A stretch of 64,000 nucleotides of DNA from Candidatus Acutalibacter stercorigallinarum. Lineage in GTDB: Bacteria; Bacillota; Clostridia; Oscillospirales; Acutalibacteraceae. Below the pieces are notes generated by a model. It searched no databases. It worked only from the letters and a program-made list of their open reading frames with translations, and was not told where the DNA came from. The position numbers were made by a program, and so were the translations under genes. Positions 1 through 64,000 of the stretch are shown piece by piece. The stretch spans positions 1-64,000 of the forward strand of contig DXIW01000028.1 in NCBI GenBank assembly GCA_019112625.1. Reading direction: 5' to 3'. Positions within the stretch are counted from its first letter, which is position 1; the number at the start of each line of letters is the position of its first letter.

Positions 1-203
1 CAGTGCCAGTTGATGTGCTGTACGATGCCGTAAGTCCCGGCCGAGGGGACATATTCCTCCCAGGTGAGCATGAAGGTGCTCTCCACCCAGTCCACAAACA
101 CCCCGTTGAACACCGTGTCCAACAGGAAGTAGAGTACCAGGCTCACTATCAGGAGAGACAGGCAGCCCGCGGCCAAAGGCCCGTACTTACGCGTCCATTT
201 CAT
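1..203 (-). CDS. Sensor histidine kinase, N-terminal part (cut by window edge)
   Basis: Only the first ~67 residues are in the window. The ATG at 201-203 overlaps the 3' end of the response-regulator gene by 17 bp, the usual coupling of a two-component pair. The product begins MKWTRKYG, then has one hydrophobic helix (about residues 9-27, LAAGCLSLLIVSLVLYFLL), then an extracellular-looking stretch rich in Trp, Thr and Glu. That fits the N-terminus of a VanS-like membrane kinase, but no HAMP, DHp or ATPase domain is visible, so the assignment rests on position next to the regulator and on the signal-anchor helix. Confidence 0.7.
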   Translation of the reverse strand, partial: MKWTRKYGPLAAGCLSLLIVSLVLYFLLDTVFNGVFVDWVESTFMLTWEEYVPSAGTYGIVQHINWH

Positions 204-879
204 AGCCAACCCCCCACACGGTTTTGATGTATTTGGGGCGCTCGAAGGAATCCCCCAGCTTTTCCCGAAGATGCCGGATGTGCACAGTGATGGTGTTGTT
301 GTCCTTGGTGTAGTAGTCCTCCCCCCAAACACGGCGGAACAGCTCCTCCGAGGAGACCACCTTCCCCTTGTTTTCGCAGAGGGCGGCCAGCAGGGAGAAT
401 TCGGTGGGCGTCAGGGACAGGGGCGCGCCGTTGAGAGAGGCCTGATGGGTCTCCACGTTGATGACCAGGCCACCGCAGGTGAGAGGTTCTTTCTGTAAAA
501 ATTCCCCATTGTAGCGCTTATACCGCCGCAGCTGGGCTTTCACCCGGGCCACCAGCTCCAGGGGAAGGAAAGGCTTGGTGACGTAGTCGTCCGCCCCCAG
601 GGACAGGCCGTTGATCTTGTCCAGCTCCTCCCCTTTGGCGGTGAGCATAATCACCGGGTACTGGTACCTCTCCCGGATGCGCCTACACAGCTCAAAGCCG
701 CTGATTTCCGGCAGCATCACGTCTAAAATGGCCAAATCCACCGATCCGGCCTGGATCTGCTCCAGGGCCTCCTGCCCGTTGTAGCAAACCAGTGTCTCAT
801 AGCCCTCGTTTTTCAGATACAGGGTCACCAGGTCAGCGATCTCCCGCTCATCGTCCACCACCAAAATCTTCTCCGCCAT
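187..879 (-). CDS. OmpR/VanR-family response regulator
   Basis: A 230-residue two-domain transcription factor. Residues 1-120 are a receiver domain: acidic pair in VVDDER near residue 9, the phospho-acceptor Asp in LAILDVMLPEISG, the Thr in MLTAKG and the Lys in VTKPF. Residues ~130-230 are a winged-helix DNA-binding domain with the family-typical SLTPTEFSLLAAL and TVHIRHLREKL segments. I start at MAEKILVVDD rather than 12 codons upstream, because AGGAGG lies 7 bp before it. A TATACT box (complement of 904-909) lies just upstream. The gene overlaps the kinase gene, so the two are co-transcribed; the signal is unknown. Confidence 0.93.
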   Translation of the reverse strand: MAEKILVVDDEREIADLVTLYLKNEGYETLVCYNGQEALEQIQAGSVDLAILDVMLPEISGFELCRRIRERYQYPVIMLTAKGEELDKINGLSLGADDYVTKPFLPLELVARVKAQLRRYKRYNGEFLQKEPLTCGGLVINVETHQASLNGAPLSLTPTEFSLLAALCENKGKVVSSEELFRRVWGEDYYTKDNNTITVHIRHLREKLGDSFERPKYIKTVWGVGYEMDA

Positions 880-964
880 GTCATCCCCTCCTTTGCTGCT
901 CTCAGTATAGCACACTTCCCAGTGGATTTCTTTAAGAAAATCCTAAGAACAGAAAGAGCGGGTC

Positions 965-1925
965 TCACACTCCCACCCTCCCCTGCATCTCCGCGCTGAC
1001 CTCCCGTTTCTTCTCATCAAAAGCATGGGTGTAGATGTCCAGCGTGGTGGATACCTGAGCATGGCCTAAAATCCCCGACACCGTAGCCACATCCGCCCCG
1101 CCGGAGATCATCAGGCTGGCGGCAGTGTGCCGCAGGCTGTGGACGTTCAGGTCCAGAGGAAGGTCATGTTTTTTGAGGATCAGCTTGAACCGCCAGGTGA
1201 AGGTGCTGGGGGTCATGGGCAGGTTTTCTCCGTGACGGCGGAAGATGTAGTCCTCTGTGGTCAGCTCTCTGCCCTCGTGGAGTTCAAGTTCCCCCTGGCA
1301 GAAGGAGCGGTACTCTTTCAAGAGGCTTGCCATCTCCAAGGAAAAGTAGACGTACCGGTCCCCCGCGGCGGTCTTGGGCTCTTTGACAATGATGTTCTCT
1401 CCCGTAACTTTCACCACATTTCTGCATATATGGATGGACTTCTCGGAAAAGTCCACGTCCTTCCATTTGAGACCGCAACATTCCCCACGGCGCATCCCTG
1501 TGGCGATGATAAGCTTGAAGTAGGTTTCGTGCTTGATGCTTTCTTCTTCCAGGGCAGCAATTAGTTTTCTTGTCGTCTCTTCGTCAGCGATATTACGCTT
1601 TTTCTTCTTTTTCCCGGCGTACTTGTAGGTGCGCCTGTACTTGTAGGTGCGCCAAGCCGGGTTCTGCAACAAAAAAGCAACGTAACGCTGCACCCAATTC
1701 GCGATCATCACCTCGGTGGTGGCCGCGAACTTTTTTGCCCGCGTTCATGCTGCCATCAAAGGGATTCCCCTCTGTATATATACCTGCAGTGCTCTCGGAG
1801 AGCGGGTTTCCCGTCACAGAGTTCTTTTGTTTTCTAAGCTGGGCGTAGAGATTGCGGAAGTGCTCAGGCTTTAGGCCGGTGAGTTTGTAGCTGCCCAGGG
1901 TAGGCAGGAACCGGTTTGTGTTCCC
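965..1925 (-). pseudogene. Tyrosine integrase of a mobile element, broken by frameshift/truncation
   Basis: Residues encoded by 965-1711 form an intact C-terminal catalytic domain: the first Arg in GMRRGECCGLKW, the H-x-x-R in LNVHSLRHTAAS, LGHAQVSTTLDIYTH with the nucleophilic Tyr, and the usual Tn916/phage-type C-terminus. The N-terminal core-binding part is in another frame around 1745-1925 (LGSYKLTGLKPEHFRNLYAQ can be read there), with frame disruption near 1740 and loss of everything further upstream. The remnant abuts the stop of the XRE gene at 1931, suggesting deletion of the element it once served. It is probably inactive. Confidence 0.85.
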
Positions 1926-1930
1926 TTCAG

Positions 1931-2968
1931 CTACTGCCACAGCCGCAGCAGCTCTTGATACTGAGGCGTGTTTTTCAAAAATTCCAAATCCTTTCCCTGT
2001 TCCAACTCCTCCCGCAGCAGGGAAAGCAGCCTGTGAGAAAGGCCGTCCCCCTCTTTGGGCGGCGTGTGACGGTAAAGAGGAGTTTTCCAGGGGCGCCAGG
2101 GCTCCTTCAGGGCGGAAACCAGTTCTTGCAGGGCTTGCGCGCACATGGCTGGGTCCTGCCGCAGCACGGCCAGCTGGAAGTGGGCGTTGTGGGCCGTCCA
2201 TGGGGCAAGGCCCAACAGCTGTGATATGTTCTGATACACCAGGGCGATGCTGTCCGCGTCCTGCTGGCGGCCTTCCCTTTCAGCTGCTTCCATCAAGTGG
2301 AGAAGGGCCGTCTGCAAGTCTGTGGCCAGCTTCATCACCTTGCGCTCCCACAGGGAGGCGGCCTCCTCCCATTTCTGCTCCTGGGCCAGGAGCAGAGCCA
2401 GCTGCCCCTCTTTATCCACCACGGGAACTGGGAGGGAGTCGATGAGCTGCCGGGCCTTCTCGAATTCCCCTTGCTGCCGGAAACGGGAGATCAGCACGGG
2501 CAGTACCCCTTGGCGAACCTCCGGGTCGGCGCTTTCCGATAGGCTTTGAAACCACTGTTCCAACTGGGTGCGATAGACCTCCTCATCTGGCGGTGGGTAA
2601 AACGCCGGCGCCCCGTACAGGTACATGGCGGCAGCGTACCGCAGCCTGTCGCAGGAGGGAAATTCCCGCAGCTTCCCACAGGCCGCCTGGAAGGCGGCGC
2701 CATACCCCTGGCGCTGGGCGGTCTCATCCAGCCCGTTGACAAATGAAGTGATCTCCATGTCGGTCAGCGTCTCCCGGAAGGACAACAGTGTGTTTAGGTC
2801 TGTGCCCAGCAGGCGGGCCAGCGGAGGCAAAAGGGTGATGTCCGGGAAACTCACGTCCCGCTCCCACTTGTTGACCGCCGGGGCAGAGACTCCCAGCGCC
2901 TGGGCCACCTGCTCTTGGGTCAGCCCGCAGTTTTTTCTCCGCTCTCGAATGATTTGTCCCAATTTCAC
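1931..2968 (-). CDS. XRE-family regulator with helical-repeat C-terminus
   Basis: A 345-residue protein. Residues ~5-60 are a Cro/CI-type helix-turn-helix (LTQEQVAQALGVSAPAVNKWE), a form common in Firmicutes regulators that bind as dimers. The remaining ~280 residues are Leu/Ala/Gln/Glu-rich helices resembling TPR-like repeats, as in peptide- or stress-responsive XRE proteins. The GTG start at 2968 is chosen because GGGAGGG lies 7 bp upstream. It stands alone on the minus strand beside integrase debris, so it may be cargo or a resident gene at an insertion point. Target and ligand are unknown. Confidence 0.85.
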   Translation of the reverse strand: MKLGQIIRERRKNCGLTQEQVAQALGVSAPAVNKWERDVSFPDITLLPPLARLLGTDLNTLLSFRETLTDMEITSFVNGLDETAQRQGYGAAFQAACGKLREFPSCDRLRYAAAMYLYGAPAFYPPPDEEVYRTQLEQWFQSLSESADPEVRQGVLPVLISRFRQQGEFEKARQLIDSLPVPVVDKEGQLALLLAQEQKWEEAASLWERKVMKLATDLQTALLHLMEAAEREGRQQDADSIALVYQNISQLLGLAPWTAHNAHFQLAVLRQDPAMCAQALQELVSALKEPWRPWKTPLYRHTPPKEGDGLSHRLLSLLREELEQGKDLEFLKNTPQYQELLRLWQ

Positions 2969-3030
2969 GGTGAATCCCTCCCTGGTGTCATTTTAACAAA
3001 ACCTAGCCGGGTGCCGCAAGGGACGCATTG

Positions 3031-3153
3031 TTATGCTGCGGAGGAAAAAGATGAACACTGGTTAATAGGACCCATTTCCACCGCCACATCCTCCAGGGAG
3101 ATGAGCTTCAGTTCGGGTTGGTTCTTTGGCAAATAACTTTGCACTCCTTTCAT
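3031..3153 (-). other. Short ORF (40 aa), possible transposase N-terminal remnant
   Basis: An ATG at 3153 preceded by GGGAGCG opens a 40-codon frame beginning MKGVQSYLPKNQPELKLISL. A start of the form LPxNQxxLxLIxLExLV is typical of IS1182-like transposases, but the match ends after ~25 residues and the rest is unrelated. It is either a decayed insertion-sequence end or chance. The remainder of 2990-3490 has no convincing gene. Confidence 0.3.
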
Positions 3154-3161
3154 CGCTCCCA

Positions 3162-3376
3162 GGGAAAAGGTGGGAGCAGTATTTTTAATTCCGAAAAGAC
3201 ATTGAGCTGTTTGCCTATTATGGCCGGGGACAAACTGAAAGCCAGCAGGCTATGCCGAGTTCGTTTTTTTCAGTAAGGGAAAAAGTAATTCTTCTTCTCC
3301 ATGCCTTTTCGCTTCTCCGAGGGATACAAAAACTCCCACCTCTTTTGCAAAAGGTGGGAGCAGTGTGTTTAATTTC
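3162..3376. repeat. Short direct repeat pair and hairpin in a gene-poor stretch
   Basis: AAAAGGTGGGAGCAGT occurs at 3165-3180 and again at 3349-3364, each followed by a similar T-rich run (attttta-att and gtgttta-att). The second copy also forms the right arm of a hairpin: CTCCCACCT at 3332-3340 pairs with AGGTGGGAG at 3352-3360. The pair brackets ~170 bp without a clear gene. It may be duplication debris or a terminator-like structure before the DUF2200 gene. Confidence 0.5.
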
Positions 3377-3494
3377 GCATTTTCAGTTCGGGATAGGTCG
3401 GACAGTTGACACTCTTCTTCCCCTCTCCCATTGCGGAAGCGGGGCGGGTGTGGTATTCTTTTCTCATACACCACGTTGCCAAAGGAGGCCGACT

Positions 3495-3839
3495 ATGGAA
3501 AAGGTCTTTTTCATGGAACTGCGAAAAGTATACCCTCTGCTGGTGGCCAAGGCGGAGCGAAAGGGCCGCAGCCGGGCGGAGGTGGACGAGGCCGCCTGCT
3601 GGCTCACCGGGTACAGCCGGGAGGAACTGTCCACCCTGGTGGAGAGCGATATCTCCTATGGGGATTTCTTCCGAGGCGCCCCGGCGCCCAACCCCAACCG
3701 GGATAAGGTCACCGGCTCCATCTGCGGGGTAAAGGTGGAGGCCATCCAGGACCCGCTGCTGCGGGACATCCGCATTTTGGACAAGCTGGTGGACGAGCTG
3801 GCTAAGGGAAAACCCCTGGAGAAAGTGCTGCGGAAATAA
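3495..3839 (+). CDS. DUF2200 family protein
   Basis: A 114-residue protein of the small DUF2200 family: hallmark start with a short acidic N-terminus, VYPLLVAKAERKGRSRAEVD, then CWLTGYSREEL. The biochemical function of the family is unknown to me. The ATG at 3495 follows AAAGGAGG by 7 bp, which fixes the start. The frame is open much further upstream, but that part has no ribosome binding site. The length is normal. Transcription runs toward the metallophosphoesterase gene 35 bp on, so the two may be co-expressed. Confidence 0.85.
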   Translation: MEKVFFMELRKVYPLLVAKAERKGRSRAEVDEAACWLTGYSREELSTLVESDISYGDFFRGAPAPNPNRDKVTGSICGVKVEAIQDPLLRDIRILDKLVDELAKGKPLEKVLRK

Positions 3840-3874
3840 CACGTTCTAAAACGGGAATAAGGAGGAAACCCGCC

Positions 3875-4795
3875 ATGACAAGAGAAGAAGCTGAAAAAGA
3901 ATTGTGCCGTCTCTTGGAAGAAGCCGAGACGGACATCCAGGCCGGGCGCACCGTCCCCGCGGAGGAAGTGTTCGCCCAACTGCGGGAAGCATTCGCTCTC
4001 CGGAACATCGTCTACCTCACTGGGGACACCCATGGGCGGTTCGAGCGGATCGTGGACTTCTGCTCCCAGCGGGAGATGGAGCCGGGGAACACCTTCGTCA
4101 TCCTGGGAGATGCCGGGCTCAATTTTTACGGCGGCCTGCGAGACGCTATAGGCAAGGAACAGCTGGCAAAGCTCCCCTGTACGTTCTTTTGCATCCACGG
4201 CAACCATGAGCAGAGGCCAGGGCCAGAGCTTGGCTACGAGCTGTCCCGCTACCACGGAGGTTTGGTGTGGGTACAGCCTCAGTACCCCAATCTCGTCTTC
4301 GCCATCGACGGGGAGGTTTACGATTTCTGCGGCCACAGCTGCCTGGTGATTGGCGGGGCTTACAGCATCGACAAGTGCTACCGGCTGGCCATGGGGTACG
4401 GCTGGTGGCCGGACGAGCAGCCCTCTCCCCAGATCAAGGAGAAAGTGGAGCGGGTTCTGGAGGAACGGAACTGGCAGGTGGACGTGGTGTTCTCCCACAC
4501 CTGCCCTCTCAAGTACGAACCAGTGGAGGTGTTTCTGCCAGGCATCGACCAAAGCACGGTGGACAAGTCCACTGAGGAGTGGCTGGACACCATCGAGTCC
4601 AAACTCCACTACGAACGCTGGTACTGTGGCCACTACCACACGGAGAAGCAAGTGGACAAGCTGCGGTTCATGTTTGAGGATTACGCCGTGCTCCCCCACA
4701 CCCTTTCCATCGAGGAGGAGAAAGCCCTCATCGCCAGGATGGAACGCCAGGCTGAGATGATGGAGGCTTTGGGGTGGAACGAGGAAGATACATAG
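3875..4795 (+). CDS. Calcineurin-like metallophosphoesterase with antitoxin-like N-terminus
   Basis: A 306-residue protein. From residue ~45 the metallophosphoesterase motifs appear in order: GDTHGRF (D-x-H), VILGDAGLNFYGG (GD, though the usual GDxxD/GNH spacing is altered), IHGNHEQRPG (GNHE), VFSHTCP and the late GHYH in YCGHYHTEKQ. These residues bind two metals and hydrolyse phosphoesters; the substrate is unknown. Residues 1-40 instead read like the tail of a RelB/Phd-type antitoxin (EEAETDIQAGRTVPAEEVFAQL). The start at 3875 has AAGGAGG 8 bp upstream. It is followed 21 bp later by an unknown gene. Confidence 0.85.
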   Translation: MTREEAEKELCRLLEEAETDIQAGRTVPAEEVFAQLREAFALRNIVYLTGDTHGRFERIVDFCSQREMEPGNTFVILGDAGLNFYGGLRDAIGKEQLAKLPCTFFCIHGNHEQRPGPELGYELSRYHGGLVWVQPQYPNLVFAIDGEVYDFCGHSCLVIGGAYSIDKCYRLAMGYGWWPDEQPSPQIKEKVERVLEERNWQVDVVFSHTCPLKYEPVEVFLPGIDQSTVDKSTEEWLDTIESKLHYERWYCGHYHTEKQVDKLRFMFEDYAVLPHTLSIEEEKALIARMERQAEMMEALGWNEEDT

Positions 4796-4816
4796 GACAA
4801 GGAAGGAGGCCCGCCC

Positions 4817-5137
4817 ATGCCCCGCCGCTATCGGATCTATCTGCTCTCCGCCAAGACCATCCTGAGCTACGCCAAGGAGGAGGGCGGGGCCGTTTCCATC
4901 GCCCTCAACCGGGACGCCACCCGGCGGTGCCAGCTTCCGGGGCGGCAGGAACAGGACGAGAACGCCCTGTTCTTCCAGATCCAGTGCGCCCTCCAGGGGG
5001 ACGGCTTTGCTTTTCCCAAGGAATCGGGCGTAATTGAGGACTTGTCCGCCGTCCTCTGCTATGTGGACTTCTCCGGCATCTTTGACCGGAGCTCTGCCGA
5101 GTTTTACTTCTTCCGCTCCCAGATTTCTGATTGCTGA
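4817..5137 (+). CDS. Hypothetical protein (106 aa)
   Basis: I do not recognise this family. The product is a soluble-looking 106-residue protein beginning MPRRYRIYLLSAKTILSYAK, with alternating hydrophobic residues suggesting beta strands, a Gln/Asp/Glu-rich middle and an aromatic C-terminus (EFYFFRSQISDC). There is no signal peptide or membrane helix. GGAAGGAGG lies 8 bp upstream of the ATG. It sits 21 bp after the phosphoesterase gene on the same strand, so a two-gene operon is likely. Confidence 0.7.
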   Translation: MPRRYRIYLLSAKTILSYAKEEGGAVSIALNRDATRRCQLPGRQEQDENALFFQIQCALQGDGFAFPKESGVIEDLSAVLCYVDFSGIFDRSSAEFYFFRSQISDC

Positions 5138-5196
5138 TGAAGCCGCAAAGCGTATTTTCTGTAACTATCTCACTTAAACGAAACGAGGTGGATACC

Positions 5197-5442
5197 ATGA
5201 GTGAGACAACGAACCGTAATGTTCTTTCCGATGCCGCCTGATATTGCCACCATGACCCAGAGGAAGAACGGTTCTATGAAATTTTCTTCAAGCTCTGTAA
5301 GAAGTACAATGTCCGATGGGCCAGCGCAGACGAAAAAGAAAAGCAGTTCCTGTCGGAGGTCGCACGGGTGACCTAGGAAAGGGACAAAGCCAAGCGCCAG
5401 GGCCTCCCGCTTTCCGAGATCCGTCCTTCTTTCACCCAGTGA
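5197..5442 (+). pseudogene. Small mobile-element protein gene with two in-frame stops
   Basis: Read in one frame from the ATG at 5197, the 82 codons give a coherent hydrophilic protein (MSETTNRNVLSDAA, then YCHHDPEEERFYEIFFKLCK, later EKEKQFLSEVARVT and ERDKAKRQGLP) interrupted by TGA at 5239-5241 and a TAG after ARVT, and closed by TGA at 5440-5442. The reading frame itself is kept, with no frameshift, so the decay is recent or the stops are point mutations. GAGGTG lies upstream. The family looks like the short conserved proteins carried on clostridial conjugative elements; its function is unknown. Confidence 0.65.
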
Positions 5443-5675
5443 CTTTTTCCTTTCTGCCCCCCCTCTGACTACTGTTTGACTACTATTTTCCCAAAACCGG
5501 AAAAACCGTGGGAGCCCAGGCGTGACAAGGGCTTCCAAGATTTTTGCAAATCGGTGCTAATTTTGTGTAATATACCTGAAACCCGCATAAAACCTGGGTT
5601 TCCTCCTTGACGGCCTGATAACGACCACTCTGTAGGGTCTTGGTCCCCTGCGGGGACCGTTCAAGACCGACCGGG
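5415..5675 (+). repeat. Direct repeat copy A flanking the CRISPR-Cas region
   Basis: This segment is closely related to 17045-17306 in the same orientation. Shared blocks include TTTCTGCCC, CCCAAAACCGGAAAAAC, GTGGGAGCCCAGGCGT, TTTTTGCAAAT, CCTGATAACGACCACTCTGTA and TGGTCCCCTGCGGG. The similarity is roughly four bases in five by eye. The two copies bracket the small EF-hand gene, the CRISPR array and all cas genes (about 11.6 kb apart). Confidence 0.8.
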
Positions 5676-5690
5676 CCGGCAGGCGAGAAC

Positions 5691-5718
5691 GCTGGTTCGA
5701 ATCCAGCCGGGCGCACCA
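5691..5718 (+). tRNA. tRNA 3' fragment (T-arm, acceptor strand, CCA)
   Basis: 5691-5707 is a perfect T-arm (GCTGG, loop TTCGAAT, CCAGC), followed by a 7-nt acceptor strand CGGGCGC, discriminator A and encoded CCA at 5716-5718. The matching 5' acceptor strand GCGCCCG and the D- and anticodon-arms are absent upstream; repeat copy A occupies their place. It is therefore a tRNA end fragment, as left behind when an element integrates at or leaves a tRNA gene. Confidence 0.75.
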
Positions 5719-5722
5719 CGTC

Positions 5723-5753
5723 GCGGCGAACCCTTGTGGTTCGCCGCATTTTT
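5723..5753 (+). terminator. Rho-independent terminator after the tRNA fragment
   Basis: A perfect 10-bp stem (GCGGCGAACC / GGTTCGCCGC) with a 5-nt loop is followed by ATTTTT. It begins 5 bp after the CCA of the tRNA fragment, so it is probably the original terminator of that tRNA gene. Confidence 0.75.
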
Positions 5754-6014
5754 CTGCGCAAAATGCGGCTTCACCGTTCGGGTCGGTCTCACCTGCCGGT
5801 TTGGTCAGTGCTAGACGTGCCCCACTGGGGCGCAGCACCGCTCCTCCCCGCAAAAAGTCTCGCTGCGCCTGCATTGTTCGCTTGTAAACGGTCTTGGTCC
5901 CCTGTGGGGACCGTTCAAGACCGACCGAGGCGGCAGCCGAGACCTCACGACGTTCCGGCTTGCTACCAACTTTTTGCGGACAAGGACCTCTCTTTCGAAA
6001 ACGCCCGCAAAACA

Positions 6015-6048
6015 GCCTCCAAAGGATCGGTTCCTTTGGAGGCTTTCT
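6015..6048 (+). terminator. Hairpin terminator-like structure
   Basis: GCCTCCAAAGGA at 6015-6026 pairs with TCCTTTGGAGGC at 6032-6043 (12 bp, 5-nt loop) and is followed by TTTCTTA. The same stem core (CCTCCAAAGG) recurs in the hairpin at 48358-48391. No gene ends immediately before it, so it belongs to the surrounding repeat mosaic. Confidence 0.6.
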
Positions 6049-6181
6049 TATGTCTGAAAGGGCGATGAAAAAGGCGATGTGCACAGAAGCAGAGAGACAG
6101 ATTTGGGGATAAGGGAGATTCTCTGCAGTAGTCAAATAGTGGCCATTTTTAGTGATCTTCCAGACACCGCACCCACCCATT

Positions 6182-6391
6182 TCAATTTGATGAAGAACCA
6201 CTCGCCTTCTCCACCACAAACTTTGCGCGGTCCACGGGGTAGGGGGCGGTGTCACGGCGGTGCTTCTGGATGGACACCTCCTCCCCCGGCGGGGCGTCCT
6301 CAAAGACTTTCATGGCCAGCAGCTCCTCGGTAAAGTCCATCTGGCCGTTGCCGTTCCTATCGAAGAAATTGGTGAATGGGAATTTTGCCAT
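6182..6391 (-). CDS. Small EF-hand-like protein (69 aa)
   Basis: A 69-residue protein whose N-terminus holds a single EF-hand/dockerin-type calcium loop: FFDRNGNGQMDFTEELLA (D-x-N-x-N-x-Q-x-D-x-x-E). The rest is Lys/Arg/Asp-rich and hydrophilic, with no signal peptide. GGAGG lies about 7 bp before the ATG at 6391. It could be a calcium-binding or scaffold peptide, but its role is unknown. It lies inside the direct repeats that flank the CRISPR-Cas locus and points away from the array. Confidence 0.65.
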   Translation of the reverse strand: MAKFPFTNFFDRNGNGQMDFTEELLAMKVFEDAPPGEEVSIQKHRRDTAPYPVDRAKFVVEKASGSSSN

Positions 6392-6477
6392 GGAGGGACC
6401 TCCAATCTACTTCTATGCTTCTATTCTATACGCACACAGGCAGAAAGGGCAAGAGAGAAGTTGCAGTTGCCCCGTTT

Positions 6478-6646
6478 TTATCTTGTTTCCCGGAGAAAAC
6501 CCTGCTGGAATGCGCCGGGGAATTGGAACTTTTTCTCCAAGCCGTCAAAGGAGACCGTAATAACACCTTTCTCAATGGTGGTGACTTTCCCAGTGCCGAA
6601 GGCTTTGTGCGTTACCATGGAGCCGGGGCTATATAGCAGATGTCGA
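6478..6646 (-). pseudogene. 3' remnant of a gene cut off at the CRISPR array
   Basis: Reading leftward from the array edge, the frame LLYSPGSMVTHKAFGTGKVT continues as KGVITVSFDGLEKKFQFPGA to a TAA at 6478-6480. It has the look of a small beta-barrel domain found at the C-terminus of larger bacterial proteins, with no start of its own except an internal ATG at 6618. No ribosome binding site precedes that ATG. The frame runs open to the first repeat at 6647, so the 5' part was lost where the array now begins. Confidence 0.55.
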
Positions 6647-7590
6647 AGATCACCCCCGCGTGCGCGGGGAAGAGAAGATATACTTCATCCCCCGCCGCCG
6701 TACCCGGGGATCACCCCCGCGTGCGCGGGGAAGAGGCGATGGGCAGGTCGGAGGAGTACTCCGGGATGGGATCACCCCCGCGTGCGCGGGGAAGAGCGGA
6801 ACCAGTGTTCGGGGCCCTCTGGGTTGCAGGGATCACCCCCGCGTGCGCGGGGAAGAGCAAGGTCAAGGTCAAGGTAGCTTTCACTCTTCAGGATCACCCC
6901 CGCGTGCGCGGGGAAGAGTAAGATCGGCTAGCATCTCCCGAAGTGACGAAAGGATCACCCCCGCGTGCGCGGGGAAGAGGAGTTCCGGGGCCTTGGCCTT
7001 TGCCCGGATAGGGGATCACCCCCGCGTGCGCGGGGAAGAGGACTACCTTGTACTGGGGTTTTGGACGGGCGTGGGATCACCCCCGCGTGCGCGGGGAAGA
7101 GATTACAATCTGGAATGCCGCCACCATCAACAGGGGATCACCCCCGCGTGCGCGGGGAAGAGCACACTGCTTGCCTGGTCCGGTGCTTCCTCCAAGGATC
7201 ACCCCCGCGTGCGCGGGGAAGAGCTACACCACCGGGGGCACCGTGTCCCTGACCAGGGATCACCCCCGCGTGCGCGGGGAAGAGTGGTACAGCGACAATG
7301 GCACAGAGCGGGACAGGGGATCACCCCCGCGTGCGCGGGGAAGAGCGCCTGGTCTTCGTTGTTGGCGCATACGTCCACAGGATCACCCCCGCGTGCGCGG
7401 GGAAGAGACAAGGACAGGCGCGGCCGGCCGATCTTCAATGGGATCACCCCCGCGTGCGCGGGGAAGAGGTGACGGACACGGTCTCCGCCTCCTCCCCAGA
7501 GGGATCACCCCCGCGTGCGCGGGGAAGAGCTTGTACCCCTGGCGTTTAGCTTCGGCTTTCAGGGATCACCCCCGCGTGCGCGGGGAAGAG
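6647..7590 (-). CRISPR. Type I-E CRISPR array, 16 repeats / 15 spacers
   Basis: Sixteen near-perfect 28-bp repeats with 61-bp periodicity (one 62-bp step, giving a 34-nt spacer before the repeat at 7380). On the minus strand the repeat starts CTCTTCCCCGCGCACG and ends CGGGGGTGATCC, the Gram-positive type I-E consensus with its palindromic stem. The repeat at 6647 differs at the base where all others read GG, as expected of the oldest, leader-distal unit. The leader side is therefore 7590, next to cas2, and crRNA is read leftward like the cas genes. The spacers have no evident match within this window. Confidence 0.98.
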
Positions 7591-7633
7591 ACTAAACGGA
7601 TCCCTATTATAAGCCATTCTGTTTAGGTGAAAG
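7591..7633 (-). promoter_or_regulatory. CRISPR leader and array promoter
   Basis: Only 32 bp separate the cas2 stop from the first repeat. On the minus strand this leader contains a perfect TATAAT (complement of 7606-7611), placing the transcription start about 9 nt from the first repeat. The -35 region would fall inside the cas2 3' end (CTTTCA or CCTTTC, a weak match). This is an unusually short leader for a type I-E array. Confidence 0.6.
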
Positions 7634-8492
7634 GTTCGCTTTCATTTAGTTTCTCATAGAGTGAGAAAAGAATGTGGCAATCGCCCAACGCCCTATGGGG
7701 AGCTGAAACATCCAGCGAAAATCGTGTTGCCAAGGTGGTTAACTTAAAGTCTGGTACGTCAAACACTTTCCTTCGGGCTGCGCTCAACAAGTCTACGCAG
7801 CGATTTGTAGGAGGATGGATCCCACAGGCGCGGCACGCCTCTTGCAGAAATCTCATATCAAAGGCCAGGTTATAGCCCACGATGGTATCTTCCCCCACAA
7901 ACTGTAAAAACTCCGGTAATACCGCATCCAAAGGCTGGCCTTCCTGCTCCACCAAAGCATTGTCAATCCCGGTGAGGGCTGTAACCGTTTGCGGGATGCC
8001 CTTCTCTTGGGAAACCAACCTGGAAAACGTATCGGCCTTCTGGTTTTCCCTCACCCGAATGGCGCCAAACTCCAAAATCTTGTCCTGCACGGGAGTGAGC
8101 CCTGTTGTTTCCAGGTCAATAATCACAAAGGATTGGCCCCGCTTTTTGGAAGCCTGGCTCTTGCGATTTGCCATCTGGCGTTTTGCGGCTTTACTAAAGC
8201 CCGGTTTCAGCGTGTCTTCAACTACGGAAGAGACGGGAAGTGGACGGCGAATCAACTGGATACCCTCATAATCCACTGGTTTCCAAGATGTGTTGTGTAC
8301 TCGAAAGTCCATGCGCTGCTCGTTGTTCGCGGAGAAAACCATGGTAGCACGGCCATTTTTCAGGTTCTCACACACCCTTTGCCAAATAGCTTCCCTAACC
8401 CGTGAATTGACGTTGCCCACATACACGCCGGTATTCACCTCTTGCAGCCATTTGGACAGATCTCCCCGCAGCCTGGGAGGGCAATCCGTCAT
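7623..8492 (-). CDS. cas2: Cas2 fused to a DnaQ-like DEDDh exonuclease
   Basis: Residues 1-~90 are Cas2e, the integrase partner of Cas1 (CPPRLRGDLSKWLQEVNTGV, then the YVGNVNSRVRE helix). After a basic linker, residues ~120-289 are a DEDDh 3'-5' exonuclease: FVIIDLETTG (motif I), YNLAFDMRFL (II), PHRALGDCHI (III). In Streptococcus thermophilus type I-E such a fusion is known and is thought to trim prespacers. The only NTG start, at 8492, has no ribosome binding site and omits the first Cas2 strand; the frame continues upstream as VIVVIT to the cas1 stop, with GGAAGGGAG positioned for a start near 8505-8510. The true start is uncertain. Confidence 0.93.
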   Translation of the reverse strand: MTDCPPRLRGDLSKWLQEVNTGVYVGNVNSRVREAIWQRVCENLKNGRATMVFSANNEQRMDFRVHNTSWKPVDYEGIQLIRRPLPVSSVVEDTLKPGFSKAAKRQMANRKSQASKKRGQSFVIIDLETTGLTPVQDKILEFGAIRVRENQKADTFSRLVSQEKGIPQTVTALTGIDNALVEQEGQPLDAVLPEFLQFVGEDTIVGYNLAFDMRFLQEACRACGIHPPTNRCVDLLSAARRKVFDVPDFKLTTLATRFSLDVSAPHRALGDCHILFSLYEKLNESEPFT

Positions 8493-8513
8493 AGTAATTA
8501 CAACGATTACCGC

Positions 8514-9452
8514 TCACTCCCTTCCTTCGGAATAGTTGATGCCATTTTCTACCGTTCCCTGCTGGTTGTCCCACAGATAGACGGCTTCCTCCGCGCTGTC
8601 CATCTCGTCTTCGGGAAGCAACAGGAACCGGATGTCGTGGACCATGCGCTCTAAAATATGCTGCGATACCATGGCGTCCCGCACCCTCCGCCTGACAACA
8701 GAGGGCAGGTCTTCCGGATCTTCCGCCGCAACCTCAAAAGCAATGGGTATTGTGATCTCCGCTTTATAGAGATCGGCAATATCGTAGACAAATGATCGCT
8801 CGTGGCCTACATGGACAAACCCCAGTCCCGGGGAACAACCCAGGGATACAATGACCGCATAGGCCAACCCGTAAAGGCAAGCATGGCCGGCAGAAAGGGC
8901 TTGGTTTACTTTGTCACTGGCAGAAAAATCCTCCGGCTGATACTCCCGCCCGTTCCAAGGGACACCGGTCTTTTGAGAAGCTGCCCGGTAGGCTTTTCGC
9001 ACCCGGCTTCCTTCCCTGCCTCGCAACTGCTGCATGGTCAATCCGGCAACATCCTCATCTGGGAAACGCAGCTGGTACATCTTTCTCACTACGCTCAAAT
9101 GCTTGCGCGTGTTGCTCACCAATTCCGCCTGGCGCTGGAGCAGTCCTGCCCTGGTGGTAAGAGGGCGGCCATGGGCGTAGTACCGCACCCCATGCTCCCC
9201 CACCCATACAACGCCAACGCCTGTGTCACCCATGAGCTCCATGGCCCGGTGGGTCACCCGCGTGCCAGGCCCCAGAAGCAAAACGGTGATGGCCGCGGCA
9301 GGAACGTGCACGATCCCTTTTTCGTCTGTCACAGTGATCGCCCCATCCTGCCTGCCCAAGGTGCAGTGCTCCAAATAGAGAAAGGTCATCCGGTCCTTAA
9401 TTTGGGGCAGCGCTTGCAGCTCTGGACGAAGGATGCCAGGGATTTCAGCCAT
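8514..9452 (-). CDS. cas1: Cas1e CRISPR integrase
   Basis: A 312-residue type I-E Cas1, the metal-dependent nuclease/integrase that inserts spacers. The N-terminal beta domain (MTFLYLEHCTLGRQDGAITV) is followed by the helical catalytic domain: Glu in QLRGREGSR, His in FVHVGHERSF, and Asp residues in VYDIADLYK. Its length matches E. coli Cas1. It overlaps cas6 by 8 bp and its TGA stop is in the same frame as cas2, directly before the missing cas2 N-terminus. All expected catalytic residues are present, so adaptation should be possible if cas2 is translated. Confidence 0.97.
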   Translation of the reverse strand: MAEIPGILRPELQALPQIKDRMTFLYLEHCTLGRQDGAITVTDEKGIVHVPAAAITVLLLGPGTRVTHRAMELMGDTGVGVVWVGEHGVRYYAHGRPLTTRAGLLQRQAELVSNTRKHLSVVRKMYQLRFPDEDVAGLTMQQLRGREGSRVRKAYRAASQKTGVPWNGREYQPEDFSASDKVNQALSAGHACLYGLAYAVIVSLGCSPGLGFVHVGHERSFVYDIADLYKAEITIPIAFEVAAEDPEDLPSVVRRRVRDAMVSQHILERMVHDIRFLLLPEDEMDSAEEAVYLWDNQQGTVENGINYSEGRE

Positions 9453-10083
9453 GGTTGGCGCCCTCCCTTGTCACTGTTAAAAGGCCCTGCCCATAGGCTT
9501 TTCCGCGGCCGATCCCCTCTGTCAGAACCTGGCGGAAGAGGACGGGGTCTGTCACTTTTAAGACGCCTTCATACACGACAGAGAGCAGTGTGACAGGCTT
9601 TCCCTGCTGCCCTTTTCGGAACCGCAGCCACCGGGACCCTGTCACTTGCAGGCTTTTCAGGCAGAATCCATGCTTTTCTGCGCGCGCCCGAAGCCAATCT
9701 TCTTGAAATTCCGGCGTGACATGGGCCTGCACCTTGCCGCGCTCTAAAGTGCCGGAAGAGGAAGCGCTGCTGACGGTGGGATTGGCTGTCAACCGGAAGC
9801 GCCAAACGCTGTCTGGCAGGATCCGTTCCAACAGGGGATCGTAAGATTTGGTCTCCCCCGGCTCTCCCGTCCCGAATTGCTCCTCGATGCCGGACAAATC
9901 TGGCGCATCCTCGCTGAGGATCATCAAATAGAGTTTTCCCCCCAGCGGGTCCAGACGCCACAGCCGGCGGCGGCGCTCTCCGGGGAACGCCTGTTCCACC
10001 GCTCCGTGAAACCGCTGGGGATTTGCCAAAGCGATCATAGTGGCTCTCTTGTGAAGGTCCAAGGAAACTCTTGATAAATACAC
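9445..10083 (-). CDS. cas6e: Cas6e (CasE) crRNA endoribonuclease
   Basis: A 212-residue Cas6e that cuts the repeat hairpin and stays bound to the crRNA 3' end in Cascade. It shows the family start MYLSRVSLD, a candidate catalytic His in NPQRFHGAVEQAF, two ferredoxin-like halves, and the C-terminal Gly-rich loop GIGRGKAYGQGLLTV. The GTG start at 10083 has TGAGGTGA upstream. It overlaps cas1 by 8 bp and lies 9 bp after cas5. Confidence 0.96.
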   Translation of the reverse strand: MYLSRVSLDLHKRATMIALANPQRFHGAVEQAFPGERRRRLWRLDPLGGKLYLMILSEDAPDLSGIEEQFGTGEPGETKSYDPLLERILPDSVWRFRLTANPTVSSASSSGTLERGKVQAHVTPEFQEDWLRARAEKHGFCLKSLQVTGSRWLRFRKGQQGKPVTLLSVVYEGVLKVTDPVLFRQVLTEGIGRGKAYGQGLLTVTREGANHG

Positions 10084-10092
10084 AGGATCACC

Positions 10093-10782
10093 TCACAGTT
10101 CCGCAAAAGCGTCATGTTCTGTGGAGAGCAGCCCCGCCGCCTTGTCCTCCCGGACCAGCCGGTACCCAAATTGCCGGTGGGTTTGGCTGAAAGACAGGGG
10201 AAGGTCCCGCTGAGGCACTGCGCCCGGCTCGCCAGGGGCGGCATCCAACACCATTCTTCCCACGGCAGGGCCTGGCTGCCGCCATGCCGGTATTAACAGC
10301 GGCTCTTCCGCCAGGGCGGTTTTCAGGTCTTTCTGCCGGATCCCCAGGCACAAGGGCATGGTGGGAGGGCAGGAACGGCGTCCCAAAAACAGCGGGAACG
10401 CGGGGTGACGGAGCGCCTGGGCGAGCTCCTGCAAAAACGCGTCATCCTGGTTTTCCAAGCCTGCCAGAAAAATCGCGTCCGTCAAGTAGTGCCGGTAGGT
10501 GATGTAAGGGGTGATTTTTTCTGCCTTGCGTGTTTTTTTCTCTTTTCGGGCCACATGGTAGTCCACCAGGAAATCCCCTTCCTGATCTACCCGCACCCCA
10601 AAGCGAAGCTGGTTTAACGGGATCAGCTTTTCCGGCTCCTCCCGCCCGATCCCCAGGGCAGCCGCCAAAAGCCCCACCACACCGCTTTTGGTGGGCTCGC
10701 GGTTGGTTTTTCTGGTTTCAAATTTGGAATCCATGCCCCAAGACTGCAGCGGCGCGGCCAGACGCAACAACAAAGTAGCCAT
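10093..10782 (-). CDS. cas5e: Cas5e (CasD) Cascade subunit
   Basis: A 229-residue RAMP protein capping the crRNA 5' handle in Cascade. The typical opening LLLRLAAPLQSWGMDSKFE is followed by TNREPTKSGVVGLLAAALGI, the conserved Cas5 segment. Its length is normal. The start codon overlaps the cas7 stop, so translation is coupled. Confidence 0.96.
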   Translation of the reverse strand: MATLLLRLAAPLQSWGMDSKFETRKTNREPTKSGVVGLLAAALGIGREEPEKLIPLNQLRFGVRVDQEGDFLVDYHVARKEKKTRKAEKITPYITYRHYLTDAIFLAGLENQDDAFLQELAQALRHPAFPLFLGRRSCPPTMPLCLGIRQKDLKTALAEEPLLIPAWRQPGPAVGRMVLDAAPGEPGAVPQRDLPLSFSQTHRQFGYRLVREDKAAGLLSTEHDAFAEL

Positions 10783-11855
10783 CAGGACACCTCGAATTCA
10801 TCCAGCTCCTGGGACACCGCCCGGGAAAGCCCGGCCAGCATGGCCTGCAAAGGCAGAGGGGAAGCCAGGCTCTCCAGCCCTTTTCCCACGGTAAAAGCGC
10901 CGGAAGGCTCCCCGGTAAAATCGGAGTAGACCTGCTCCGCGTAGGAGACGAGCCGCTGTTTGGAGGGCTCTGCGTACCCATGGGCCGTAGAGGGGACTGC
11001 TTGCTCAAACGCCCCGCACAGGTTGACAGGCTGGTCGCTGCGCAGCGTTACGTAAACGGCGTCCGGCAGGGTGCGGTTGGCAAAGGTGTTCTGCTTTCCG
11101 GTGGGCATAGAACGGATGAAAGCCTCTGTGAATACCTCTACCGCTTTGACGGCGTCTTCTTTTCCCAGATAACCTGCCAGCTCCAGCACATTCACTGTGG
11201 CATAGCGGTACAGGGTGGAGGAATTGTATTCCACAGTGCCCAGGTGCCCGGCGCCGGCGCTGTCCTCCGGGGCGCAGTCGTCCACGGCGGTGAAATAGTC
11301 GTATTCAGTTTGCACCCGGTGGGTGGAGATGCTGTGGGCAACCTGGGCCGAGGCGTCATAGTTCAGCGAGGGGTCGCTGGCCACCATGCGGCCAAACAGC
11401 GCCATGTCAATGGAAGGGGCCTTGTCCAGCGCATCGTGGTAGGCTGTTTTGTCGGAAGAACCTTCCACAATCAGATTTGCCAGTGCTTTGGCCTGGAAAT
11501 GGCTGAGAAAGAAAAGGGCGTCCAAGTCATTTCCATTCTTTTTTGAAAGGGATAGACCCGCATACTCCATAGCCTTTTTTGCCAGCTTTTCCCCGTCTTG
11601 CTCCGGTGCGATCTGCTTGATTTCCTCTGCGAGTATATGCAGGACCTTTTTCGTGCGCTCTCCCATCTGCTCCGTGCCTAACAACTCCTCGCGGAACATA
11701 ATTCGCATGGCGTGTTTCCAGGCCTGGGAAGAAACCCGGGCCCTCCGGACCCCACCGTACACAGCGGTTTTCGGGCTGCCTGTGTCATCCCGGTTCACAC
11801 AGCTGGGGGGCACCGTCTGCAATACATGGAGATCGACATAGAGACGTTTATTCAT
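10782..11855 (-). CDS. cas7e: Cas7e (CasC) Cascade backbone subunit
   Basis: A 357-residue protein forming the helical crRNA-binding backbone of Cascade. Diagnostic segments are YVDLHVLQTVPPSCVNRDD and VYGGVRRARVSSQAWKHAMR near the N-terminus, and the late TGKQNTFANRTLPD. It begins within the last codons of cse2 with a good AGGAGG 7 bp upstream, consistent with the high stoichiometry of this subunit. Confidence 0.97.
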   Translation of the reverse strand: MNKRLYVDLHVLQTVPPSCVNRDDTGSPKTAVYGGVRRARVSSQAWKHAMRIMFREELLGTEQMGERTKKVLHILAEEIKQIAPEQDGEKLAKKAMEYAGLSLSKKNGNDLDALFFLSHFQAKALANLIVEGSSDKTAYHDALDKAPSIDMALFGRMVASDPSLNYDASAQVAHSISTHRVQTEYDYFTAVDDCAPEDSAGAGHLGTVEYNSSTLYRYATVNVLELAGYLGKEDAVKAVEVFTEAFIRSMPTGKQNTFANRTLPDAVYVTLRSDQPVNLCGAFEQAVPSTAHGYAEPSKQRLVSYAEQVYSDFTGEPSGAFTVGKGLESLASPLPLQAMLAGLSRAVSQELDEFEVS

Positions 11856-12444
11856 GGGAATCCTCCTTTTCTTGTCCGTCTTGGGTTTCCTGGGGCTGAT
11901 AGAAGTAGTCCTGTCCCCACCGCAGTTTTACCCGGGGGGCGCTGTCTGGAAATTGCAATTCAAATAGGTCGAAGGCCAGTTGGGGATAATCCAGGGGCAG
12001 GCTTTCACTCCTTAACAGTTGGATCAATCCCCGAAGGTGCTGGGAAACCTCCTCTATGCTGTTGGATGTAACCAGCGCGCTGAAGCGCTTAAAGGCGCCG
12101 CTCTCCTGGGGATCTTCTTTCTGCCTGTTTGACAGCCGGCGCACCGCTTGCCCAATTCCCACACCTTGCGCGCACATGGGTTTCTCCTGGCTTTGCTGAT
12201 GCAGCGCGAAGAGGGTCAGGGCCAGATAGACGGCCCACTCGGCCGCTGTGGCGCTGCCGCTTTGGGTGAAAAACTCCGGCGGCATCTCTTGGAGAAAGCT
12301 CCCCCACAGTTCGGGCAGTTCTCCTGGCGCCCGGCCTACGCCCCGGCGGAGATTGGCCAAGGCCGCCCGGCGGGGATGTTCTGGCAAGGCTTGTATCTGC
12401 CGGATGCGGCGTTCTGCCAACCCGGCGACTTGCTTCGCGGTCAT
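11848..12444 (-). CDS. cse2: Cse2 (CasB) Cascade small subunit
   Basis: A 198-residue, helix-rich basic protein with the family pattern RRAALANLRRGVG and LALTLFALHQQS. Cse2 forms a dimer in the belly of Cascade and stabilises the displaced target strand. The ATG overlaps the cse1 stop (ATGA) and is preceded by AGGAGGGATTCC. Confidence 0.94.
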   Translation of the reverse strand: MTAKQVAGLAERRIRQIQALPEHPRRAALANLRRGVGRAPGELPELWGSFLQEMPPEFFTQSGSATAAEWAVYLALTLFALHQQSQEKPMCAQGVGIGQAVRRLSNRQKEDPQESGAFKRFSALVTSNSIEEVSQHLRGLIQLLRSESLPLDYPQLAFDLFELQFPDSAPRVKLRWGQDYFYQPQETQDGQEKEDSHE

Positions 12445-14042
12445 GATGGAATCCCTCCTTTTTCACCGTAGATCCTGTTCAGCTCCCACAAGAAGTGATT
12501 GAAAGCTTTTGGCGCCGCATGGTACACTTTGAGCTCCTTGTTTCCCTTTTTGGATTTTACACATCGGCCCACCAAGGCGCTGGGACCGGCCTCCTCCACA
12601 AGGGCCTGGCCCACCTGGCGGGCGATACGCTTGGCCTGGCTGCGCCAAGCGAGCACGGCCTCGTCGATGTCTTCCTCTGGGTCCAGGGCGGCAAGCCAGC
12701 GGCGGAACGGCTGGTCGATGGCGAAATAGAAACGCGCCCTGGCTGTTTCCGGAGCTGCTTGCCCCCCGGCGGACTTGGCGACCTCTTCGGCAAGGCCGCC
12801 CACTGCTCTGGCGATTTCTTCACAAAAACGGACCTCTTGACTGATTTTAGAAGGGACCCCCACGTGTGAGGAATCCAACACAAAACGGTGAAAGGATAAA
12901 GAATCCGAAAAAGCGTCGTTGACGAAAAAGTCCTTGTCACCGTAGACAGCGCCAACAGATGTAAACTGCACGATGGATTTCCTGTCCATGTAGTCTCTCA
13001 GTGCAACAATCCACTGGACAACACCAGGCGTGTGAGCGCTGGCTGCTGGGGCGAAAGCAGATGGAAATTCCCTCCACATCTGTTTTGCAGAATCATGCCG
13101 CAGGGGGAGATATGTCGTGGGGGCGTTTCTCTTCTCTGGGGCTTTGCGCCACAGGGTCATTTGCTCACAAAAAGCGTTTTCCCGTTCAAAAAAGTCTCCC
13201 CCAATAAGCCGGTAACCCGTGACTCTACTTTCCTCTCGATGGAGAAAAATTCTGCGGGATTGCAAGGTTAACAAGGTCGCTTGGTTGTCCGGGAGGGGAA
13301 TCTCGGTCCGTTCCCCACTGCGGGGCTGATCCAGCTCCCAATACGGGCGAGGAGGCGCCCACAGCTCTTGTCCATCTTTTAGCAAAACCAAGTTTAACAG
13401 AAGCGTCTCAGCCAAGGTGTTACCGCGGGCTAAAAACAACCCAATTCTGCCCAACCAGCCCGCTCCAACAGAGGGGAGCCCTTTGCCTTTTGGTTTCGAA
13501 GAGGTGTCATCAAAACTATTGAGATAGAGCAGCCACCTTGCGGCTTGGCTATACGTAAGAGAGTCTTTTTCAGTTCCGCTATAGGATTGAAACAGCCGGT
13601 ATTTGTTTTCGCTTTCAGAAATTTCCCCGTTCAGCTTCTTGGCTCCATACTCGGTTCCAATCTGGGCCTCTAGCACCTGATAAAAAGGCCTCTCTGGGTG
13701 AAACAGCCAGAACCGGTCCCGCCAGGCCGCCAAGTACTCCAAGATGGGTTTTTCTGACAGCTGTTTTTTCTGCCACAGCTGGCCCCAACGGTCTATAGCC
13801 TCTTCCTCGTCTTCCAAGGGGGAGGGATTTCCCTCCGGGTCTACCCGATAGAAAACGGTTTGCAGCACAGCCAAAAGCAAGCGCAGAACCGCCACGTCCT
13901 GGGTGGGCAGCTCCCCTGCCAAACCGGCATACTCGTGGGCGTGAAGCAACGCATCCGTGATAGACACTTCTTTTAGCGTGCACTCTGGCGCGCGCACCCG
14001 AATCCACGGTTCCTCCAGCAAATTAAATTCCATCTCTTTCAC
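12441..14042 (-). CDS. cse1: Cse1 (Cas8e/CasA) large subunit, PAM recognition
   Basis: A 533-residue type I-E large subunit. It starts with FNLLEEPWIRVRAPECTLKE (family signature NLLxEPWIPV), followed by the DALLHAHEYAGLAGELPTQD segment and the four-helix C-terminal bundle. Cse1 reads the PAM and recruits Cas3. The GTG at 14042 is chosen because AGGAGG lies 6 bp upstream; it overlaps the cas3 3' end by 20 bp. An internal ATG three codons on is an alternative. Confidence 0.96.
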   Translation of the reverse strand: MKEMEFNLLEEPWIRVRAPECTLKEVSITDALLHAHEYAGLAGELPTQDVAVLRLLLAVLQTVFYRVDPEGNPSPLEDEEEAIDRWGQLWQKKQLSEKPILEYLAAWRDRFWLFHPERPFYQVLEAQIGTEYGAKKLNGEISESENKYRLFQSYSGTEKDSLTYSQAARWLLYLNSFDDTSSKPKGKGLPSVGAGWLGRIGLFLARGNTLAETLLLNLVLLKDGQELWAPPRPYWELDQPRSGERTEIPLPDNQATLLTLQSRRIFLHREESRVTGYRLIGGDFFERENAFCEQMTLWRKAPEKRNAPTTYLPLRHDSAKQMWREFPSAFAPAASAHTPGVVQWIVALRDYMDRKSIVQFTSVGAVYGDKDFFVNDAFSDSLSFHRFVLDSSHVGVPSKISQEVRFCEEIARAVGGLAEEVAKSAGGQAAPETARARFYFAIDQPFRRWLAALDPEEDIDEAVLAWRSQAKRIARQVGQALVEEAGPSALVGRCVKSKKGNKELKVYHAAPKAFNHFLWELNRIYGEKGGIPS

Positions 14043-16752
14043 AGGCTTCCTCCTTTCCGTAGGTCAAACCGCGCTCTCTGTCGTAGACAATTCTTGTTCC
14101 AGCCAAGTGGGTGGAGAATTCCTCGTCCAAGAGCAAGACCAGTTCCCCCTCGAGCATGGGCGCCTGCTGCCACTGACCCAAGAAACAGCGGTTTTGGTCT
14201 TCCAGTTCCCCAATGACGGCGTCTATGGCCCAGTGGCGGCTGAAATAACCAGGCAGCCGCAGACGCTGCCGGGCAATAGCTCGGCTTTCCTCCTGGGAGG
14301 GCGGCCTGTCCGTTGGAACAGCAGCCCCGCCCTCCTGCCATGGGAGGAATCCCACGCTGCCATCCCGACATTTCATCATGACCAGCACCTCGATGGAGGG
14401 GTCTCCGTCCCGGACAGCGGCGCGGGCCTGGGATTCGGAGCGGGCCCTCTCATCCCGCATCCAATCATCCAGCACCGCGGGCCCGGCCAAAACTGTGCGT
14501 TTTTTGGGCGGCAAGATGAGGAATTGGCCGGCGTTCTCCCGCTTGGATTTCTCTTTCAGCTGATATAGCTGCAGCGCACGCTCACTCTCCTCTGTTTCAG
14601 AGAGCACATCCTGCTCTTCCCAGCCGTAGGTGTCCTGTACCAAAGAGGGAATGTCCTCCGGAAGATGGACGGCAGAGGGGAGCAGCATCTGGGTGCGCCA
14701 CAGCAGCCATTCCCCGTACACGGCTTTGCTGCCCTCATCAAAGCCGTCCTCCGCCGTCAAGACGACACACCTCGCCTGCCGCAGCCGGGGAGGGCGGTAG
14801 GGATCGTGGCCGGGGTGGCGGTGTTCCCGCCCGATCCTCTGGAGAAGCAGGTCCATAGGACAGAGCTCCACCACCAAAAAGTCAAAGTCAATGTCCAGCG
14901 ACTGCTCCAACACCTGGGTCCCCACCACAATCAGCCTGTCCCGCTGTTCTGGAGTAGATCTTTTTCCCAGGCGTTCCAACAAGATCCGCTCCTTCTCCGC
15001 GCGATCCGGCATGAGAAATTGGGCGTGGAACAGAACCACCTGATACTCCGGCATCTTTTCTTGAAGCTGGTTCGCAATCGCCTGGGCCTTTTTTACCGTG
15101 TTGACAATGATACCCGCGCAGCCGCCCTCTGCCAGAGCTTCCTCCAATAGTTGGGGAAGGGCGGCCTCCCGGGCGGTTTGTAAGGCGACCTGGCGCTGCC
15201 CGGCAGACAGCGCCACCACACGCTGCTGCACAGTGGTTCCCGACGTCCAGGTGAGCAGGGGATACCCCCGGTTGGAGAAAAGTTTGCGGTCCACCGTTTT
15301 CGCTCCCAGATAGGCCGCCACCAGTTCTGCCCGGCGTTGGGCGGGCAGCGTGGCGGAAAGCAAGAGGACCGGCACATGATAGCAGCCCAGCCAGGACAGG
15401 GCCCTGTCAAGATAGGTGCTCATGTAGGAATCGCAGGCGTGAATTTCATCGACGACCACCACTTTGCCGGCCACTCCCAAGTGGCGGAGCATCAGGTGCT
15501 TCTGCTTCAAAGCAGCCATCAATAACTGATCCACCGTGCCAATGACGAAATCCGCCAGCAGCGCCTGTTTGTTCCCCTGAAACCAGGGGTGTACAGAGAC
15601 CCCTTCTTCGGGGCCCTCTTTCTCAACAAACGATCTTCCCGGAAAAAACTCCCGGTAGTCCTCGTTCAGTTCCGCCATGCCGTGGGCCAGCCGGATGGAA
15701 TGGGCGGTGTCTTCCGACTGGGTCTGCGCCCAGGCGGTCAGCCTTCCAAAGATACCGTTGGCGGTGGCCTGGGTGGGCAATCCGAAGAAAAGGCCGCCTG
15801 CCCCCCACTTTGCGGCAAAGGTTTCCGCCGCGGCCAAGGCGGCCTCTGTTTTGCCCACGCCCATTTGGGCTTCTAATATCAGGAGGCCGGGCGCCTCCAT
15901 GGAGGCTGCCACATCCAGTACGGCCTGCTGCACCTCGTTGGGAGGAAAGCCAAACCGGTCTTCAAAGGAGCCCGAATCCATGGGAAGGTAAGACAGCGGC
16001 TGCCAGGGTTCCGGCAGATGGATCCGCTCCCACCCGTCCGCGATCCGCTTCGGATACAGGGATGCACTGCCCAGATCTTCTGCAGAGAGCAAAGGGAAAA
16101 AGCTGGTGTTGGAGGCGATCCAGTCCGCCATAATGAGAAGCCCTGTCAGCAAAAGCTCCTGGGGAATGGTCAAAACGGGCAGGTCCTCTACCGACGCGAA
16201 GCCCGCGTCCCGCAGATGCTGCTCCAGCATCTGTTTCCAGAGGGAAAACCAAAGGTCTTTTTCCCCCTTCCCATAGTAGTTGTTATGATAGGACTCTATA
16301 TTTTCCTCAATATACTCGTTTTGCCCGTTCTCCTGGGGCTTTCCGTGGTGGGCTCCTGCGATGGAGGCGACGCCCTTTGGGCAGCCCAGCTGCAACAAAA
16401 TGGCCTCGCTCGCTTTGGCGTGAGGCGTTGCCCGGGGAAAGACAAAACGCTCCGGGAAAACACACTGCCTGGCTAACCTCTCCCGGACCTCCGGCAGGCG
16501 TTGCGTGATGTTGCTTTGAAATAGGACAGTTGCTTTTCCTATATCGTGGACAGCCCCCAAAAAGTACGCTAATTTCGAAAGGAGAGCCTCTTCCAACCCC
16601 AAAGCTGCCCTGGCTCCGTTAGAAAGCCAGTGGATGGCTAACCGCCGCATAACTTCGGCGGTGTCGCGGCTGTGTATCCATAGGGGAAGCCAGAGGCCTG
16701 CATTTTGCGGATCTGTTTTTGCGGCCAAAAAGGAAAGCAGATGAGAATCCAT
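14023..16752 (-). CDS. cas3: Cas3 HD nuclease-helicase
   Basis: A 909-residue effector that degrades Cascade-bound DNA. The N-terminal HD nuclease carries AVHDIGKA (His69-Asp70) and GAHHGKP; the superfamily 2 helicase follows with Walker A EAQMGVGKTEAAL (about residue 290), DExH box VVVDEIHACD, SATLP motif III, and motif VI within LLQRIGREHRH. I start at MDSHLLSF because GGAGGGGGG stands just before it; a longer frame starts 22 codons upstream without such a site. It is the first gene of the cas operon, 58 bp after the promoter at 16810-16837. Confidence 0.97.
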   Translation of the reverse strand: MDSHLLSFLAAKTDPQNAGLWLPLWIHSRDTAEVMRRLAIHWLSNGARAALGLEEALLSKLAYFLGAVHDIGKATVLFQSNITQRLPEVRERLARQCVFPERFVFPRATPHAKASEAILLQLGCPKGVASIAGAHHGKPQENGQNEYIEENIESYHNNYYGKGEKDLWFSLWKQMLEQHLRDAGFASVEDLPVLTIPQELLLTGLLIMADWIASNTSFFPLLSAEDLGSASLYPKRIADGWERIHLPEPWQPLSYLPMDSGSFEDRFGFPPNEVQQAVLDVAASMEAPGLLILEAQMGVGKTEAALAAAETFAAKWGAGGLFFGLPTQATANGIFGRLTAWAQTQSEDTAHSIRLAHGMAELNEDYREFFPGRSFVEKEGPEEGVSVHPWFQGNKQALLADFVIGTVDQLLMAALKQKHLMLRHLGVAGKVVVVDEIHACDSYMSTYLDRALSWLGCYHVPVLLLSATLPAQRRAELVAAYLGAKTVDRKLFSNRGYPLLTWTSGTTVQQRVVALSAGQRQVALQTAREAALPQLLEEALAEGGCAGIIVNTVKKAQAIANQLQEKMPEYQVVLFHAQFLMPDRAEKERILLERLGKRSTPEQRDRLIVVGTQVLEQSLDIDFDFLVVELCPMDLLLQRIGREHRHPGHDPYRPPRLRQARCVVLTAEDGFDEGSKAVYGEWLLWRTQMLLPSAVHLPEDIPSLVQDTYGWEEQDVLSETEESERALQLYQLKEKSKRENAGQFLILPPKKRTVLAGPAVLDDWMRDERARSESQARAAVRDGDPSIEVLVMMKCRDGSVGFLPWQEGGAAVPTDRPPSQEESRAIARQRLRLPGYFSRHWAIDAVIGELEDQNRCFLGQWQQAPMLEGELVLLLDEEFSTHLAGTRIVYDRERGLTYGKEEACERDGI

Positions 16753-16809
16753 GTGTTCCCCCCTCCTTTCGATTGTGACATTTCCAACTTGCGAAAGATA
16801 CTTGGCTAT

Positions 16810-16837
16810 ATTATACATTATAAAACGTATTTTGCAA
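16810..16837 (-). promoter_or_regulatory. Promoter of the cas operon
   Basis: On the minus strand TTGCAA (16832-16837) and TATAAT (16810-16815) are separated by 16 bp, and a second TATAAT overlaps upstream in an AT-rich stretch that stands out from the GC-rich surroundings. It is the only good promoter upstream of cas3. All eight cas genes are overlapping or within a few bases, so it probably drives the whole set. Confidence 0.75.
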
Positions 16838-17044
16838 GTGAAAATTGGATTTTTCGATTAGATCAGCCAGATGCTTTTCCCTTGCGTTACCATCGCGGAA
16901 AACCCCCGCTATGGACGAGAGGCGCTGTCTTGCCACCCGGGATTTCCTCGATGCCGAGGGGAGCCCTGTCCAGATAGTATCACCGGGGACACTTCTGGGA
17001 ATGCTGGATTGATTTCGCCCTTTCCTTTGTTCCGGCGTTGTGTG

Positions 17045-17306
17045 CTGCCTGCGCTTCCGTCTCTCTTTCACCCGGTGGATTTTCTCTTTCTGCCCACCCT
17101 CTGGCTACTGTTTGACACCTGTTTCCCCAAAACCGGAAAAACTGTGGGAGCCCAGGCGTACCAGGGACTCTCGAGGTTTTTGCAAATGGGTGCTGATTTT
17201 GCGTGATGTATCCGAAACCCGAACGAAACCTGGGTTCCTTCCTTTATGGCCTGATAACGACCACTCTGTAAGGTTTTGGTCCCCTGCGGGCACCGTTCAG
17301 CGCCGG
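17045..17306 (+). repeat. Direct repeat copy B flanking the CRISPR-Cas region
   Basis: Partner of 5415-5675, in the same orientation, with shared blocks such as CCCAAAACCGGAAAAAC, GTGGGAGCCCAGGCGTA, and CCTGATAACGACCACTCTGTA. Beyond 17306 the similarity shifts to the 5810-5845 part of the left mosaic (CTGGACGCGGCCCGTTGGGA against CTAGACGTGCCCCACTGGGG). There is no tRNA fragment here. The whole interval 16838-17473 carries no credible gene. Confidence 0.8.
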
Positions 17307-17473
17307 TCTCCGTTGCCACGACTGTCGGTCCTGGACGCGGCCCGTTGGGACGCAGGACCCGAGCTGGCAGTATTTTTTTTGCGGCAATCCAGGCTGAATA
17401 GAGCAGGCGGGTTTGCGCTCGCAGGTTCCGTTGGCAGCGGGCGGGGCGGGAGCGCAAGGCGCGGAGGGAAAGC

Positions 17474-17506
17474 AAAAAATCCCCCAGCTTTTGCCAGGGG
17501 ACTTTT
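17474..17506 (-). terminator. Terminator of the rnf operon
   Basis: Read on the minus strand, TCCCCTGGC-AAAA-GCTGGGGGA is followed by TTTTTT. It lies about 20 bp beyond the rnfB stop and is the only strong terminator after the operon. Confidence 0.8.
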
Positions 17507-17523
17507 CCGTTCTTTTCCGTGCC

Positions 17524-18321
17524 TTATACGTCCAGCATCGAGATGATATGCCGGGGGCAGGCGTCCACGCACAGGCCGCAGCCGACGCACTTCTCCGGGT
17601 CTACCACGGCGCAGTTGTCCTTCAGGGAGATGGCGCCCTTGGGGCAGGTCTTTACGCACTTGCCGCAGCCGATGCACCCGATCTTGCACACCTTCATGGT
17701 GTCCCGGCCCTTGTCGCAGTTGGAGCACCGGACCACCGCCTGCTTCTTCAGGGGCACGAAGGAGATGAGCTTCTTCGGGCAGGCCTGCACGCATTTGGAG
17801 CAACCCTTGCACTTGTGGGGGTCGATCTGGGCCACGCCGTTGCACACGGTGACGGCCCCGTACTCGCAGGCCCGGACACAGTCGCCCATGCCCATGCAGC
17901 CAAAGCGGCAGCTGGCGATGCCTCCGGCCAGGAACGTAGAGGCCGAGCAGCTCTGGATGCCGTCGTACACCATTTTGTCGGTGGTGTTGTCGTAGCTGCC
18001 CAGGCAGTGGACCAGGGCGGTCTTGTAGGCGACCTCCACGTCGCCGCCGCCCAGGATCTCGGCGCACTTTTTGGCCACCTCGGCCCCGCCGGGGGAGCAC
18101 AGGCCGGGCTTTGCCTCGCCCTTGGCCATGGCCGCCGCGTACCCCGGGCAGCCGGAGAAGCCGCAGGCGCCGCAGTTGGCCCCGGGCAGCACCTCCTCCA
18201 GGGCCTCGGCGGTCTCGTCCTTGGGCACGGCCATCACCACAGAGGCCACCGCCAGGATGACCCCGGCCAGCAGGCCGATGATCCCCACGATGAGGATGGG
18301 AGTTAAAATTTCCATATCCAT
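17524..18321 (-). CDS. rnfB: Rnf complex iron-sulfur subunit RnfB
   Basis: A 265-residue electron-entry subunit of the Rnf complex, the ferredoxin:NAD+ oxidoreductase that pumps Na+ or H+. The N-terminal membrane anchor (LIVGIIGLLAGVILAVASVVM) is followed by the four-cysteine domain GANCGACGFSGCPGYA, then a run of CxxCxxCxxxCP ferredoxin motifs (KCKGCSKCVQACP, GCIGCGKCVKTCP, KCVGCGLCVDACP). It is the last gene of the operon, 22 bp after rnfA. Compared with proteobacterial RnfB it has the extended clostridial set of clusters. Confidence 0.96.
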   Translation of the reverse strand: MDMEILTPILIVGIIGLLAGVILAVASVVMAVPKDETAEALEEVLPGANCGACGFSGCPGYAAAMAKGEAKPGLCSPGGAEVAKKCAEILGGGDVEVAYKTALVHCLGSYDNTTDKMVYDGIQSCSASTFLAGGIASCRFGCMGMGDCVRACEYGAVTVCNGVAQIDPHKCKGCSKCVQACPKKLISFVPLKKQAVVRCSNCDKGRDTMKVCKIGCIGCGKCVKTCPKGAISLKDNCAVVDPEKCVGCGLCVDACPRHIISMLDV

Positions 18322-18343
18322 GCTTCCTTTCTTCCCGCCGGGA

Positions 18344-18961
18344 TCACATCAGCCGGTCCACCACGCCGTTGAAGCCCAAAAACGACACGGCCACCAGGGA
18401 CGCCGCCACCAGGGTGATGGGCAGCCCCTGGAACACCTGGGGGATGTCGCAGTCCTCCAGCCGCTCCCGCACGCCGGCGAACAGCAGCATGGCCACCAGG
18501 AACCCCACGCCGGAGCCAAAGGCGTTCACCAGGGACTGGAGATAACCGAAGGTGGGGTCCGCCGCGCCCTTTTCCAGCACCAGCATGGTCACGCCCAGCA
18601 CGGCGCAGTTGGTGGTGATGAGGGGCAGGTAGATGCCCAGGGCGTTGTACAGCGGGGGCATATATTTCCGCAGGGCAGTCTCCAGCAGCTGCACCAGGGC
18701 GGCGATGACCAGGATGAACACGATGGTCTGGAGATACCCCAGGTCGTTGGGCACCAGCAGGTAGGTGTACAGGGGCCAGGTCACCGCGGTGGAGATGACC
18801 ATCACCACGGTGACGGCGCAGCTCATGCCGAAGGCGGTGTCCAGCTTCTTCGAGACCCCCAGGAAGGGGCAGATGCCCAAAAACTTGTTGAGCACGTAGT
18901 TTTCCGTGAGGATGGCCGCCAGGAAGATGGCCACCAGGGATTTGATGGTTTGCGCGTCCAT
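18344..18961 (-). CDS. rnfA: Rnf complex membrane subunit RnfA
   Basis: A 205-residue, six-helix integral membrane protein. Diagnostic is the helix ILTENYVLNKFLGICPFLGV, carrying the Cys that helps bind the intramembrane 2Fe-2S cluster between RnfA and RnfE, and the later TTNCAVLGVTML. Homologous to RnfE and NqrE. It lies 2 bp after rnfE. Confidence 0.96.
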   Translation of the reverse strand: MDAQTIKSLVAIFLAAILTENYVLNKFLGICPFLGVSKKLDTAFGMSCAVTVVMVISTAVTWPLYTYLLVPNDLGYLQTIVFILVIAALVQLLETALRKYMPPLYNALGIYLPLITTNCAVLGVTMLVLEKGAADPTFGYLQSLVNAFGSGVGFLVAMLLFAGVRERLEDCDIPQVFQGLPITLVAASLVAVSFLGFNGVVDRLM

Positions 18962-18963
18962 GT

Positions 18964-19662
18964 TCAGGCGCCCTCCTTTCTAGAGCCGGATTTTTCCGCC
19001 AGCTTGGTGCAGGAGGCGGCCAGGGGGCAGTGGTCGCAGCCGGGGGCCGCCGGGGCCTTGCCCTCCTCCGACAGCTTGCCCGCCAGGGCCACCAGCATGC
19101 CGAATACGAAGAACCCTCCGGGAGGCAGCAGGAAGATGATGATGGGCTCCATAAAGTTGGAGAGGATGGGCAGGCCGAACACGGTCCCGGCCCCTAAAAG
19201 CTCCCGGATGATGCCCATGCACAGCAGGGTGGCGGTAAAGCCCACCCCCATGCCCAGGCCGTCCACGATGGAGGGCAGGACCTTGTTCTTGCTGGCGTAC
19301 ATCTCCGCACGGCCCAGGATGATGCAGTTGACCACAATGAGGGGCAGGAACACACCCAGGGCCTCGTCCAAATCGGGGGAGAAGGCCTGGATGAACATCT
19401 GCACCACGGTGACGAAGCCCGCGATGATGGTGATGAAGGCGGGGATGCGGATCTTGTCGGGGATGACCTTCCGCAGCAGGGAGATGGCCGCGTTGGAGCA
19501 CACCAGCACAAAGGTGGTGGCAGCCCCCATGCCGATGGCGTTGGAGGCGGCGGTGGTCACCGCCAGGGTGGCGCAGCAGCCCAGCACCAGCCGGAGCACC
19601 GGGTTCTCTTTTACGATGCCCTTGGTAAACTCCCGCAGGAGGCTGTTTTTCTTCTTTTCCAT
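18964..19662 (-). CDS. rnfE: Rnf complex membrane subunit RnfE
   Basis: A 232-residue membrane subunit, paralogue of RnfA with inverted topology. Characteristic segments are FTKGIVKENPVLRLVLGCC and LPLIVVNCIILGRAEMYASK, each with the cluster-ligating Cys. The C-terminal tail contains an extra Cys pair (CDHCPLAASC), an unusual addition whose role is not clear. It is adjacent to rnfG (1 bp) and rnfA. Confidence 0.95.
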   Translation of the reverse strand: MEKKKNSLLREFTKGIVKENPVLRLVLGCCATLAVTTAASNAIGMGAATTFVLVCSNAAISLLRKVIPDKIRIPAFITIIAGFVTVVQMFIQAFSPDLDEALGVFLPLIVVNCIILGRAEMYASKNKVLPSIVDGLGMGVGFTATLLCMGIIRELLGAGTVFGLPILSNFMEPIIIFLLPPGGFFVFGMLVALAGKLSEEGKAPAAPGCDHCPLAASCTKLAEKSGSRKEGA

Positions 19663-19663
19663 G

Positions 19664-20212
19664 TCACACGCCTCCTTTGATCTCTTGGTATTGGGCGATG
19701 GCCTGGTTCACCGCATCGGTGACGGCCCGGGTGGTGATGGTGGCGCCGGTGATGGCCTCCACCTGGCCCTCCTGGGGCGTCTGGTACTTGATGACCGCAA
19801 AGCCGCTGTCTGGGGCGGGCTGCTGGTACTGCCGGAGGAAGTCCTCCTTCTCCGCGTTGGCCCCCAGGCCCGGGGTCTCCTCGTGGGCTAAGATCACCAC
19901 GCCGGTGACGTTCCCCTCGCTGTCGATGCCGGTCATCACCGAGACCGCGCCGCCGTAGCCGCTGGCCTCGGTCTCGAACACATAGCCCACGGCCTCGCCG
20001 CCGGCCAGGCCTGCGTAGTAGCCGTCCTCTTCTTGGAATTCCTCCGCGGCGGGGAGGACGATCTTCCGGGATTCCTCGGCCTTTTCTTGGGACCGCAGGG
20101 CGATCTGGTCTTTGGTCAGCAGGTTGGTGCCCGCCAGGGCCGCCGCCACGATGACGCAGATGGCGAACAGGATGGCTGTGGGGGCCAGGATGTTTTTCGC
20201 GTCCAGTTTCAC
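19664..20212 (-). CDS. rnfG: Rnf complex FMN-binding subunit RnfG
   Basis: A 182-residue protein with one N-terminal membrane helix (LAPTAILFAICVIVAAALAG) and an external FMN-binding domain. FMN is attached covalently to a Thr in the flavinylation motif, here VEAITGATITTRAV near residue 155. Its length is normal for Clostridia. The start overlaps the rnfD stop by 4 bp. Confidence 0.95.
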   Translation of the reverse strand: MKLDAKNILAPTAILFAICVIVAAALAGTNLLTKDQIALRSQEKAEESRKIVLPAAEEFQEEDGYYAGLAGGEAVGYVFETEASGYGGAVSVMTGIDSEGNVTGVVILAHEETPGLGANAEKEDFLRQYQQPAPDSGFAVIKYQTPQEGQVEAITGATITTRAVTDAVNQAIAQYQEIKGGV

Positions 20213-21174
20213 GACTGCCCGCCCCCTTTCGCCGCCTTGGCTTTTTTCGGGGAGCCAAAGGCCTTGGGTTTGATATACCGCTCGATGAGGGGCGTGAGGA
20301 TGTTCATCAGAAGGATGGAGTAGGACACGCCCTCGGGCAGGGAGCCGAATTCCCGGATGACCAGGGTGAGGGCCCCGCAGCCGATGGCGAATACCACCCG
20401 GCCCCAGAAGTACAGGGGGCTGGTGGTGTAGTCGGTGGCCATGAAGAAGGCGCCCAGCATCAGCCCGCCGGAGAGCAGGTCGAAGATGGGGTCACGGCCG
20501 AAGAGCAGGGAGAACACCGCCGCGGTGGCCAGGTAGGTCACGGGGATCACCGGGCTGATGACCCGCCGGGCGATGAGGTAGATGCCGCCGATGAGGATGG
20601 CCAGGGCGCAGGTCTCGCCCAGGCAGCCGCCGGTCTTGCCCAGAAACAAGTCCAGGTAAGAGGGGAGCTCCCCGCCGCCCTCCTTCAGGATGCCCAGGGG
20701 GGTTGCGGTGGTGATGGAGTCCGCGGTGGCGGCGTAGTCGAAAGGCGCCACCCAGTGGGTCATGCGGGCGGGGAAGGAGTTCATGAGGATGATGCGGGCG
20801 GTGAGGGCCGGGTTTACAAAGTTCTGGCCGATGCCGCCGAACATCTGCTTGACCACCACGATGGCCACCACGCTGCCGAACACGGCGATGAGGGGGTGGA
20901 TGGTGGCGGGCAGGTTCAAGGCCAGCAGCACGCCGGTGACCACGCAGCTCAGGTCACCCACGGTCTGGGGGCGCTTCATCACCTTCCGGCAGAGGAATTC
21001 GCTGAGCACGCAGGAGGCCACGCAGGTGAGGATGACCGCCGCGGCCTTGACGCCGAAGTAGACGATCGAGGCCAGCATGGCCGGGGCCAGGCCGATGATC
21101 ACGTCCAGCATGATGTTCTGGGTGGTCCGCTTCCCGTTTAAGTGGGGGGAAGAGGAGACGATGAGTTTATCCAT
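20209..21174 (-). CDS. rnfD: Rnf complex membrane subunit RnfD
   Basis: A 321-residue membrane protein with about nine helices and a covalent FMN site, SITTATPLG, where the flavin is bound to a Thr. The opening VSSSPHLNGKRTTQNIMLDV is the standard RnfD start. It follows rnfC with no gap. Flavinylation of RnfD and RnfG needs an ApbE transferase, not present in this window. Confidence 0.95.
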   Translation of the reverse strand: MDKLIVSSSPHLNGKRTTQNIMLDVIIGLAPAMLASIVYFGVKAAAVILTCVASCVLSEFLCRKVMKRPQTVGDLSCVVTGVLLALNLPATIHPLIAVFGSVVAIVVVKQMFGGIGQNFVNPALTARIILMNSFPARMTHWVAPFDYAATADSITTATPLGILKEGGGELPSYLDLFLGKTGGCLGETCALAILIGGIYLIARRVISPVIPVTYLATAAVFSLLFGRDPIFDLLSGGLMLGAFFMATDYTTSPLYFWGRVVFAIGCGALTLVIREFGSLPEGVSYSILLMNILTPLIERYIKPKAFGSPKKAKAAKGGGQS

Positions 21175-22521
21175 TTATTTCTTCCCTCCCTGTGCTTTCA
21201 CATAAGTTTTTCCCAGGCGGATGGCCTGGACCAGCCGCCGCCCCGCCGGGCAGGAGAAGGCGCAGCAGCCGCACTCCATGCAGGTCATCACGTTCAGGGA
21301 CTGGAGGGCCTCCACGTCCTTGTTCGAAGCGGCCTTTTCCAGCTTGGTGGGCATCAGGTCCATGGGACATGCCGCCACGCACCGGCCGCAGCGGATGCAG
21401 GCGGTGGGCTCGTAGAGCTTTGCCTCTTTCTCGCCGAAAGCCAAAATGGCGTTGTTCTGCTTGAGGACGGGGATCTCGTCGCTGGTGAGGGCGATGCCCA
21501 TCATGGGCCCGCCCATCAAGATCTTCTTGGGCTCCTCCTTGTACCCCCCGCAGAAGGCGATGACCTCTTTGATGGGGGTGCCCACCGGCACGATCACGTT
21601 TTTGGGTTCTGCTACAGCAGAGCCGTCTACGGTGACCCGCTTTAAGGTGAGGGGCATGCCCGTGCGCATGTAGCTGGCCAAAAAGGAGATGGAGGCGATG
21701 TTCATCACCAGGCAGCCCACGTCGGCGGGCAGGCCGCCGGCAGGCACCTTCCGGCCGGTGCAGGCCTGCACCAGCACTTTTTCCGCGCCCTGGGGGTAGC
21801 GGCTCTTCAGGGGCAGCACCCGCACCTGGTCCTGGGGGTCACGCTCTTTATTGTCGGCGATCTCCCGCAGCTTCTGGATGACATCGGGCTTGTTGTCCTC
21901 CACGGCGATGAGCACCCGGGACACGCCCAGAATCTCCTTTACCTTGTAGACGCCCTCCAGCACGTTCTGGCCGTTCTCCAGGGCCTCCCGGTGGTCGGAG
22001 GTGACATAGGGCTCGCACTCCGCCACGTTGACGATGAGGGTGTCCAGCTCCTTGCCCTCGGGCACGTTCAGCTTTACATGGGCGGGGAAGCCCGCGCCTC
22101 CCAGGCCCACCAGGCCCGCAGAACGGGCGGCCGCCGCCAGCTCCCCCTTGTTGGTAATCGCCGCCGGGGGGTAGATGCCCGGGTCTTTTTCCATGAGCCC
22201 GTCTGAGTCGATGACCACCGCCGTGGTCATCTGGCCGCCGGTGAGCATCACCTGGGTGATGTCCGCCACCGTGCCGGAGACAGAGGCGTGCACCGGGGCG
22301 CATACATAGGCGTCACTGTCGCCCACCACCGTGCCCACGTACACATGGTCCCCCTTCTTCACCGTGGGGACGCAGGGCGCGCCGATATGCTGCTGCATGG
22401 GCAGTACGACCCGCTGGGGGGGCGGCATGGTGGCCGAGGGGATGCTCCAGGTGTTTTTGTGGTGGGGCACCGCCGCGCCGCCGTGGGTCCGGAACGGATG
22501 CTTCGGGAACTCCAACTCCAT
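21175..22521 (-). CDS. rnfC: Rnf complex NADH-site subunit RnfC
   Basis: A 448-residue soluble subunit that binds NAD(H) and FMN, first gene of rnfCDGEAB. It shows an N-terminal barrel (HPFRTHGGAAVPHHKNTWSI), the Gly-rich nucleotide-binding segment GLVGLGGAGFPAHVK, and two 4Fe-4S motifs at the C-terminus (CIRCGRCVAACP and CMECGCCAFSCP). The gene order is that of Clostridia. A well-spaced promoter lies 80 bp upstream. Confidence 0.96.
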   Translation of the reverse strand: MELEFPKHPFRTHGGAAVPHHKNTWSIPSATMPPPQRVVLPMQQHIGAPCVPTVKKGDHVYVGTVVGDSDAYVCAPVHASVSGTVADITQVMLTGGQMTTAVVIDSDGLMEKDPGIYPPAAITNKGELAAAARSAGLVGLGGAGFPAHVKLNVPEGKELDTLIVNVAECEPYVTSDHREALENGQNVLEGVYKVKEILGVSRVLIAVEDNKPDVIQKLREIADNKERDPQDQVRVLPLKSRYPQGAEKVLVQACTGRKVPAGGLPADVGCLVMNIASISFLASYMRTGMPLTLKRVTVDGSAVAEPKNVIVPVGTPIKEVIAFCGGYKEEPKKILMGGPMMGIALTSDEIPVLKQNNAILAFGEKEAKLYEPTACIRCGRCVAACPMDLMPTKLEKAASNKDVEALQSLNVMTCMECGCCAFSCPAGRRLVQAIRLGKTYVKAQGGKK

Positions 22522-22600
22522 AAATCACACCAGCCTTTCGTTTCTCGTGTATTGGGGAAAGCCCCGGGGCATGGCGCCAGGGGCAGACTTTCCAAACTTC

Positions 22601-22629
22601 ATTGTAACCGAAAAAAAGTGCTCTTGCAA
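22601..22629 (-). promoter_or_regulatory. Promoter of the rnf operon
   Basis: On the minus strand TTGCAA (22624-22629) and TACAAT (22601-22606) are exactly 17 bp apart, about 80 bp before the rnfC start. No operator or riboswitch is evident in the leader. Confidence 0.75.
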
Positions 22630-22763
22630 GAAAAATAAAAAAATAACGAACTCCCCTCCAAATCCCAGCGGAAGGGACAAAAACAGCTGCCTTTGTATCC
22701 GCACGCCAGGACAGGGCTTCCCGGGGAAGGAGACCGGCGCGGGCTCGGGAAAACGGGGCCGGC

Positions 22764-22793
22764 AAAAGGCCGCAGGGCTCCTGCCCTGCGGCC
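22764..22793 (-). terminator. Terminator between the MATE gene and the rnf operon
   Basis: A perfect 11-bp stem (GGCCGCAGGGC at 22768-22778 with GCCCTGCGGCC at 22783-22793) has a 4-nt loop and is followed on the minus strand by TTTT. It would end MATE transcription before the rnf promoter. Confidence 0.7.
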
Positions 22794-22827
22794 TTGCTTT
22801 ACGCCTGCTGGGAAGAGGCGGGCCGCC

Positions 22828-22917
22828 CGCGCCCCCCGCCGGTCCCGCCCCTGCGGGACCGGCGGCCCCTTTTTTGCAAAAGGGGCGGCCCCGGCGCAGC
22901 CGGGGCCGGGGGGCGCG
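22828..22917. repeat. Cloverleaf palindromic element 1
   Basis: A 10-bp closing stem (CGCGCCCCCC at 22828-22837 with its complement at 22908-22917) encloses three hairpins set end to end: 22839-22862 (10 bp, loop CCCT), 22865-22886 (9 bp, loop TTGC) and 22887-22907 (9 bp, loop GCA). It lies 33 bp beyond the MATE stop. See the related elements at 26484 and 32096. Confidence 0.85.
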
Positions 22918-22950
22918 TATGCGCGTGGAAGCTCCCGCTGTCTGAAAGCC

Positions 22951-24363
22951 TTACGGGCTGGCCTGCTTTTCCCGCTCCTTCCGGCACAGCTCCCGCCAGA
23001 TGGTCAGCAGCATGGTGATGTAGCAGGCCCCGCCGCCGATGAAGTTGGAGATGGGCTCCGCCAAAAACACGCCGTTTACCCCCAAATTAAATAGATAGGG
23101 CAGCAGCAGGGTGAGGGGCGTGACGATGACCACCTTGCGGAACAGGGAGAAGAACACCGCCTGTTTCGAGCGGCCCAGGGCCACGGCGGCGCTCTGGCCG
23201 GCCATCTGCAGGCTCATCATAAAGAAGCCGAAGAAGTAGATGTGCATGGCGGGCTCGGCGGCCGCGGTCATGGTCTCCTCCCCGGAGAAGAGCCCGATGA
23301 AGAACTGGGGGAACAAAAACAGCAGCAGCCACACCAGGGTGGTGTAAACCACGCAGGCGACGGTGCAGAACAAGATCCCCTTCCGCACCCGGCGGTACTC
23401 CTCGGCGCCGTAGTTGAAGCCCATTACCGGCTGGGCGGCGCTGGTCACGCCGTTGATGGGGGTGGAGACCACCTCCCGCACCGAGTTGATGATGGTCATG
23501 ACCCCTACGTACAGGTCCCCGCCAAAGGCCTGCAGGGTGGAGTTGCAGGCCACCTGGACGATGGAGTTGGTGATGGCCATGACAAAGCTGGAAAAGCCCA
23601 GGGAGACGATCTTCCACACCAGCCGGGCTTTCAGCCGCAGGTAGGGCCACTCCAGGCGGATGGGGGCCTTTTTCCCCCGCAGGAAGGAGAGGGCCCACAG
23701 CGCCGACAGGAACTGGGAGAGGATGGTGGCCAGGGCCGCCCCCTGCACCCCCATGTGGAACACGAAGATGAAGATGGGGTCCAGCACGATGTTGGTCACC
23801 GCGCCGATGGCCACGGTCATCATGCCCTTGCGGCCGAAGCCCTGGGCGTTGATGAACTGGTTCATCCCCAGGCTCACCATGACGAACAGGCTGCCGCACA
23901 GGTAGATGGTGAGGTAGCCGTCGGCATAGGGGTAGGTCACGTCGCTGGCGCCGAAGGCGTACAGCAGGGGCCGCTTGATGAGCAGCAGCACCGCGGTGAG
24001 CACCGCCCCGGTGCCGATGAGCAGGGCGAAGGTGTTGCCCATGATCTCCTTGGCCTTGTGGATGTCCCCCCGGCCCCGCTGGATGGAGAACAGGGGGGAG
24101 CCCCCCATGCCGAACAGGTTGGCGAAGGCTGTGACGATGGAGATGATGGGGAAGGTGAGCCCCAGGCCGGTCAAGGCGTTGCCGGCGGCGTCGGGCAGGC
24201 GGCCGATGTACATCCGGTCCACCACGCTGTACAGCACGTTGATGAGCTGGGCCACGGTCATGGGCAGGGCCAGGCGCAGGATATTCCCCGCCACACTGCC
24301 CTGGGAGAAGTCCACGGCAGCGCCCGGGGCGGCCTTGCGGCCAGGGTGAAAAACAGCGGGCAT
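22951..24363 (-). CDS. MATE-family multidrug efflux transporter
   Basis: A 470-residue, 12-helix exporter of the DinF/NorM superfamily that expels cationic compounds using Na+ or H+ gradients. After a short cytoplasmic start comes FSQGSVAGNILRLALPMTVA, then LYSVVDRMYIGRLPDAAGNA, typical of the clostridial branch; the second half repeats the fold. I start at 24363 because GAGGAGG precedes it; the open frame is 6 codons longer. The gene is divergent from typA. The substrate is unknown. Confidence 0.93.
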   Translation of the reverse strand: MPAVFHPGRKAAPGAAVDFSQGSVAGNILRLALPMTVAQLINVLYSVVDRMYIGRLPDAAGNALTGLGLTFPIISIVTAFANLFGMGGSPLFSIQRGRGDIHKAKEIMGNTFALLIGTGAVLTAVLLLIKRPLLYAFGASDVTYPYADGYLTIYLCGSLFVMVSLGMNQFINAQGFGRKGMMTVAIGAVTNIVLDPIFIFVFHMGVQGAALATILSQFLSALWALSFLRGKKAPIRLEWPYLRLKARLVWKIVSLGFSSFVMAITNSIVQVACNSTLQAFGGDLYVGVMTIINSVREVVSTPINGVTSAAQPVMGFNYGAEEYRRVRKGILFCTVACVVYTTLVWLLLFLFPQFFIGLFSGEETMTAAAEPAMHIYFFGFFMMSLQMAGQSAAVALGRSKQAVFFSLFRKVVIVTPLTLLLPYLFNLGVNGVFLAEPISNFIGGGACYITMLLTIWRELCRKEREKQASP

Positions 24364-24422
24364 GATGCCCCCTCCTCTCAAAAACAGGGCGCCATACCGC
24401 CCAAAAATTTTACACTATGATA

Positions 24423-24451
24423 AAGATACCAGCTTTTCGCCGGTTTCTCAA
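24423..24451 (-). promoter_or_regulatory. Likely promoter of the MATE gene
   Basis: TTGAGA (complement of 24446-24451) and TATCTT (complement of 24423-24428) are 17 bp apart, about 60 bp before the MATE start. It is back to back with the typA promoter. Confidence 0.5.
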
Positions 24452-24459
24452 GTTTTTTC

Positions 24460-24488
24460 TTTTCAAACCGCGGCTTCGGTGGTATAAT
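24460..24488 (+). promoter_or_regulatory. Promoter of typA
   Basis: TTTTCA (24460-24465) and TATAAT (24483-24488) are 17 bp apart. The resulting leader of about 140 nt before typA has no recognisable riboswitch. Confidence 0.65.
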
Positions 24489-24637
24489 ATATCGGTTCGA
24501 GTAACTGGAAACAGAAAATCCCGGGGGCGTGTTCCGGCGCGCGGCCAAAGTTTCCGTTTGCCGAAAGGCCCGGGCCCAGGCAGGGACCTCCCGGCAAGCG
24601 GAAAGACGCCCCTTGTAAGGAAAGGAACGAGTGAGAT

Positions 24638-26461
24638 ATGGGACTTCGAGAAGATCTGCGCAACGTGGCCATCATCGCCCACGTGGACCACGGCAAGACC
24701 ACCCTGGTGGACCAGCTGCTGCGGCAGTCCGGGGTGTTCCGCCAGAACGAGGCCGTGACCGACCGGGTCATGGACTCCGGCGACCTGGAGCGGGAGCGGG
24801 GCATCACCATCCTGTCGAAAAACACCGCCGTCATGTACAACGGCACCAAGATCAACATCGTGGACACCCCCGGCCACGCCGACTTCGGCGGCGAGGTAGA
24901 GCGGGTGCTGATGATGGTGGACGGGGTGCTCCTGCTGGTAGACGCCTTCGAGGGCTGCATGCCCCAGACCCGCTTCGTACTGAAGAAAGCCCTTGCCCTG
25001 GGCAAAAAGCCTGTGGTGGTGCTCAATAAGATCGACCGGCCCGGGGCCCGCCCCGCCGAGGTGGTGGACGAGGTGCTGGACCTGTTCATCGAGCTGGGCG
25101 CCAACGACGACCAGCTGGACTTCCCCGTGTGTTACGCCTCTGCCCGGGAGGGCTACGCCACCCTGGACCCGGAGCAGCCCGGCACCGACATGACCCCCCT
25201 CTTCGAGATGATTTTAAACGAGGTGCCCGCCCCCCAGGGAGACCTGGAAGGGCCCACCCAGGTGCTGTTCTCCAACATCGACTACGACGACTATGTGGGC
25301 CGCATCGGCATCGGCCGGGTGGAGCGGGGCACCATCAAGGTGGGGCAGACCGTCACCATCTGCGGCGGCGGGGAGGACCACCACCAGAACGCCAAGATCA
25401 CCAAGCTGTACCAGTTTGAGGGCCTGAAGCGGGTGGAGCACGAGAGTGCCCGGCTGGGGGACATCATCGCCGTCTCCGGCATCGCCGACCTGAACATCGG
25501 CCAGACCGCCTGCGACGTTAACTGCGTGGAGCCCCTGCCCTTCGTGAAGATCGACGAGCCCACCGTGTCCATGAATTTCCTGGTGAACAACTCCCCCTTT
25601 GCCGGGCGGGAGGGCAAATACGTCACCTCCCGGAACCTGCGGGACCGCCTCTTCAAGGAGGTGGAGACCAACGTGGCCATGCGGGTGGAGGAAACCGACT
25701 CCGCCGACACCTTCAAGGTCTCCGGCCGGGGCGAGCTGCACCTTTCCATCCTCATCGAGCAGATGCGCCGCCAGGGCTACGAGTTCCAGGTGAGCCGGCC
25801 CACCGTCATCCTCAAGGAGAAAAACGGCGTCAAGCTGGAGCCCATGGAGCTGTTGATGATCGAGGTGCCCGACAGCTATGTGGGCGCCGTCATGGAGAAG
25901 ATCGGTTCCCGGAAGGCGGAGCTGCTGAACATGGGCTCCCGGGAGTCCGGCACCACCCATCTGGAGTTCAAGATCCCCGCCCGGGGCCTGATGGGCTACC
26001 GCTCCGAGTTTTTGAGCGACACCAACGGCAACGGCATTATGAACCACGTGTTCGACAGCTACGAGCCCTATAAGGGGGACATCCAGCAGCGCACCCAGGG
26101 CTCCATCATCGCCCACGAGACCGGGGAGTCCACGGCCTACGGGCTGTTCTACGCCCAGGACCGGGGCCGCATGTTCATCGGGCCCGGGGTGGAGGTGTAC
26201 GAGGGCATGATCGTGGGCGCCAACCCCAAAAACGAGGACATCGTGGTGAACGTGTGCAAAAAGAAGCACGCTACCAACACCCGGGCCTCCGGCTCTGACG
26301 AGGCCCTGAAGCTGGTGCCCCACTCCCAGCTGAGCCTGGAGCAGTGCCTGGAGTTCATCGCCGAGGACGAGCTGGTGGAGATCACCCCCAAGAGCATCCG
26401 CATGCGGAAGATGATCCTCTCCAAAGAGCTGCGCATGAAGCAGGCCAGCAAGAAAAAGTAA
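24638..26461 (+). CDS. typA: Translational GTPase TypA/BipA
   Basis: A 607-residue ribosome-associated GTPase involved in 50S assembly and stress growth. The G-domain motifs are all present: AHVDHGKTT (G1), GITI (G2), DTPGHADF (G3), NKIDRPGA (G4). EF-G-like domains follow, with the BipA-specific C-terminal domain ([20 protein letters not shown]). AAAGGAACGAG precedes the ATG. Full length and well conserved. Confidence 0.97.
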
Positions 26462-26483
26462 GGGACTTCCGGGGAGTTTGGGG

Positions 26484-26569
26484 CCCGCCCGCCCCGGGCC
26501 TCGCTCCGCGAGGGCCCTCGCCCCCAGCGGGGGCGGGGGTTTCGCCTCGCGAAACACGGGGCGGGCGGG
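26484..26569. repeat. Cloverleaf palindromic element 2
   Basis: A 13-bp closing stem (CCCGCCCGCCCCG at 26484-26496, complement at 26557-26569) encloses three hairpins: 26499-26513 (CCTCGC, loop TCC), 26519-26535 (CGCCCCC, loop AGC) and 26540-26554 (TTTCGC, loop CTC). It starts 22 bp after the typA stop. The closing stem is nearly the same as in the element at 32096, while the inner hairpins differ. Confidence 0.85.
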
Positions 26570-26636
26570 GGAGAAGCTCCCCCGGGGGCCTTCCTGCCCC
26601 CTTATGATTGAAACAAACAAGAAAGGGACGTGACCC

Positions 26637-28325
26637 TTGGACATTGTCATCCTAGACCTGGAATGGAACGCGGCGTACAGCCGGCGGATCAAAGGGTATA
26701 TCAACGAGATCATCCAGTTCGGCGCGGTGAAGTGCGGCCCGGACCTGGGGGTAAAAAGCCGGTTCTCCTGCTTTGTCAAGCCCCAGGTGGGCAAGCACGT
26801 CAACGCCTTGGTCACGGATCTCACCAGCATCACCGACGAGAACCTCACCGACGGCCTCACCTTCATGCAGGCGGTCAGCCGCTTCAAAAAGTGGGCCGGG
26901 GACTGCGTCATCCTCACCTGGGGCACCTCCGACATCCTCACCCTCATCGAGAATTGCCGGTATTTCAGCGGCGACGAGACCGTGCCCTTCCTCTCCCGGT
27001 ACTGCGACCTGCAGCGCTACGCCCAGGAGCGCATGGGCCTGGGCACCAAAGAACAGGTGGGCCTCTCCAAAGCGGCCGAGCTGCTGGAGCTGGACCTCTC
27101 CGGCATGGACCACCACCGGGCCCTGGACGACAGCCTGATGGCCCTGGCCATCCTGCGCAAGGTCTACGACCGCCGGGCCCTGGCCCCCTTTGTCCAGGTG
27201 TGCGACGGGGAATTTTACCGGAGGATCACCTTTAAGACCACCTATATCTGCGACCTGAAGAGCCCCCTGGTGCAGCGCAGCCACCTGCGCTTCCCCTGCC
27301 CCAAGTGCGGCGGGGAGAGCCAGCGCAAGACCCGCTGGGAGCTGAAGAACAAGAGCTTCCGGGCGGAATTCCAGTGCCAGGCCTGCGGCCACCCCTTCGC
27401 CGGGCGGCTCTCCTTAAAACAGAAATACGAGGGACTCACCGTGAATAAAAAGACTTACCCCCTGCCCATCATCGAAGCTCCCCGGAAGGCCGACCCCGGC
27501 CCGGTGGGGGAGATGGACCTCTCCCTGCCCCAAGGGGTGGGGGTGCTGCGCTTTGCCGCCTGGCAGGGCCTGGCGGGCGTGAACCACGCCTTTACCACCC
27601 GTATCGGCGGGGTCAGCGAGAAGGAATTCGCCTCCCTGAACCTGGGCTTTGGCCGGGGGGATGGGGAAGAGCAGGTGGCGGAGAATTACCGCCGCTTCTG
27701 CGCCGCCGCGGGCTTCGACCCGGAGTCCCTGGTCTGCGGCGCCCAGGACCACCACGTGAACATCCGGGTGGTGGGGCCGGAGCACCGGGGCATCGGCATC
27801 TGGAAGGAGAAGGACATGGAGTCCATCGACGGGCTGTGCACCGACCAGGAGGGGGTCACCCTGGTGATCTACTGCGCCGACTGCGTGCCCCTCTATTTCT
27901 ACGACCCGGCCCGCCACGCCATCGGCCTGGCCCACGCGGGCTGGCGGGGCACGGCGGCGGGCATGGCCAGGGTGATGACGGAGCGCCTGGCCGCCCAGTA
28001 CGGCACCGCGCCCCAGGACCTGCGGGTGGCCATCGGGCCCTCCATCTGCAAGGAGTGCTTCGAGGTGGACGAGCCCGTGGCCAAGGAGTTTCTGGCCCTG
28101 CCCCAGGCGGAGGCCTTCGTCTCCGGCCCGGTGGGGGAGAAGTACCACGTGGACCTGTGGGAGTGCAACCGGCAATTCCTGCTTGCCGCCGGGGTGCTGC
28201 CGGAACATATCACCGTGGGGGGCGTGTGCACCATGTGTGAGAGCGACCTGCTCTTCTCCCACCGCAAGACCCGGGGCCGCCGGGGCAGCAACTGCGCCAT
28301 GCTGGCCCTGGCCGGGGACCGATGA
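26637..28325 (+). CDS. DEDDh exonuclease fused to PgeF-type laccase-domain protein
   Basis: A 562-residue two-part protein. Residues 1-~185 are a DnaQ/RNase T-like exonuclease of the KapD sort (VILDLEWN motif I, DHHRALDDSLMAL motif III). Residues ~222-262 form a zinc-ribbon-like pair (CPKCGG and CQACGH). Residues ~290-562 are a YfiH/PgeF domain, whose E. coli relative cleaves wrong muropeptides: NHAFTTRIGGVSE, CGAQDHH, IYCADCVPLYFYD and LAHAGWRGT carry the His/Cys metal site. The start is a TTG at 26637 with GAAAGGGA upstream. Its 3' end overlaps the next gene by 4 bp. The fusion is unusual. Confidence 0.9.
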   Translation: MDIVILDLEWNAAYSRRIKGYINEIIQFGAVKCGPDLGVKSRFSCFVKPQVGKHVNALVTDLTSITDENLTDGLTFMQAVSRFKKWAGDCVILTWGTSDILTLIENCRYFSGDETVPFLSRYCDLQRYAQERMGLGTKEQVGLSKAAELLELDLSGMDHHRALDDSLMALAILRKVYDRRALAPFVQVCDGEFYRRITFKTTYICDLKSPLVQRSHLRFPCPKCGGESQRKTRWELKNKSFRAEFQCQACGHPFAGRLSLKQKYEGLTVNKKTYPLPIIEAPRKADPGPVGEMDLSLPQGVGVLRFAAWQGLAGVNHAFTTRIGGVSEKEFASLNLGFGRGDGEEQVAENYRRFCAAAGFDPESLVCGAQDHHVNIRVVGPEHRGIGIWKEKDMESIDGLCTDQEGVTLVIYCADCVPLYFYDPARHAIGLAHAGWRGTAAGMARVMTERLAAQYGTAPQDLRVAIGPSICKECFEVDEPVAKEFLALPQAEAFVSGPVGEKYHVDLWECNRQFLLAAGVLPEHITVGGVCTMCESDLLFSHRKTRGRRGSNCAMLALAGDR

Positions 28326-29218
28326 TCCCCGCCTGCAAGCTGTGCCCCCGGCGCTGCGGCGTACCCCGGGGGGACACCGGCGCCGGCGCCTGCAAAAGCG
28401 GGGAGACGGCCCGGGTGGCCCGGGCGGCCCTCCATTTTTGGGAGGAGCCTCCCATCAGCGGCAGCCGGGGTTCGGGGGCGGTGTTCTTCACCGGCTGCCC
28501 TTTGGGCTGCGTCTTTTGCCAGAACTACGAGATCAGCGCCGGGGAAAACCAGGGGAGAGCCTTCTCCCCCCAGGCGCTCAGCGGGCTGTTTTTCTCCCTG
28601 GTGGAGCAGGGGGCCCACAACATCAACCTGGTGACCCCCACCCATTTCCTGCCCCAGGTTCGGCAGGCGCTGCTGGTAAAAAAGCTGCCGGTGCCGGTGG
28701 TGTACAACACCTCCGGGTACGAGCGGCCGGAATCCTTGAAAACCCTGGAGGGCCTGGTGGACATCTACCTGCCCGACTATAAATACGCCCAGCCCGACCT
28801 GGCGGAGGCCCTGTCCCGCGCGCCGGACTACCCGGAGACGGCCCTGGCCGCCATCGCCGAGATGGTGCGCCAGACAGGCGCCCCCCAGTACGACGGAGAG
28901 GGCATGATGACCCGGGGCGTGCTCATCCGCCACCTGATTTTGCCGGGCCACACGAAAAACTCCATGGCCGCGCTGCGCGCCATCGCCGGGCGCTTTCCCG
29001 GCATCCCCGTGAGCCTGATGGCCCAGTACACCCCCTGGGGCCTGGCGGCCCGGGAGGGGGGCGTGCCCGGGTACCCGGAGCTCTCCCGGCCCATCACCAA
29101 GCGGGAGCTCCAGAAAGTCCAGGAGGAGCTGTTTTCCCTGGGGCTGGAGGGCTTTGTCCAGTCCCGGAAGGCCAAGGGGGAGGGCTTCATCCCCGATTTC
29201 CACCAGTTTGGCACCTAG
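28322..29218 (+). CDS. Radical SAM protein, PflA-like (COG1313 type)
   Basis: A 298-residue radical SAM enzyme. The cluster motif is GCPLGCVFCQNYEIS (CxxxCxxC) near residue 60; an N-terminal Cys set (CKLCPRRCGVPRG) precedes it, and the rest is the TIM-barrel with LVDIYLPDYKYA and LIRHLILPGH. The family resembles pyruvate formate-lyase activases but its substrate is unknown. Its ATG overlaps the stop of the exonuclease-PgeF gene (ATGA), so the two are translationally coupled. Confidence 0.93.
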   Translation: MIPACKLCPRRCGVPRGDTGAGACKSGETARVARAALHFWEEPPISGSRGSGAVFFTGCPLGCVFCQNYEISAGENQGRAFSPQALSGLFFSLVEQGAHNINLVTPTHFLPQVRQALLVKKLPVPVVYNTSGYERPESLKTLEGLVDIYLPDYKYAQPDLAEALSRAPDYPETALAAIAEMVRQTGAPQYDGEGMMTRGVLIRHLILPGHTKNSMAALRAIAGRFPGIPVSLMAQYTPWGLAAREGGVPGYPELSRPITKRELQKVQEELFSLGLEGFVQSRKAKGEGFIPDFHQFGT

Positions 29219-29270
29219 CCGCAAGGCTGATAGATCATCCTGCCCAGGGCAGGGGAAAGGAGAGCTTGCC

Positions 29271-30905
29271 ATGCTCACCATGTTGCTGCAGTCCGCGTTG
29301 GAGAAGATCTTTTTGGATGCCAGGGAATTTCAGCCCCCCTACCTGCGGGGCAGCGGCCTGGGCGGGGAGCGCTTTGCCCTCCAGGCCGTGCTGGACTGGG
29401 ACGGCTGGGGGAATCTGCCTGTCACCGTCACGGTGGACTCCCCCCTGCGGGACCACATCCGGCTGTACCGGGTGGGCCAGGTGCCCTGCCAGCTCCCCGC
29501 CTACCCCGCCGCCTGCGACGAGGACTACCTCACCACCCGCCCGGGACTGTTCCCCGACCCCCTGTTCCCCCTGGAGGACGGCGCGGTGGAGGTAAGCGGC
29601 TTCTCCCACACCACCCTGTGGCTGGAGGTAACTATCCCCAAGGGCTGGCCTGGCGGGGAGGTGCCCATCACCCTCACCGCCCAGGTGGGGGAGGAGCGGG
29701 CCCAGGCCGTCTTCACCCTCACTGTGGTGGGGGCGGACCTGCCGGAGCAGAAGCTCACCTACACCCAGTGGTTCTACGCCGACTGCATCGCCAGCTATTA
29801 CGGGGTGCCGGTCTACAGCCAGCGCCACTGGGAGCTGCTGGAGGCCTACCTGAAAATGGCCGCCGAGGGCGGGGTGAACATGATCCTCACCCCGGTGCTC
29901 ACCCCGGCTTTGGACACCGCGGTGGGCAGCGAGCGCCCCTGCACCCAGCTGGCAGAGATCGAAAAGCGCGGGGACCGCTACCGCTTCGACTTCGCCCGGC
30001 TGGACCGGTTCGTGGACCTGGCCCTGGCCTGCGGCATAAAGAAATTCGAGGTCTCCCACCTGTTCACCCAGTGGGGGGCGGGGTTCGCCCCGGCCATCTA
30101 CGTCACGGAGGACGGGGAGCGGCGCCGGGCCTTCGGCTGGGACACCCCGGCGGACTCCCCGGAGTACCGGGGCTTTTTAAGCCAGTTCCTGCCCGCCCTC
30201 ACCGCCTACTGGAAGGGGCGGGGCCTGCAGGACCGGGTGGTGTTCCACATCTCCGACGAGCCCGGGGAGGCCCATCTGGACTCCTACCGCCGGGCGAAGG
30301 AGGGGGCCGCCCCCTATCTGGAAGGCTTCCCCATCTACGACGCCCTGTCCGACTACAGGTTCTACGAAAAGGGCCTGGTGGACCACCCCATCCCGTCCAA
30401 CGACCACATCGGCCCCTTCCTGGAGCACCGGGTGCCGGGGCTGTGGACCTACACCTGCTGCGCCCAGAACAGGAAGGTGGGCAACCGGTTCTTCGCCATG
30501 CCCTCCTACCGCAACCGGGTCTTGGGCCAGCAGTTCTACAAGTTCCGCATCCAGGGCTTTCTCCACTGGGGGTATAACTTCTGGTACACCCAGTACTCCC
30601 GGGGACTGGTGGACCCCTGCCAGGTGACGGACGCCGGCCGGGCCTTTCCCGGGGGAGACGCCTTCTCGGTGTACCCGGGGCCGGAGGGTCCCATCCCCTC
30701 CCTGCGGCTGAAGGTGTTCCACCAGGCGCTTCAGGACCAGCGGGCCCTGGAGCTGCTGGAGTCCCTGGCCGGCCCTGGGGCCGCCGCGGGCTGCATCCAG
30801 GATTTTGAAGGCATGACCTTCTCCCGCTACCCCCGCAGCGCACAGGCGCTGCTGGACACCCGGGAGCGGGTGAACAGGGCCATCGCCATGGCCTTACAAA
30901 AATAA
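29271..30905 (+). CDS. DUF4091 domain protein, glycoside-hydrolase-like
   Basis: A 544-residue soluble protein. The C-terminal half contains the DUF4091 pattern (FRIQGFLHWGYNFWYTQYSR and PSLRLKVFHQALQDQRALEL); the centre resembles a TIM-barrel with FHISDEPGEAHLDSY, where the Asp-Glu pair is where such enzymes keep their acid. No signal peptide, so it would act inside the cell, probably on an imported sugar derivative. I start at the ATG at 29271 after GGAAAGGAGA. The activity is inferred. Confidence 0.87.
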   Translation: MLTMLLQSALEKIFLDAREFQPPYLRGSGLGGERFALQAVLDWDGWGNLPVTVTVDSPLRDHIRLYRVGQVPCQLPAYPAACDEDYLTTRPGLFPDPLFPLEDGAVEVSGFSHTTLWLEVTIPKGWPGGEVPITLTAQVGEERAQAVFTLTVVGADLPEQKLTYTQWFYADCIASYYGVPVYSQRHWELLEAYLKMAAEGGVNMILTPVLTPALDTAVGSERPCTQLAEIEKRGDRYRFDFARLDRFVDLALACGIKKFEVSHLFTQWGAGFAPAIYVTEDGERRRAFGWDTPADSPEYRGFLSQFLPALTAYWKGRGLQDRVVFHISDEPGEAHLDSYRRAKEGAAPYLEGFPIYDALSDYRFYEKGLVDHPIPSNDHIGPFLEHRVPGLWTYTCCAQNRKVGNRFFAMPSYRNRVLGQQFYKFRIQGFLHWGYNFWYTQYSRGLVDPCQVTDAGRAFPGGDAFSVYPGPEGPIPSLRLKVFHQALQDQRALELLESLAGPGAAAGCIQDFEGMTFSRYPRSAQALLDTRERVNRAIAMALQK

Positions 30906-30937
30906 AAAGTGAGATTTGAGAGAGGGATAGAATTATT

Positions 30938-31849
30938 ATGTGGTTTCCATTAGCACTGATCACCGCCCTGTTCTGGGGCGGCTCCGACCTGTTTTCCAAA
31001 ATGGGCACCGACCCCCGGGACAAGTACAGCCACCTGCGGATCATCATCATGGTGGGCACGGTTATGGGCATTCACGGCGCCATCCTGCTGCTCATCACCC
31101 ACCAGAGCTTCGACCCCATGAGCATCATCAGGTACCTGCCGGTGTCCGCCCTGTACATCGGGGCCATGGCCCTGGGGTATGTGGGATTGCGGTTCCTGGA
31201 CCTGTCCGTGTCCAGCCCGGTGTGCAACTCCTCCGGCGCGGTAGCCTCCCTACTGTGCTTCATCTTCCTGCCCGCCACCCGGGCGGACATGAACGCCTGG
31301 AAATTCCTGGCCATCGCCCTGGTGGTCATCGGCATCGTGCTGCTGTCTGTCTTTGACATGAAGGACGAGAACAAGGCCCGGAAATTCCGGGGCGAGGTCA
31401 TCGAGGACAAGTACCGCATCAGCGCCATCGCCGTGTTCCTGCCCATTTTCTACTGCCTGCTGGACGCCCTGGGCACCTTCGGCGACATGGTGGTGCTGGA
31501 CTCCCTGGTCTCCGAGGAGGAGGCCGAAATCGCCTACGAGTTCACCTTCCTGCTGTGCGCCATCGTGTGCTTCATCTTCCTGGTGTTTGTGAAGAAGCAG
31601 AAATTCAACATCTGGCAGGAGCGTGAGAAGGGCCTGGCCGCCCTGTGCGAGACCGCCGGCCAGTTCTTCTACGTGTACGCCATCGCCGCCAACCCCATCA
31701 TGGCCGCGCCCCTGATCTCCAGCTACTGCCTGTTCTCTGTGATCCTCTCCCGCATCATCCTCAAGGAGAAGCTCACCGCCCGCCAGTACGGGGCCATCGC
31801 CGTGGCCATCTGCGGCATCGTCATCATGGGCGTGTTTGACGGTGCGTAA
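30938..31849 (+). CDS. EamA/DMT-family transporter
   Basis: A 303-residue, ten-helix membrane protein of the drug/metabolite transporter superfamily: opening WFPLALITALFWGGSDLFSK, a cytoplasmic loop (ENKARKFRGEVIEDKYR) between two five-helix halves, and the second-half signature SRIILKEKLTARQYGAIAVA. The substrate is unknown. It follows the DUF4091 gene by 32 bp on the same strand and is probably co-transcribed. Confidence 0.9.
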   Translation: MWFPLALITALFWGGSDLFSKMGTDPRDKYSHLRIIIMVGTVMGIHGAILLLITHQSFDPMSIIRYLPVSALYIGAMALGYVGLRFLDLSVSSPVCNSSGAVASLLCFIFLPATRADMNAWKFLAIALVVIGIVLLSVFDMKDENKARKFRGEVIEDKYRISAIAVFLPIFYCLLDALGTFGDMVVLDSLVSEEEAEIAYEFTFLLCAIVCFIFLVFVKKQKFNIWQEREKGLAALCETAGQFFYVYAIAANPIMAAPLISSYCLFSVILSRIILKEKLTARQYGAIAVAICGIVIMGVFDGA

Positions 31850-31985
31850 CACGAGTCAAGTTTCGCTTGCGCTCAACTTACTCGGTCAAAAAGCCCATTC
31901 TGGCTTTTTGCGCACGAGTCAAGTCTCACTACGTTCGACTTACTCGGTCGAGTTTCGCTGCTGCGAAACTCGCAGGCAAAGGACA
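31849..31985. repeat. Two copies of a dispersed imperfect palindrome
   Basis: CACGAGTCAAGT followed by a C/G-rich centre and ACTTACTCGGTC occurs at about 31850-31887 and again at about 31912-31950. A third, diverged copy is at 44412-44450 (CACGAGCCAAGTCTTACTTA). The arms are inverted (GAGTcAAGT against ACTTACTC). A hairpin TCGAGTTTCGC-tgct-GCGAAACTCGCA follows at about 31948-31975. None is coding. Confidence 0.6.
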
Positions 31986-32095
31986 GGAAAAACCGCTATC
32001 CGCTTCGCTAACCGCGATTTTTGTTTTCCTGTTCCGGTTGTGCTGATAGGGCGAAACCTACAGCGCGGGCGACGGGATAGCCGAGCCGCCTGCCA

Positions 32096-32193
32096 CCGCC
32101 CGCCCCGGCTTGCGCCGGGTAAGGTCCCGGCGCAAGCGCCTCCCCGCCTCCGGAGGGGAGGCCGCCGCGGGCTCCGCGGCGCGGGGCGGGCGG
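32096..32193. repeat. Cloverleaf palindromic element 3
   Basis: A 12-bp closing stem (CCGCCCGCCCCG at 32096-32107 with its complement at 32182-32193) encloses three perfect hairpins abutting without a spare base: 32108-32137 (12 bp, loop TAAGGT), 32138-32162 (8 bp) and 32163-32181 (8 bp, loop GCT). Between the EamA gene and the rsmA operon, which converge here. Confidence 0.9.
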
Positions 32194-32226
32194 GCAAGCT
32201 GCGCTCCGCGAAGCCCTGGGAAAACG

Positions 32227-32288
32227 ATCACAAAAAAGACTGCCTCTCCGCCAAGATCCGGCGGAAAGGCAGTTTTCCTTTTTGTGAT
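32227..32288 (-). terminator. Bidirectional terminator after the rsmA operon
   Basis: ATCACAAAAA at 32227-32236 pairs with TTTTTGTGAT at 32279-32288; inside, ACTGCCT-CTCCGCC pairs with GGCGG-AAAGGCAGT. The A/T tracts on both sides let it work in either direction: for the minus-strand small membrane gene ending at 32295 and for anything coming from the left. Confidence 0.8.
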
Positions 32289-32294
32289 TTGTCC

Positions 32295-32480
32295 TTACCT
32301 CCTGCGCGGCCAGACGTACAGCCCGTAGCCCAGCAGGCACAGGGAGATCACCGCGGCGCTGAGGGCCGAGCCGATGGCCACCGAGGTGTGGTTCAAGGGC
32401 CCCGCCACCATGCTGAGGAACACGGCGACGCCGTCCGCCGCCAGCAGGAGCCTGCTCAAATTCTTCTCCAACCCGTCCAT
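32295..32480 (-). CDS. Small membrane protein (61 aa)
   Basis: A 61-residue protein with two hydrophobic stretches (LLLAADGVAVFLSMVAG and AIGSALSAAVISLCLLGYGL) and a basic tail WPRRR, so a two-helix hairpin with its end in the cytoplasm is likely. GGAGGGAG lies 4-9 bp before the ATG. It follows rsmA by 33 bp and is ended by the terminator at 32227. I do not recognise the family. Confidence 0.65.
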   Translation of the reverse strand: MDGLEKNLSRLLLAADGVAVFLSMVAGPLNHTSVAIGSALSAAVISLCLLGYGLYVWPRRR

Positions 32481-32513
32481 GGGTCTCCCTCCTTTCCCGG
32501 TTTTCTCCCTCTA

Positions 32514-33395
32514 TTATACACGATCTTCCCCCGGCTTGGCAAGGGGAGGCAGGGCGTTTGCCAGGGCGGCGAACTGCTCGAGGGAGAGCTGTTCGGCACG
32601 GGCGTTTGCGGGGATGCCGGCCGCCCCCAGGGCCGCCTCCACCTGGGCCTTGGGCAGCTCCAGGGAGGCGGAGATGGAGTTTGCCGCGGTTTTCCGGCGC
32701 TGGGCAAAGGCGGCCCGGCTCACCCGGAAAAACCAGCCCTCGTCCGCCACCTGCACCGGGGGCTCCCGGCGCAGGTCCAGGCGGATGACCGCCGAGTCCA
32801 CGTTGGGCGGGGGCAGGAAGCTGCCCCGGCTCACCCCGAAGAGCACCTGGGGCTGGCTGTGGTAGTGGACCGACACGCTCACCGCTCCGCAGGCCCGCTG
32901 GCCCGGCTGGGCGCAGATACGCTCCGCCGCCTCCTTCTGCACCATCACGGTGATGCTTTTCAGGGGCAGGCCGCCCTCCAAAAGCCCCATGATCACCGGG
33001 GAGGTGATGTAATAGGGCAGGTTGGCGCACACGCATACCTCCTGCCCGCCGAATTTCTCCTGGATGAGGGCATGTAAGTCCAGCTTCAGCACGTCCCCCT
33101 GGACCAGCTCCACGTTGGGGCAGTCCGCCAGCGTCTCTCCCAGCACGGGGAACAGCCGCTGGTCCAGCTCGATGGCCACCACCTTTTTGGCCACCTGGGC
33201 AAGCTCGTAGGTGAGCACCCCCAGGCCCGGCCCCACCTCGATGGCCCCGGCGCACTCTGCCGCGCCGCTCTCCGCGGCCATGCGGGGGCACACCCGGGGG
33301 TCGATGAGAAAATTCTGCCCCAGCGCCTTGGAGAACCGGAAGCCGTGCCGTCCCAGCACCTCCTTGATGGTCGCGGGCCGCCATAGATCGCCCAT
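32514..33395 (-). CDS. rsmA: 16S rRNA dimethyladenosine transferase RsmA (KsgA)
   Basis: A 293-residue SAM methyltransferase that dimethylates two adjacent adenines near the 16S rRNA 3' end. Motifs: FSKALGQNFLIDPR, IEVGPGLGVLTYEL (SAM-binding), NLPYYITSPVIMG (catalytic motif IV). I start at the ATG at 33395 (MGDLWRPATIKEV), 9 bp after GGAGAG; a GTG two codons upstream is possible. It begins just inside the end of the membrane-protein gene. Confidence 0.95.
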   Translation of the reverse strand: MGDLWRPATIKEVLGRHGFRFSKALGQNFLIDPRVCPRMAAESGAAECAGAIEVGPGLGVLTYELAQVAKKVVAIELDQRLFPVLGETLADCPNVELVQGDVLKLDLHALIQEKFGGQEVCVCANLPYYITSPVIMGLLEGGLPLKSITVMVQKEAAERICAQPGQRACGAVSVSVHYHSQPQVLFGVSRGSFLPPPNVDSAVIRLDLRREPPVQVADEGWFFRVSRAAFAQRRKTAANSISASLELPKAQVEAALGAAGIPANARAEQLSLEQFAALANALPPLAKPGEDRV

Positions 33396-33397
33396 GG

Positions 33398-35494
33398 TCA
33401 CACTCTCTCCTTTTCCGTTCTTACTTGGTACAGGACCCGGCTCCCGTCGTCGTAGACTTTGGGGAACAGGGCGGCAAGCCCCACCTCGTCCACCTGGTAC
33501 GAGCCCCGTTCAAAATCGCTTACCAGCACGTAGTCCACGCCCCAGGCGTCAAATAAATTCCGGGACGCCTCCGGCGCTTCGTACATCTGCCGGGCCGCCT
33601 CCTGCTGCCGGGTGTAGTCCAGCCCGTGGTAATAGAGGTAGGAGGGGGACCCGCACAGGATGTCCCGCCCCGCCAGGGAGGCCACCTCGTTGTTGTGGCG
33701 GCTGTCGGTGAGCACCAGGGCGTCCGCAGGCAGCTCCTCCTCCAGGTACGCGCTCAGGGCGATGGCCCCCGGGTCGAACAGCACGTACCGGGCCACCGCT
33801 TCCCGGCCCATGGTCAGCACCGCCGCGCAGCAGCACAGGCCCAGCGAAGCCCCGGCCAGGCAGCGCCGGGGGCCAGCGGCCTTCAGCCGGGACAAGCCCT
33901 GCCACAGAGCCTGGGCCCCGGCGCAGCACAAAAAGGCGAAGGCCACGTAAAACAGCTTGTTGTTGTCGTAGTCGTTGGGCTGGAACTCCACGAACTCCCC
34001 CAAAAACCAGATGGGCAGGGCAGGGGCATACTTCCCGAACTCCCCGGGCTTTGCCGCCAGCAGCCCCAGCAGGGCCAGCACCCCGGTCAGGCCCAGATTC
34101 TTCAGGTAGAACCACAGGTAGCTGTCCTCCCCGGTGACCCAGGCGAAGTGCCCCCGCACAAAGCCCCCGGCCTGGCCGAAGGTCCAGAACAGCAGCTGGG
34201 GCAGGGCCAGCCCGCAGGTGATGAGAAACAGCGCCCCCCAGGTGGACAGCAGCTGCCGCCCCTTACCCTGTCGGCACCGGAGGCACACCAAGACCATCGC
34301 CGCCCCCGCGCACAGGCAAAGCCCTGCCCCGGCGACCCACAGCAGCTTGGGGCTGTCCTCCCGGCTGGTGGCGTGGAGCACGGTCTTCAGGCTGGCCATG
34401 GCCAGAAGCCCCAGCACGACCAGGGCCTTCCCCAGCCGGGCGGCGGGACGGACCCAACCCAGGTCCCTGCATAGAGTATACACCATCCAGGCGCCGCATA
34501 CCAGAGCTAACGCCAAAAAAGAGTGGGTGTGGATCATGGGCAGCAAGCCGGCCAGCACCCCGCCCCACCAGAAGTAGCGCTTCTGGCCCTGGAACGCCGC
34601 CCGGTACAGCAGGTACAGCAGGGGGAACAGCACCCCCCAGCCAAAGAGCAGCGCCCGCTGGGGCAGCATCATGTCCACCACCACGTTCACCCAGCGGATG
34701 TTTTCCTCCGTCAGGTTGGTGGGGGTCTGGTAAAACTCCGTGAAGATCCGGCTGAAATTCTCCCACCCGCCGCCGAGGAAATACACAAACCCCAGGCCGC
34801 CGTTGAAGAAGAACAGAGTCCAGGCGAGGAGGCCCTTGTTCCAGCTGCCCAGCAGCCGGGCGGCAAACAGCAGAAAGCCGAAGATCACCTGGCCCATGGC
34901 GAACCACATGGGCAGGGCGTAGGCAAGATTCAAAGGCGCGCCCACCAGGTACAACGAGGCGGACACGCTGTCCCCCAAAAAGGGGTAGGCCAGCCGGGTC
35001 CCCGGGAGGATGGAGTACTCCGGGGGGAATTCCCCCTGCCGGGCCAGGCTGGTGATAAAGCTCAGGTGCATGCACGTGTCCCCGTAGGTGGCCTGGCTGG
35101 AGTAGACGCACCCGTCTTGGAAAAGGAGGGATTTCCACACCAAAAAGCAGGCGAAGCCCCACAGGGCCACAGCCGCCCACAGGGCCTTCCTGCGGCGGAA
35201 GGCGAGAAGCGCCTGCCCCAGGCCCGGCCCCCGCCGGGAGAAGCGCCAGCACAGGGCCCCGCAGGCCAGGGCCAGCGCCAAAGCACACAGGTGGGCGGGC
35301 AGGGTGAAGCCCAGGAAAAAGGCGAACACCACCGGGAACCACTGGAGCATCACCGTGCCGGCCACGCTGCCCAGCAGCAGCTTTGCGCCGCCGCTCTCCC
35401 CGGGCAGGGCGAAGCGTGCCACAGCCATGCCGCAGCCCTGAAAAGCCCCGAACAGCGCCAGGGCGGCCAAAGCTCCCCAAAGGCTCCCCTCCAT
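33398..35494 (-). CDS. Large polytopic membrane protein, GT-C-like
   Basis: A 698-residue protein with about a dozen or more hydrophobic helices and a C-terminal soluble domain of ~130 residues (LPADALVLTDSRHNNEVASL, DYVLVSDFERGSYQVD). An acidic first loop after an early helix (LSFITSLARQGEFPPEYSIL) and the overall plan resemble GT-C glycosyltransferases or related uncharacterised membrane proteins that use lipid-linked sugars. No clear DxD catalytic motif is certain. It overlaps rsmA by a few bases. Confidence 0.75.
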   Translation of the reverse strand: MEGSLWGALAALALFGAFQGCGMAVARFALPGESGGAKLLLGSVAGTVMLQWFPVVFAFFLGFTLPAHLCALALALACGALCWRFSRRGPGLGQALLAFRRRKALWAAVALWGFACFLVWKSLLFQDGCVYSSQATYGDTCMHLSFITSLARQGEFPPEYSILPGTRLAYPFLGDSVSASLYLVGAPLNLAYALPMWFAMGQVIFGFLLFAARLLGSWNKGLLAWTLFFFNGGLGFVYFLGGGWENFSRIFTEFYQTPTNLTEENIRWVNVVVDMMLPQRALLFGWGVLFPLLYLLYRAAFQGQKRYFWWGGVLAGLLPMIHTHSFLALALVCGAWMVYTLCRDLGWVRPAARLGKALVVLGLLAMASLKTVLHATSREDSPKLLWVAGAGLCLCAGAAMVLVCLRCRQGKGRQLLSTWGALFLITCGLALPQLLFWTFGQAGGFVRGHFAWVTGEDSYLWFYLKNLGLTGVLALLGLLAAKPGEFGKYAPALPIWFLGEFVEFQPNDYDNNKLFYVAFAFLCCAGAQALWQGLSRLKAAGPRRCLAGASLGLCCCAAVLTMGREAVARYVLFDPGAIALSAYLEEELPADALVLTDSRHNNEVASLAGRDILCGSPSYLYYHGLDYTRQQEAARQMYEAPEASRNLFDAWGVDYVLVSDFERGSYQVDEVGLAALFPKVYDDGSRVLYQVRTEKERV

Positions 35495-35552
35495 GGCGTC
35501 TCCCTCCTCTCCGTTTGCACATATCCTACCATTTTCTCACAAAAATGTAAAG

Positions 35553-35581
35553 TTGCGGACCAGGGGAAAATCGGGTATAAT
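35553..35581 (+). promoter_or_regulatory. Promoter of the dCMP deaminase gene
   Basis: TTGCGG (35553-35558) and TATAAT (35576-35581) are 17 bp apart, 27 bp before the start codon. Confidence 0.7.
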
Positions 35582-35608
35582 GGGGGAAACAAGAAGGGAG
35601 TGCTGTAT

Positions 35609-36106
35609 ATGGAAAAGATGGAGCGCCGGGACAAGGTGAATTACTATCTGGACCTGGCCGAGACTGTGGCCCAGCGGAGCACCTGCCTGCGCAGGCGCTA
35701 CGGCGCGGTGATCGTAAAGAACGACGAGGTGATCTCCACCGGGTATGTGGGGGCGCCCCGGGGCCGGGCCAACTGCTCCGACCTGGGGTACTGCCTGCGC
35801 ACCCAGCTCAACGTGCCCCGGGGGGAGCGCTACGAGCTGTGCCGCTCCGTCCACGCCGAGGCCAACGCCATCATCAGCGGCTCCCGCCGGGACATGCTGG
35901 GCAGCACCCTGTACCTGGCGGGCCAGGAGGTCCCCACCGGGGAGTACATCCAGAACGCCACCTGCTGCTCCATGTGCAAGCGCATGGTCATCAATGCGGG
36001 CATCGAGACCGTGGTGGTGCGGGACGATAAGGACCACTACCGGATCATCCCCGTAAGCAGCTGGGTGGAGGAGGACGAGTCCCTCCAGGGCCAGCTGGGC
36101 TACTGA
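35609..36106 (+). CDS. Deoxycytidylate deaminase-family protein
   Basis: A 165-residue zinc deaminase of the dCMP/ComEB family, which turns dCMP into dUMP for thymidylate synthesis. The active site is SVHAEANAI (His ligand and catalytic Glu) with TCCSMCKRM (the two Cys ligands). Also typical are CLRRRYGAVIVKNDEVISTGY near the start and the cysteine-rich segment CSDLGYCLRTQ. The upstream open frame is not translated; the ATG follows AAGGGAG by 7 bp. Confidence 0.93.
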   Translation: MEKMERRDKVNYYLDLAETVAQRSTCLRRRYGAVIVKNDEVISTGYVGAPRGRANCSDLGYCLRTQLNVPRGERYELCRSVHAEANAIISGSRRDMLGSTLYLAGQEVPTGEYIQNATCCSMCKRMVINAGIETVVVRDDKDHYRIIPVSSWVEEDESLQGQLGY

Positions 36107-36849
36107 TGGAGAACAGCCAAAAGCGCCCCCACTACGGCGCTCTGGACACCCTCCGGGGGCTGTGCGTGGTCAGTATGGTGGCCTACCACGCCATGTACGA
36201 CCTGGTGTATCTCAAGGGCTTTCCCGCCCCCTGGTACGGGGATTGGCCCGGTTACCTCTGGCAGCAGAGCATCTGCTGGACCTTTATCCTCCTCTCGGGC
36301 CTGTGCTGGAATCTCTCCCGCCGCCACCTGCGCCGGGGCTTGATCTTAGTGGGCTGCGGGGCGGTGATCACCCTGGCCACCTGGCTGGCCATGCCCAGCC
36401 AGCTCATCCTCTACGGGGTGCTGAACCTGCTGGGCCTCTCCGCCCTGCTGCTCATCCCCCTGGACAAGGCCCTGCGGAAGCTGCCCCCCTGGCTGGGGCT
36501 TGCGGGGGCGGGGGCGCTGTTCTTCCTCGCCCGGGGAGTGCCCCGGGGCTACCTGGGCTTTGAGGGCCTGCGGCTTTGGGACCTGCCCGCCGCCCTCTAC
36601 CAGTGGGACGCCCTGGCGGTGCTGGGGTTCCACTCGCCCGGCTTTTCCTCCACCGATTACTTCCCCCTGTTGCCCTGGTTTTTCCTGTACCTGGCAGGGT
36701 ATTTCCTGTGGAGGGTGCTAACCCCCCACAGGAAGGTGCTGGAGCTGCTCCAGCCGGGGCTGCGGCCCCTGCGCTTCGTGGGCAGGCACAGCCTGCTCAT
36801 CTACCTGGTCCACCAGCCCCTGCTGATGGTCCTCTTCTGGTTCCTCTAA
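36106..36849 (+). CDS. DUF1624 membrane protein (heparan-acetyltransferase-like)
   Basis: A 247-residue protein with about seven helices and the family start LDTLRGLCVVSMVAYHAMYD, in which the Arg-Gly and His are conserved in DUF1624 and acyltransferase-3-like proteins. The last helix region (GRHSLLIYLVHQPLLMVLFW) is also typical. It may move acyl groups across the membrane; the substrate is unknown. The ATG shares its A with the TGA of the deaminase gene, giving tight coupling. Confidence 0.85.
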   Translation: MENSQKRPHYGALDTLRGLCVVSMVAYHAMYDLVYLKGFPAPWYGDWPGYLWQQSICWTFILLSGLCWNLSRRHLRRGLILVGCGAVITLATWLAMPSQLILYGVLNLLGLSALLLIPLDKALRKLPPWLGLAGAGALFFLARGVPRGYLGFEGLRLWDLPAALYQWDALAVLGFHSPGFSSTDYFPLLPWFFLYLAGYFLWRVLTPHRKVLELLQPGLRPLRFVGRHSLLIYLVHQPLLMVLFWFL

Positions 36850-36856
36850 AAAAGTT

Positions 36857-36890
36857 TGCCCGGGCGGTTGCCCGGGCATCCCTGTTTTTT
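36857..36890 (+). terminator. Rho-independent terminator
   Basis: TGCCCGGGC at 36857-36865 pairs with GCCCGGGCA at 36870-36878 (loop GGTT), followed by TCCCTGTTTTTT. Ends the deaminase-DUF1624 operon. Confidence 0.85.
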
Positions 36891-36911
36891 CGGGGATTTT
36901 CCCGGGTTCTC

Positions 36912-36940
36912 TTGTGCCTGGGGAAAATCTGTAGTACAAT
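36912..36940 (+). promoter_or_regulatory. Promoter of the galT-folK operon
   Basis: TTGTGC (36912-36917) and TACAAT (36935-36940) are 17 bp apart, 30 bp before galT. All genes to folK follow without a terminator, so it may serve the entire set. Confidence 0.7.
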
Positions 36941-36970
36941 GAGGCATAGCAAACTGGAGGAGGCAGCGGC

Positions 36971-38479
36971 ATGGAGAACATCGATTTGAGTTTGGAGATC
37001 AGCCGGCTTTTGCACTACGGCCTGCAGCAGGGCCTGCTGGAGAAAGAGGACTTCTCTTACAGCGCCAACCGGATGCTGGCCCTGCTGGGGGCCAGGGAGT
37101 TTACCCCCCAGCCGGTGGAGGAGGAGCTCCCCTACCCGGCGGAGCCCCTGGAGCGGGTCTGCGACTGGGCCGCGGAGCAGGGCCTTTTGGACCCGGACAC
37201 CCGGGACGCCAGGGACCAGCTGGACACGGAAGTGATGAACTGCATGATGCCCCGGCCCTCCCAGGTGGCGCGGGAATTTTACAGCCGGTATCAGGCGGAC
37301 AAAAAGTCCGCCACCGACTATTATTACCACCTGAGCCGGGCCTCCCACTACATCCGGGTGGACCGGGTGGAGAAGGACAAGATGTGGACCGCCCCCACCG
37401 AGTACGGGGACCTGGTCATCACCATCAATCTCAGTAAACCCGAAAAGGACCCCAAGGCCATCGCCGCCGCCCGGAACGCCCCCCAGGCCGGCTACCCCAA
37501 GTGCGCCCTCTGCCGGGAGAACGAGGGCTACCTGGGCAGCCTGAACCAGGCCGCCCGGGGCAACCACCGGCTCATCCCCCTCACCCTGGGCGGGGAGCCC
37601 TGGTACCTGCAGTACTCCCCCTACGTCTATTACAACGAGCACTGCATCGTCCTCTCCGGGGAGCACCGGCCCATGAAGGTCACCCGCCAGAGCTTCCAGC
37701 GCCTGCTGGAGTTTGTCACCTTCCTGCCCCACTACTTTGTGGGCTCCAACGCGGACCTGCCCATCGTGGGGGGCTCCATCCTCACCCACGACCACTTCCA
37801 GGGGGGCTACTACGAATTCCCCATGGCCAAGGCCCCGGTGCGGGAGAAGGTCCGCTTCCCCGGCTTCGAGAACGTGGAGGCCGGCATCGTGAAGTGGCCC
37901 ATGTCTGTCATCCGCCTGCGGGCGGCAGACAGGGAGGCCCTGGTGGACCTGGCGGATAAAATTTTGACCAGCTGGCGGGGGTATTCCGACGAGAGCGCGG
38001 ACATCCTGGCCTTTACCGGGGACACCCCCCACAACACCATCACCCCCATCGCCCGGCGGCGGGGGGAGGACTTCGAGCTGGACCTGGTGCTGCGCAACAA
38101 CCGCACCACCGAAGAGCACCCCCTGGGGCTGTTCCACCCCCACGCAGAGTACCACCACATCAAAAAGGAGAACATCGGCCTCATCGAGGTGATGGGCCTG
38201 GCCATCCTGCCCCCCCGGCTGCTCACCGAGACCGAGCTGCTGGAGGAGGCCCTCACCCACCCGGACCGGGCCGCCGCCATCCTGGCCCGGCCGGAGATGG
38301 AGAAGCACCGGGCCTGGTACGAGGAGCTGAAGGCCGCCGGTGCCGGCCAGGGGGAGACCCGCCGGGCCATCCGGGAGAGCATCGGCGTGGTGTTCGGGAA
38401 GATTCTGGGCAACGCCGGGGTGTATAAGGACACGGAGGCAGGCCGGGAGGCGTTCCGCCGGTTCTGCGCCCAGGTGTGA
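36971..38479 (+). CDS. galT: UDP-glucose--hexose-1-phosphate uridylyltransferase, Firmicutes type
   Basis: A 502-residue GalT of the long Gram-positive class (the E. coli type is ~350). It exchanges UMP between UDP-glucose and galactose-1-phosphate in the Leloir pathway. The active site is GGSILTHDHFQGG, with the H-x-H that carries the uridylyl group; GNHRLIPLTLGGEPWYLQY and the C-terminal NAGVYKDTEAG are family features. Start after GGAGG. It heads the operon; no galK or galE is in the window. Confidence 0.95.
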   Translation: MENIDLSLEISRLLHYGLQQGLLEKEDFSYSANRMLALLGAREFTPQPVEEELPYPAEPLERVCDWAAEQGLLDPDTRDARDQLDTEVMNCMMPRPSQVAREFYSRYQADKKSATDYYYHLSRASHYIRVDRVEKDKMWTAPTEYGDLVITINLSKPEKDPKAIAAARNAPQAGYPKCALCRENEGYLGSLNQAARGNHRLIPLTLGGEPWYLQYSPYVYYNEHCIVLSGEHRPMKVTRQSFQRLLEFVTFLPHYFVGSNADLPIVGGSILTHDHFQGGYYEFPMAKAPVREKVRFPGFENVEAGIVKWPMSVIRLRAADREALVDLADKILTSWRGYSDESADILAFTGDTPHNTITPIARRRGEDFELDLVLRNNRTTEEHPLGLFHPHAEYHHIKKENIGLIEVMGLAILPPRLLTETELLEEALTHPDRAAAILARPEMEKHRAWYEELKAAGAGQGETRRAIRESIGVVFGKILGNAGVYKDTEAGREAFRRFCAQV

Positions 38480-39162
38480 GGCAGCCCCCGGCCCCCAGCC
38501 TGGGGGAGCGGCTGCTGTGCCTCTTTTTCCCCGCCCGGTGCCTGGGCTGCGGGGCGGTGGTGTACCCGGAGGAGTTTTTCTGCGGCGCCTGCCGGGCAAA
38601 CCAGCCGGAGGGGTTCTGCTTCCGGCGGCTGGACCTTCCGGCGGGCTCCCTGCCGGTGGCGTCACCCCTGGCCTATACCGGTGGGTACCGGCGCGCGCTG
38701 CACCAGTACAAGTTTTCGGGGTATAAGGGGGACGCCGGCCGTCTGGGCCGGCTCATGGTCCCCTGCGCCGAAGCCCTGGGGCTGGCCTTTGACGGGGTGG
38801 CCTACGTGCCACTGTCCCGGCGAGGGAGGAAAAAGCGGGGCTACGACCAGAGCCGCCTGCTGGCCAAGGCGGTGGCCAAATCCCTGGGCCTGCCCCTGCT
38901 GGACGTGCTGGAAAAGGCCCGGGAGACGAAAATACAGCACCAGCTGGGCCGGGAGGAACGGGCCCAGAACGTGCGGGGCGCCTACCGGGCCACAGGGCCT
39001 GTGGCCGGGCGGACCCTGCTGTTGATCGACGACATTGTGACCACCGGCGCCACCTTGACCGAGTGCGCCGGGGCGCTGTACCGGGCCGGGGCCAGGGCGG
39101 TGGGCTGCCTGTGCGCCGCCGACGCCCCCGGACCCGATAACGAGAGGAGGTCGCCAGGATGA
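38476..39162 (+). CDS. comF: ComF-family phosphoribosyltransferase
   Basis: A 228-residue ComF/GntX protein. An N-terminal zinc finger (ARCLGCGAVV and FFCGACRAN) precedes a PRPP-binding domain with VPLSRRGRKKRGYDQSRLLA and the PRPP loop LLLIDDIVTTGATLT. ComF supports DNA uptake in competent bacteria. The GTG start overlaps the galT stop (GTGA). Confidence 0.92.
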   Translation: MRQPPAPSLGERLLCLFFPARCLGCGAVVYPEEFFCGACRANQPEGFCFRRLDLPAGSLPVASPLAYTGGYRRALHQYKFSGYKGDAGRLGRLMVPCAEALGLAFDGVAYVPLSRRGRKKRGYDQSRLLAKAVAKSLGLPLLDVLEKARETKIQHQLGREERAQNVRGAYRATGPVAGRTLLLIDDIVTTGATLTECAGALYRAGARAVGCLCAADAPGPDNERRSPG

Positions 39163-39905
39163 TCCACCGTTTTTCCCGGGAGGAGCTGCTCATCGGCAAG
39201 GCGGGCCTGGAAAAGCTGCAACAGGCCCGGGTGGCGGTGTTCGGCATCGGCGGGGTGGGCAGCTATGTGGTAGAGGCCCTGGCCCGCAGCGGTATCGGGG
39301 CCCTGGACCTGTTCGACAGCGACACTGTGGCCCTCTCCAACATCAACCGGCAGCTCATCGCGTTGGAGTCCACCCTGGGCCGTCCCAAGGTGGAGGCGGC
39401 CCAGGAGCGGGTGCTGCAGATCAACCCCGCCTGCCGGGTGGAGGCCCGGCAGCTGTTCTTCACCCCGGAGAACGCCGGGGACATCGATTTCTCCCAGTAC
39501 GACTACGTGGCCGACGCCATTGACACGGTGACGGGGAAGCTGGAGCTCATCCGCCGCTGCCGGGAGGCGGGGGTGCCGGTGATCTCCTGCATGGGCACGG
39601 GGAATAAGCTGGACCCCACCGCTTTCCGGGTGACTGCCATGGAGAAAACCAGCGGCTGCCCCCTGGCCCGGGTCATGCGCCGGGAGCTGAAAAAGCGGGG
39701 CATCGCAGGGGTCAAGGCGGTGTGGTCGCCGGAGGAGCCCCTGGCCCCTGCCCCTTCCCCCGGCGACCAGAAGGGCACCGCGGGCCGCCCCACCCCGGGG
39801 AGCATGGCCTTTGTGCCCAGCGCGGCAGGGCTCATCCTGGCTGGGGAGATCGTAAAGGACCTGTTGGGGGAGACCCTCAGAAAAGGAGGAGAGCGGCATG
39901 GATAG
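39159..39905 (+). CDS. tcdA: tRNA threonylcarbamoyladenosine dehydratase TcdA
   Basis: A 248-residue E1-like enzyme (CsdL/TcdA) that dehydrates t6A37 of tRNA to its cyclic form using ATP. The nucleotide site is [20 protein letters not shown], followed by [20 protein letters not shown], and the segment [17 protein letters not shown] carries the conserved Cys. Its ATG overlaps the comF stop by 4 bp and its end overlaps folE by 8 bp. Confidence 0.94.
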
Positions 39906-40461
39906 AGAGCGCATCGAACGGGCTGTCCGGGAGATCTTAGAGGCCGTAGGGGAGGACCCCGGCCGGGAGGGGCTTTTGGAGACCCCCGCCCGGGTGGCGC
40001 GGATGTACGAGGAGATCTTCTCTGGGCTGGAGGCAGACCCGGAGGAGCACCTGAAGATTTTTGACGAGGGGGGCCGCCACGACGAGCTGGTGCTGGTGAA
40101 GGACATCCCCCTCTACTCCGTGTGCGAGCACCACCTGCTGCCCTTTATCGGCAGGGCCCACATCGCCTATATCCCCAAAAACGGCAGGATCATCGGCCTG
40201 TCCAAATTCGCCCGGATCGTGGACTGCTTTGCCCGCCGGCCCCAGGTCCAGGAGCGCCTCACCGGCCAGATCGCCGACTTCCTCTATGAGAAGCTGGAAC
40301 CCCTGGGGGTGGCGGTGTTCATCCAGGCGGAGCACCTGTGCATGACCATGCGGGGGGCCCGGGCCGCCGGGGCCCTCACCCAGACCTCCGCCCTGCGGGG
40401 CTGCATGCGCAGCGACGCTAAGACCCGGGCGGAGGTCATGGCCCTGCTGGGCGGGAGGTAG
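39898..40461 (+). CDS. folE: GTP cyclohydrolase I
   Basis: A 187-residue enzyme converting GTP to dihydroneopterin triphosphate, first step of folate synthesis. Zinc ligands are in [13 protein letters not shown] and [29 protein letters not shown] and [16 protein letters not shown] are family signatures. The length is standard. AGGAGAG precedes the ATG. It opens the run folE-folP-folB-folK. Confidence 0.97.
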
Positions 40462-40463
40462 GG

Positions 40464-41288
40464 ATGGAGACATTTCTCGCCCGGGGGAAGAGCTTCCCCC
40501 TCACCCACACCTATGTGATGGGCATTTTGAACATCACCCCCGACTCCTTCTCCGATGGGGGCCGGTACCTGGACCCCGCCGCCGCCCTGGCCCGGGCCAG
40601 GGAGATGGAGGGGGAAGGGGCGGACATCCTGGACATCGGCGGCCAGTCCACCCGGCCGGGGCACACCCCTGTCTCCCCGGAGGAGGAGTGGGCCCGGCTG
40701 CAGGAGGTGCTCCCCGCCCTGCTGGCCGGGACAAAGCTGGCGGTGTCGGTGGACACCTTCTACCCCCAGGTGGCGGAAAAGGCGTTGGAGACCGGGGCCC
40801 ATATCATCAACGACGTGTCCGGCTTCGGGGAGGAGATGCTGGCCGCTGTGGCGGGCTCCGGCTGCGGGTGCGTGGTCATGTTCCCCGGGGGCGGGGAGGG
40901 GCGCAGCGTCTCCGGGGCGGCCCGGGCGTTCTTCTCCCGCCGCCGGGAGGACGCCGCCCGCTATGGCATCGGGCCGGAACACCTGTGCTTCGACCCGGGC
41001 GTCGGCTTTGGCACGACCTATGAGGAGGACCTGGCGCTCATCGCCCAGGTGGGGGAGGCCCGGCTGCCGGGCAGCGCCTGTCTGATGGCCGCCTCCCGGA
41101 AGCGGGTCACCGGCCGGGCAGGCGGGGGAGAGGCCGGCCCCCTGCCCGTGGAGGACCGCCTGGCCCCCACCCTGGCCGCCCACACCGCCGCGGCCCTGGG
41201 GGGCGCGGACATCCTCCGGGCCCACGATGTGAAAGAGACGGTATGGGCCGCCCGCATGGCGGACGCCCTGAAAGCCCACAGGGGCTGA
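40464..41288 (+). CDS. folP: Dihydropteroate synthase
   Basis: A 274-residue TIM-barrel enzyme joining p-aminobenzoate to dihydropterin diphosphate; the sulfonamide target. Signatures are VMGILNITPDSFSDGGRY, LDIGGQSTRPGHTPVS, and DPGVGFGTTYEEDL. The terminal HDVKETVWAARMADAL is standard. It lies 2 bp after folE with GGGAGG overlapping the stop. Confidence 0.96.
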   Translation: METFLARGKSFPLTHTYVMGILNITPDSFSDGGRYLDPAAALARAREMEGEGADILDIGGQSTRPGHTPVSPEEEWARLQEVLPALLAGTKLAVSVDTFYPQVAEKALETGAHIINDVSGFGEEMLAAVAGSGCGCVVMFPGGGEGRSVSGAARAFFSRRREDAARYGIGPEHLCFDPGVGFGTTYEEDLALIAQVGEARLPGSACLMAASRKRVTGRAGGGEAGPLPVEDRLAPTLAAHTAAALGGADILRAHDVKETVWAARMADALKAHRG

Positions 41289-41307
41289 AAAACAGGAGGG
41301 ACCAAAA

Positions 41308-41676
41308 ATGGACACTGTTTACCTCAAGGGGCTGGAGATCTTCGCCTACCACGGGGTCAACCCCGAGGAGAAGGAGGACGGCCAGCGTTTCGTGCTGGAC
41401 CTGGCCATGAAGGCGGACCTCTCCGCGGCCCGGCGCAGCGACGACCTGAACGACACGGTGAATTACGCCGCGGTGCGCAAAACCGTGGAGCGGGCCTTCA
41501 CCGGGGCGAAGTACGACCTGATCGAGCGGGCGGCCCAGGCGGTGTGCGACGCGGTGCTGGCGGAACACCCCCGGGTGCAGGAGGTCACCCTGCTGCTGAA
41601 AAAGCCCGAGGCCCCCATGAACGCCGTGTTCGACTACGCCGGGGTGGAGATCACCCAAAAACGGGAGGAGGGATGA
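41308..41676 (+). CDS. folB: Dihydroneopterin aldolase
   Basis: A 122-residue enzyme cleaving dihydroneopterin to 6-hydroxymethyl-dihydropterin. The family start YLKGLEIFAYHGVNPEEKED (catalytic Glu) and the late LKKPEAPMNAVFDYAGVEI (Lys) are clear. AGGAGGG precedes the ATG. The stop overlaps the first possible folK codon. Confidence 0.95.
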   Translation: MDTVYLKGLEIFAYHGVNPEEKEDGQRFVLDLAMKADLSAARRSDDLNDTVNYAAVRKTVERAFTGAKYDLIERAAQAVCDAVLAEHPRVQEVTLLLKKPEAPMNAVFDYAGVEITQKREEG

Positions 41677-41678
41677 CC

Positions 41679-42155
41679 ATGAAAGCCGTATTGGGCCTGG
41701 GGGGCAACCTGGGGGACCGGGAGCAGAACCTGGCCGCCGCCCTGGACGGGCTGGAACAGCTGCCGGGCACCCAGATTTTAGCCCTTTCCAACGTGTACGA
41801 GACCGAGCCCTTCGACGTGACGGACAGCCAGGACAACTACCTAAACTGCTGCGCCCTTCTGGAGACGGCGCTGTCCCCGGAGGAGCTGCTGGACCGGTGC
41901 CTGGCCCTGGAGGTGAAGCTGGGCCGGGTGCGCACCGGCTACCACAGCGCCCGCACCGTGGACATCGACCTGCTGCTGTGCGAGGGGGCTGTTTCCAACA
42001 CGGAAAAACTCACCCTGCCCCACCCACGCATCCGGGAGCGGGCCTTCGTCATGGTGCCCCTCTCCGACCTGTTCCCCGGCCACCAGGCCTTTGGCTACGA
42101 TTTCCACGACGCCTACGAGGCCGTGGACAAGGGCGGGGTGCTGCTGTACAAATAG
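41679..42155 (+). CDS. folK: 2-Amino-4-hydroxy-6-hydroxymethyldihydropteridine pyrophosphokinase
   Basis: A 158-residue HPPK that transfers diphosphate from ATP to hydroxymethyl-dihydropterin, feeding FolP. Motifs are AVLGLGGNLGDREQNLAAAL, YETEPFDVTDSQDNYLN and the metal site RTVDIDLLL followed by LPHPRIRERAFVMVPL. I start at 41679, eight bases after GGAGGAGG; an ATG two codons earlier is too close to it. Last folate gene of the operon. Confidence 0.95.
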   Translation: MKAVLGLGGNLGDREQNLAAALDGLEQLPGTQILALSNVYETEPFDVTDSQDNYLNCCALLETALSPEELLDRCLALEVKLGRVRTGYHSARTVDIDLLLCEGAVSNTEKLTLPHPRIRERAFVMVPLSDLFPGHQAFGYDFHDAYEAVDKGGVLLYK

Positions 42156-42193
42156 GCCCCATCACGGGGCACACAAAAAGCGAGGTGTTTGCC

Positions 42194-42880
42194 ATGCCGG
42201 AGCTGGATCTGGAACGACTTTTTGCGGAAATGGGCCAGCGGGAGAAGGCCGATAAGCTGGAGCGCTACCGCCGCCTGAACGCCCTGGCCAAGCCCGGGCA
42301 GATCTTGCTGGCAGGCTCCAGCCTGATGGAGCAGTTCCCCATCCACGAGCTGCTCCAGGACGCCGGGGTCAGCCTGCCGGTGTACAACCGGGGCGTGGGG
42401 GGCTTCGTCACCCAGGAATTTCAGGCCGCCCTGGACGTGTGCGTGCTCCAGCTGCGGCCCAGGCACATCTTCCTCAACATCGGCACCAACGACATGAACG
42501 GCCCCGACTATACCCTGGAGGGGCTCCTCGCCCGGTACGAGGCCATAGTTAGGGAGATTTTGGAGAAGCTGCCCGGGGTGAAGATCACCCTGCTGGCCTA
42601 TTACCCCCTCTGCGAGTCCCGCATGAGGGAGGACCCCCACATGGCAGAGGTGCTGCGCTACCGCAACAACCGGACCATCGCCCAGGCAAACCAGGGGGTA
42701 GAGACCCTGGCCCGCCGCCTGGGGCTGTCCTTCGCCAACTGCAACCAGTACCTGGTGGACAGCACCGGCGGCCTGAAGGAGGAGTACACCATCGAGGGCA
42801 TGCACATTTACGGCGACGGCTACGCCATGGTGCTGAAAGCCCTGCTGCCCCTGCTCCAGGCGGCTGCTGCCCAGATGTAG
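42194..42880 (+). CDS. SGNH/GDSL-family hydrolase
   Basis: A 228-residue esterase/lipase of the SGNH type. Block I is ILLAGSSLMEQF (nucleophile Ser), block II YNRGVGGFVTQEF (Gly), block III FLNIGTNDMNG (Asn), and block V YTIEGMHIYGDGY (Asp-His region: the usual DxxH is replaced by EGMH). No signal peptide, so a cytoplasmic esterase acting on a small or lipid substrate. GAGGTG precedes the ATG. It may be read through from the folate operon 38 bp away. Confidence 0.87.
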   Translation: MPELDLERLFAEMGQREKADKLERYRRLNALAKPGQILLAGSSLMEQFPIHELLQDAGVSLPVYNRGVGGFVTQEFQAALDVCVLQLRPRHIFLNIGTNDMNGPDYTLEGLLARYEAIVREILEKLPGVKITLLAYYPLCESRMREDPHMAEVLRYRNNRTIAQANQGVETLARRLGLSFANCNQYLVDSTGGLKEEYTIEGMHIYGDGYAMVLKALLPLLQAAAAQM

Positions 42881-42905
42881 TTTTTGGGGGCCTTGGTGTG
42901 CGCGC

Positions 42906-42941
42906 AAAAAAGAGCTGCCGACTCCATGGCAGCTCTTTTTT
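42906..42941. terminator. Bidirectional terminator
   Basis: AAAAAAGAGCTGCC at 42906-42919 pairs with GGCAGCTCTTTTTT at 42928-42941 (14 bp, 8-nt loop). It ends the SGNH gene and the converging minus-strand genes. Confidence 0.9.
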
Positions 42942-42966
42942 AATCATATGTCAGACCCGGCAGCGC

Positions 42967-43197
42967 TCACCCCTCCACACCCCGTGTAGAGGTCAAAAGC
43001 GTCAGCTCCCCGTTTTCCTCTTTGCGGAAGGTGTTTTCCTCGTAGAAAAAGGCGCAGTGAAATTTCCCGCCTTCAAAGCTGGGCACCGCGTAGTACAGGC
43101 GGTTGACCAGGGTGGTCTCGTCCTCGTAAACGTCATGGTCCCCCAGGGGCACGGGCGCGGCGGGATTCTTCGGGGAGTTGGGTGACTTCATGTGCAT
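42967..43197 (-). CDS. Small protein overlapping an XRE gene (copy 1, 76 aa)
   Basis: A 76-residue soluble protein with the core PVPLGDHDVYEDETTLVNRL and YYAVPSFEGGKFHCAFFYEE, family unknown to me. The ATG lies inside the 3' end of the XRE gene, in another frame, with GGAGG 6 bp before it; the overlap is 65 bp. The second copy at 47451-47690 has nearly the same protein and the same overlap, which supports both as real genes. Both proteins keep the downstream FRKEENGELTL and diverge only in the last few residues. Confidence 0.75.
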   Translation of the reverse strand: MHMKSPNSPKNPAAPVPLGDHDVYEDETTLVNRLYYAVPSFEGGKFHCAFFYEENTFRKEENGELTLLTSTRGVEG

Positions 43198-43459
43198 CGG
43201 GCGCCTCCTGAAAACGGGCGGTCTCTACCAGTTGGGCGAAGGTCCGGACGAAGGCCAGGACCTCCTCGGAGAGCTGGCCGAGAAACAGCGCCAGCGTGGT
43301 GGCGCACGGCAGATGGACGCCCTGCTCCAGCTTTTGGTAGCTGCGGGCCGTCAGGTACAGCGCCTCCGCCAGCTTTTCCTGGGTGAGGTGCTTCTCCAGC
43401 CGGAATCCCCGCACCTGGCCGACCCAAAAAACAAGGAACTGCCTCTCGTACCTTCGCAA
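43133..43459 (-). CDS. Small XRE-family regulator (copy 1)
   Basis: A 108-residue helix-turn-helix protein: FRLEKHLTQEKLAEALYLTARSYQKLEQG is the DNA-binding part, followed by a helical tail (LALFLGQLSEEVLAFVRTF). It most likely represses its own promoter through the palindrome at 43535-43552. I take the TTG at 43459, eight bases after GGGAGG, as the start; the frame is open upstream. The partner copy on the other arm of the inverted duplication is at 47186-47515. Confidence 0.82.
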   Translation of the reverse strand: MRRYERQFLVFWVGQVRGFRLEKHLTQEKLAEALYLTARSYQKLEQGVHLPCATTLALFLGQLSEEVLAFVRTFAQLVETARFQEAPDAHEVTQLPEESRRARAPGGP

Positions 43460-43527
43460 CGGCAAGACCTCCCACAAAACTACACGAACCTTTTTGCTTG
43501 CAGGAAAATCTTACCAGTTGCAACGCT

Positions 43528-43552
43528 ATTCTACCACGTCCTATAGGACGTG
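43528..43552 (-). promoter_or_regulatory. Promoter with palindromic operator before XRE copy 1
   Basis: CACGTCCTATAGGACGTG at 43535-43552 is a perfect 18-bp palindrome. On the minus strand it is followed at once by TAGAAT (43528-43533), so it fills the spacer just upstream of the -10 box. The same site with one change is at 47093-47110 and a diverged one at 44288-44305, each before a related XRE gene. Confidence 0.75.
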
Positions 43553-43643
43553 TTTTGTCGATTTTTGTAGAGACTTTTCGCTTTTTATACCGCCGCACCA
43601 CAGAAAAAGGGGGGAAGACAGGTTTTTAGCCGGTTCAAACAAA

Positions 43644-43876
43644 ACTCTCATCCACGCCCTCCGTGGGGAGGGCGACTACCTGGAAATCGCCATAGGGTAC
43701 CTCAAAACTATTTCTATCCACGCCCTCGCAAGGAGGGCGACACCTCAACGGTGAGAGGCGGGAGTTGGTGGTGCGATTTCTATCCACGCCTTCCGCAAAG
43801 GGAGGACGACTCCGCTCTCCGTCCCACCACCAGGGAACAGGTGAAATTTCTATCCGCGCCCCCAAGAGGGGGCGAC
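43644..43876 (-). CRISPR. Orphan type I-C-like mini-array (4 repeats, 3 spacers)
   Basis: Reading on the minus strand, 31-35-bp repeats of the form GTCGCC-stem-GGGCGTGGATAGAAAT lie at 43846-43876, 43776-43810, 43710-43741 and 43644-43676, with spacers of 35, 34 and 33 nt. The last repeat ends GGATGAGAGT rather than GGATAGAAAT, as seen in leader-distal repeats. The stems vary but keep pairing (CCCCCTCTTGGGGG, CTCCTTGCGAG). This matches the subtype I-C repeat plan, yet no I-C cas genes are in the window. Confidence 0.75.
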
Positions 43877-43945
43877 TCCCAACAGAAAAATTTTTCCATC
43901 ATCCAGGAGCCAAAATCGCCCAGGGGGACAGACGCTGCACCGTGG

Positions 43946-44212
43946 TCAGGCGACCTCCTCGGAGTGGCCTGCTTCTGCCAGCTTGCCAAAAGTGTGGACG
44001 AACGCGAGAATTTCCTGGTCGGGCAGCAGGTTGAGAAATAGGGGCAGCGTGATGGCCGACGGTCTGTGAACGCCCCGCTCCAGCTTTTGATAATTGCGGA
44101 CGTTAACGTGCAGCTTTTCTGCCAGCTTTTCTTGGGAGAGGCTCATTTTCGCACGGAACTCCCGGACGCGGACGACCCAAAAGTCGAGAAACAAGTCCTC
44201 GGACTTTCGCAA
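43946..44212 (-). CDS. Small XRE-family regulator (third paralogue)
   Basis: An 88-residue helix-turn-helix protein related to the two copies in the inverted duplication: RAKMSLSQEKLAEKLHVNVRNYQKLERGVH, then LPDQEILAFVHTFGKLAEAG. The C-terminal extension of the other two is missing and it has no overlapping partner gene. TTG start at 44212 with AGGAGG eight bases upstream. Its promoter region carries a related palindrome at 44288-44305. Confidence 0.8.
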   Translation of the reverse strand: MRKSEDLFLDFWVVRVREFRAKMSLSQEKLAEKLHVNVRNYQKLERGVHRPSAITLPLFLNLLPDQEILAFVHTFGKLAEAGHSEEVA

Positions 44213-44287
44213 GCGCAAGACCTCCTACAAAACCATACAACACTTTTTGCTTACAGGAAAATCTTACCAATTCTCACCCTGGCTTAC

Positions 44288-44305
44288 CACATCCCATGGG
44301 ACGTG
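44288..44305 (-). promoter_or_regulatory. Palindromic operator-like site before the third XRE gene
   Basis: CACATCCCATGGGACGTG is an 18-bp near-palindrome with one mismatch, about 75 bp upstream of the XRE start. It corresponds in place and sequence to the sites before the other two copies. Confidence 0.6.
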
Positions 44306-44394
44306 GTTTGTCGGTTTTTGCCTATGCACTTATACTTTTATTATACCATAGAAAAAAGACGACCGCAACAGTCGCTCTATAACAGGTGATTTTG

Positions 44395-44712
44395 GGATTT
44401 AGGGTGGGCGGCCACGAGCCAAGTCTTACTTACGTTCGACTTGCTCGGGCGGGTGACCCCGCGAGACAGGAAAATCCCCCTGGGTTTTGCCCACCGGGAT
44501 TTTGTACGGAGACTGCAAGCCGCTGAGAAAAAGTTGCGCCCTTGCCCTTTTCCGCAAAAAGTTGTTAGTGCAGCGGAGGCGTCGCGACCGCGCTTGCAAG
44601 GGAGCAGCCGGAGCAAACGAGACTTTTTGCGGGGAGGAGCGGTAGTCCGAACGGCGTAGCCGCGATTTTCAAAAATGAAAATCGCGGTGAGCCACAAGGA
44701 CTCACCGCGACG
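44395..44712. repeat. Non-coding repeat mosaic beside tRNA-Ala
   Basis: There is no gene here. 44412-44450 is related to the palindromes at 31850 and 31912; 44618-44643 (26 bp) is identical to the complement of 5838-5863 (begins ACCGCTCCTCCCCGC). 44556-44570 (CCGCAAAAAGTTG) recurs inverted at about 5968-5981. 44660-44700 is a hairpin (CCGCGATTTTCA-aaa-TGAAAATCGCGG) just past the tRNA gene, possibly its terminator. Confidence 0.6.
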
Positions 44713-44788
44713 TGGTGGACCCAAAGGGATTCGAACCCTCGACCTCTCGGATGCGAACCGAACGCTCTCCCAGCTGAGCTATGGGCCC
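44713..44788 (-). tRNA. tRNA-Ala (anticodon CGC)
   Basis: A complete 76-nt cloverleaf on the minus strand with encoded CCA. The acceptor stem GGGCCCA/TGGGTCC has the G3-U70 wobble pair that identifies alanine. D-stem GCTC/GAGC; anticodon stem TTCGG/CCGAG with loop TTCGCAT, anticodon CGC (reads GCG); T-arm GAGGG-TTCGAAT-CCCTT. All stems pair. Confidence 0.95.
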
Positions 44789-44853
44789 ATGTGCCGTTTT
44801 TTAGACAGCACGAATATTTTAGCACAAGCGGGGCTGGTTGTAAAGGGTTTTTC

Positions 44854-46281
44854 TCACTTTTTCCCGCCGGAAGCGGCAAACAGGTCGATGTGCAGCCACT
44901 TTCCCCGGTACAGCCGCCCCAGGAAGATCAGCCCCCGGGCGCAGAGCTCCGCGGCCATGGCCAGCCACACGCCCACCAGCCCCAGACTCCCCACCAGGGC
45001 CAGGGACAGGGTGATGCGCACGCCCCACATGGAAGCCAGGCTGATGAGAAACGGCCCCTTGGAGTCCCCGGCGCCCCGCAGCGCGCCAGAGGCCACGATG
45101 GACGCCCCGAACAGGGGCTCGGCAAAGGCCACGATGCGCAGCACCTGGCTGCCCAGGTCGATGACCTCCGCCTCCTGGGAGAAGATCATAATGAGCTGGG
45201 GGGCGAAGAGGAACAGCACCGCCCCGCCCAGGGTCATCATGCCCACGCCCATCCAGGTGACCATCCGGGCGAAGCGTTGGGCCAGGTCCTTCCGCCCCGC
45301 GCCGATGGCCTGGCCCACCAGGGTGGTGCCGGCCACCGCCACGCCGGAGGCCGGCAGGTAGCTGATGGATTCCGCGGTCACCGCCAGGTGGTTGGCCGCC
45401 ACCGCCACGGTGCCGATGCCGGTGATGATGGCGGTGATGACGATCTGGGCCACGCACATGATGGAGCGCTCCAGGGCGGCGGGAAGCCCCAATCGCCAGG
45501 CGGCCAGCAGGCAGCCCCGCTCGAACTTATAGCGCTGGTGCAGGCTGATGCGGATGGGGGACTTTTTGCGGAACAGGGCCGCCAGAAACAGCAGGCACAC
45601 CAGGGCGGTGGAGAGCCCCGAGGCAAAGGCCGCGCCCCCTACGCCCCATCCCGCGCCCCACATGGTGAAGCGCAAGCCCAGCACCTCCACCGGGCGGGTG
45701 GGGTAGATGAACAAGGTGTTGAGAATCACGTTGAACACATTGATCATCAGGTTGAGGACCATGGGGGTCTTGGTGTCCCCGGCGCAGCGGATGGCGGCGC
45801 TGAACATGTTGGTGCCCAGGGTGAAGGGCATGGCGCAGGCCATGATCCGGAAGTACAGGGAGGCGTCCCCCCGGACGGCGGGCTCGGCGCCCAACAGGGC
45901 GGGCAGCGGGAAGGAGAGGGCGAATCCCACCGCCCCCATGAGGATGCCGAAGAGGACGGTAAAGCGCAGGCTCTGCCACACCACCCGCCTGGCGTCCTCC
46001 CCCCGGCCGGCCCCCAGGTGCTGGGCCACCTGCACGGAAAAGCCGATGGCCGCCGCGGCGAAAAACCCGTTGAACAGCCAGGTGGTGCTGGCGGTAAGGC
46101 CCACCGCCGCCGTGGCCTGGGAGCCCAGGGACCCCACCATGGCGGTGTCCACGTACTGCACCAGGGTGATCATGATCTGCTCGACAATGGCGGGCCAGGC
46201 CAAAAACAGCACCGCGCCCAGGGTGGACTTTACCGGCGGGGTGCCCTGGTGGGCGAGCAGCTTCGAAATGCGGTCGCTCAT
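44854..46281 (-). CDS. MATE-family efflux transporter (second)
   Basis: A 475-residue, 12-helix exporter. The N-terminal half starts VLFLAWPAIVEQIMITLVQY, then VDTAMVGSLGSQATAAVGLT, typical of NorM/MatE; the pattern repeats in the second half (LGLPAALERSIMCVAQIVIT, MVTWMGVGMMTLGGAVLFLF). It is not closely similar to the transporter at 22951. The substrate is unknown. The start overlaps the Dabb gene stop by 4 bp, so both are one operon. Confidence 0.93.
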   Translation of the reverse strand: MSDRISKLLAHQGTPPVKSTLGAVLFLAWPAIVEQIMITLVQYVDTAMVGSLGSQATAAVGLTASTTWLFNGFFAAAAIGFSVQVAQHLGAGRGEDARRVVWQSLRFTVLFGILMGAVGFALSFPLPALLGAEPAVRGDASLYFRIMACAMPFTLGTNMFSAAIRCAGDTKTPMVLNLMINVFNVILNTLFIYPTRPVEVLGLRFTMWGAGWGVGGAAFASGLSTALVCLLFLAALFRKKSPIRISLHQRYKFERGCLLAAWRLGLPAALERSIMCVAQIVITAIITGIGTVAVAANHLAVTAESISYLPASGVAVAGTTLVGQAIGAGRKDLAQRFARMVTWMGVGMMTLGGAVLFLFAPQLIMIFSQEAEVIDLGSQVLRIVAFAEPLFGASIVASGALRGAGDSKGPFLISLASMWGVRITLSLALVGSLGLVGVWLAMAAELCARGLIFLGRLYRGKWLHIDLFAASGGKK

Positions 46282-46589
46282 ACTTCGTAATCGATGCTCA
46301 CCCGGCCGTCAGGCTCCCGCAGCTCTTTCACGAACTGGCCGAAGGCCACGTGGCTGGGGTGCTTCTGATAGCGGAGCATCTCCTCCATATTCCGGAAGGT
46401 GGACACCAGGATGTAGTCGTAATTCCCCGGCGCCGAGCCAGGCGCGCCGAAGTAGACCTCCAGGTCCGCGATCTCCGGGATCTCCTCTTTCAGGGCCAGC
46501 ATCCTGGCCCGGGCGGCCTCCAGGTTTTCGGCCTTGGTCCTGCCCTGTGCCGTGTCTTTGAATTTGAACATGACGATATGCTTGAGCAT
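46278..46589 (-). CDS. Dabb-family (stress-responsive alpha/beta barrel) protein
   Basis: A 103-residue dimeric ferredoxin-like barrel protein: MLKHIVMFKFKDTAQGRTK at the start, YDYILVSTFRNMEEMLRYQK, and the end HVAFGQFVKEL, all Dabb signatures. Members are implicated in stress or small-ligand chemistry, but the role here is open. I start at 46589 where ACGGAG precedes; the frame has an ATG 8 codons earlier. It lies upstream of and is coupled to the MATE gene. Confidence 0.88.
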   Translation of the reverse strand: MLKHIVMFKFKDTAQGRTKAENLEAARARMLALKEEIPEIADLEVYFGAPGSAPGNYDYILVSTFRNMEEMLRYQKHPSHVAFGQFVKELREPDGRVSIDYEV

Positions 46590-46793
46590 CTCCGTTCGTT
46601 CCTTTCTCCCCAAAGGTGGCGTTTTCCCCCATCTTACCTCATTCCGGGGAGAAATGCAAGGGGGTTTGTGCCCTCCTGTTTCCGAGATTGTTCTTTCAAA
46701 GGTATCCCCGCGTTTTTGTGCCGGGACGTTTTCTTTTTCCGAAGCCGCAGGGGCGCAAAGCCGAGACTGTTTTGTGATTTTATTCCGGGGCCA

Positions 46794-46827
46794 TTGGCCC
46801 GCCCTGCGCAGTATGCTATACTATAAT
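46794..46827 (+). promoter_or_regulatory. Promoter/leader of the second mini-array
   Basis: TTGGCC (46794-46799) is 17 bp from TATACT (46817-46822), and an overlapping TATAAT sits at 46822-46827. It ends 14 bp before the first repeat. 46620-46793 otherwise contains nothing I can identify. Confidence 0.55.
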
Positions 46828-46840
46828 AAGCGATTAGGCC

Positions 46841-47006
46841 GTCCCCCTCTTGGGGGCGTGGATAGAAATTTCACCTGCTCCCTGGTGATGGGACGGAGAG
46901 CGGAGTCGCCCTCCCTTTGCGGAAGGCGTGGATAGAAATTTTGGCCTGGAGGACGGCAAGTACGGGCGAGCCAGTCGCCCCCTCTTGCGGGGGCGTGGAT
47001 AAGAGA
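46841..47006 (+). CRISPR. Orphan type I-C-like mini-array (3 repeats, 2 spacers)
   Basis: Repeats at 46841-46869, 46905-46939 and 46974-47006 end in GGCGTGGATAGAAAT, the last in GGATAAGAGAT. Spacers are 35 and 34 nt. The first spacer equals the first spacer of the array at 43644-43876 (read on the minus strand) except for two bases. The repeat before it lacks the first G-C pair (GTCCCCCTCTTGGGGG). A promoter points into it. No cas genes are adjacent. Confidence 0.75.
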
Positions 47007-47092
47007 TCAACCGGCGAAAAACCTGTCTTCCCCCCTTTTTTCTGTGGTGCGGCGGTATAAAAAGCGAAAAGTCTCTACAAAAATCGACAAAA

Positions 47093-47117
47093 CACGTCCC
47101 ATAGGACGTGGTAGAAT
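47093..47117 (+). promoter_or_regulatory. Promoter with palindromic operator before XRE copy 2
   Basis: CACGTCCCATAGGACGTG at 47093-47110 (one base off perfect symmetry) is followed immediately by TAGAAT at 47112-47117, as in copy 1. Confidence 0.7.
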
Positions 47118-47185
47118 GGCGTTGTAACTGGTAAGATTTTCCTGCAAGCAAAAAGGTTCGTGTGGTTTTGTGGGAGGTCTTGCCG

Positions 47186-47515
47186 TTGCGAAGGTACGAG
47201 AGGCAGTTCCTTGTTTTTTGGGTCGGTCAGGTGCGGGGGTTCCGGCTGGAGAAGCACCTCACCCAGGAAAAGCTGGCGGAGGCGCTGTACCTGTCGGCCC
47301 GCAGCTACCAAAAGCTGGAGCAGGGCGTCCACCAGCCATGCGCCACCACGCTGGCCCTGTTCCTCGGCCAGCTTACCGACCAGGAGGTCCTGGCCTTCGT
47401 CCGGACCTTCGCCCAGCTGGTGGAGACCGCCCGTTTTCAGGAGGCGCCCGATGCACATGAAATCACCCAACTCCCCGGAGAATCCCACCGCGCCCGTGCC
47501 CCTGGGGGACCATGA
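47186..47515 (+). CDS. Small XRE-family regulator (copy 2)
   Basis: A 109-residue helix-turn-helix protein, nearly identical to copy 1 in the recognition region (FRLEKHLTQEKLAEALYLSA); the differences are a few residues (YLSARS for YLTARS, LTDQEVLAF for LSEEVLAF). TTG start at 47186 eight bases after GGGAGG. It shares promoter, operator and downstream overlapping gene with copy 1, and so probably co-regulates with it. Confidence 0.82.
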   Translation: MRRYERQFLVFWVGQVRGFRLEKHLTQEKLAEALYLSARSYQKLEQGVHQPCATTLALFLGQLTDQEVLAFVRTFAQLVETARFQEAPDAHEITQLPGESHRARAPGGP

Positions 47516-47690
47516 CGTTTACGAGGACGAGAACACCCTGGTCAACCGCCTGTACTACGCGGTGCCCAGCTTTGAAGAGGGAAAATTTCACTGCTCTTTC
47601 TTCTTTGAGGAAAACACCTTCCGCAAAGAGGAAAACGGGGAGTTGACGTTGGTCCACTCGGAATATGGGATAGACGCCGCTAAAATCTGA
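47451..47690 (+). CDS. Small protein overlapping an XRE gene (copy 2, 79 aa)
   Basis: A 79-residue protein, near-identical to 42967-43197 up to ENGELTL, then different (VHSEYGIDAAKI), marking the end of the inverted duplication at about 47650. The ATG at 47451 follows GGAGG by 6 bp within the XRE gene; overlap 65 bp in another frame. Conservation in both copies of a frame that overlaps a real gene argues that it is expressed. Function unknown. Confidence 0.75.
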   Translation: MHMKSPNSPENPTAPVPLGDHDVYEDENTLVNRLYYAVPSFEEGKFHCSFFFEENTFRKEENGELTLVHSEYGIDAAKI

Positions 47691-47764
47691 GAGGCCGGTG
47701 CCCTATCCCCGGCTTTTTTGGAAAAATCACAGGGCCGCACCCCGGGCGGTGGGCAGTCATCCCG

Positions 47765-47792
47765 TTGCATCTCCCGGCGGGCGTGGTATAAT
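47765..47792 (+). promoter_or_regulatory. Promoter of the GyrI-like gene
   Basis: TTGCAT (47765-47770) and TATAAT (47787-47792) are 16 bp apart, 32 bp before the start. Confidence 0.6.
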
Positions 47793-47824
47793 GGGGGAAA
47801 GATATTTGCGGGGAGGCGGTACGG

Positions 47825-48289
47825 ATGTTCCGGGTGAGGAAGGAGGCCTTTGCCATCATCGGCAAGGAGGGCTCCACCGCGGAGGGCGAGGGCTTTATCC
47901 AAAAGCTGTGGCAGGAGGCCAACGGCCATTTCGATGAGATCGCCCACCTGGCAAAGCGGGGCCCGGGCGGGGAGCTGGTGGGCATCTGGGGGGCCATGAC
48001 CGACTTTTCCCGCTCCTTCCGGCCCTGGGAGGACGGCTTCCGCCAGGGCCTGTACCTGGCGGGGGTGGAGTGCGCCGGCCAGGCGGAGGCGCCCGCCGGG
48101 TGGACAAAATGGACCATCCCCGGGTATGAGTACCTGGCGGTGGAAAATCGCGATGGGGCCTTTGGGGAAACCCTGGAGAGCCTGGGGGAGCAGGGGCTGT
48201 CTCTGGCGGGGGCGGTGCATGAATATACAGACCCGGCCACGGGGAAGGAGTACCTGTATTTTCCCATCAGGCGGCTGCCGCCGGAGTAG
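47825..48289 (+). CDS. GyrI-like/AraC effector-binding domain protein
   Basis: A 154-residue single-domain protein of the SOUL/GyrI superfamily: VRKEAFAIIGKEGSTAEGEG, then WGAMTDFSRSFRPW and the second half with GWTKWTIPGYEYLAVE (the conserved strand with Trp and Tyr/Glu used in ligand binding) and the terminal YLYFPIRRLP. Such proteins bind or hydrolyse small hydrophobic compounds; none has a DNA-binding part here. It is a single-gene unit with its own promoter and a terminator beyond it. Confidence 0.85.
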   Translation: MFRVRKEAFAIIGKEGSTAEGEGFIQKLWQEANGHFDEIAHLAKRGPGGELVGIWGAMTDFSRSFRPWEDGFRQGLYLAGVECAGQAEAPAGWTKWTIPGYEYLAVENRDGAFGETLESLGEQGLSLAGAVHEYTDPATGKEYLYFPIRRLPPE

Positions 48290-48316
48290 GGGGAGGCCAC
48301 TTCCCGATCACAATAA

Positions 48317-48394
48317 AAAAAGCCCGGCGGACCGGGCGGGAACAGCTGCATACACCAAACCTCCAAAGGGAAGGATTCCTTTGGAGGTTTTCCT
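48317..48394. terminator. Two terminator hairpins before the recombinase gene
   Basis: GCCCGG-cgga-CCGGGC (about 48322-48337) has a run of T on the minus strand, and AACCTCCAAAGG at 48358-48369 pairs with CCTTTGGAGGTT at 48378-48389, followed on the plus strand by TTTCC. The second shares its stem with the hairpin at 6015. They insulate the recombinase region from the gene on the left. Confidence 0.7.
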
Positions 48395-48469
48395 TTGTGG
48401 ATAGGATAGGCTACAATACAGTTCACAGCACAGGACTATGGCGGACAACCGCCAGAGGAGGTATGCAAC

Positions 48470-49315
48470 ATGGATGACCGGCGTATCAGCCGAGACCAGA
48501 TCGAGGGCTTTGCCCGAATGCTGCGAAGGGAGGAGCTCCGCGAGAGCACCATCGAAAACTATCTCCGGCACGTGGCGGCGCTGGGGGCGTGGATGGGGGA
48601 CGCGCCTGTGACCAAGGAGCGGGTGGCGGCGTGGAAGGAGTCGCTGCTGGAGGGCGGGCGCTGCCCCGGGACCGTGAACAGCATGCTGGTGTCCGCCAAC
48701 CGGTTTCTGGCCTTTCTGGGGTGGGGCGACTGCCAGGTAAAGGCGCTGCGCGTCCAGCGCCAGCTCTTCCGGGAGAACCAGCGGGAGCTGACCCGGGGGG
48801 AGTTCGACCGGCTTATCGCCGCGGCCAGGGCGGCGGGGCGGGAACGGCTGCTCTTGCTGATGGAGACTATCTGCTCCACGGGCATCCGGGTAAGCGAGGT
48901 GAAGTATATCACCGTGGAGGCCCTGCGGTGCGGCAAGGCGGAGATCGCCCTGAAGGGCAAGATCCGCACCATCCTGCTCCCCGCCAGGCTGTGCCGGAAG
49001 CTGCTGAAGTACTGCAAAAAAAGAAACACCGTCTCCGGCGAGGTGTTCCTCACCAAAAACGGTTCCAGCCTGTCCCGCAAGCAGATCTGGGCGGAGATGA
49101 AGTCCCTGTGCGGGCTGGCGGGGGTGGCGCCCTCCAAGGTGTTCCCCCACAACCTGCGGCACCTGTTCGCCCGGGCCTTTTTCAAGGCCTGCCGGGACGT
49201 GGCCCAGCTGGCGGACGTGCTGGGCCACAGCTCTATGGAGACCACCCGCATCTACCTGATCTCCACCGGGGCGGAACACGCCCGCACCCTGGAGCAGCTG
49301 CGGCTGGTATCGTAG
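48470..49315 (+). CDS. Tyrosine recombinase, probable DNA invertase of the adhesin switch
   Basis: A 281-residue, full-length tyrosine recombinase. Residues 1-~95 are the SAM-like core-binding domain (ESTIENYLRHVAALGAWMGD). The catalytic domain has Arg in CSTGIRVSEVKYI, His-x-x-Arg in FPHNLRHLFARAF, LGHSSMETTRIYLI with the second His and the nucleophilic Tyr. It is closest to XerC/D-like and phase-variation recombinases, shorter than phage integrases. AGGAGG precedes the ATG by 7 bp. Four bases beyond its stop is the first of two inverted 19-bp sites, so it most likely inverts the segment 49319-49568. Confidence 0.9.
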   Translation: MDDRRISRDQIEGFARMLRREELRESTIENYLRHVAALGAWMGDAPVTKERVAAWKESLLEGGRCPGTVNSMLVSANRFLAFLGWGDCQVKALRVQRQLFRENQRELTRGEFDRLIAAARAAGRERLLLLMETICSTGIRVSEVKYITVEALRCGKAEIALKGKIRTILLPARLCRKLLKYCKKRNTVSGEVFLTKNGSSLSRKQIWAEMKSLCGLAGVAPSKVFPHNLRHLFARAFFKACRDVAQLADVLGHSSMETTRIYLISTGAEHARTLEQLRLVS

Positions 49316-49364
49316 AGGACAAAATAACGATATTGTCTCAACATAAGCCCATAACTTACCCTAC

Positions 49365-49393
49365 ATTTTACCACAGGGCCTGGGAAAGAACAA
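49365..49393 (-). promoter_or_regulatory. Promoter within the invertible segment (points away from the adhesin)
   Basis: On the minus strand TTGTTC (complement of 49388-49393) and TAAAAT (complement of 49365-49370) are exactly 17 bp apart. In this assembly it points toward the 3' end of the recombinase gene. After inversion it would face right, starting transcription about 20 bp inside the right-hand site and reading into 49612 and the adhesin. Confidence 0.7.
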
Positions 49394-49403
49394 GGTAAAA
49401 TTA

Positions 49404-49474
49404 AAGAAAAGCGCAAGGAAATAGCCGAGGAACATGAATATGTGTTCTATCGGCTGGATTCGTGCGCTTTTCTT
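49404..49474. terminator. Strong hairpin inside the invertible segment
   Basis: AAGAAAAGCGCA at 49404-49415 pairs with TGCGCTTTTCTT at 49463-49474; inside are AGCCGA/TCGGCT and GAACA/TGTTC. It is followed on the plus strand by GTTTTT and on the minus strand by TAATTTT, so it can stop transcription both ways. In the present orientation it would block read-through from the recombinase side into the adhesin. Confidence 0.7.
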
Positions 49475-49611
49475 GTTTTTACCGGGAAATGGCCGGGCCA
49501 AAACCGGGGTTTTTGGTATCGATTTTTTGCAAACCGCCCGGGCGGACAGGACAATATCGTTAAATTGTAGAGCCCAGAGGACAGCCCAGGGCGCGGGAAA
49601 TACCGGAAAGG

Positions 49612-49881
49612 ATGTGCTGGAGCGTGTACGAGCGAATGGGTTTGTTGGAACGCTGCACAGAGGAGGTGGGGTGCGCCTACCTTTCGGATTTGCGGTATTT
49701 GGACACCGAGGAGAGGTTCCGCCTGGCGGGGGCCGTGGAGCAGATCCCCCCGGGGGACTACAGCCTGGCCGAGTGGAACGACGCCCTGGACTACCTGGCA
49801 GGCGGGGCCCCCGCCCCTTCCACCGGGGAGGCAAAGCAGCGGCTTTTGCTGGGGCTTACCCGCCTGCGGTTTCAGAAATGA
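49612..49881 (+). CDS. Small conserved-looking protein of the adhesin operon (89 aa)
   Basis: An 89-residue acidic, soluble protein: YERMGLLERCTEEVGCAYLS, RYLDTEERFRLAGAVEQIPP, then YSLAEWNDALDYLAGG. The family is unknown to me. The start is uncertain: the ATG at 49612 touches GGAAAGG, and an ATG at 49636 lacks a close site. It lies 43 bp after the right inversion site and 97 bp before the adhesin, so it would be under the invertible promoter. Confidence 0.65.
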   Translation: MCWSVYERMGLLERCTEEVGCAYLSDLRYLDTEERFRLAGAVEQIPPGDYSLAEWNDALDYLAGGAPAPSTGEAKQRLLLGLTRLRFQK

Positions 49882-49978
49882 CGATTTTATGGCAGTGCCA
49901 CACACGCCCGGGGGCGGCAGCCCGCCGGGGGAATAGCGAGAAAGGCAGCTCTGCCCTGTGAAAAGGAGTTCGATTTCC

Positions 49979-52900
49979 ATGGCAAACTACACAAATCGCG
50001 GCAGCCACTACAAGGCCGCCTCTCGGGAAGAAAAGCGCCGGCCCTGGCGGAAAAAGGGCCTGGCGGTTCTGGCCTGCCTGCTGGCAGTGGCCTTTGCCGC
50101 CGGCGTGGCGGCCCTGGCGGTGCCCGGGCTGTTCCGCAGCGGGGATGAGGCCACCCTGACAAAGACCATCTACTGGTGGGACAACGACAACGAGGACGGC
50201 AAGCGCCCCGGTGTGGACAAGTATGAGAAGCCGGTGCTGGTCCTCGGGGATGAAGCGAACGATGTCCAATACAAGAGCGATGATCCAGACGCCCTGGCGC
50301 TCTTGAAGTCCCTGAACTACCCGGACGGCTGGCCCGATGTGGTGGTCGCGCCGGACCAGGGGAATACCTGGAAGGTTACCACCAATCCGAAATCGCTCAA
50401 CAAGATTGTGTATGAGGTGGACGAGGACGGCAATCTGGTGGCTACCGACAAAAAAGTCACCTGGAGCTTGAGTCAGGGATTCCCGCCGGAGGTAGAGGGC
50501 TATACCGCCATTTACGCCGAGCTGGCGGGAGAGCTGGGGGACTTGTTCGGCAGCTTCTCCACAGTGGGGGAGGACGACTGGCACTACGTAAAGAGCACGG
50601 ACTACACCTTTACCATCGACCTGCGCAGCGGCAGCCTGGAGAACCTTTCCGGCATTACCGACGCCATTTTGCAGCAGTTTGAGCTGGAGGCCTCCTTTAC
50701 CGCAGGCGGCGAGCAAAAAACACCACATGTCTCCCTGGCTGAGCTCGAAGGCGAGCCCGGCTATGCCACAGTGCAGTTCCAGGTGAAGGACGACGGGGAT
50801 GAAGAGTGGGAAAACATCGACCTGGACAACCCGGACGCTATGAAGGCAGTCCACGATGAGTTGCGGCTGTCCTTGACCATGCCCAAATATACCATCGAGG
50901 GGCAGCCCATCACCTATAAGGTGGCGGAGGCCAACACGGAAGAGAAACCAGCCGACGGCAAGCTGGACTACCAAATCCCCGGTTTTGAGGGTACGGACGA
51001 CGCGGAGGACTACTTCGCCATTAAGTACGACAACACCAACGCCACCAACCACGGCAGCGCCACCGACGGCGCCTACAGCGGCGGGTCGGTGATTCTGACC
51101 CTGACCGGCACCACGGATTATAAGGCCACCAAGGTGTGGCAGGACAAAGACGGAAAGAAAGAGGATCGCCCCGCCGACGTGACCCTGGAGCTGTGGCGCT
51201 ATGTGGCCGGGCAGCCGCTGGAATCTGCCGCCGCCGTGCGGGACAGCGCGGGGAATATCTACACTTGTCCGATCTCTGCGCAATCGGATTCCGGCGTGGG
51301 TGTGCCTGTGATGTTCTATGATGCGGATGCGGAAACGGACGCGGAGGGAAATAAAATTCCCGCCGCCTTCCCCAAATACGACCCCGAGGGGAACCGGTAT
51401 ATCTATGTGGTGAAGGAGTACGGCCTGGACGGGAATTACACCCAGGTGTTCGGTGAGGTCGACCCCAGCACAGGCGATGTGAGCGGCGACTTCATCAAAG
51501 ACCTGGACGGGGACGGCGTTGTGTATGATAACGTAGGCGGCCGGCAGTCCGGCAACACCTACCTGTACAACGGCGGCACCCTGAACAACGTGCTCAACGG
51601 CACCACCACGGCCACCGCCACCAAGGTGTGGAACGCCTCTGCCTTCCAGGCGGAGTTTGGCGGCGTGACGGTGGAGCTGACCCTGCAGAGCCGCCCCTCC
51701 AAAGAAGGGCAGGGTGCAGAGGAAGGATGGACCAACACAAACGAAACCTACTCGCTCACCGGCTTCCAGGCGGAGAACCTGGCGGGGCTGTCCTACTCCG
51801 GGGCCTTCCCCCAGTACGACAACCTGGGCCGCAAGCTGGAGTACCGCTGGGTGGAGACCAATGTGACCCAGGTACTTACGGATGAGAATGGGGCTGAGAC
51901 AGAATTTACAACAGGATTTACGCGAGACGAAACCACCGGCACCGCCACCTTTACCCTAAAGCAGAAGGACTTTTCGGGCAATACGCGCGAGGTGAAGTAC
52001 ACCTCTGAGACCGAAGTGGGCGAGGATGGCAACCCCAAGATTACCAACTCCGTGGCCAACCAGGTGCACTACGAGGTGGACAAGTGGTGGGCGCTGAAAG
52101 AGGATGAGGAGGTTCCTGAGGACGCGGAATCCAACCCTAATTACTGGCAGGATGAAAGCGGCCAGTGGTACACCAAGGACATCAGTGCGGATGGTAATTC
52201 GACCATTCAAGATAGCAACGCCGAGAAAGCCACCTTCTACCTGTACCGGGTGGAGAGCGGCCAGCAGGTGCCCATGGATGAGCCGGGAGGGTATTACCTG
52301 GCCTTCACCATGACAAAGGATGAAGTAACATTTTTTGACGACCCCGGTTCCGTTACGGACGAGGAATTTGCGAATATAAAAATTACCGAAACGGGTGAAG
52401 GTAACCCCTGGCACGTGAACATCACCGGGCTGCCGGAGTTTGACGAGGGCGGCCGCCAGTACGACTATGTGCTGGTGGAGGCGGACGCCTCCCCCCGGTA
52501 CGAGACAGAGCGCGAGTCGGACGGGTACTACACCGAAGTGTACAACCCCCGGGGGCCGGGGGAGGTCCTGCAGATTCTGGTGCAGAAAAACTGGATTGAC
52601 GACAGCGACACCGTCCACCGGGAGCCGGTGGTCATCCAGGCCTACAAAAAGTCGACGGGCGAGAAAATTGAGGACGCTTCTGTAACGCTGGAGAACGGCC
52701 TGTGGTACGACTGGATCACCATTCAGTTGGGCAGCAGCGGCCAGGGGGAAGGTAACAACCCCAACGAGCCCGAGACCAATCCCGACACCAATGGGAACGG
52801 CGGTGAGGAGAACATCCAGCCCGGCGGCGAGCCCACCCAGCCCGACGATAGCACCATCGTGACCGGCGGCGAGACCGAGGGCGGCGAGACCGAGACCGAC

Positions 52901-55900
52901 GGCAATACCGATGTGACCACCCAGCCCGGCGAGGAGAACGACGAGACTGAGGAAATTACCAATACCGACAGCGACAACACCCCGGAGGAATCCGAGGTGA
53001 GCGAAAGCCTGCTCGCCAACGAGGGGAAGGCGCTGGCGGCGCCCAAGACTGGCGACGGTGAAGGCGAAATTCAAGACCCCCTCAATGAAAACGAAGGCTC
53101 CACCGGTAATGGCGGCACTCCCAGCGGCGGCACCGAAGATGCCAAGCCCGACGGTGTGCAGAGCATTAAGGATATTTACCTGCTGGAGGTCTCGATTGGG
53201 GAGGTTTCTGTCAAAAACACCCTGAAGGACGGCGACCTCAGTGACGGCATTGGTGAGGATGAAGAACCGTGGTACGACCAGGTCACCGGCGACGTGACCA
53301 GCCAGTACCACCGGTACCAGGTGACTTACTCGGACTTTACCCCCATCGATGGCACCAAACCGGATTTGGAACCGGGCAAGAGCGGCAAGTACAGCGCGAC
53401 GGTCACCAACCGGCGGCTGGGCAATATCGACATCACCGTCCATAAGGTGTGGAATTCCGGCGAAATCGGCAGCAAAGAAGAACAGGCCCTGCAGCTTGCG
53501 TTGCATCAAGCCAAAATGCCCGGCTCCGACCCCGAAGAGCCCGGCGGCCTGAGCCTGGCCCTGAAGCTGACTTTCCACGAGAGCATGGGCACGGAGCATG
53601 GATATACCATTGGGGACGATTACGTCATGCTGGGGAAAGGCGCGGAGGAAACGCCCATCTACAATGTGGAGCGGAAAGTGAAAGACGAGACCGGGGAGGC
53701 TGTTCCTTCCGACGAAGGCTTCACGGGTGAGGAGCCGGGCAGCTCTGTCATAAAAATCTACCTGCCGGACGAAGCCATCGGAGATGATGGCGAAAAAGCC
53801 GGGAAAGAGCAGACGTACTATTTCAACAACCTGCCCAAGTTTGACACCACGGGCACCATTGTGCGCTACACCGTGGAAGAAGGGTTGGTGAGCGAAGATG
53901 GCACGTTTATCTCCTTCGATGAGTATATCGCCAAGGCGGAACCTGGCGATGCGTTGGCGAAGGAGCTGAAGAAGTGGGTCCACACCATGAAGGAGGTCTA
54001 CTATGTGGCCGCTTCCGACCCCGGCGCGGCCATTCCCACCACGTCTACCAAGGACGTGGACTTCCAGACGTTCGAGGCCACCAACAGCCTCACCGGCACG
54101 AAAGATGTGCAGTGGTACAAGGAGTGGAACGACGCCTACCGCAACGAGGCGGGCGAGCGGCCCGACATCTTCCTGGATGTTTTCCGGTTAGTCCACACGG
54201 ATGACGATAACACCCGGCTGGAGCTGGTGGTGAAGGACTACCAGTGGACGCCCACCGAAGACAAAGACCCCGTGAACTACTGGACGGCCACCATGGAGGG
54301 CGTGCCCCTGTATGACAGCCTGGGGTACGAAATCACCTACTTCGCCGTGGAGCGGGCTGTGAATGATACAGAGCGGTTCGACTATGGCCCGGTGCGCTAC
54401 TACAACACGAAAGGTGACTTGATGGGCGACCGGCTGGAGGTGGACAGCGAGTATTTGGAGGAGACCGCGGAGGGCGTACTGTATGCGTGTTCCCTCAAAG
54501 ATGGCGATGACTATGTGGAAGTCGTGGGCCTGGACGAGCCCCTGGGGGAGCGCTACGCTGCCCGGAAGGTGAACTATGCCCTGGGGGAGGGCGGCACCTT
54601 CGAGAACTACCTGCGGGCCAACCCCAACCTGGCGGGCAGCAAGCTGTGGCAGGGGGTGGAATCCGGCTACCCCACCGACCAGCTGCCCCAGGTGACCTTC
54701 GCCCTGTACCAGACCACCCTGGGGAAGGAGACCGAGCCCGAGAACCCGGACGCGGAGACCGACCCCGAGAACCCGGGCGAGGAGGTAGCCACCCTGCAAG
54801 TCAACTGGGGCGGTGATTTTGGCATGCTGAATGGCAGCCTGACCACCGATTTCTGGTTCTTTATGAAGGGCGACTGGCAGGTAGATTGGAAGGACGACCG
54901 CTACGTCTACACCTCTGATGAGAGTAGTGGCACATACTATGTAAACAGCGACTGGGAAGTGGTTAACGAGAACGGCGATGACATCGAATTGCCCGACGAC
55001 GTGCGCCTGCCCCAGTACGACGAGGAGGGCAACCGCTACGCCTACACCATGGTGGAGCGGAGCGTCACCATGATGGGCCCGAATGGGAAGGACAAGATCA
55101 CGATCAAGCTCGACCCAACGACCGGAGAGCCCAGTGAGGACAACGAGGAGGAAGCTGTAGCCTTCTATAAGTCCATCTTCAAAAACGCCAAGATGACCGA
55201 CGGGGCGACCTTCCAGGCCACCAACGTGTACAACGACGAGCAAGAGGGCCAGCTGGCGGTGGAGAAGTGGCTCAACGTGGGCGAGACAACGCCGGTGAGC
55301 TACCCCGCCATCCAGGTGGAGCTGTACCGGGCTGTTACCAGCCAGAAGGACAATGAGGACGCTTGGAGATTGGTGGACTCCCACATCTGGAAGTCCAACG
55401 AGGTGCAAGAAAAGTTTACGGGTGATACCCCTGATGCGTGGGGCTACCTGGAATATACCTTTGAAAACCTGCCCATCTACGCCCCCAACGGGGAGAAGTA
55501 TGTCTACAAGGTGGTGGAGGTCAAGGAGGATTTCCTCGACGGGTACGACACCTGGGCGGTGGAAGGGCCGGTTGCAGAGGGTGACCTCGACGGAAAAATG
55601 GAGGATGACAATCGAAAAGAAGTAGTATCCGATTTGGAAGCCACAGAAGTCCTGGAGGGCAGTGAGACTACCCCAGACCTGGACACCGCCACATTTATCA
55701 ACAAGCGGGATGCCGACAGCGTTAAGCTGCAGGGCACCAAAGTGTGGGAGGACTGGGGCGACGAAATGGAGCTGCGGCCTAGTGATGCGGAAAATGTCAT
55801 TACGCTGACGGTTTCCCGCCGTGCGGACGCCCAGCCCGGGGAGAACAATGCCATTGAATCCCAGCCTTTGACTGCGGGCACGGATTACACTGTCTCTTGG

Positions 55901-58900
55901 AATATACCAGAAGATAATAATGGAGAACCCTGGACCTACACCATCACTGGCGCGAACGGCGAAGAGCTGGAGCAGTACGCCCCCAACGGCATGCCGTGGA
56001 TCTACCAGGTGACGGAGACGATCAGCGACCCGTATGATTATTACAATGCCAGCACCAACACGGTCACGTTTGGCACGGAGCCGGTGAACGGCTTCTTGAC
56101 CATCAGTGGGACAACTCCCATCACCAACAGCCTGAAAACCAGCGCCGCGTTCCAGAAGAAGTGGGTGGACGAGGACAACAAGGAAATCTCCACGGACTAC
56201 TTCGGCGATGTGACGGTGGAGTTTAAGCTGCAGGTGGCTTTTGCACCCGATACCGGTGCAGAAGCCGACTGGCAGGACGCCGAGACCTTCTTTACAAACG
56301 ATACTGCTCGGGACGGCCAGGTTTCCGTGCCGAGTAGTGTGCTCAACATGGGGACATACCAGTTTGAGGGCAGCACAAACGAGGCCAACGGCTGGCAGCA
56401 TACTTTCTCGAACCTGCCCCGGGCGGTGAAGGTTGGAGGTGAGACCACCAAACTCACCTACCGCGTGGTGGAGACCAAAGTGACCTACACGCTGCCGGGT
56501 GAGGAGAATGCTACGGAAGTTGAGGTGGAGATTAACGGCGATAAATATACCGTTACGGACAGTAAAGGCATTTTCACGGAAGCTACCTTAACTGAGCCGA
56601 CTGCTGGCGGCGCCACCTGGACTACCACCAACACCATGAGAACCGTGGACCTGACGATCACCAAGAAGTGGGTCGACCAGAACAATAAATACCACACCCG
56701 GCCCGAGGGCGAGAACGGTGAGTGGGTGGTGGACTTCCTTATCCAGTACCAAGACGCGGAAGATGTGGAGACGGGTACATATCATAACGTCACCACCAAG
56801 GACGACGAGCCCCTAATTGTGTCCATCAGCGGCACGGCCGAGAACGAGGGCACCACCACCGTGAAGGACCTGCCGTATGTAGAAGGCCGCCAGTACTACG
56901 CTTTCGAGCTGGAGCCTGGATATACAACTGATAATGTAGACGAATACATCTGTGATGAGAACGGGGGAACTTTCCACATCGGTTATACGGTGGACTACGG
57001 GGACGAGAACCCGGTACAGGTTGAGGAGCCCACAGACGGCCAGACCGACTTCATCACTACCGCTACCAACACACTGGACACCACCTCGGTGAGCGTAAAG
57101 AAAAACTGGGAACCCGAGAAACTGCCCGGTGGCGACCAGTACCCCTCTGTGACCATGAAGGTGCAGTATAAGTCTGGGCCCAACGAGGACGATTGGGAAG
57201 ATTTGGAGGGCTGTACTGTTACCCTAAATGGGAGTGAAACCCTTGCTTGGGAGCACACCTTTGAGGATTTGCCCAAATACTACCCCGAGGCTGCCGGATA
57301 TGCCGAGAAAAGGGAGACCCAGTACCGTGTGGTAGAGTTGGATGGCGACGGCTATGTGCAGGTAGAAGAGAAGTATGACGGAGAAAACAAAACCTTTACC
57401 TTCACCAACAAGCCGGTGGTGGACTTTACGGTTACCAAGCAGTGGAACAGCGTGCCGGAGGCGGCCTATAATTGGCAAGTGACCGTGGGCCTTTACCGCA
57501 CGACAGAGGAGGTAACCGACTACACAAGCCTCGCTTACGATGTGGAACACATGGTCACGAACGAAAACGGCCAGCTGTTGACCGTGGAGCTTTACGGACC
57601 CGACAACCTGACCGCCACCTTTGAGGACCTGGACAAGTACTACATGGATGAGACCACGGGCGACTGCCTCGAGTACACCTACTACGTGAAAGAGCTGACG
57701 GTTGGCGGTGATAAAATCGAAGGCGCCAGCTTTACCAAAGAGGTGGACGGCAAGGACGTTGCCTTCACCGTGGACTACACCTACGCCGAAAACGCCGCCA
57801 CCGTGGTGAACCGGGTGGAAGGCTCCCTCCAGGTGAAGAAGGTTTGGCATGACAAGGGCGGGGAAAGTGCCCGCCCGGAGACAATCACCGTGGGGCTGTA
57901 CCGCTTTGATAAAGCGTCTCAGGACTATGAGGCGGTGAAAGACCCGAGCAATCTCGAGAAAAACTACACCCTTACCCTGGATGAAGAAAACGACTGGCAA
58001 GGCACCTTTGAAAACCTGCCGGAGTACTACAGCGACGGGAACGGCAACCGAGGCGAGAAAATCCAGTATGCGGTTTACGAGCTGGAGAATGGCACGCGAA
58101 TCGAGCAGGGAGGTACCCTAACTGCAACGGACGATGGAAGCTACACCGTCTACTACGATGGGTTCACGATCCACAACGTGCGCGAGGTGGATTTGACCAT
58201 TGAGAAAACGGTCACCGGCGACGCGGCGGACCCCGAGAGGAAGTTTGCCTTTGAGGTCGGCTTTACCTACGATGAGACTATGCCGGAAGCGATCCACACC
58301 GGGCCCTACACCTACACGGTGTACCAGAAGGGTGACGGGGACGAGGCAACTCAGGTGAAACAAGATACCATTCCCAGCAGGGAGGGCACCATTACCCTCA
58401 CCGGCGGCCAGTACGCGGTCATCGAGGGCCTGCCCGCCGGGACGGCGTACACCGTGACCGAGCAGGAGGCCAACCAGGACGGCTATGTCACCACGGCCAC
58501 TAACGCAAGCGGCACCGTCACCGTTGACGGGGAAAACAAGGTTTCCTTTACCAACTGCCGCGCCCCCGGGGATCTGATTATCCGCAAGGAGGTCACCGGC
58601 AGCGGCGGCGACCGGAGCAAGGAGTGGACGTTCCACCTGAAAGCGGATCTGCCCGATGGCAGGACGCTTTGCGGCGAAGTAGCTTGTGAGCGCAACGGGA
58701 AGTCGGAGACCTTGTTCTTTGATGAAATCGACGGTTACGCCACCTTTATCCTGAAATCCGGCGAGAGCCTGACAATCAAAGACCTTCCCAACGGCACGGT
58801 CTTTACCGTGACGGAAGCGGGAGCCAACCAGGGCGGCTACACGACCACGGTGGACGGCACCGGTGCTTTACTGCCAGATAAAGATGGCAGGACAGGCACG

Positions 58901-59344
58901 ATCGACGCCGAGGATAACAACTTGGTGACCTTTACCAACCACAAGCCCGGCGGCGGAGGCCCCGGGCCTGGGCCCACCCCCACCCCCACACCGGAGCCGG
59001 AGGAGACGCCTACGCCTGAACCGGGCGAGACGCCTACCCCCGCCCCGGAGGGGTCGCCCAGCCCCGAGCCCAGCGGCACACCGGGACCGGATGGGACGCC
59101 TACCCCGGCGCCCAGCGGCTCCCCCAGCCCCAGCGGGTCGCCGACCCCGGGGCCGGGCGGGTCGCCTACACCGGCCCCCACCCCGACGCCCCCTGGGGGC
59201 GACACGCCAGACGACACCCCCCAAACCGGGGACCCCACCCACACCTTGTGGTGGGCCCTGGCAGGGGCGGGCGCGCTGGCCGGACTGGGCGCCCTGTGGG
59301 CCACCCGGCCCAAGGGCCATAAGGCCCGCCATCGGAAGAAGTAA
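49979..59344 (+). CDS. Giant Cna-B repeat surface protein, sortase substrate
   Basis: A 3121-residue surface protein. Residues ~20-50 are a basic N-region plus a hydrophobic helix (LAVLACLLAVAFAAGVAALAV). The body holds about 14 Cna-B-like domains, each opening with a KxW motif (ATKVWQD, VQKNWID, VHKVWNS, VKKVWHD and others), then two SpaA-like domains (IEKTVTGDAAD, IRKEVTGSGGD), a Pro/Thr/Gly stalk and the signal TPQTGD, a membrane helix and a KARHRKK tail. Residues ~919-1062 are an acidic linker with an inner APKTGD. I start at 49979, ten bases after AAAAGGAG, not at the GTG seven codons upstream. Its less GC-biased codons suggest recent gain. Confidence 0.95.
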   Translation: MANYTNRGSHYKAASREEKRRPWRKKGLAVLACLLAVAFAAGVAALAVPGLFRSGDEATLTKTIYWWDNDNEDGKRPGVDKYEKPVLVLGDEANDVQYKSDDPDALALLKSLNYPDGWPDVVVAPDQGNTWKVTTNPKSLNKIVYEVDEDGNLVATDKKVTWSLSQGFPPEVEGYTAIYAELAGELGDLFGSFSTVGEDDWHYVKSTDYTFTIDLRSGSLENLSGITDAILQQFELEASFTAGGEQKTPHVSLAELEGEPGYATVQFQVKDDGDEEWENIDLDNPDAMKAVHDELRLSLTMPKYTIEGQPITYKVAEANTEEKPADGKLDYQIPGFEGTDDAEDYFAIKYDNTNATNHGSATDGAYSGGSVILTLTGTTDYKATKVWQDKDGKKEDRPADVTLELWRYVAGQPLESAAAVRDSAGNIYTCPISAQSDSGVGVPVMFYDADAETDAEGNKIPAAFPKYDPEGNRYIYVVKEYGLDGNYTQVFGEVDPSTGDVSGDFIKDLDGDGVVYDNVGGRQSGNTYLYNGGTLNNVLNGTTTATATKVWNASAFQAEFGGVTVELTLQSRPSKEGQGAEEGWTNTNETYSLTGFQAENLAGLSYSGAFPQYDNLGRKLEYRWVETNVTQVLTDENGAETEFTTGFTRDETTGTATFTLKQKDFSGNTREVKYTSETEVGEDGNPKITNSVANQVHYEVDKWWALKEDEEVPEDAESNPNYWQDESGQWYTKDISADGNSTIQDSNAEKATFYLYRVESGQQVPMDEPGGYYLAFTMTKDEVTFFDDPGSVTDEEFANIKITETGEGNPWHVNITGLPEFDEGGRQYDYVLVEADASPRYETERESDGYYTEVYNPRGPGEVLQILVQKNWIDDSDTVHREPVVIQAYKKSTGEKIEDASVTLENGLWYDWITIQLGSSGQGEGNNPNEPETNPDTNGNGGEENIQPGGEPTQPDDSTIVTGGETEGGETETDGNTDVTTQPGEENDETEEITNTDSDNTPEESEVSESLLANEGKALAAPKTGDGEGEIQDPLNENEGSTGNGGTPSGGTEDAKPDGVQSIKDIYLLEVSIGEVSVKNTLKDGDLSDGIGEDEEPWYDQVTGDVTSQYHRYQVTYSDFTPIDGTKPDLEPGKSGKYSATVTNRRLGNIDITVHKVWNSGEIGSKEEQALQLALHQAKMPGSDPEEPGGLSLALKLTFHESMGTEHGYTIGDDYVMLGKGAEETPIYNVERKVKDETGEAVPSDEGFTGEEPGSSVIKIYLPDEAIGDDGEKAGKEQTYYFNNLPKFDTTGTIVRYTVEEGLVSEDGTFISFDEYIAKAEPGDALAKELKKWVHTMKEVYYVAASDPGAAIPTTSTKDVDFQTFEATNSLTGTKDVQWYKEWNDAYRNEAGERPDIFLDVFRLVHTDDDNTRLELVVKDYQWTPTEDKDPVNYWTATMEGVPLYDSLGYEITYFAVERAVNDTERFDYGPVRYYNTKGDLMGDRLEVDSEYLEETAEGVLYACSLKDGDDYVEVVGLDEPLGERYAARKVNYALGEGGTFENYLRANPNLAGSKLWQGVESGYPTDQLPQVTFALYQTTLGKETEPENPDAETDPENPGEEVATLQVNWGGDFGMLNGSLTTDFWFFMKGDWQVDWKDDRYVYTSDESSGTYYVNSDWEVVNENGDDIELPDDVRLPQYDEEGNRYAYTMVERSVTMMGPNGKDKITIKLDPTTGEPSEDNEEEAVAFYKSIFKNAKMTDGATFQATNVYNDEQEGQLAVEKWLNVGETTPVSYPAIQVELYRAVTSQKDNEDAWRLVDSHIWKSNEVQEKFTGDTPDAWGYLEYTFENLPIYAPNGEKYVYKVVEVKEDFLDGYDTWAVEGPVAEGDLDGKMEDDNRKEVVSDLEATEVLEGSETTPDLDTATFINKRDADSVKLQGTKVWEDWGDEMELRPSDAENVITLTVSRRADAQPGENNAIESQPLTAGTDYTVSWNIPEDNNGEPWTYTITGANGEELEQYAPNGMPWIYQVTETISDPYDYYNASTNTVTFGTEPVNGFLTISGTTPITNSLKTSAAFQKKWVDEDNKEISTDYFGDVTVEFKLQVAFAPDTGAEADWQDAETFFTNDTARDGQVSVPSSVLNMGTYQFEGSTNEANGWQHTFSNLPRAVKVGGETTKLTYRVVETKVTYTLPGEENATEVEVEINGDKYTVTDSKGIFTEATLTEPTAGGATWTTTNTMRTVDLTITKKWVDQNNKYHTRPEGENGEWVVDFLIQYQDAEDVETGTYHNVTTKDDEPLIVSISGTAENEGTTTVKDLPYVEGRQYYAFELEPGYTTDNVDEYICDENGGTFHIGYTVDYGDENPVQVEEPTDGQTDFITTATNTLDTTSVSVKKNWEPEKLPGGDQYPSVTMKVQYKSGPNEDDWEDLEGCTVTLNGSETLAWEHTFEDLPKYYPEAAGYAEKRETQYRVVELDGDGYVQVEEKYDGENKTFTFTNKPVVDFTVTKQWNSVPEAAYNWQVTVGLYRTTEEVTDYTSLAYDVEHMVTNENGQLLTVELYGPDNLTATFEDLDKYYMDETTGDCLEYTYYVKELTVGGDKIEGASFTKEVDGKDVAFTVDYTYAENAATVVNRVEGSLQVKKVWHDKGGESARPETITVGLYRFDKASQDYEAVKDPSNLEKNYTLTLDEENDWQGTFENLPEYYSDGNGNRGEKIQYAVYELENGTRIEQGGTLTATDDGSYTVYYDGFTIHNVREVDLTIEKTVTGDAADPERKFAFEVGFTYDETMPEAIHTGPYTYTVYQKGDGDEATQVKQDTIPSREGTITLTGGQYAVIEGLPAGTAYTVTEQEANQDGYVTTATNASGTVTVDGENKVSFTNCRAPGDLIIRKEVTGSGGDRSKEWTFHLKADLPDGRTLCGEVACERNGKSETLFFDEIDGYATFILKSGESLTIKDLPNGTVFTVTEAGANQGGYTTTVDGTGALLPDKDGRTGTIDAEDNNLVTFTNHKPGGGGPGPGPTPTPTPEPEETPTPEPGETPTPAPEGSPSPEPSGTPGPDGTPTPAPSGSPSPSGSPTPGPGGSPTPAPTPTPPGGDTPDDTPQTGDPTHTLWWALAGAGALAGLGALWATRPKGHKARHRKK

Positions 59345-59351
59345 GACCAGG

Positions 59352-59375
59352 AAAGCGCCGGGCTCCGGCGCTTTT
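59352..59375 (+). terminator. Terminator between adhesin and sortase genes
   Basis: AAAGCGCCGG at 59352-59361 pairs with CCGGCGCTTT at 59365-59374, followed by TCCC. It would lower sortase relative to adhesin expression. No promoter is evident in the 30 bp that follow. Confidence 0.7.
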
Positions 59376-59404
59376 CCCTTATGCAGGGAAGAGAGGAGGA
59401 CCGT

Positions 59405-60187
59405 ATGAAAAGGAACGTCCTGCGGCGGATTTTGGGCGCGGCGCTGGCCCTGGTGGTCCTGGTTTCGGGGGCCGTGGTGGCCAGGGATTTGCTCCGCGCC
59501 CGCCGGGAGCGGGCAGCCTACGCTTCCTTGGCCAGCCAGGTGCGGCAGCTGGCGGAGCAGGAGTCGCCTGCTTCCTCTGACGGGCCCTCTTCCCAGCGGG
59601 AAGAGGCCCCCAGCCGGTTGGGGGCCTACCAGGCCCTGGCGGAGGAAAACCCCGACCTGATCGGGTGGGTGTCCATCCCGGGCACTGGGGTGGACTACCC
59701 CGTCTTGTACACCCCCCAGGACCCGGAGTACTACCTGCGCCGGGACTTTTACGGGGAGTACGCGGTCAGCGGCAGCATCTTCGCCGGGGAAGGCTGGACC
59801 CCCGGCGGGGCCCACACCATCCTGTACGGCCACAACATGGACGACGGGTCCATGTTCGCCGCCCTGCTGGACTACCAGGAGGAGGACTTCGCCCGGGAGC
59901 ACGGCACGGTGCGGTTCGACACCTTGGAGGAGGAGGGGGAGTACCAGGTGGTGGCCGCCTTTTACAGCCAGGCCTATGGTTCCCAGGAGGAGGGGGCCTT
60001 CCGCTATTACCAGTACACGGACCTCTCCGACCCCCAGGTCTTTTCGGAGTACGTCCGGCAGGCGAAGGCTGCTTCCCTGTACGACACGGGCGTCACCCCC
60101 CAGCCCGGCGACCAGCTGCTGACCCTCTCCACCTGCAGCTACCACACCGGCGACGGGCGGTTCGTGGTGGTGTGCTGCCGGACGTAG
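59405..60187 (+). CDS. srtB: Class B sortase
   Basis: A 260-residue membrane-anchored transpeptidase that links the adhesin to the cell wall. One N-terminal helix (LRRILGAALALVVLVSGAVV) is followed by a Ser/Glu-rich spacer and the SrtB core: IGWVSIPGTGVDYPVLY, catalytic His in ILYGHNMDDGSMF, Cys in LLTLSTCSYHTGDGRFVVV and the Arg seven or so residues on. Start at 59405 after AGGAGGACC. The class B type fits the TPQTG-like signal of the adhesin just upstream. Confidence 0.94.
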   Translation: MKRNVLRRILGAALALVVLVSGAVVARDLLRARRERAAYASLASQVRQLAEQESPASSDGPSSQREEAPSRLGAYQALAEENPDLIGWVSIPGTGVDYPVLYTPQDPEYYLRRDFYGEYAVSGSIFAGEGWTPGGAHTILYGHNMDDGSMFAALLDYQEEDFAREHGTVRFDTLEEEGEYQVVAAFYSQAYGSQEEGAFRYYQYTDLSDPQVFSEYVRQAKAASLYDTGVTPQPGDQLLTLSTCSYHTGDGRFVVVCCRT

Positions 60188-60213
60188 CGGCTCCGGGAAA
60201 TTTCGGCTTTGTC

Positions 60214-60242
60214 TTTACAAATGGGCGGCAGAATGCTATAAT
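60214..60242 (+). promoter_or_regulatory. Promoter of the GH2 gene
   Basis: TTTACA (60214-60219) and TATAAT (60237-60242) are 17 bp apart, 60 bp before the start. Confidence 0.75.
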
Positions 60243-60302
60243 TCTGGCGAAAATGGCGAAACACACGGCGGCCATTTCGCGGCGAGAAAAGGAGGAGTCA
60301 CT

Positions 60303-62708
60303 TTGAAACAGCAACGCATCCTGCAGGACTGGACCTTCTATCCCGGCCTGCCCGACCGGTTCCACGCCCCGGAAAAGCGGCGGCTGGACCTGCCCCACGA
60401 CCTGCAGCTGGAGGTGCCCCAGACCCCGGAAGCCACCGCGGCCTCCGGGTTTTACCCGGGCTGCGCGGGGGTCTACGAGAAGCTGCTGGACATCCCCGCC
60501 CAGTGGGCGGGCCAGCGGGTGCTGGCGGTGTTCGACGGCGTTTACATGCAGGCGGCAGTGTCCCTCAACGGCAGCCAGCTGGCCCTGCACCCCTACGGCT
60601 ACAGCCCCTTTGTGGTGGACCTGACCCGCCGGGTGCGCTTCGGGGAGCGAAACCGCCTGGAGGTGGTGGCCGACGCCACCGCGGCGCCCAACTGCCGCTG
60701 GTATCCCGGCGCCGGCATCTACCGGGAGGTAAAGCTGGTCCACGGGCCCCTGGTCCGTATCGCCTACCAGGGGCTCAGCCTCACCACAGAGTCCATCGAC
60801 GGGGACACCGCCACCCTCACCGCCGCGGTGCAGGTGGAGAACGACACCATCACCCCCTTCCAGGGCCATGTGGAGGTGACCCTCACCGGCCCGGATGGCG
60901 ATGTGACCAGCGCCCGCACCTCGGTGTGGGCCGAGCCCGGGGAGAGCGCCCTGGCCCGCCTGCGCTTCGTGGTGCGGCAGCCCCGGCTGTGGACCGCGGA
61001 GACGCCGGACTTGTACGATGCCAGCGCCCTGCTCACCGACTTTGCCACCGGCGAGGCCCTGGACAGCGACCAGGCCCGGGTGGGCATCCGCACCGTCCAG
61101 GTGGACCCGATCCACGGGCTGCGCATCAACGGCAGGACCGTGAAGCTCAAGGGCGGGTGCGTCCACCACACCACCGGCCCCCTGGGCGCCGCCGACTTCG
61201 ACAGCCAGACTCGCCGGGTGCTCCAGGCCCACAAGGACGCGGGCTACAACGCTCTGCGCACGGCCCACAACCCGCCCTCCGCCCGGTTTTTGGACCTGTG
61301 CGACGAGTACGGGCTCTATGTCATCGACGAGGCCTTCGACGGCTGGCACGTGCAAAAGACGCCCCAGGGCTATCACCAGGCCTTTGACGACTGGTGGGAG
61401 CGGGATGTGGAGGCCTTTATCCGCCGGGACCGGAACCACCCCAGCGTGATCTTCTGGTCCATCGGCAACGAGGTGTTCGAGCGGGCGGGCACCGGCGGCG
61501 GGTACCGGCTGTCCCAGCAGCTGGCGGAGAAGGTGCGCTCTTTGGACAGCACCCGCCCGGTGATGATGGCCCTGTGCTCCCTGTGGAACGGCCTGGACGA
61601 TCAGGACGCGGCGGAGGCGGCAAAGCGTATGGGCACTGCCGCCGCCGGGCAGAACGCGGACTTCTCCTACCTCAACGAGATCTGGGCCAGCCGCACCGAG
61701 AGCATGGCCTCCCCCCTGGACGTGGTGGGCTACAACTACATGGAGGAGCGCTATGTCCCCGACCACCAGCTGTTCCCCCAGCGGGTCATCTGCGGCACAG
61801 AGTCCTTCCCCATGGAGATCGACCGGGTGTGGGCCCTGGTGGAGCAGTGCCCCTATGTCATCGGGGACTTCACCTGGACCTCGGCGGAGTACATCGGCGA
61901 GGCGGGTATCGGCGCGGTGGAGTACGCGGACCCGGACAGCGGCGCGGAGATGACGGACCACGGCGCCGGCCGGCCCTACCCCTGGAAGCTGGCCTATGAC
62001 GGGGACTGGGATTTCCTCAACCAGCCCCGGCCCCAGCTGGCCTACCGGAAGATCGTCTGGGGCGGCAGCGACACCTACATCGCCGTGCGGACCCCGCAGA
62101 ATTATGGGAAAAAGGAGCTGCTCAGCCGCTGGGCCTGGCCCGAGGTGTGGAACAGCTGGACCTGGCCCGGGGACGAGGGCAGGCTTGTGGCCATCGACGT
62201 GTACACCCCCGGCGATACCGTGGAGCTGTTCCAGGACGGCAAGTCCCTGGGCAGGGAAAAGGCGGAGCGCTTTACCGCCCGCTTTACCACTGTTTACCAG
62301 CCCGGCCGGCTGGAGGCCGTGAGCTACCTGGCCGGGGTGGAGATCTCCCGGGACGTGGTGGAGACTGCCGGGGAACCCGCCGCCCTGCGGCTGCGGCCGG
62401 AGACTGCTGCCGCTGCCGCCGGCGGGGAGGAGCTGCTCTTCGTGCTGGTGGAGTTTGTGGACAGCCAGGGCCGCCGGGTGCCCGGGGTGTGCCGCTCCCT
62501 CACCGCCGGGGTGGAGGGGGCCGCCAGCCTGCAGTGCTTCGCTTCCGCTAATCCCATTACCGACGAGGACACCCACAGCGGGACCATCCGCAGCTTCGAC
62601 GGCCGGGCCATGGCTGTCCTGCGCACCGGCCGGGAGCCGGGCAAGGCCACCCTCACCGTCTCCTGTGAAGGGCTGCCCCCTGTGAGCCAGACGCTGGACA
62701 TTCTTTGA
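60303..62708 (+). CDS. Glycoside hydrolase family 2 (beta-galactosidase-like)
   Basis: An 801-residue enzyme without a signal peptide, probably intracellular. The jelly-roll sugar-binding domain (FYPGCAGVYEKLLDIPAQWA) and Ig-like domains precede the TIM-barrel: NALRTAHNPPSARFLDLCDE, the acid/base in FWSIGNEVFERAG, the nucleophile in VICGTESFPMEID. An extra C-terminal part (LVEFVDSQGRRVPGVCRSLT) is of the DUF4982 kind. The TTG start follows AGGAGGAG. Substrate may be a beta-galactoside or glucuronide. Confidence 0.93.
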   Translation: MKQQRILQDWTFYPGLPDRFHAPEKRRLDLPHDLQLEVPQTPEATAASGFYPGCAGVYEKLLDIPAQWAGQRVLAVFDGVYMQAAVSLNGSQLALHPYGYSPFVVDLTRRVRFGERNRLEVVADATAAPNCRWYPGAGIYREVKLVHGPLVRIAYQGLSLTTESIDGDTATLTAAVQVENDTITPFQGHVEVTLTGPDGDVTSARTSVWAEPGESALARLRFVVRQPRLWTAETPDLYDASALLTDFATGEALDSDQARVGIRTVQVDPIHGLRINGRTVKLKGGCVHHTTGPLGAADFDSQTRRVLQAHKDAGYNALRTAHNPPSARFLDLCDEYGLYVIDEAFDGWHVQKTPQGYHQAFDDWWERDVEAFIRRDRNHPSVIFWSIGNEVFERAGTGGGYRLSQQLAEKVRSLDSTRPVMMALCSLWNGLDDQDAAEAAKRMGTAAAGQNADFSYLNEIWASRTESMASPLDVVGYNYMEERYVPDHQLFPQRVICGTESFPMEIDRVWALVEQCPYVIGDFTWTSAEYIGEAGIGAVEYADPDSGAEMTDHGAGRPYPWKLAYDGDWDFLNQPRPQLAYRKIVWGGSDTYIAVRTPQNYGKKELLSRWAWPEVWNSWTWPGDEGRLVAIDVYTPGDTVELFQDGKSLGREKAERFTARFTTVYQPGRLEAVSYLAGVEISRDVVETAGEPAALRLRPETAAAAAGGEELLFVLVEFVDSQGRRVPGVCRSLTAGVEGAASLQCFASANPITDEDTHSGTIRSFDGRAMAVLRTGREPGKATLTVSCEGLPPVSQTLDIL

Positions 62709-62742
62709 TACGATGGCCCGGTTTGATCCATAGACAGCAGGC

Positions 62743-62772
62743 GAGGGCCGCTCCCCTACGGGAGCGGCCCTC
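62743..62772. terminator. Shared terminator between converging genes
   Basis: GAGGGCCGCTCCC at 62743-62755 pairs with GGGAGCGGCCCTC at 62760-62772 (13 bp, loop CTAC). T runs are weak on both sides. Lies between the GH2 gene and the converging glnN. Confidence 0.65.
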
Positions 62773-62804
62773 TGGTATGGGAAAATGTTTGCCTTGTACG
62801 CTGA

Positions 62805-64000
<1,196 letters not shown>

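Follow-up and report, generated by a model that had tools for sequence, protein, structure and literature searches.

The window, a stretch of 64,000 nucleotides from Candidatus Acutalibacter stercorigallinarum, carries on its minus strand a small CRISPR array (array A) of four repeats of the type I-C kind and three spacers, with a gene for a small XRE/HTH_3 regulator on either side (Table 1). A preliminary description had reported this array, its spacer sizes, its worn last repeat, its XRE neighbours in both arms and the lack of I-C cas genes; the array and its worn end are real, the spacers measure 35, 34 and 33 nt, both regulator genes are present, and no I-C cas gene was found within the 64-kb window. 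The array A repeats have the 3′ end GGATAGAAAT in three cases and GCGGATAGAAAT in the first. Two further mini-arrays, array B in the window and array C on another contig, close, like array A, on worn repeats (GATGAGAG, GATAAGAG and CGGGAGAG for A, B and C, respectively), and a fourth cluster, array D, lies near broken I-C cas genes. The 12-mer GTGGATAGAAAT occurs nine times in the 2.19-Mb assembly, always inside these four clusters, and not once in a backwards-read control of the whole genome, which excludes chance. The window also holds a complete type I-E CRISPR-Cas system, the repeat of which differs from the I-C-type repeat.

Table 1. Arrays, cas genes and neighbouring features (window positions unless a contig is named)
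Feature	Position	Strand	Remarks
Complete type I-E CRISPR-Cas system	6642-16818		16-repeat array
76-aa ORF after XRE gene	42970..43197	-	paralogue at 47457-47690; no family match
Small XRE/HTH_3 regulator downstream of array A	43136..43477	-	upstream region with dyad CACGTCCTATAGGACGTG
Array A, whole	43645-43876	-	4 repeats, 3 spacers
Array A repeat 4	43645..43676	-	3′ end worn to GTGGATGAGAG
Array A spacer 3	43677..43709	-	33 nt; no target match found
Array A repeat 3	43710..43741	-	
Array A spacer 2	43742..43775	-	34 nt; no target match found
Array A repeat 2	43776..43810	-	C-A mismatch in stem
Array A spacer 1	43811..43845	-	35 nt; copy of array B spacer 1, 2 substitutions apart
Array A repeat 1	43846..43876	-	leader-proximal; GTCGCCCCCTCTTGGGGGCGCGGATAGAAAT; hairpin with 7/8 arm pairs
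Second XRE/HTH_3 regulator, upstream of array A	43949..44218	-	paralogue of array C's
Candidate promoter	46794..46822	+	extended -10 type, TTGGCC-17-TATACT, TG before; consensus match only
Array B, whole	46838-47005	+	3 repeats
Array B repeat 1	46838..46869	+	
Array B spacer 1 (B1)	46870..46904	+	32/35 to phage contig IMGVR_UViG_3300003155_000273 (L094)
Array B repeat 2	46905..46939	+	
Array B spacer 2 (B2)	46940..46973	+	32/34 to VirB4-type conjugative ATPase gene of a congener
Array B repeat 3	46974..47005	+	worn 3′ end GATAAGAG
XRE/HTH_3 regulator downstream of array B	47162..47515	+	94% aa identity to array A copy over 114 codons
Array C	G000:C24:18109-18272		outside the window, another contig
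cas8c (5′-deleted), then intact cas7c	G000:C45:4759-6667 (L010)		
Array D	C45:6713-7004		five degenerate repeats, near broken I-C cas genes

Type I-C descent of the repeats

The repeats have an I-C sequence, form a hairpin and end in GTGGATNGAAAT, with spacers of about 32-36 nt at regular spacing; the handle AGAAAT is retained in most of them. Their consensus, GTCGCCCTCC-loop-GGAGGGCGTGGATAGAAAT, is identical in stem and handle, loop aside, to the repeat GTCGCCCTCCACCCGGAGGGCGTGGATAGAAAT, which another genome of the same family carries 20 times without variation. It also resembles the cas-linked I-C arrays of the congeners G007 and G016, where GTCGCCTCCCTCGCGGGAGGCGTGGATTGAAAT and a one-base loop variant are found. 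Together with the array of the family member G200, these share the same stem and the repeat end GTGGAT(A/T)GAAAT, and have spacers of about 33-36 nt and a repeat period of 66-70 nt, as here. They differ from arrays A-C in size and completeness: G007, G016 and G200 have 9-20 near-identical repeats and a leader ending in TTGCT, whereas the mini-arrays have three or four diverged repeats and neither the leader end nor adjacent cas genes. The TTGCT end is present in six relatives with homogeneous arrays and is absent at arrays A, B, C and D, which lowers the claim of continuing spacer acquisition but not that of I-C descent. Judged by these sequence features, arrays A-C are genuine type I-C CRISPR by descent.

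Spacer matches to a phage and a conjugative element

When all spacers were compared by BLAST with 60 related genomes, B2 had its best match in one congener (32 nt at 97% identity) and less similar ones in three others. The target gene encodes a VirB4-type conjugative ATPase, and TTC stands immediately 5′ of the protospacer in 3/4 homologues, including the best match. TTC is the experimentally confirmed I-C PAM, proved in Xanthomonas (PMC8406640). An 88% match of B1 in G427 lacked a TTC PAM and was rejected as a target; its sole use was to point to the protein motif ALRPITREQVE. Viral contigs were then scanned for this motif with a degenerate pattern that included neither the PAM nor most wobble positions, and a single contig was found, IMGVR_UViG_3300003155_000273, which has TTC directly upstream of the B1 match and carries phage genes, among them one for a DnaB-like helicase. 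Spacer 1 of array A matches the same phage gene at 30/35 positions, again with TTC upstream, and is thus farther from the target than its array B copy. Both B1 and B2 therefore correspond to mobile elements with a 5′-TTC PAM.

No convincing target was found for the other spacers. Exact scans of IMG/VR with the cores of the A1/B1, A2, A3, C1 and C2 spacers found none, nor did a degenerate-pattern scan for the B2 target, and no spacer had a good match in the rest of its own genome. In the phage and plasmid search proposed in the preliminary description, no spacer had a match among 50,697 phage and 72,556 plasmid records; the two targets came from viral contigs (B1) and related genomes (B2).

State of the I-C machinery

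A genome search for cas5c-cas8c-cas7c, also proposed earlier, was made with single family profiles on the 2.19-Mb, 86% complete assembly. It recovered an intact cas7c and a 5′-deleted cas8c but no cas5c; these two genes, which adjoin the degenerate array D, were the only I-C cas genes found. The cas8c frame spans profile positions 242-587 only, so that about 240 N-terminal positions are missing. The truncation falls inside a contig, and the sequence just upstream, as read from its translation, resembles a piece of some unrelated gene. The cas7c frame is intact and 75% identical to that of G007. In G007 the array adjoins a full operon in the order cas3-cas5-cas8c-cas7c-cas4-cas1-cas2-array, as read from ORF sizes and positions (cas7c was assigned by profile, the others by position, and cas8c and cas7c also by homology to the genes studied here); array D, in contrast, starts about 45 nt after cas7c with no intervening cas4-cas1-cas2. 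A Cas5d/Cas5c profile had no match in the 86%-complete assembly, the only Cas1 gene in the assembly is the I-E gene within the window, and the only Cas3 above the curated cut-off belongs to the I-E operon. The set of a functional I-C system (cas3, cas5c, cas8c and cas7c) was thus found only in part. At 86% completeness the missing genes weigh heavily without being conclusive, and another I-C operon, itself intact, may lie outside the assembly.

The retained portion of cas8c is the part that elsewhere also encodes Cas11c; in other I-C systems Cas11c is made from an internal start in this part of the gene (PMC7684278).

Repeat drift and stem pairing

Since the duplication that separated arrays A and B, the repeats have acquired three substitutions and one indel in 67 nt and the spacer two substitutions in 35; the repeats changed as fast as the spacer. 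The compensating stems of the preliminary description were upheld in part. Two stem pairs show double changes (pair 6, T-A/C-G; and, in repeat 3 of array C, pair 1, from C-G to T-A), but repeat 2 of arrays A, B and C shares a C-A mismatch and several mismatches lie at stem ends. Across the ten related mini-array repeats and eight arm pairs, a sample of little power, 72/80 pairs are standard (column-shuffle mean 69.0, p 0.0008) and 70 are Watson-Crick (mean 62.5, p 0.0001). Leaving out three redundant copies gave p 0.007 for standard and 0.001 for Watson-Crick pairs, and a null that scattered the same number of random changes gave p about 0.03. The cas-linked array D showed no excess over chance. 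On stem decay, which had been named as evidence against a function, the picture is mixed, and in the mini-array stems, where pairing is modestly above chance, some residual constraint could act. Given the common descent of the repeats, and given that changes from an array's active time persist, an excess of pairing is expected in relics too. The spacer-like rate of change in the A/B repeats, and the greater distance of array A's spacer from the phage target, speak against a residual function.

Probable copying of one array-XRE segment

All three mini-arrays adjoin paralogous small XRE-like (HTH_3) genes: array A is flanked by two, array B is followed by one and array C is preceded by one. Arrays A and C share a stretch 89% identical over 612 nt that includes the XRE gene with sequence ahead of it and reaches into repeat 1, and the stretch common to A and B extends from repeat 1 across the downstream XRE gene and the 76-aa ORF, with 95% nucleotide identity in the XRE gene and about 94% across repeat 1, spacer 1 and repeat 2. 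One ancestral segment explains the association, and the array-XRE link most likely reflects a single copied module, as these alignments suggest, and not repeated independent pairing. The dN/dS of the XRE genes was 0.25 for the gene downstream of array A against that of array B and 0.30 for the upstream gene against that of array C, which indicates, though on few changes, that the proteins are kept by purifying selection.

A fifth XRE copy, on contig C8, is a pseudogene with stop codons, and that contig has no GTGGATAGAAAT repeat; conversely, no XRE paralogue lies beside array D. Among relatives only weak XRE homologues were found, the best-scoring of them (32-36% identical) in congeners, with no I-C-type repeats nearby. 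Searches of contig collections returned no relative in viral contigs and two matches in genome contigs (32% over 59 residues, Oscillospiraceae MAGs).

A dyad, CACGTCC(C/T)AT(A/G)GGACGTG, precedes each XRE paralogue in the window (43535-43552, 44288-44307 and 47093-47110) and occurs also at the C8 pseudogene copy. It is a candidate operator or terminator.

Origin of the mini-arrays

Taken together, array A is very probably one of three small, orphan and decaying arrays left from a lost I-C system, as the preliminary description had allowed: I-C cas3 and cas5c were not found, cas8c is cut, no cas4-cas1-cas2 lies between cas7c and array D, the leader end is missing, and the repeats have diverged. 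We propose that a type I-C system once defended the lineage against phages and conjugative elements and was lost through deletion. One array, lying by chance between two small XRE genes, would have been copied with them elsewhere; the arrays would now drift without a leader or working effector, and purifying selection would act on the XRE genes for reasons unconnected with the arrays. Against decay as relics stand the excess of stem pairing, confined to the mini-arrays and drawn from few related repeats, the handle kept in most repeats, the promoter-like site 15 nt upstream of array B, the intact cas7c frame and the incompleteness of the assembly, in which a second I-C operon could be missed. 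Orphan arrays are a known phenomenon. In E. coli, an orphan, cas-less I-F array likewise lies beside a complete, working I-E system (cited in PMC12814883); the spacers of such I-F arrays target I-F cas genes, and those studied here do not target cas genes.

The same kept handle and stems, the promoter-like site and the gap in the assembly could instead speak for live mini-arrays served in trans by an I-C Cascade from the missing part of the genome or from passing mobile elements, and the targets of B1 and B2, with their TTC PAMs, still match at 32/35 and 32/34. This is improbable. The assembly contains no working I-C machinery: Cas5c, which processes crRNA in I-C systems (PMC7684278), was not found, cas8c is truncated inside a contig and the resident I-E repeat differs. 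The leader end is lost as well, and spacer 1 of array A has drifted further from its target than that of array B. The stem pairing, kept in the mini-arrays and not in the array beside the broken cas genes, would also suit hairpins still transcribed and selected after the loss of the I-C effector, as small RNAs with a new XRE-linked role, but we consider this very improbable. A functional unit in which repeat RNAs control the neighbouring XRE gene, or XRE controls the array, is likewise very improbable, although an XRE paralogue under purifying selection adjoins every mini-array. That pairing derives from the copying of one module, and the gene changes sides between arrays B and C. The C8 pseudogene has no GTGGATAGAAAT repeat on its contig, the distant XRE homologues of congeners have no such repeats nearby and array D has no XRE paralogue beside it, while the XRE genes share a conserved, dyad-bearing upstream region; the targets of B1 and B2, in a phage and a conjugative element, have TTC PAMs, and no spacer has a good match in its own genome. 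A last reading is an anti-CRISPR or guard device, with Racr-like decoy repeats or with spacers aimed at incoming I-C cas genes; orphan arrays in such roles have been described (PMC12814883; Racrs, PMC10651486). Racrs are likewise CRISPR repeats without cas genes, but they are solitary units in viral genomes, whereas several repeats with mobile-element spacers lie here in a chromosomal setting. Against the I-C loci of eight relatives the spacers scored no higher than their shuffled versions, and B1 and B2 have their targets in a phage and a conjugative element. In the sets searched, neither spacers or repeats directed at CRISPR-Cas nor a viral location was found, and the XRE gene had no relative in viral contigs; such a role is exceedingly unlikely and was rejected.

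As relics, the arrays provide a worked example of one CRISPR-Cas subtype dying in a lineage that keeps another, I-E. What is missing comprises cas3, cas5, part of cas8 and the genes for adaptation; cas7 and dispersed arrays linger, with array fragments carried along by gene duplication. They also illustrate how adjacency of an array and a regulator can mislead where a whole segment was copied; no new mechanism is opened by the orphan I-C arrays.

Additional features of the window

Rfam gave only a tRNA. A tRNA-Ala (CGC) at 44713-44788, near one edge of the XRE-array segment, is a possible integration site. A tyrosine recombinase (XerA/XerD-like) is encoded at 48470-49315, shortly downstream of the XRE segment of array B, and is followed by a repetitive, probably surface protein of 3128 aa (49958-59344). 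The Cas2e of the I-E system (7626-8492) carries a fused exonuclease domain of the DnaQ-like DEDDh type, an arrangement that occurs in other I-E systems.
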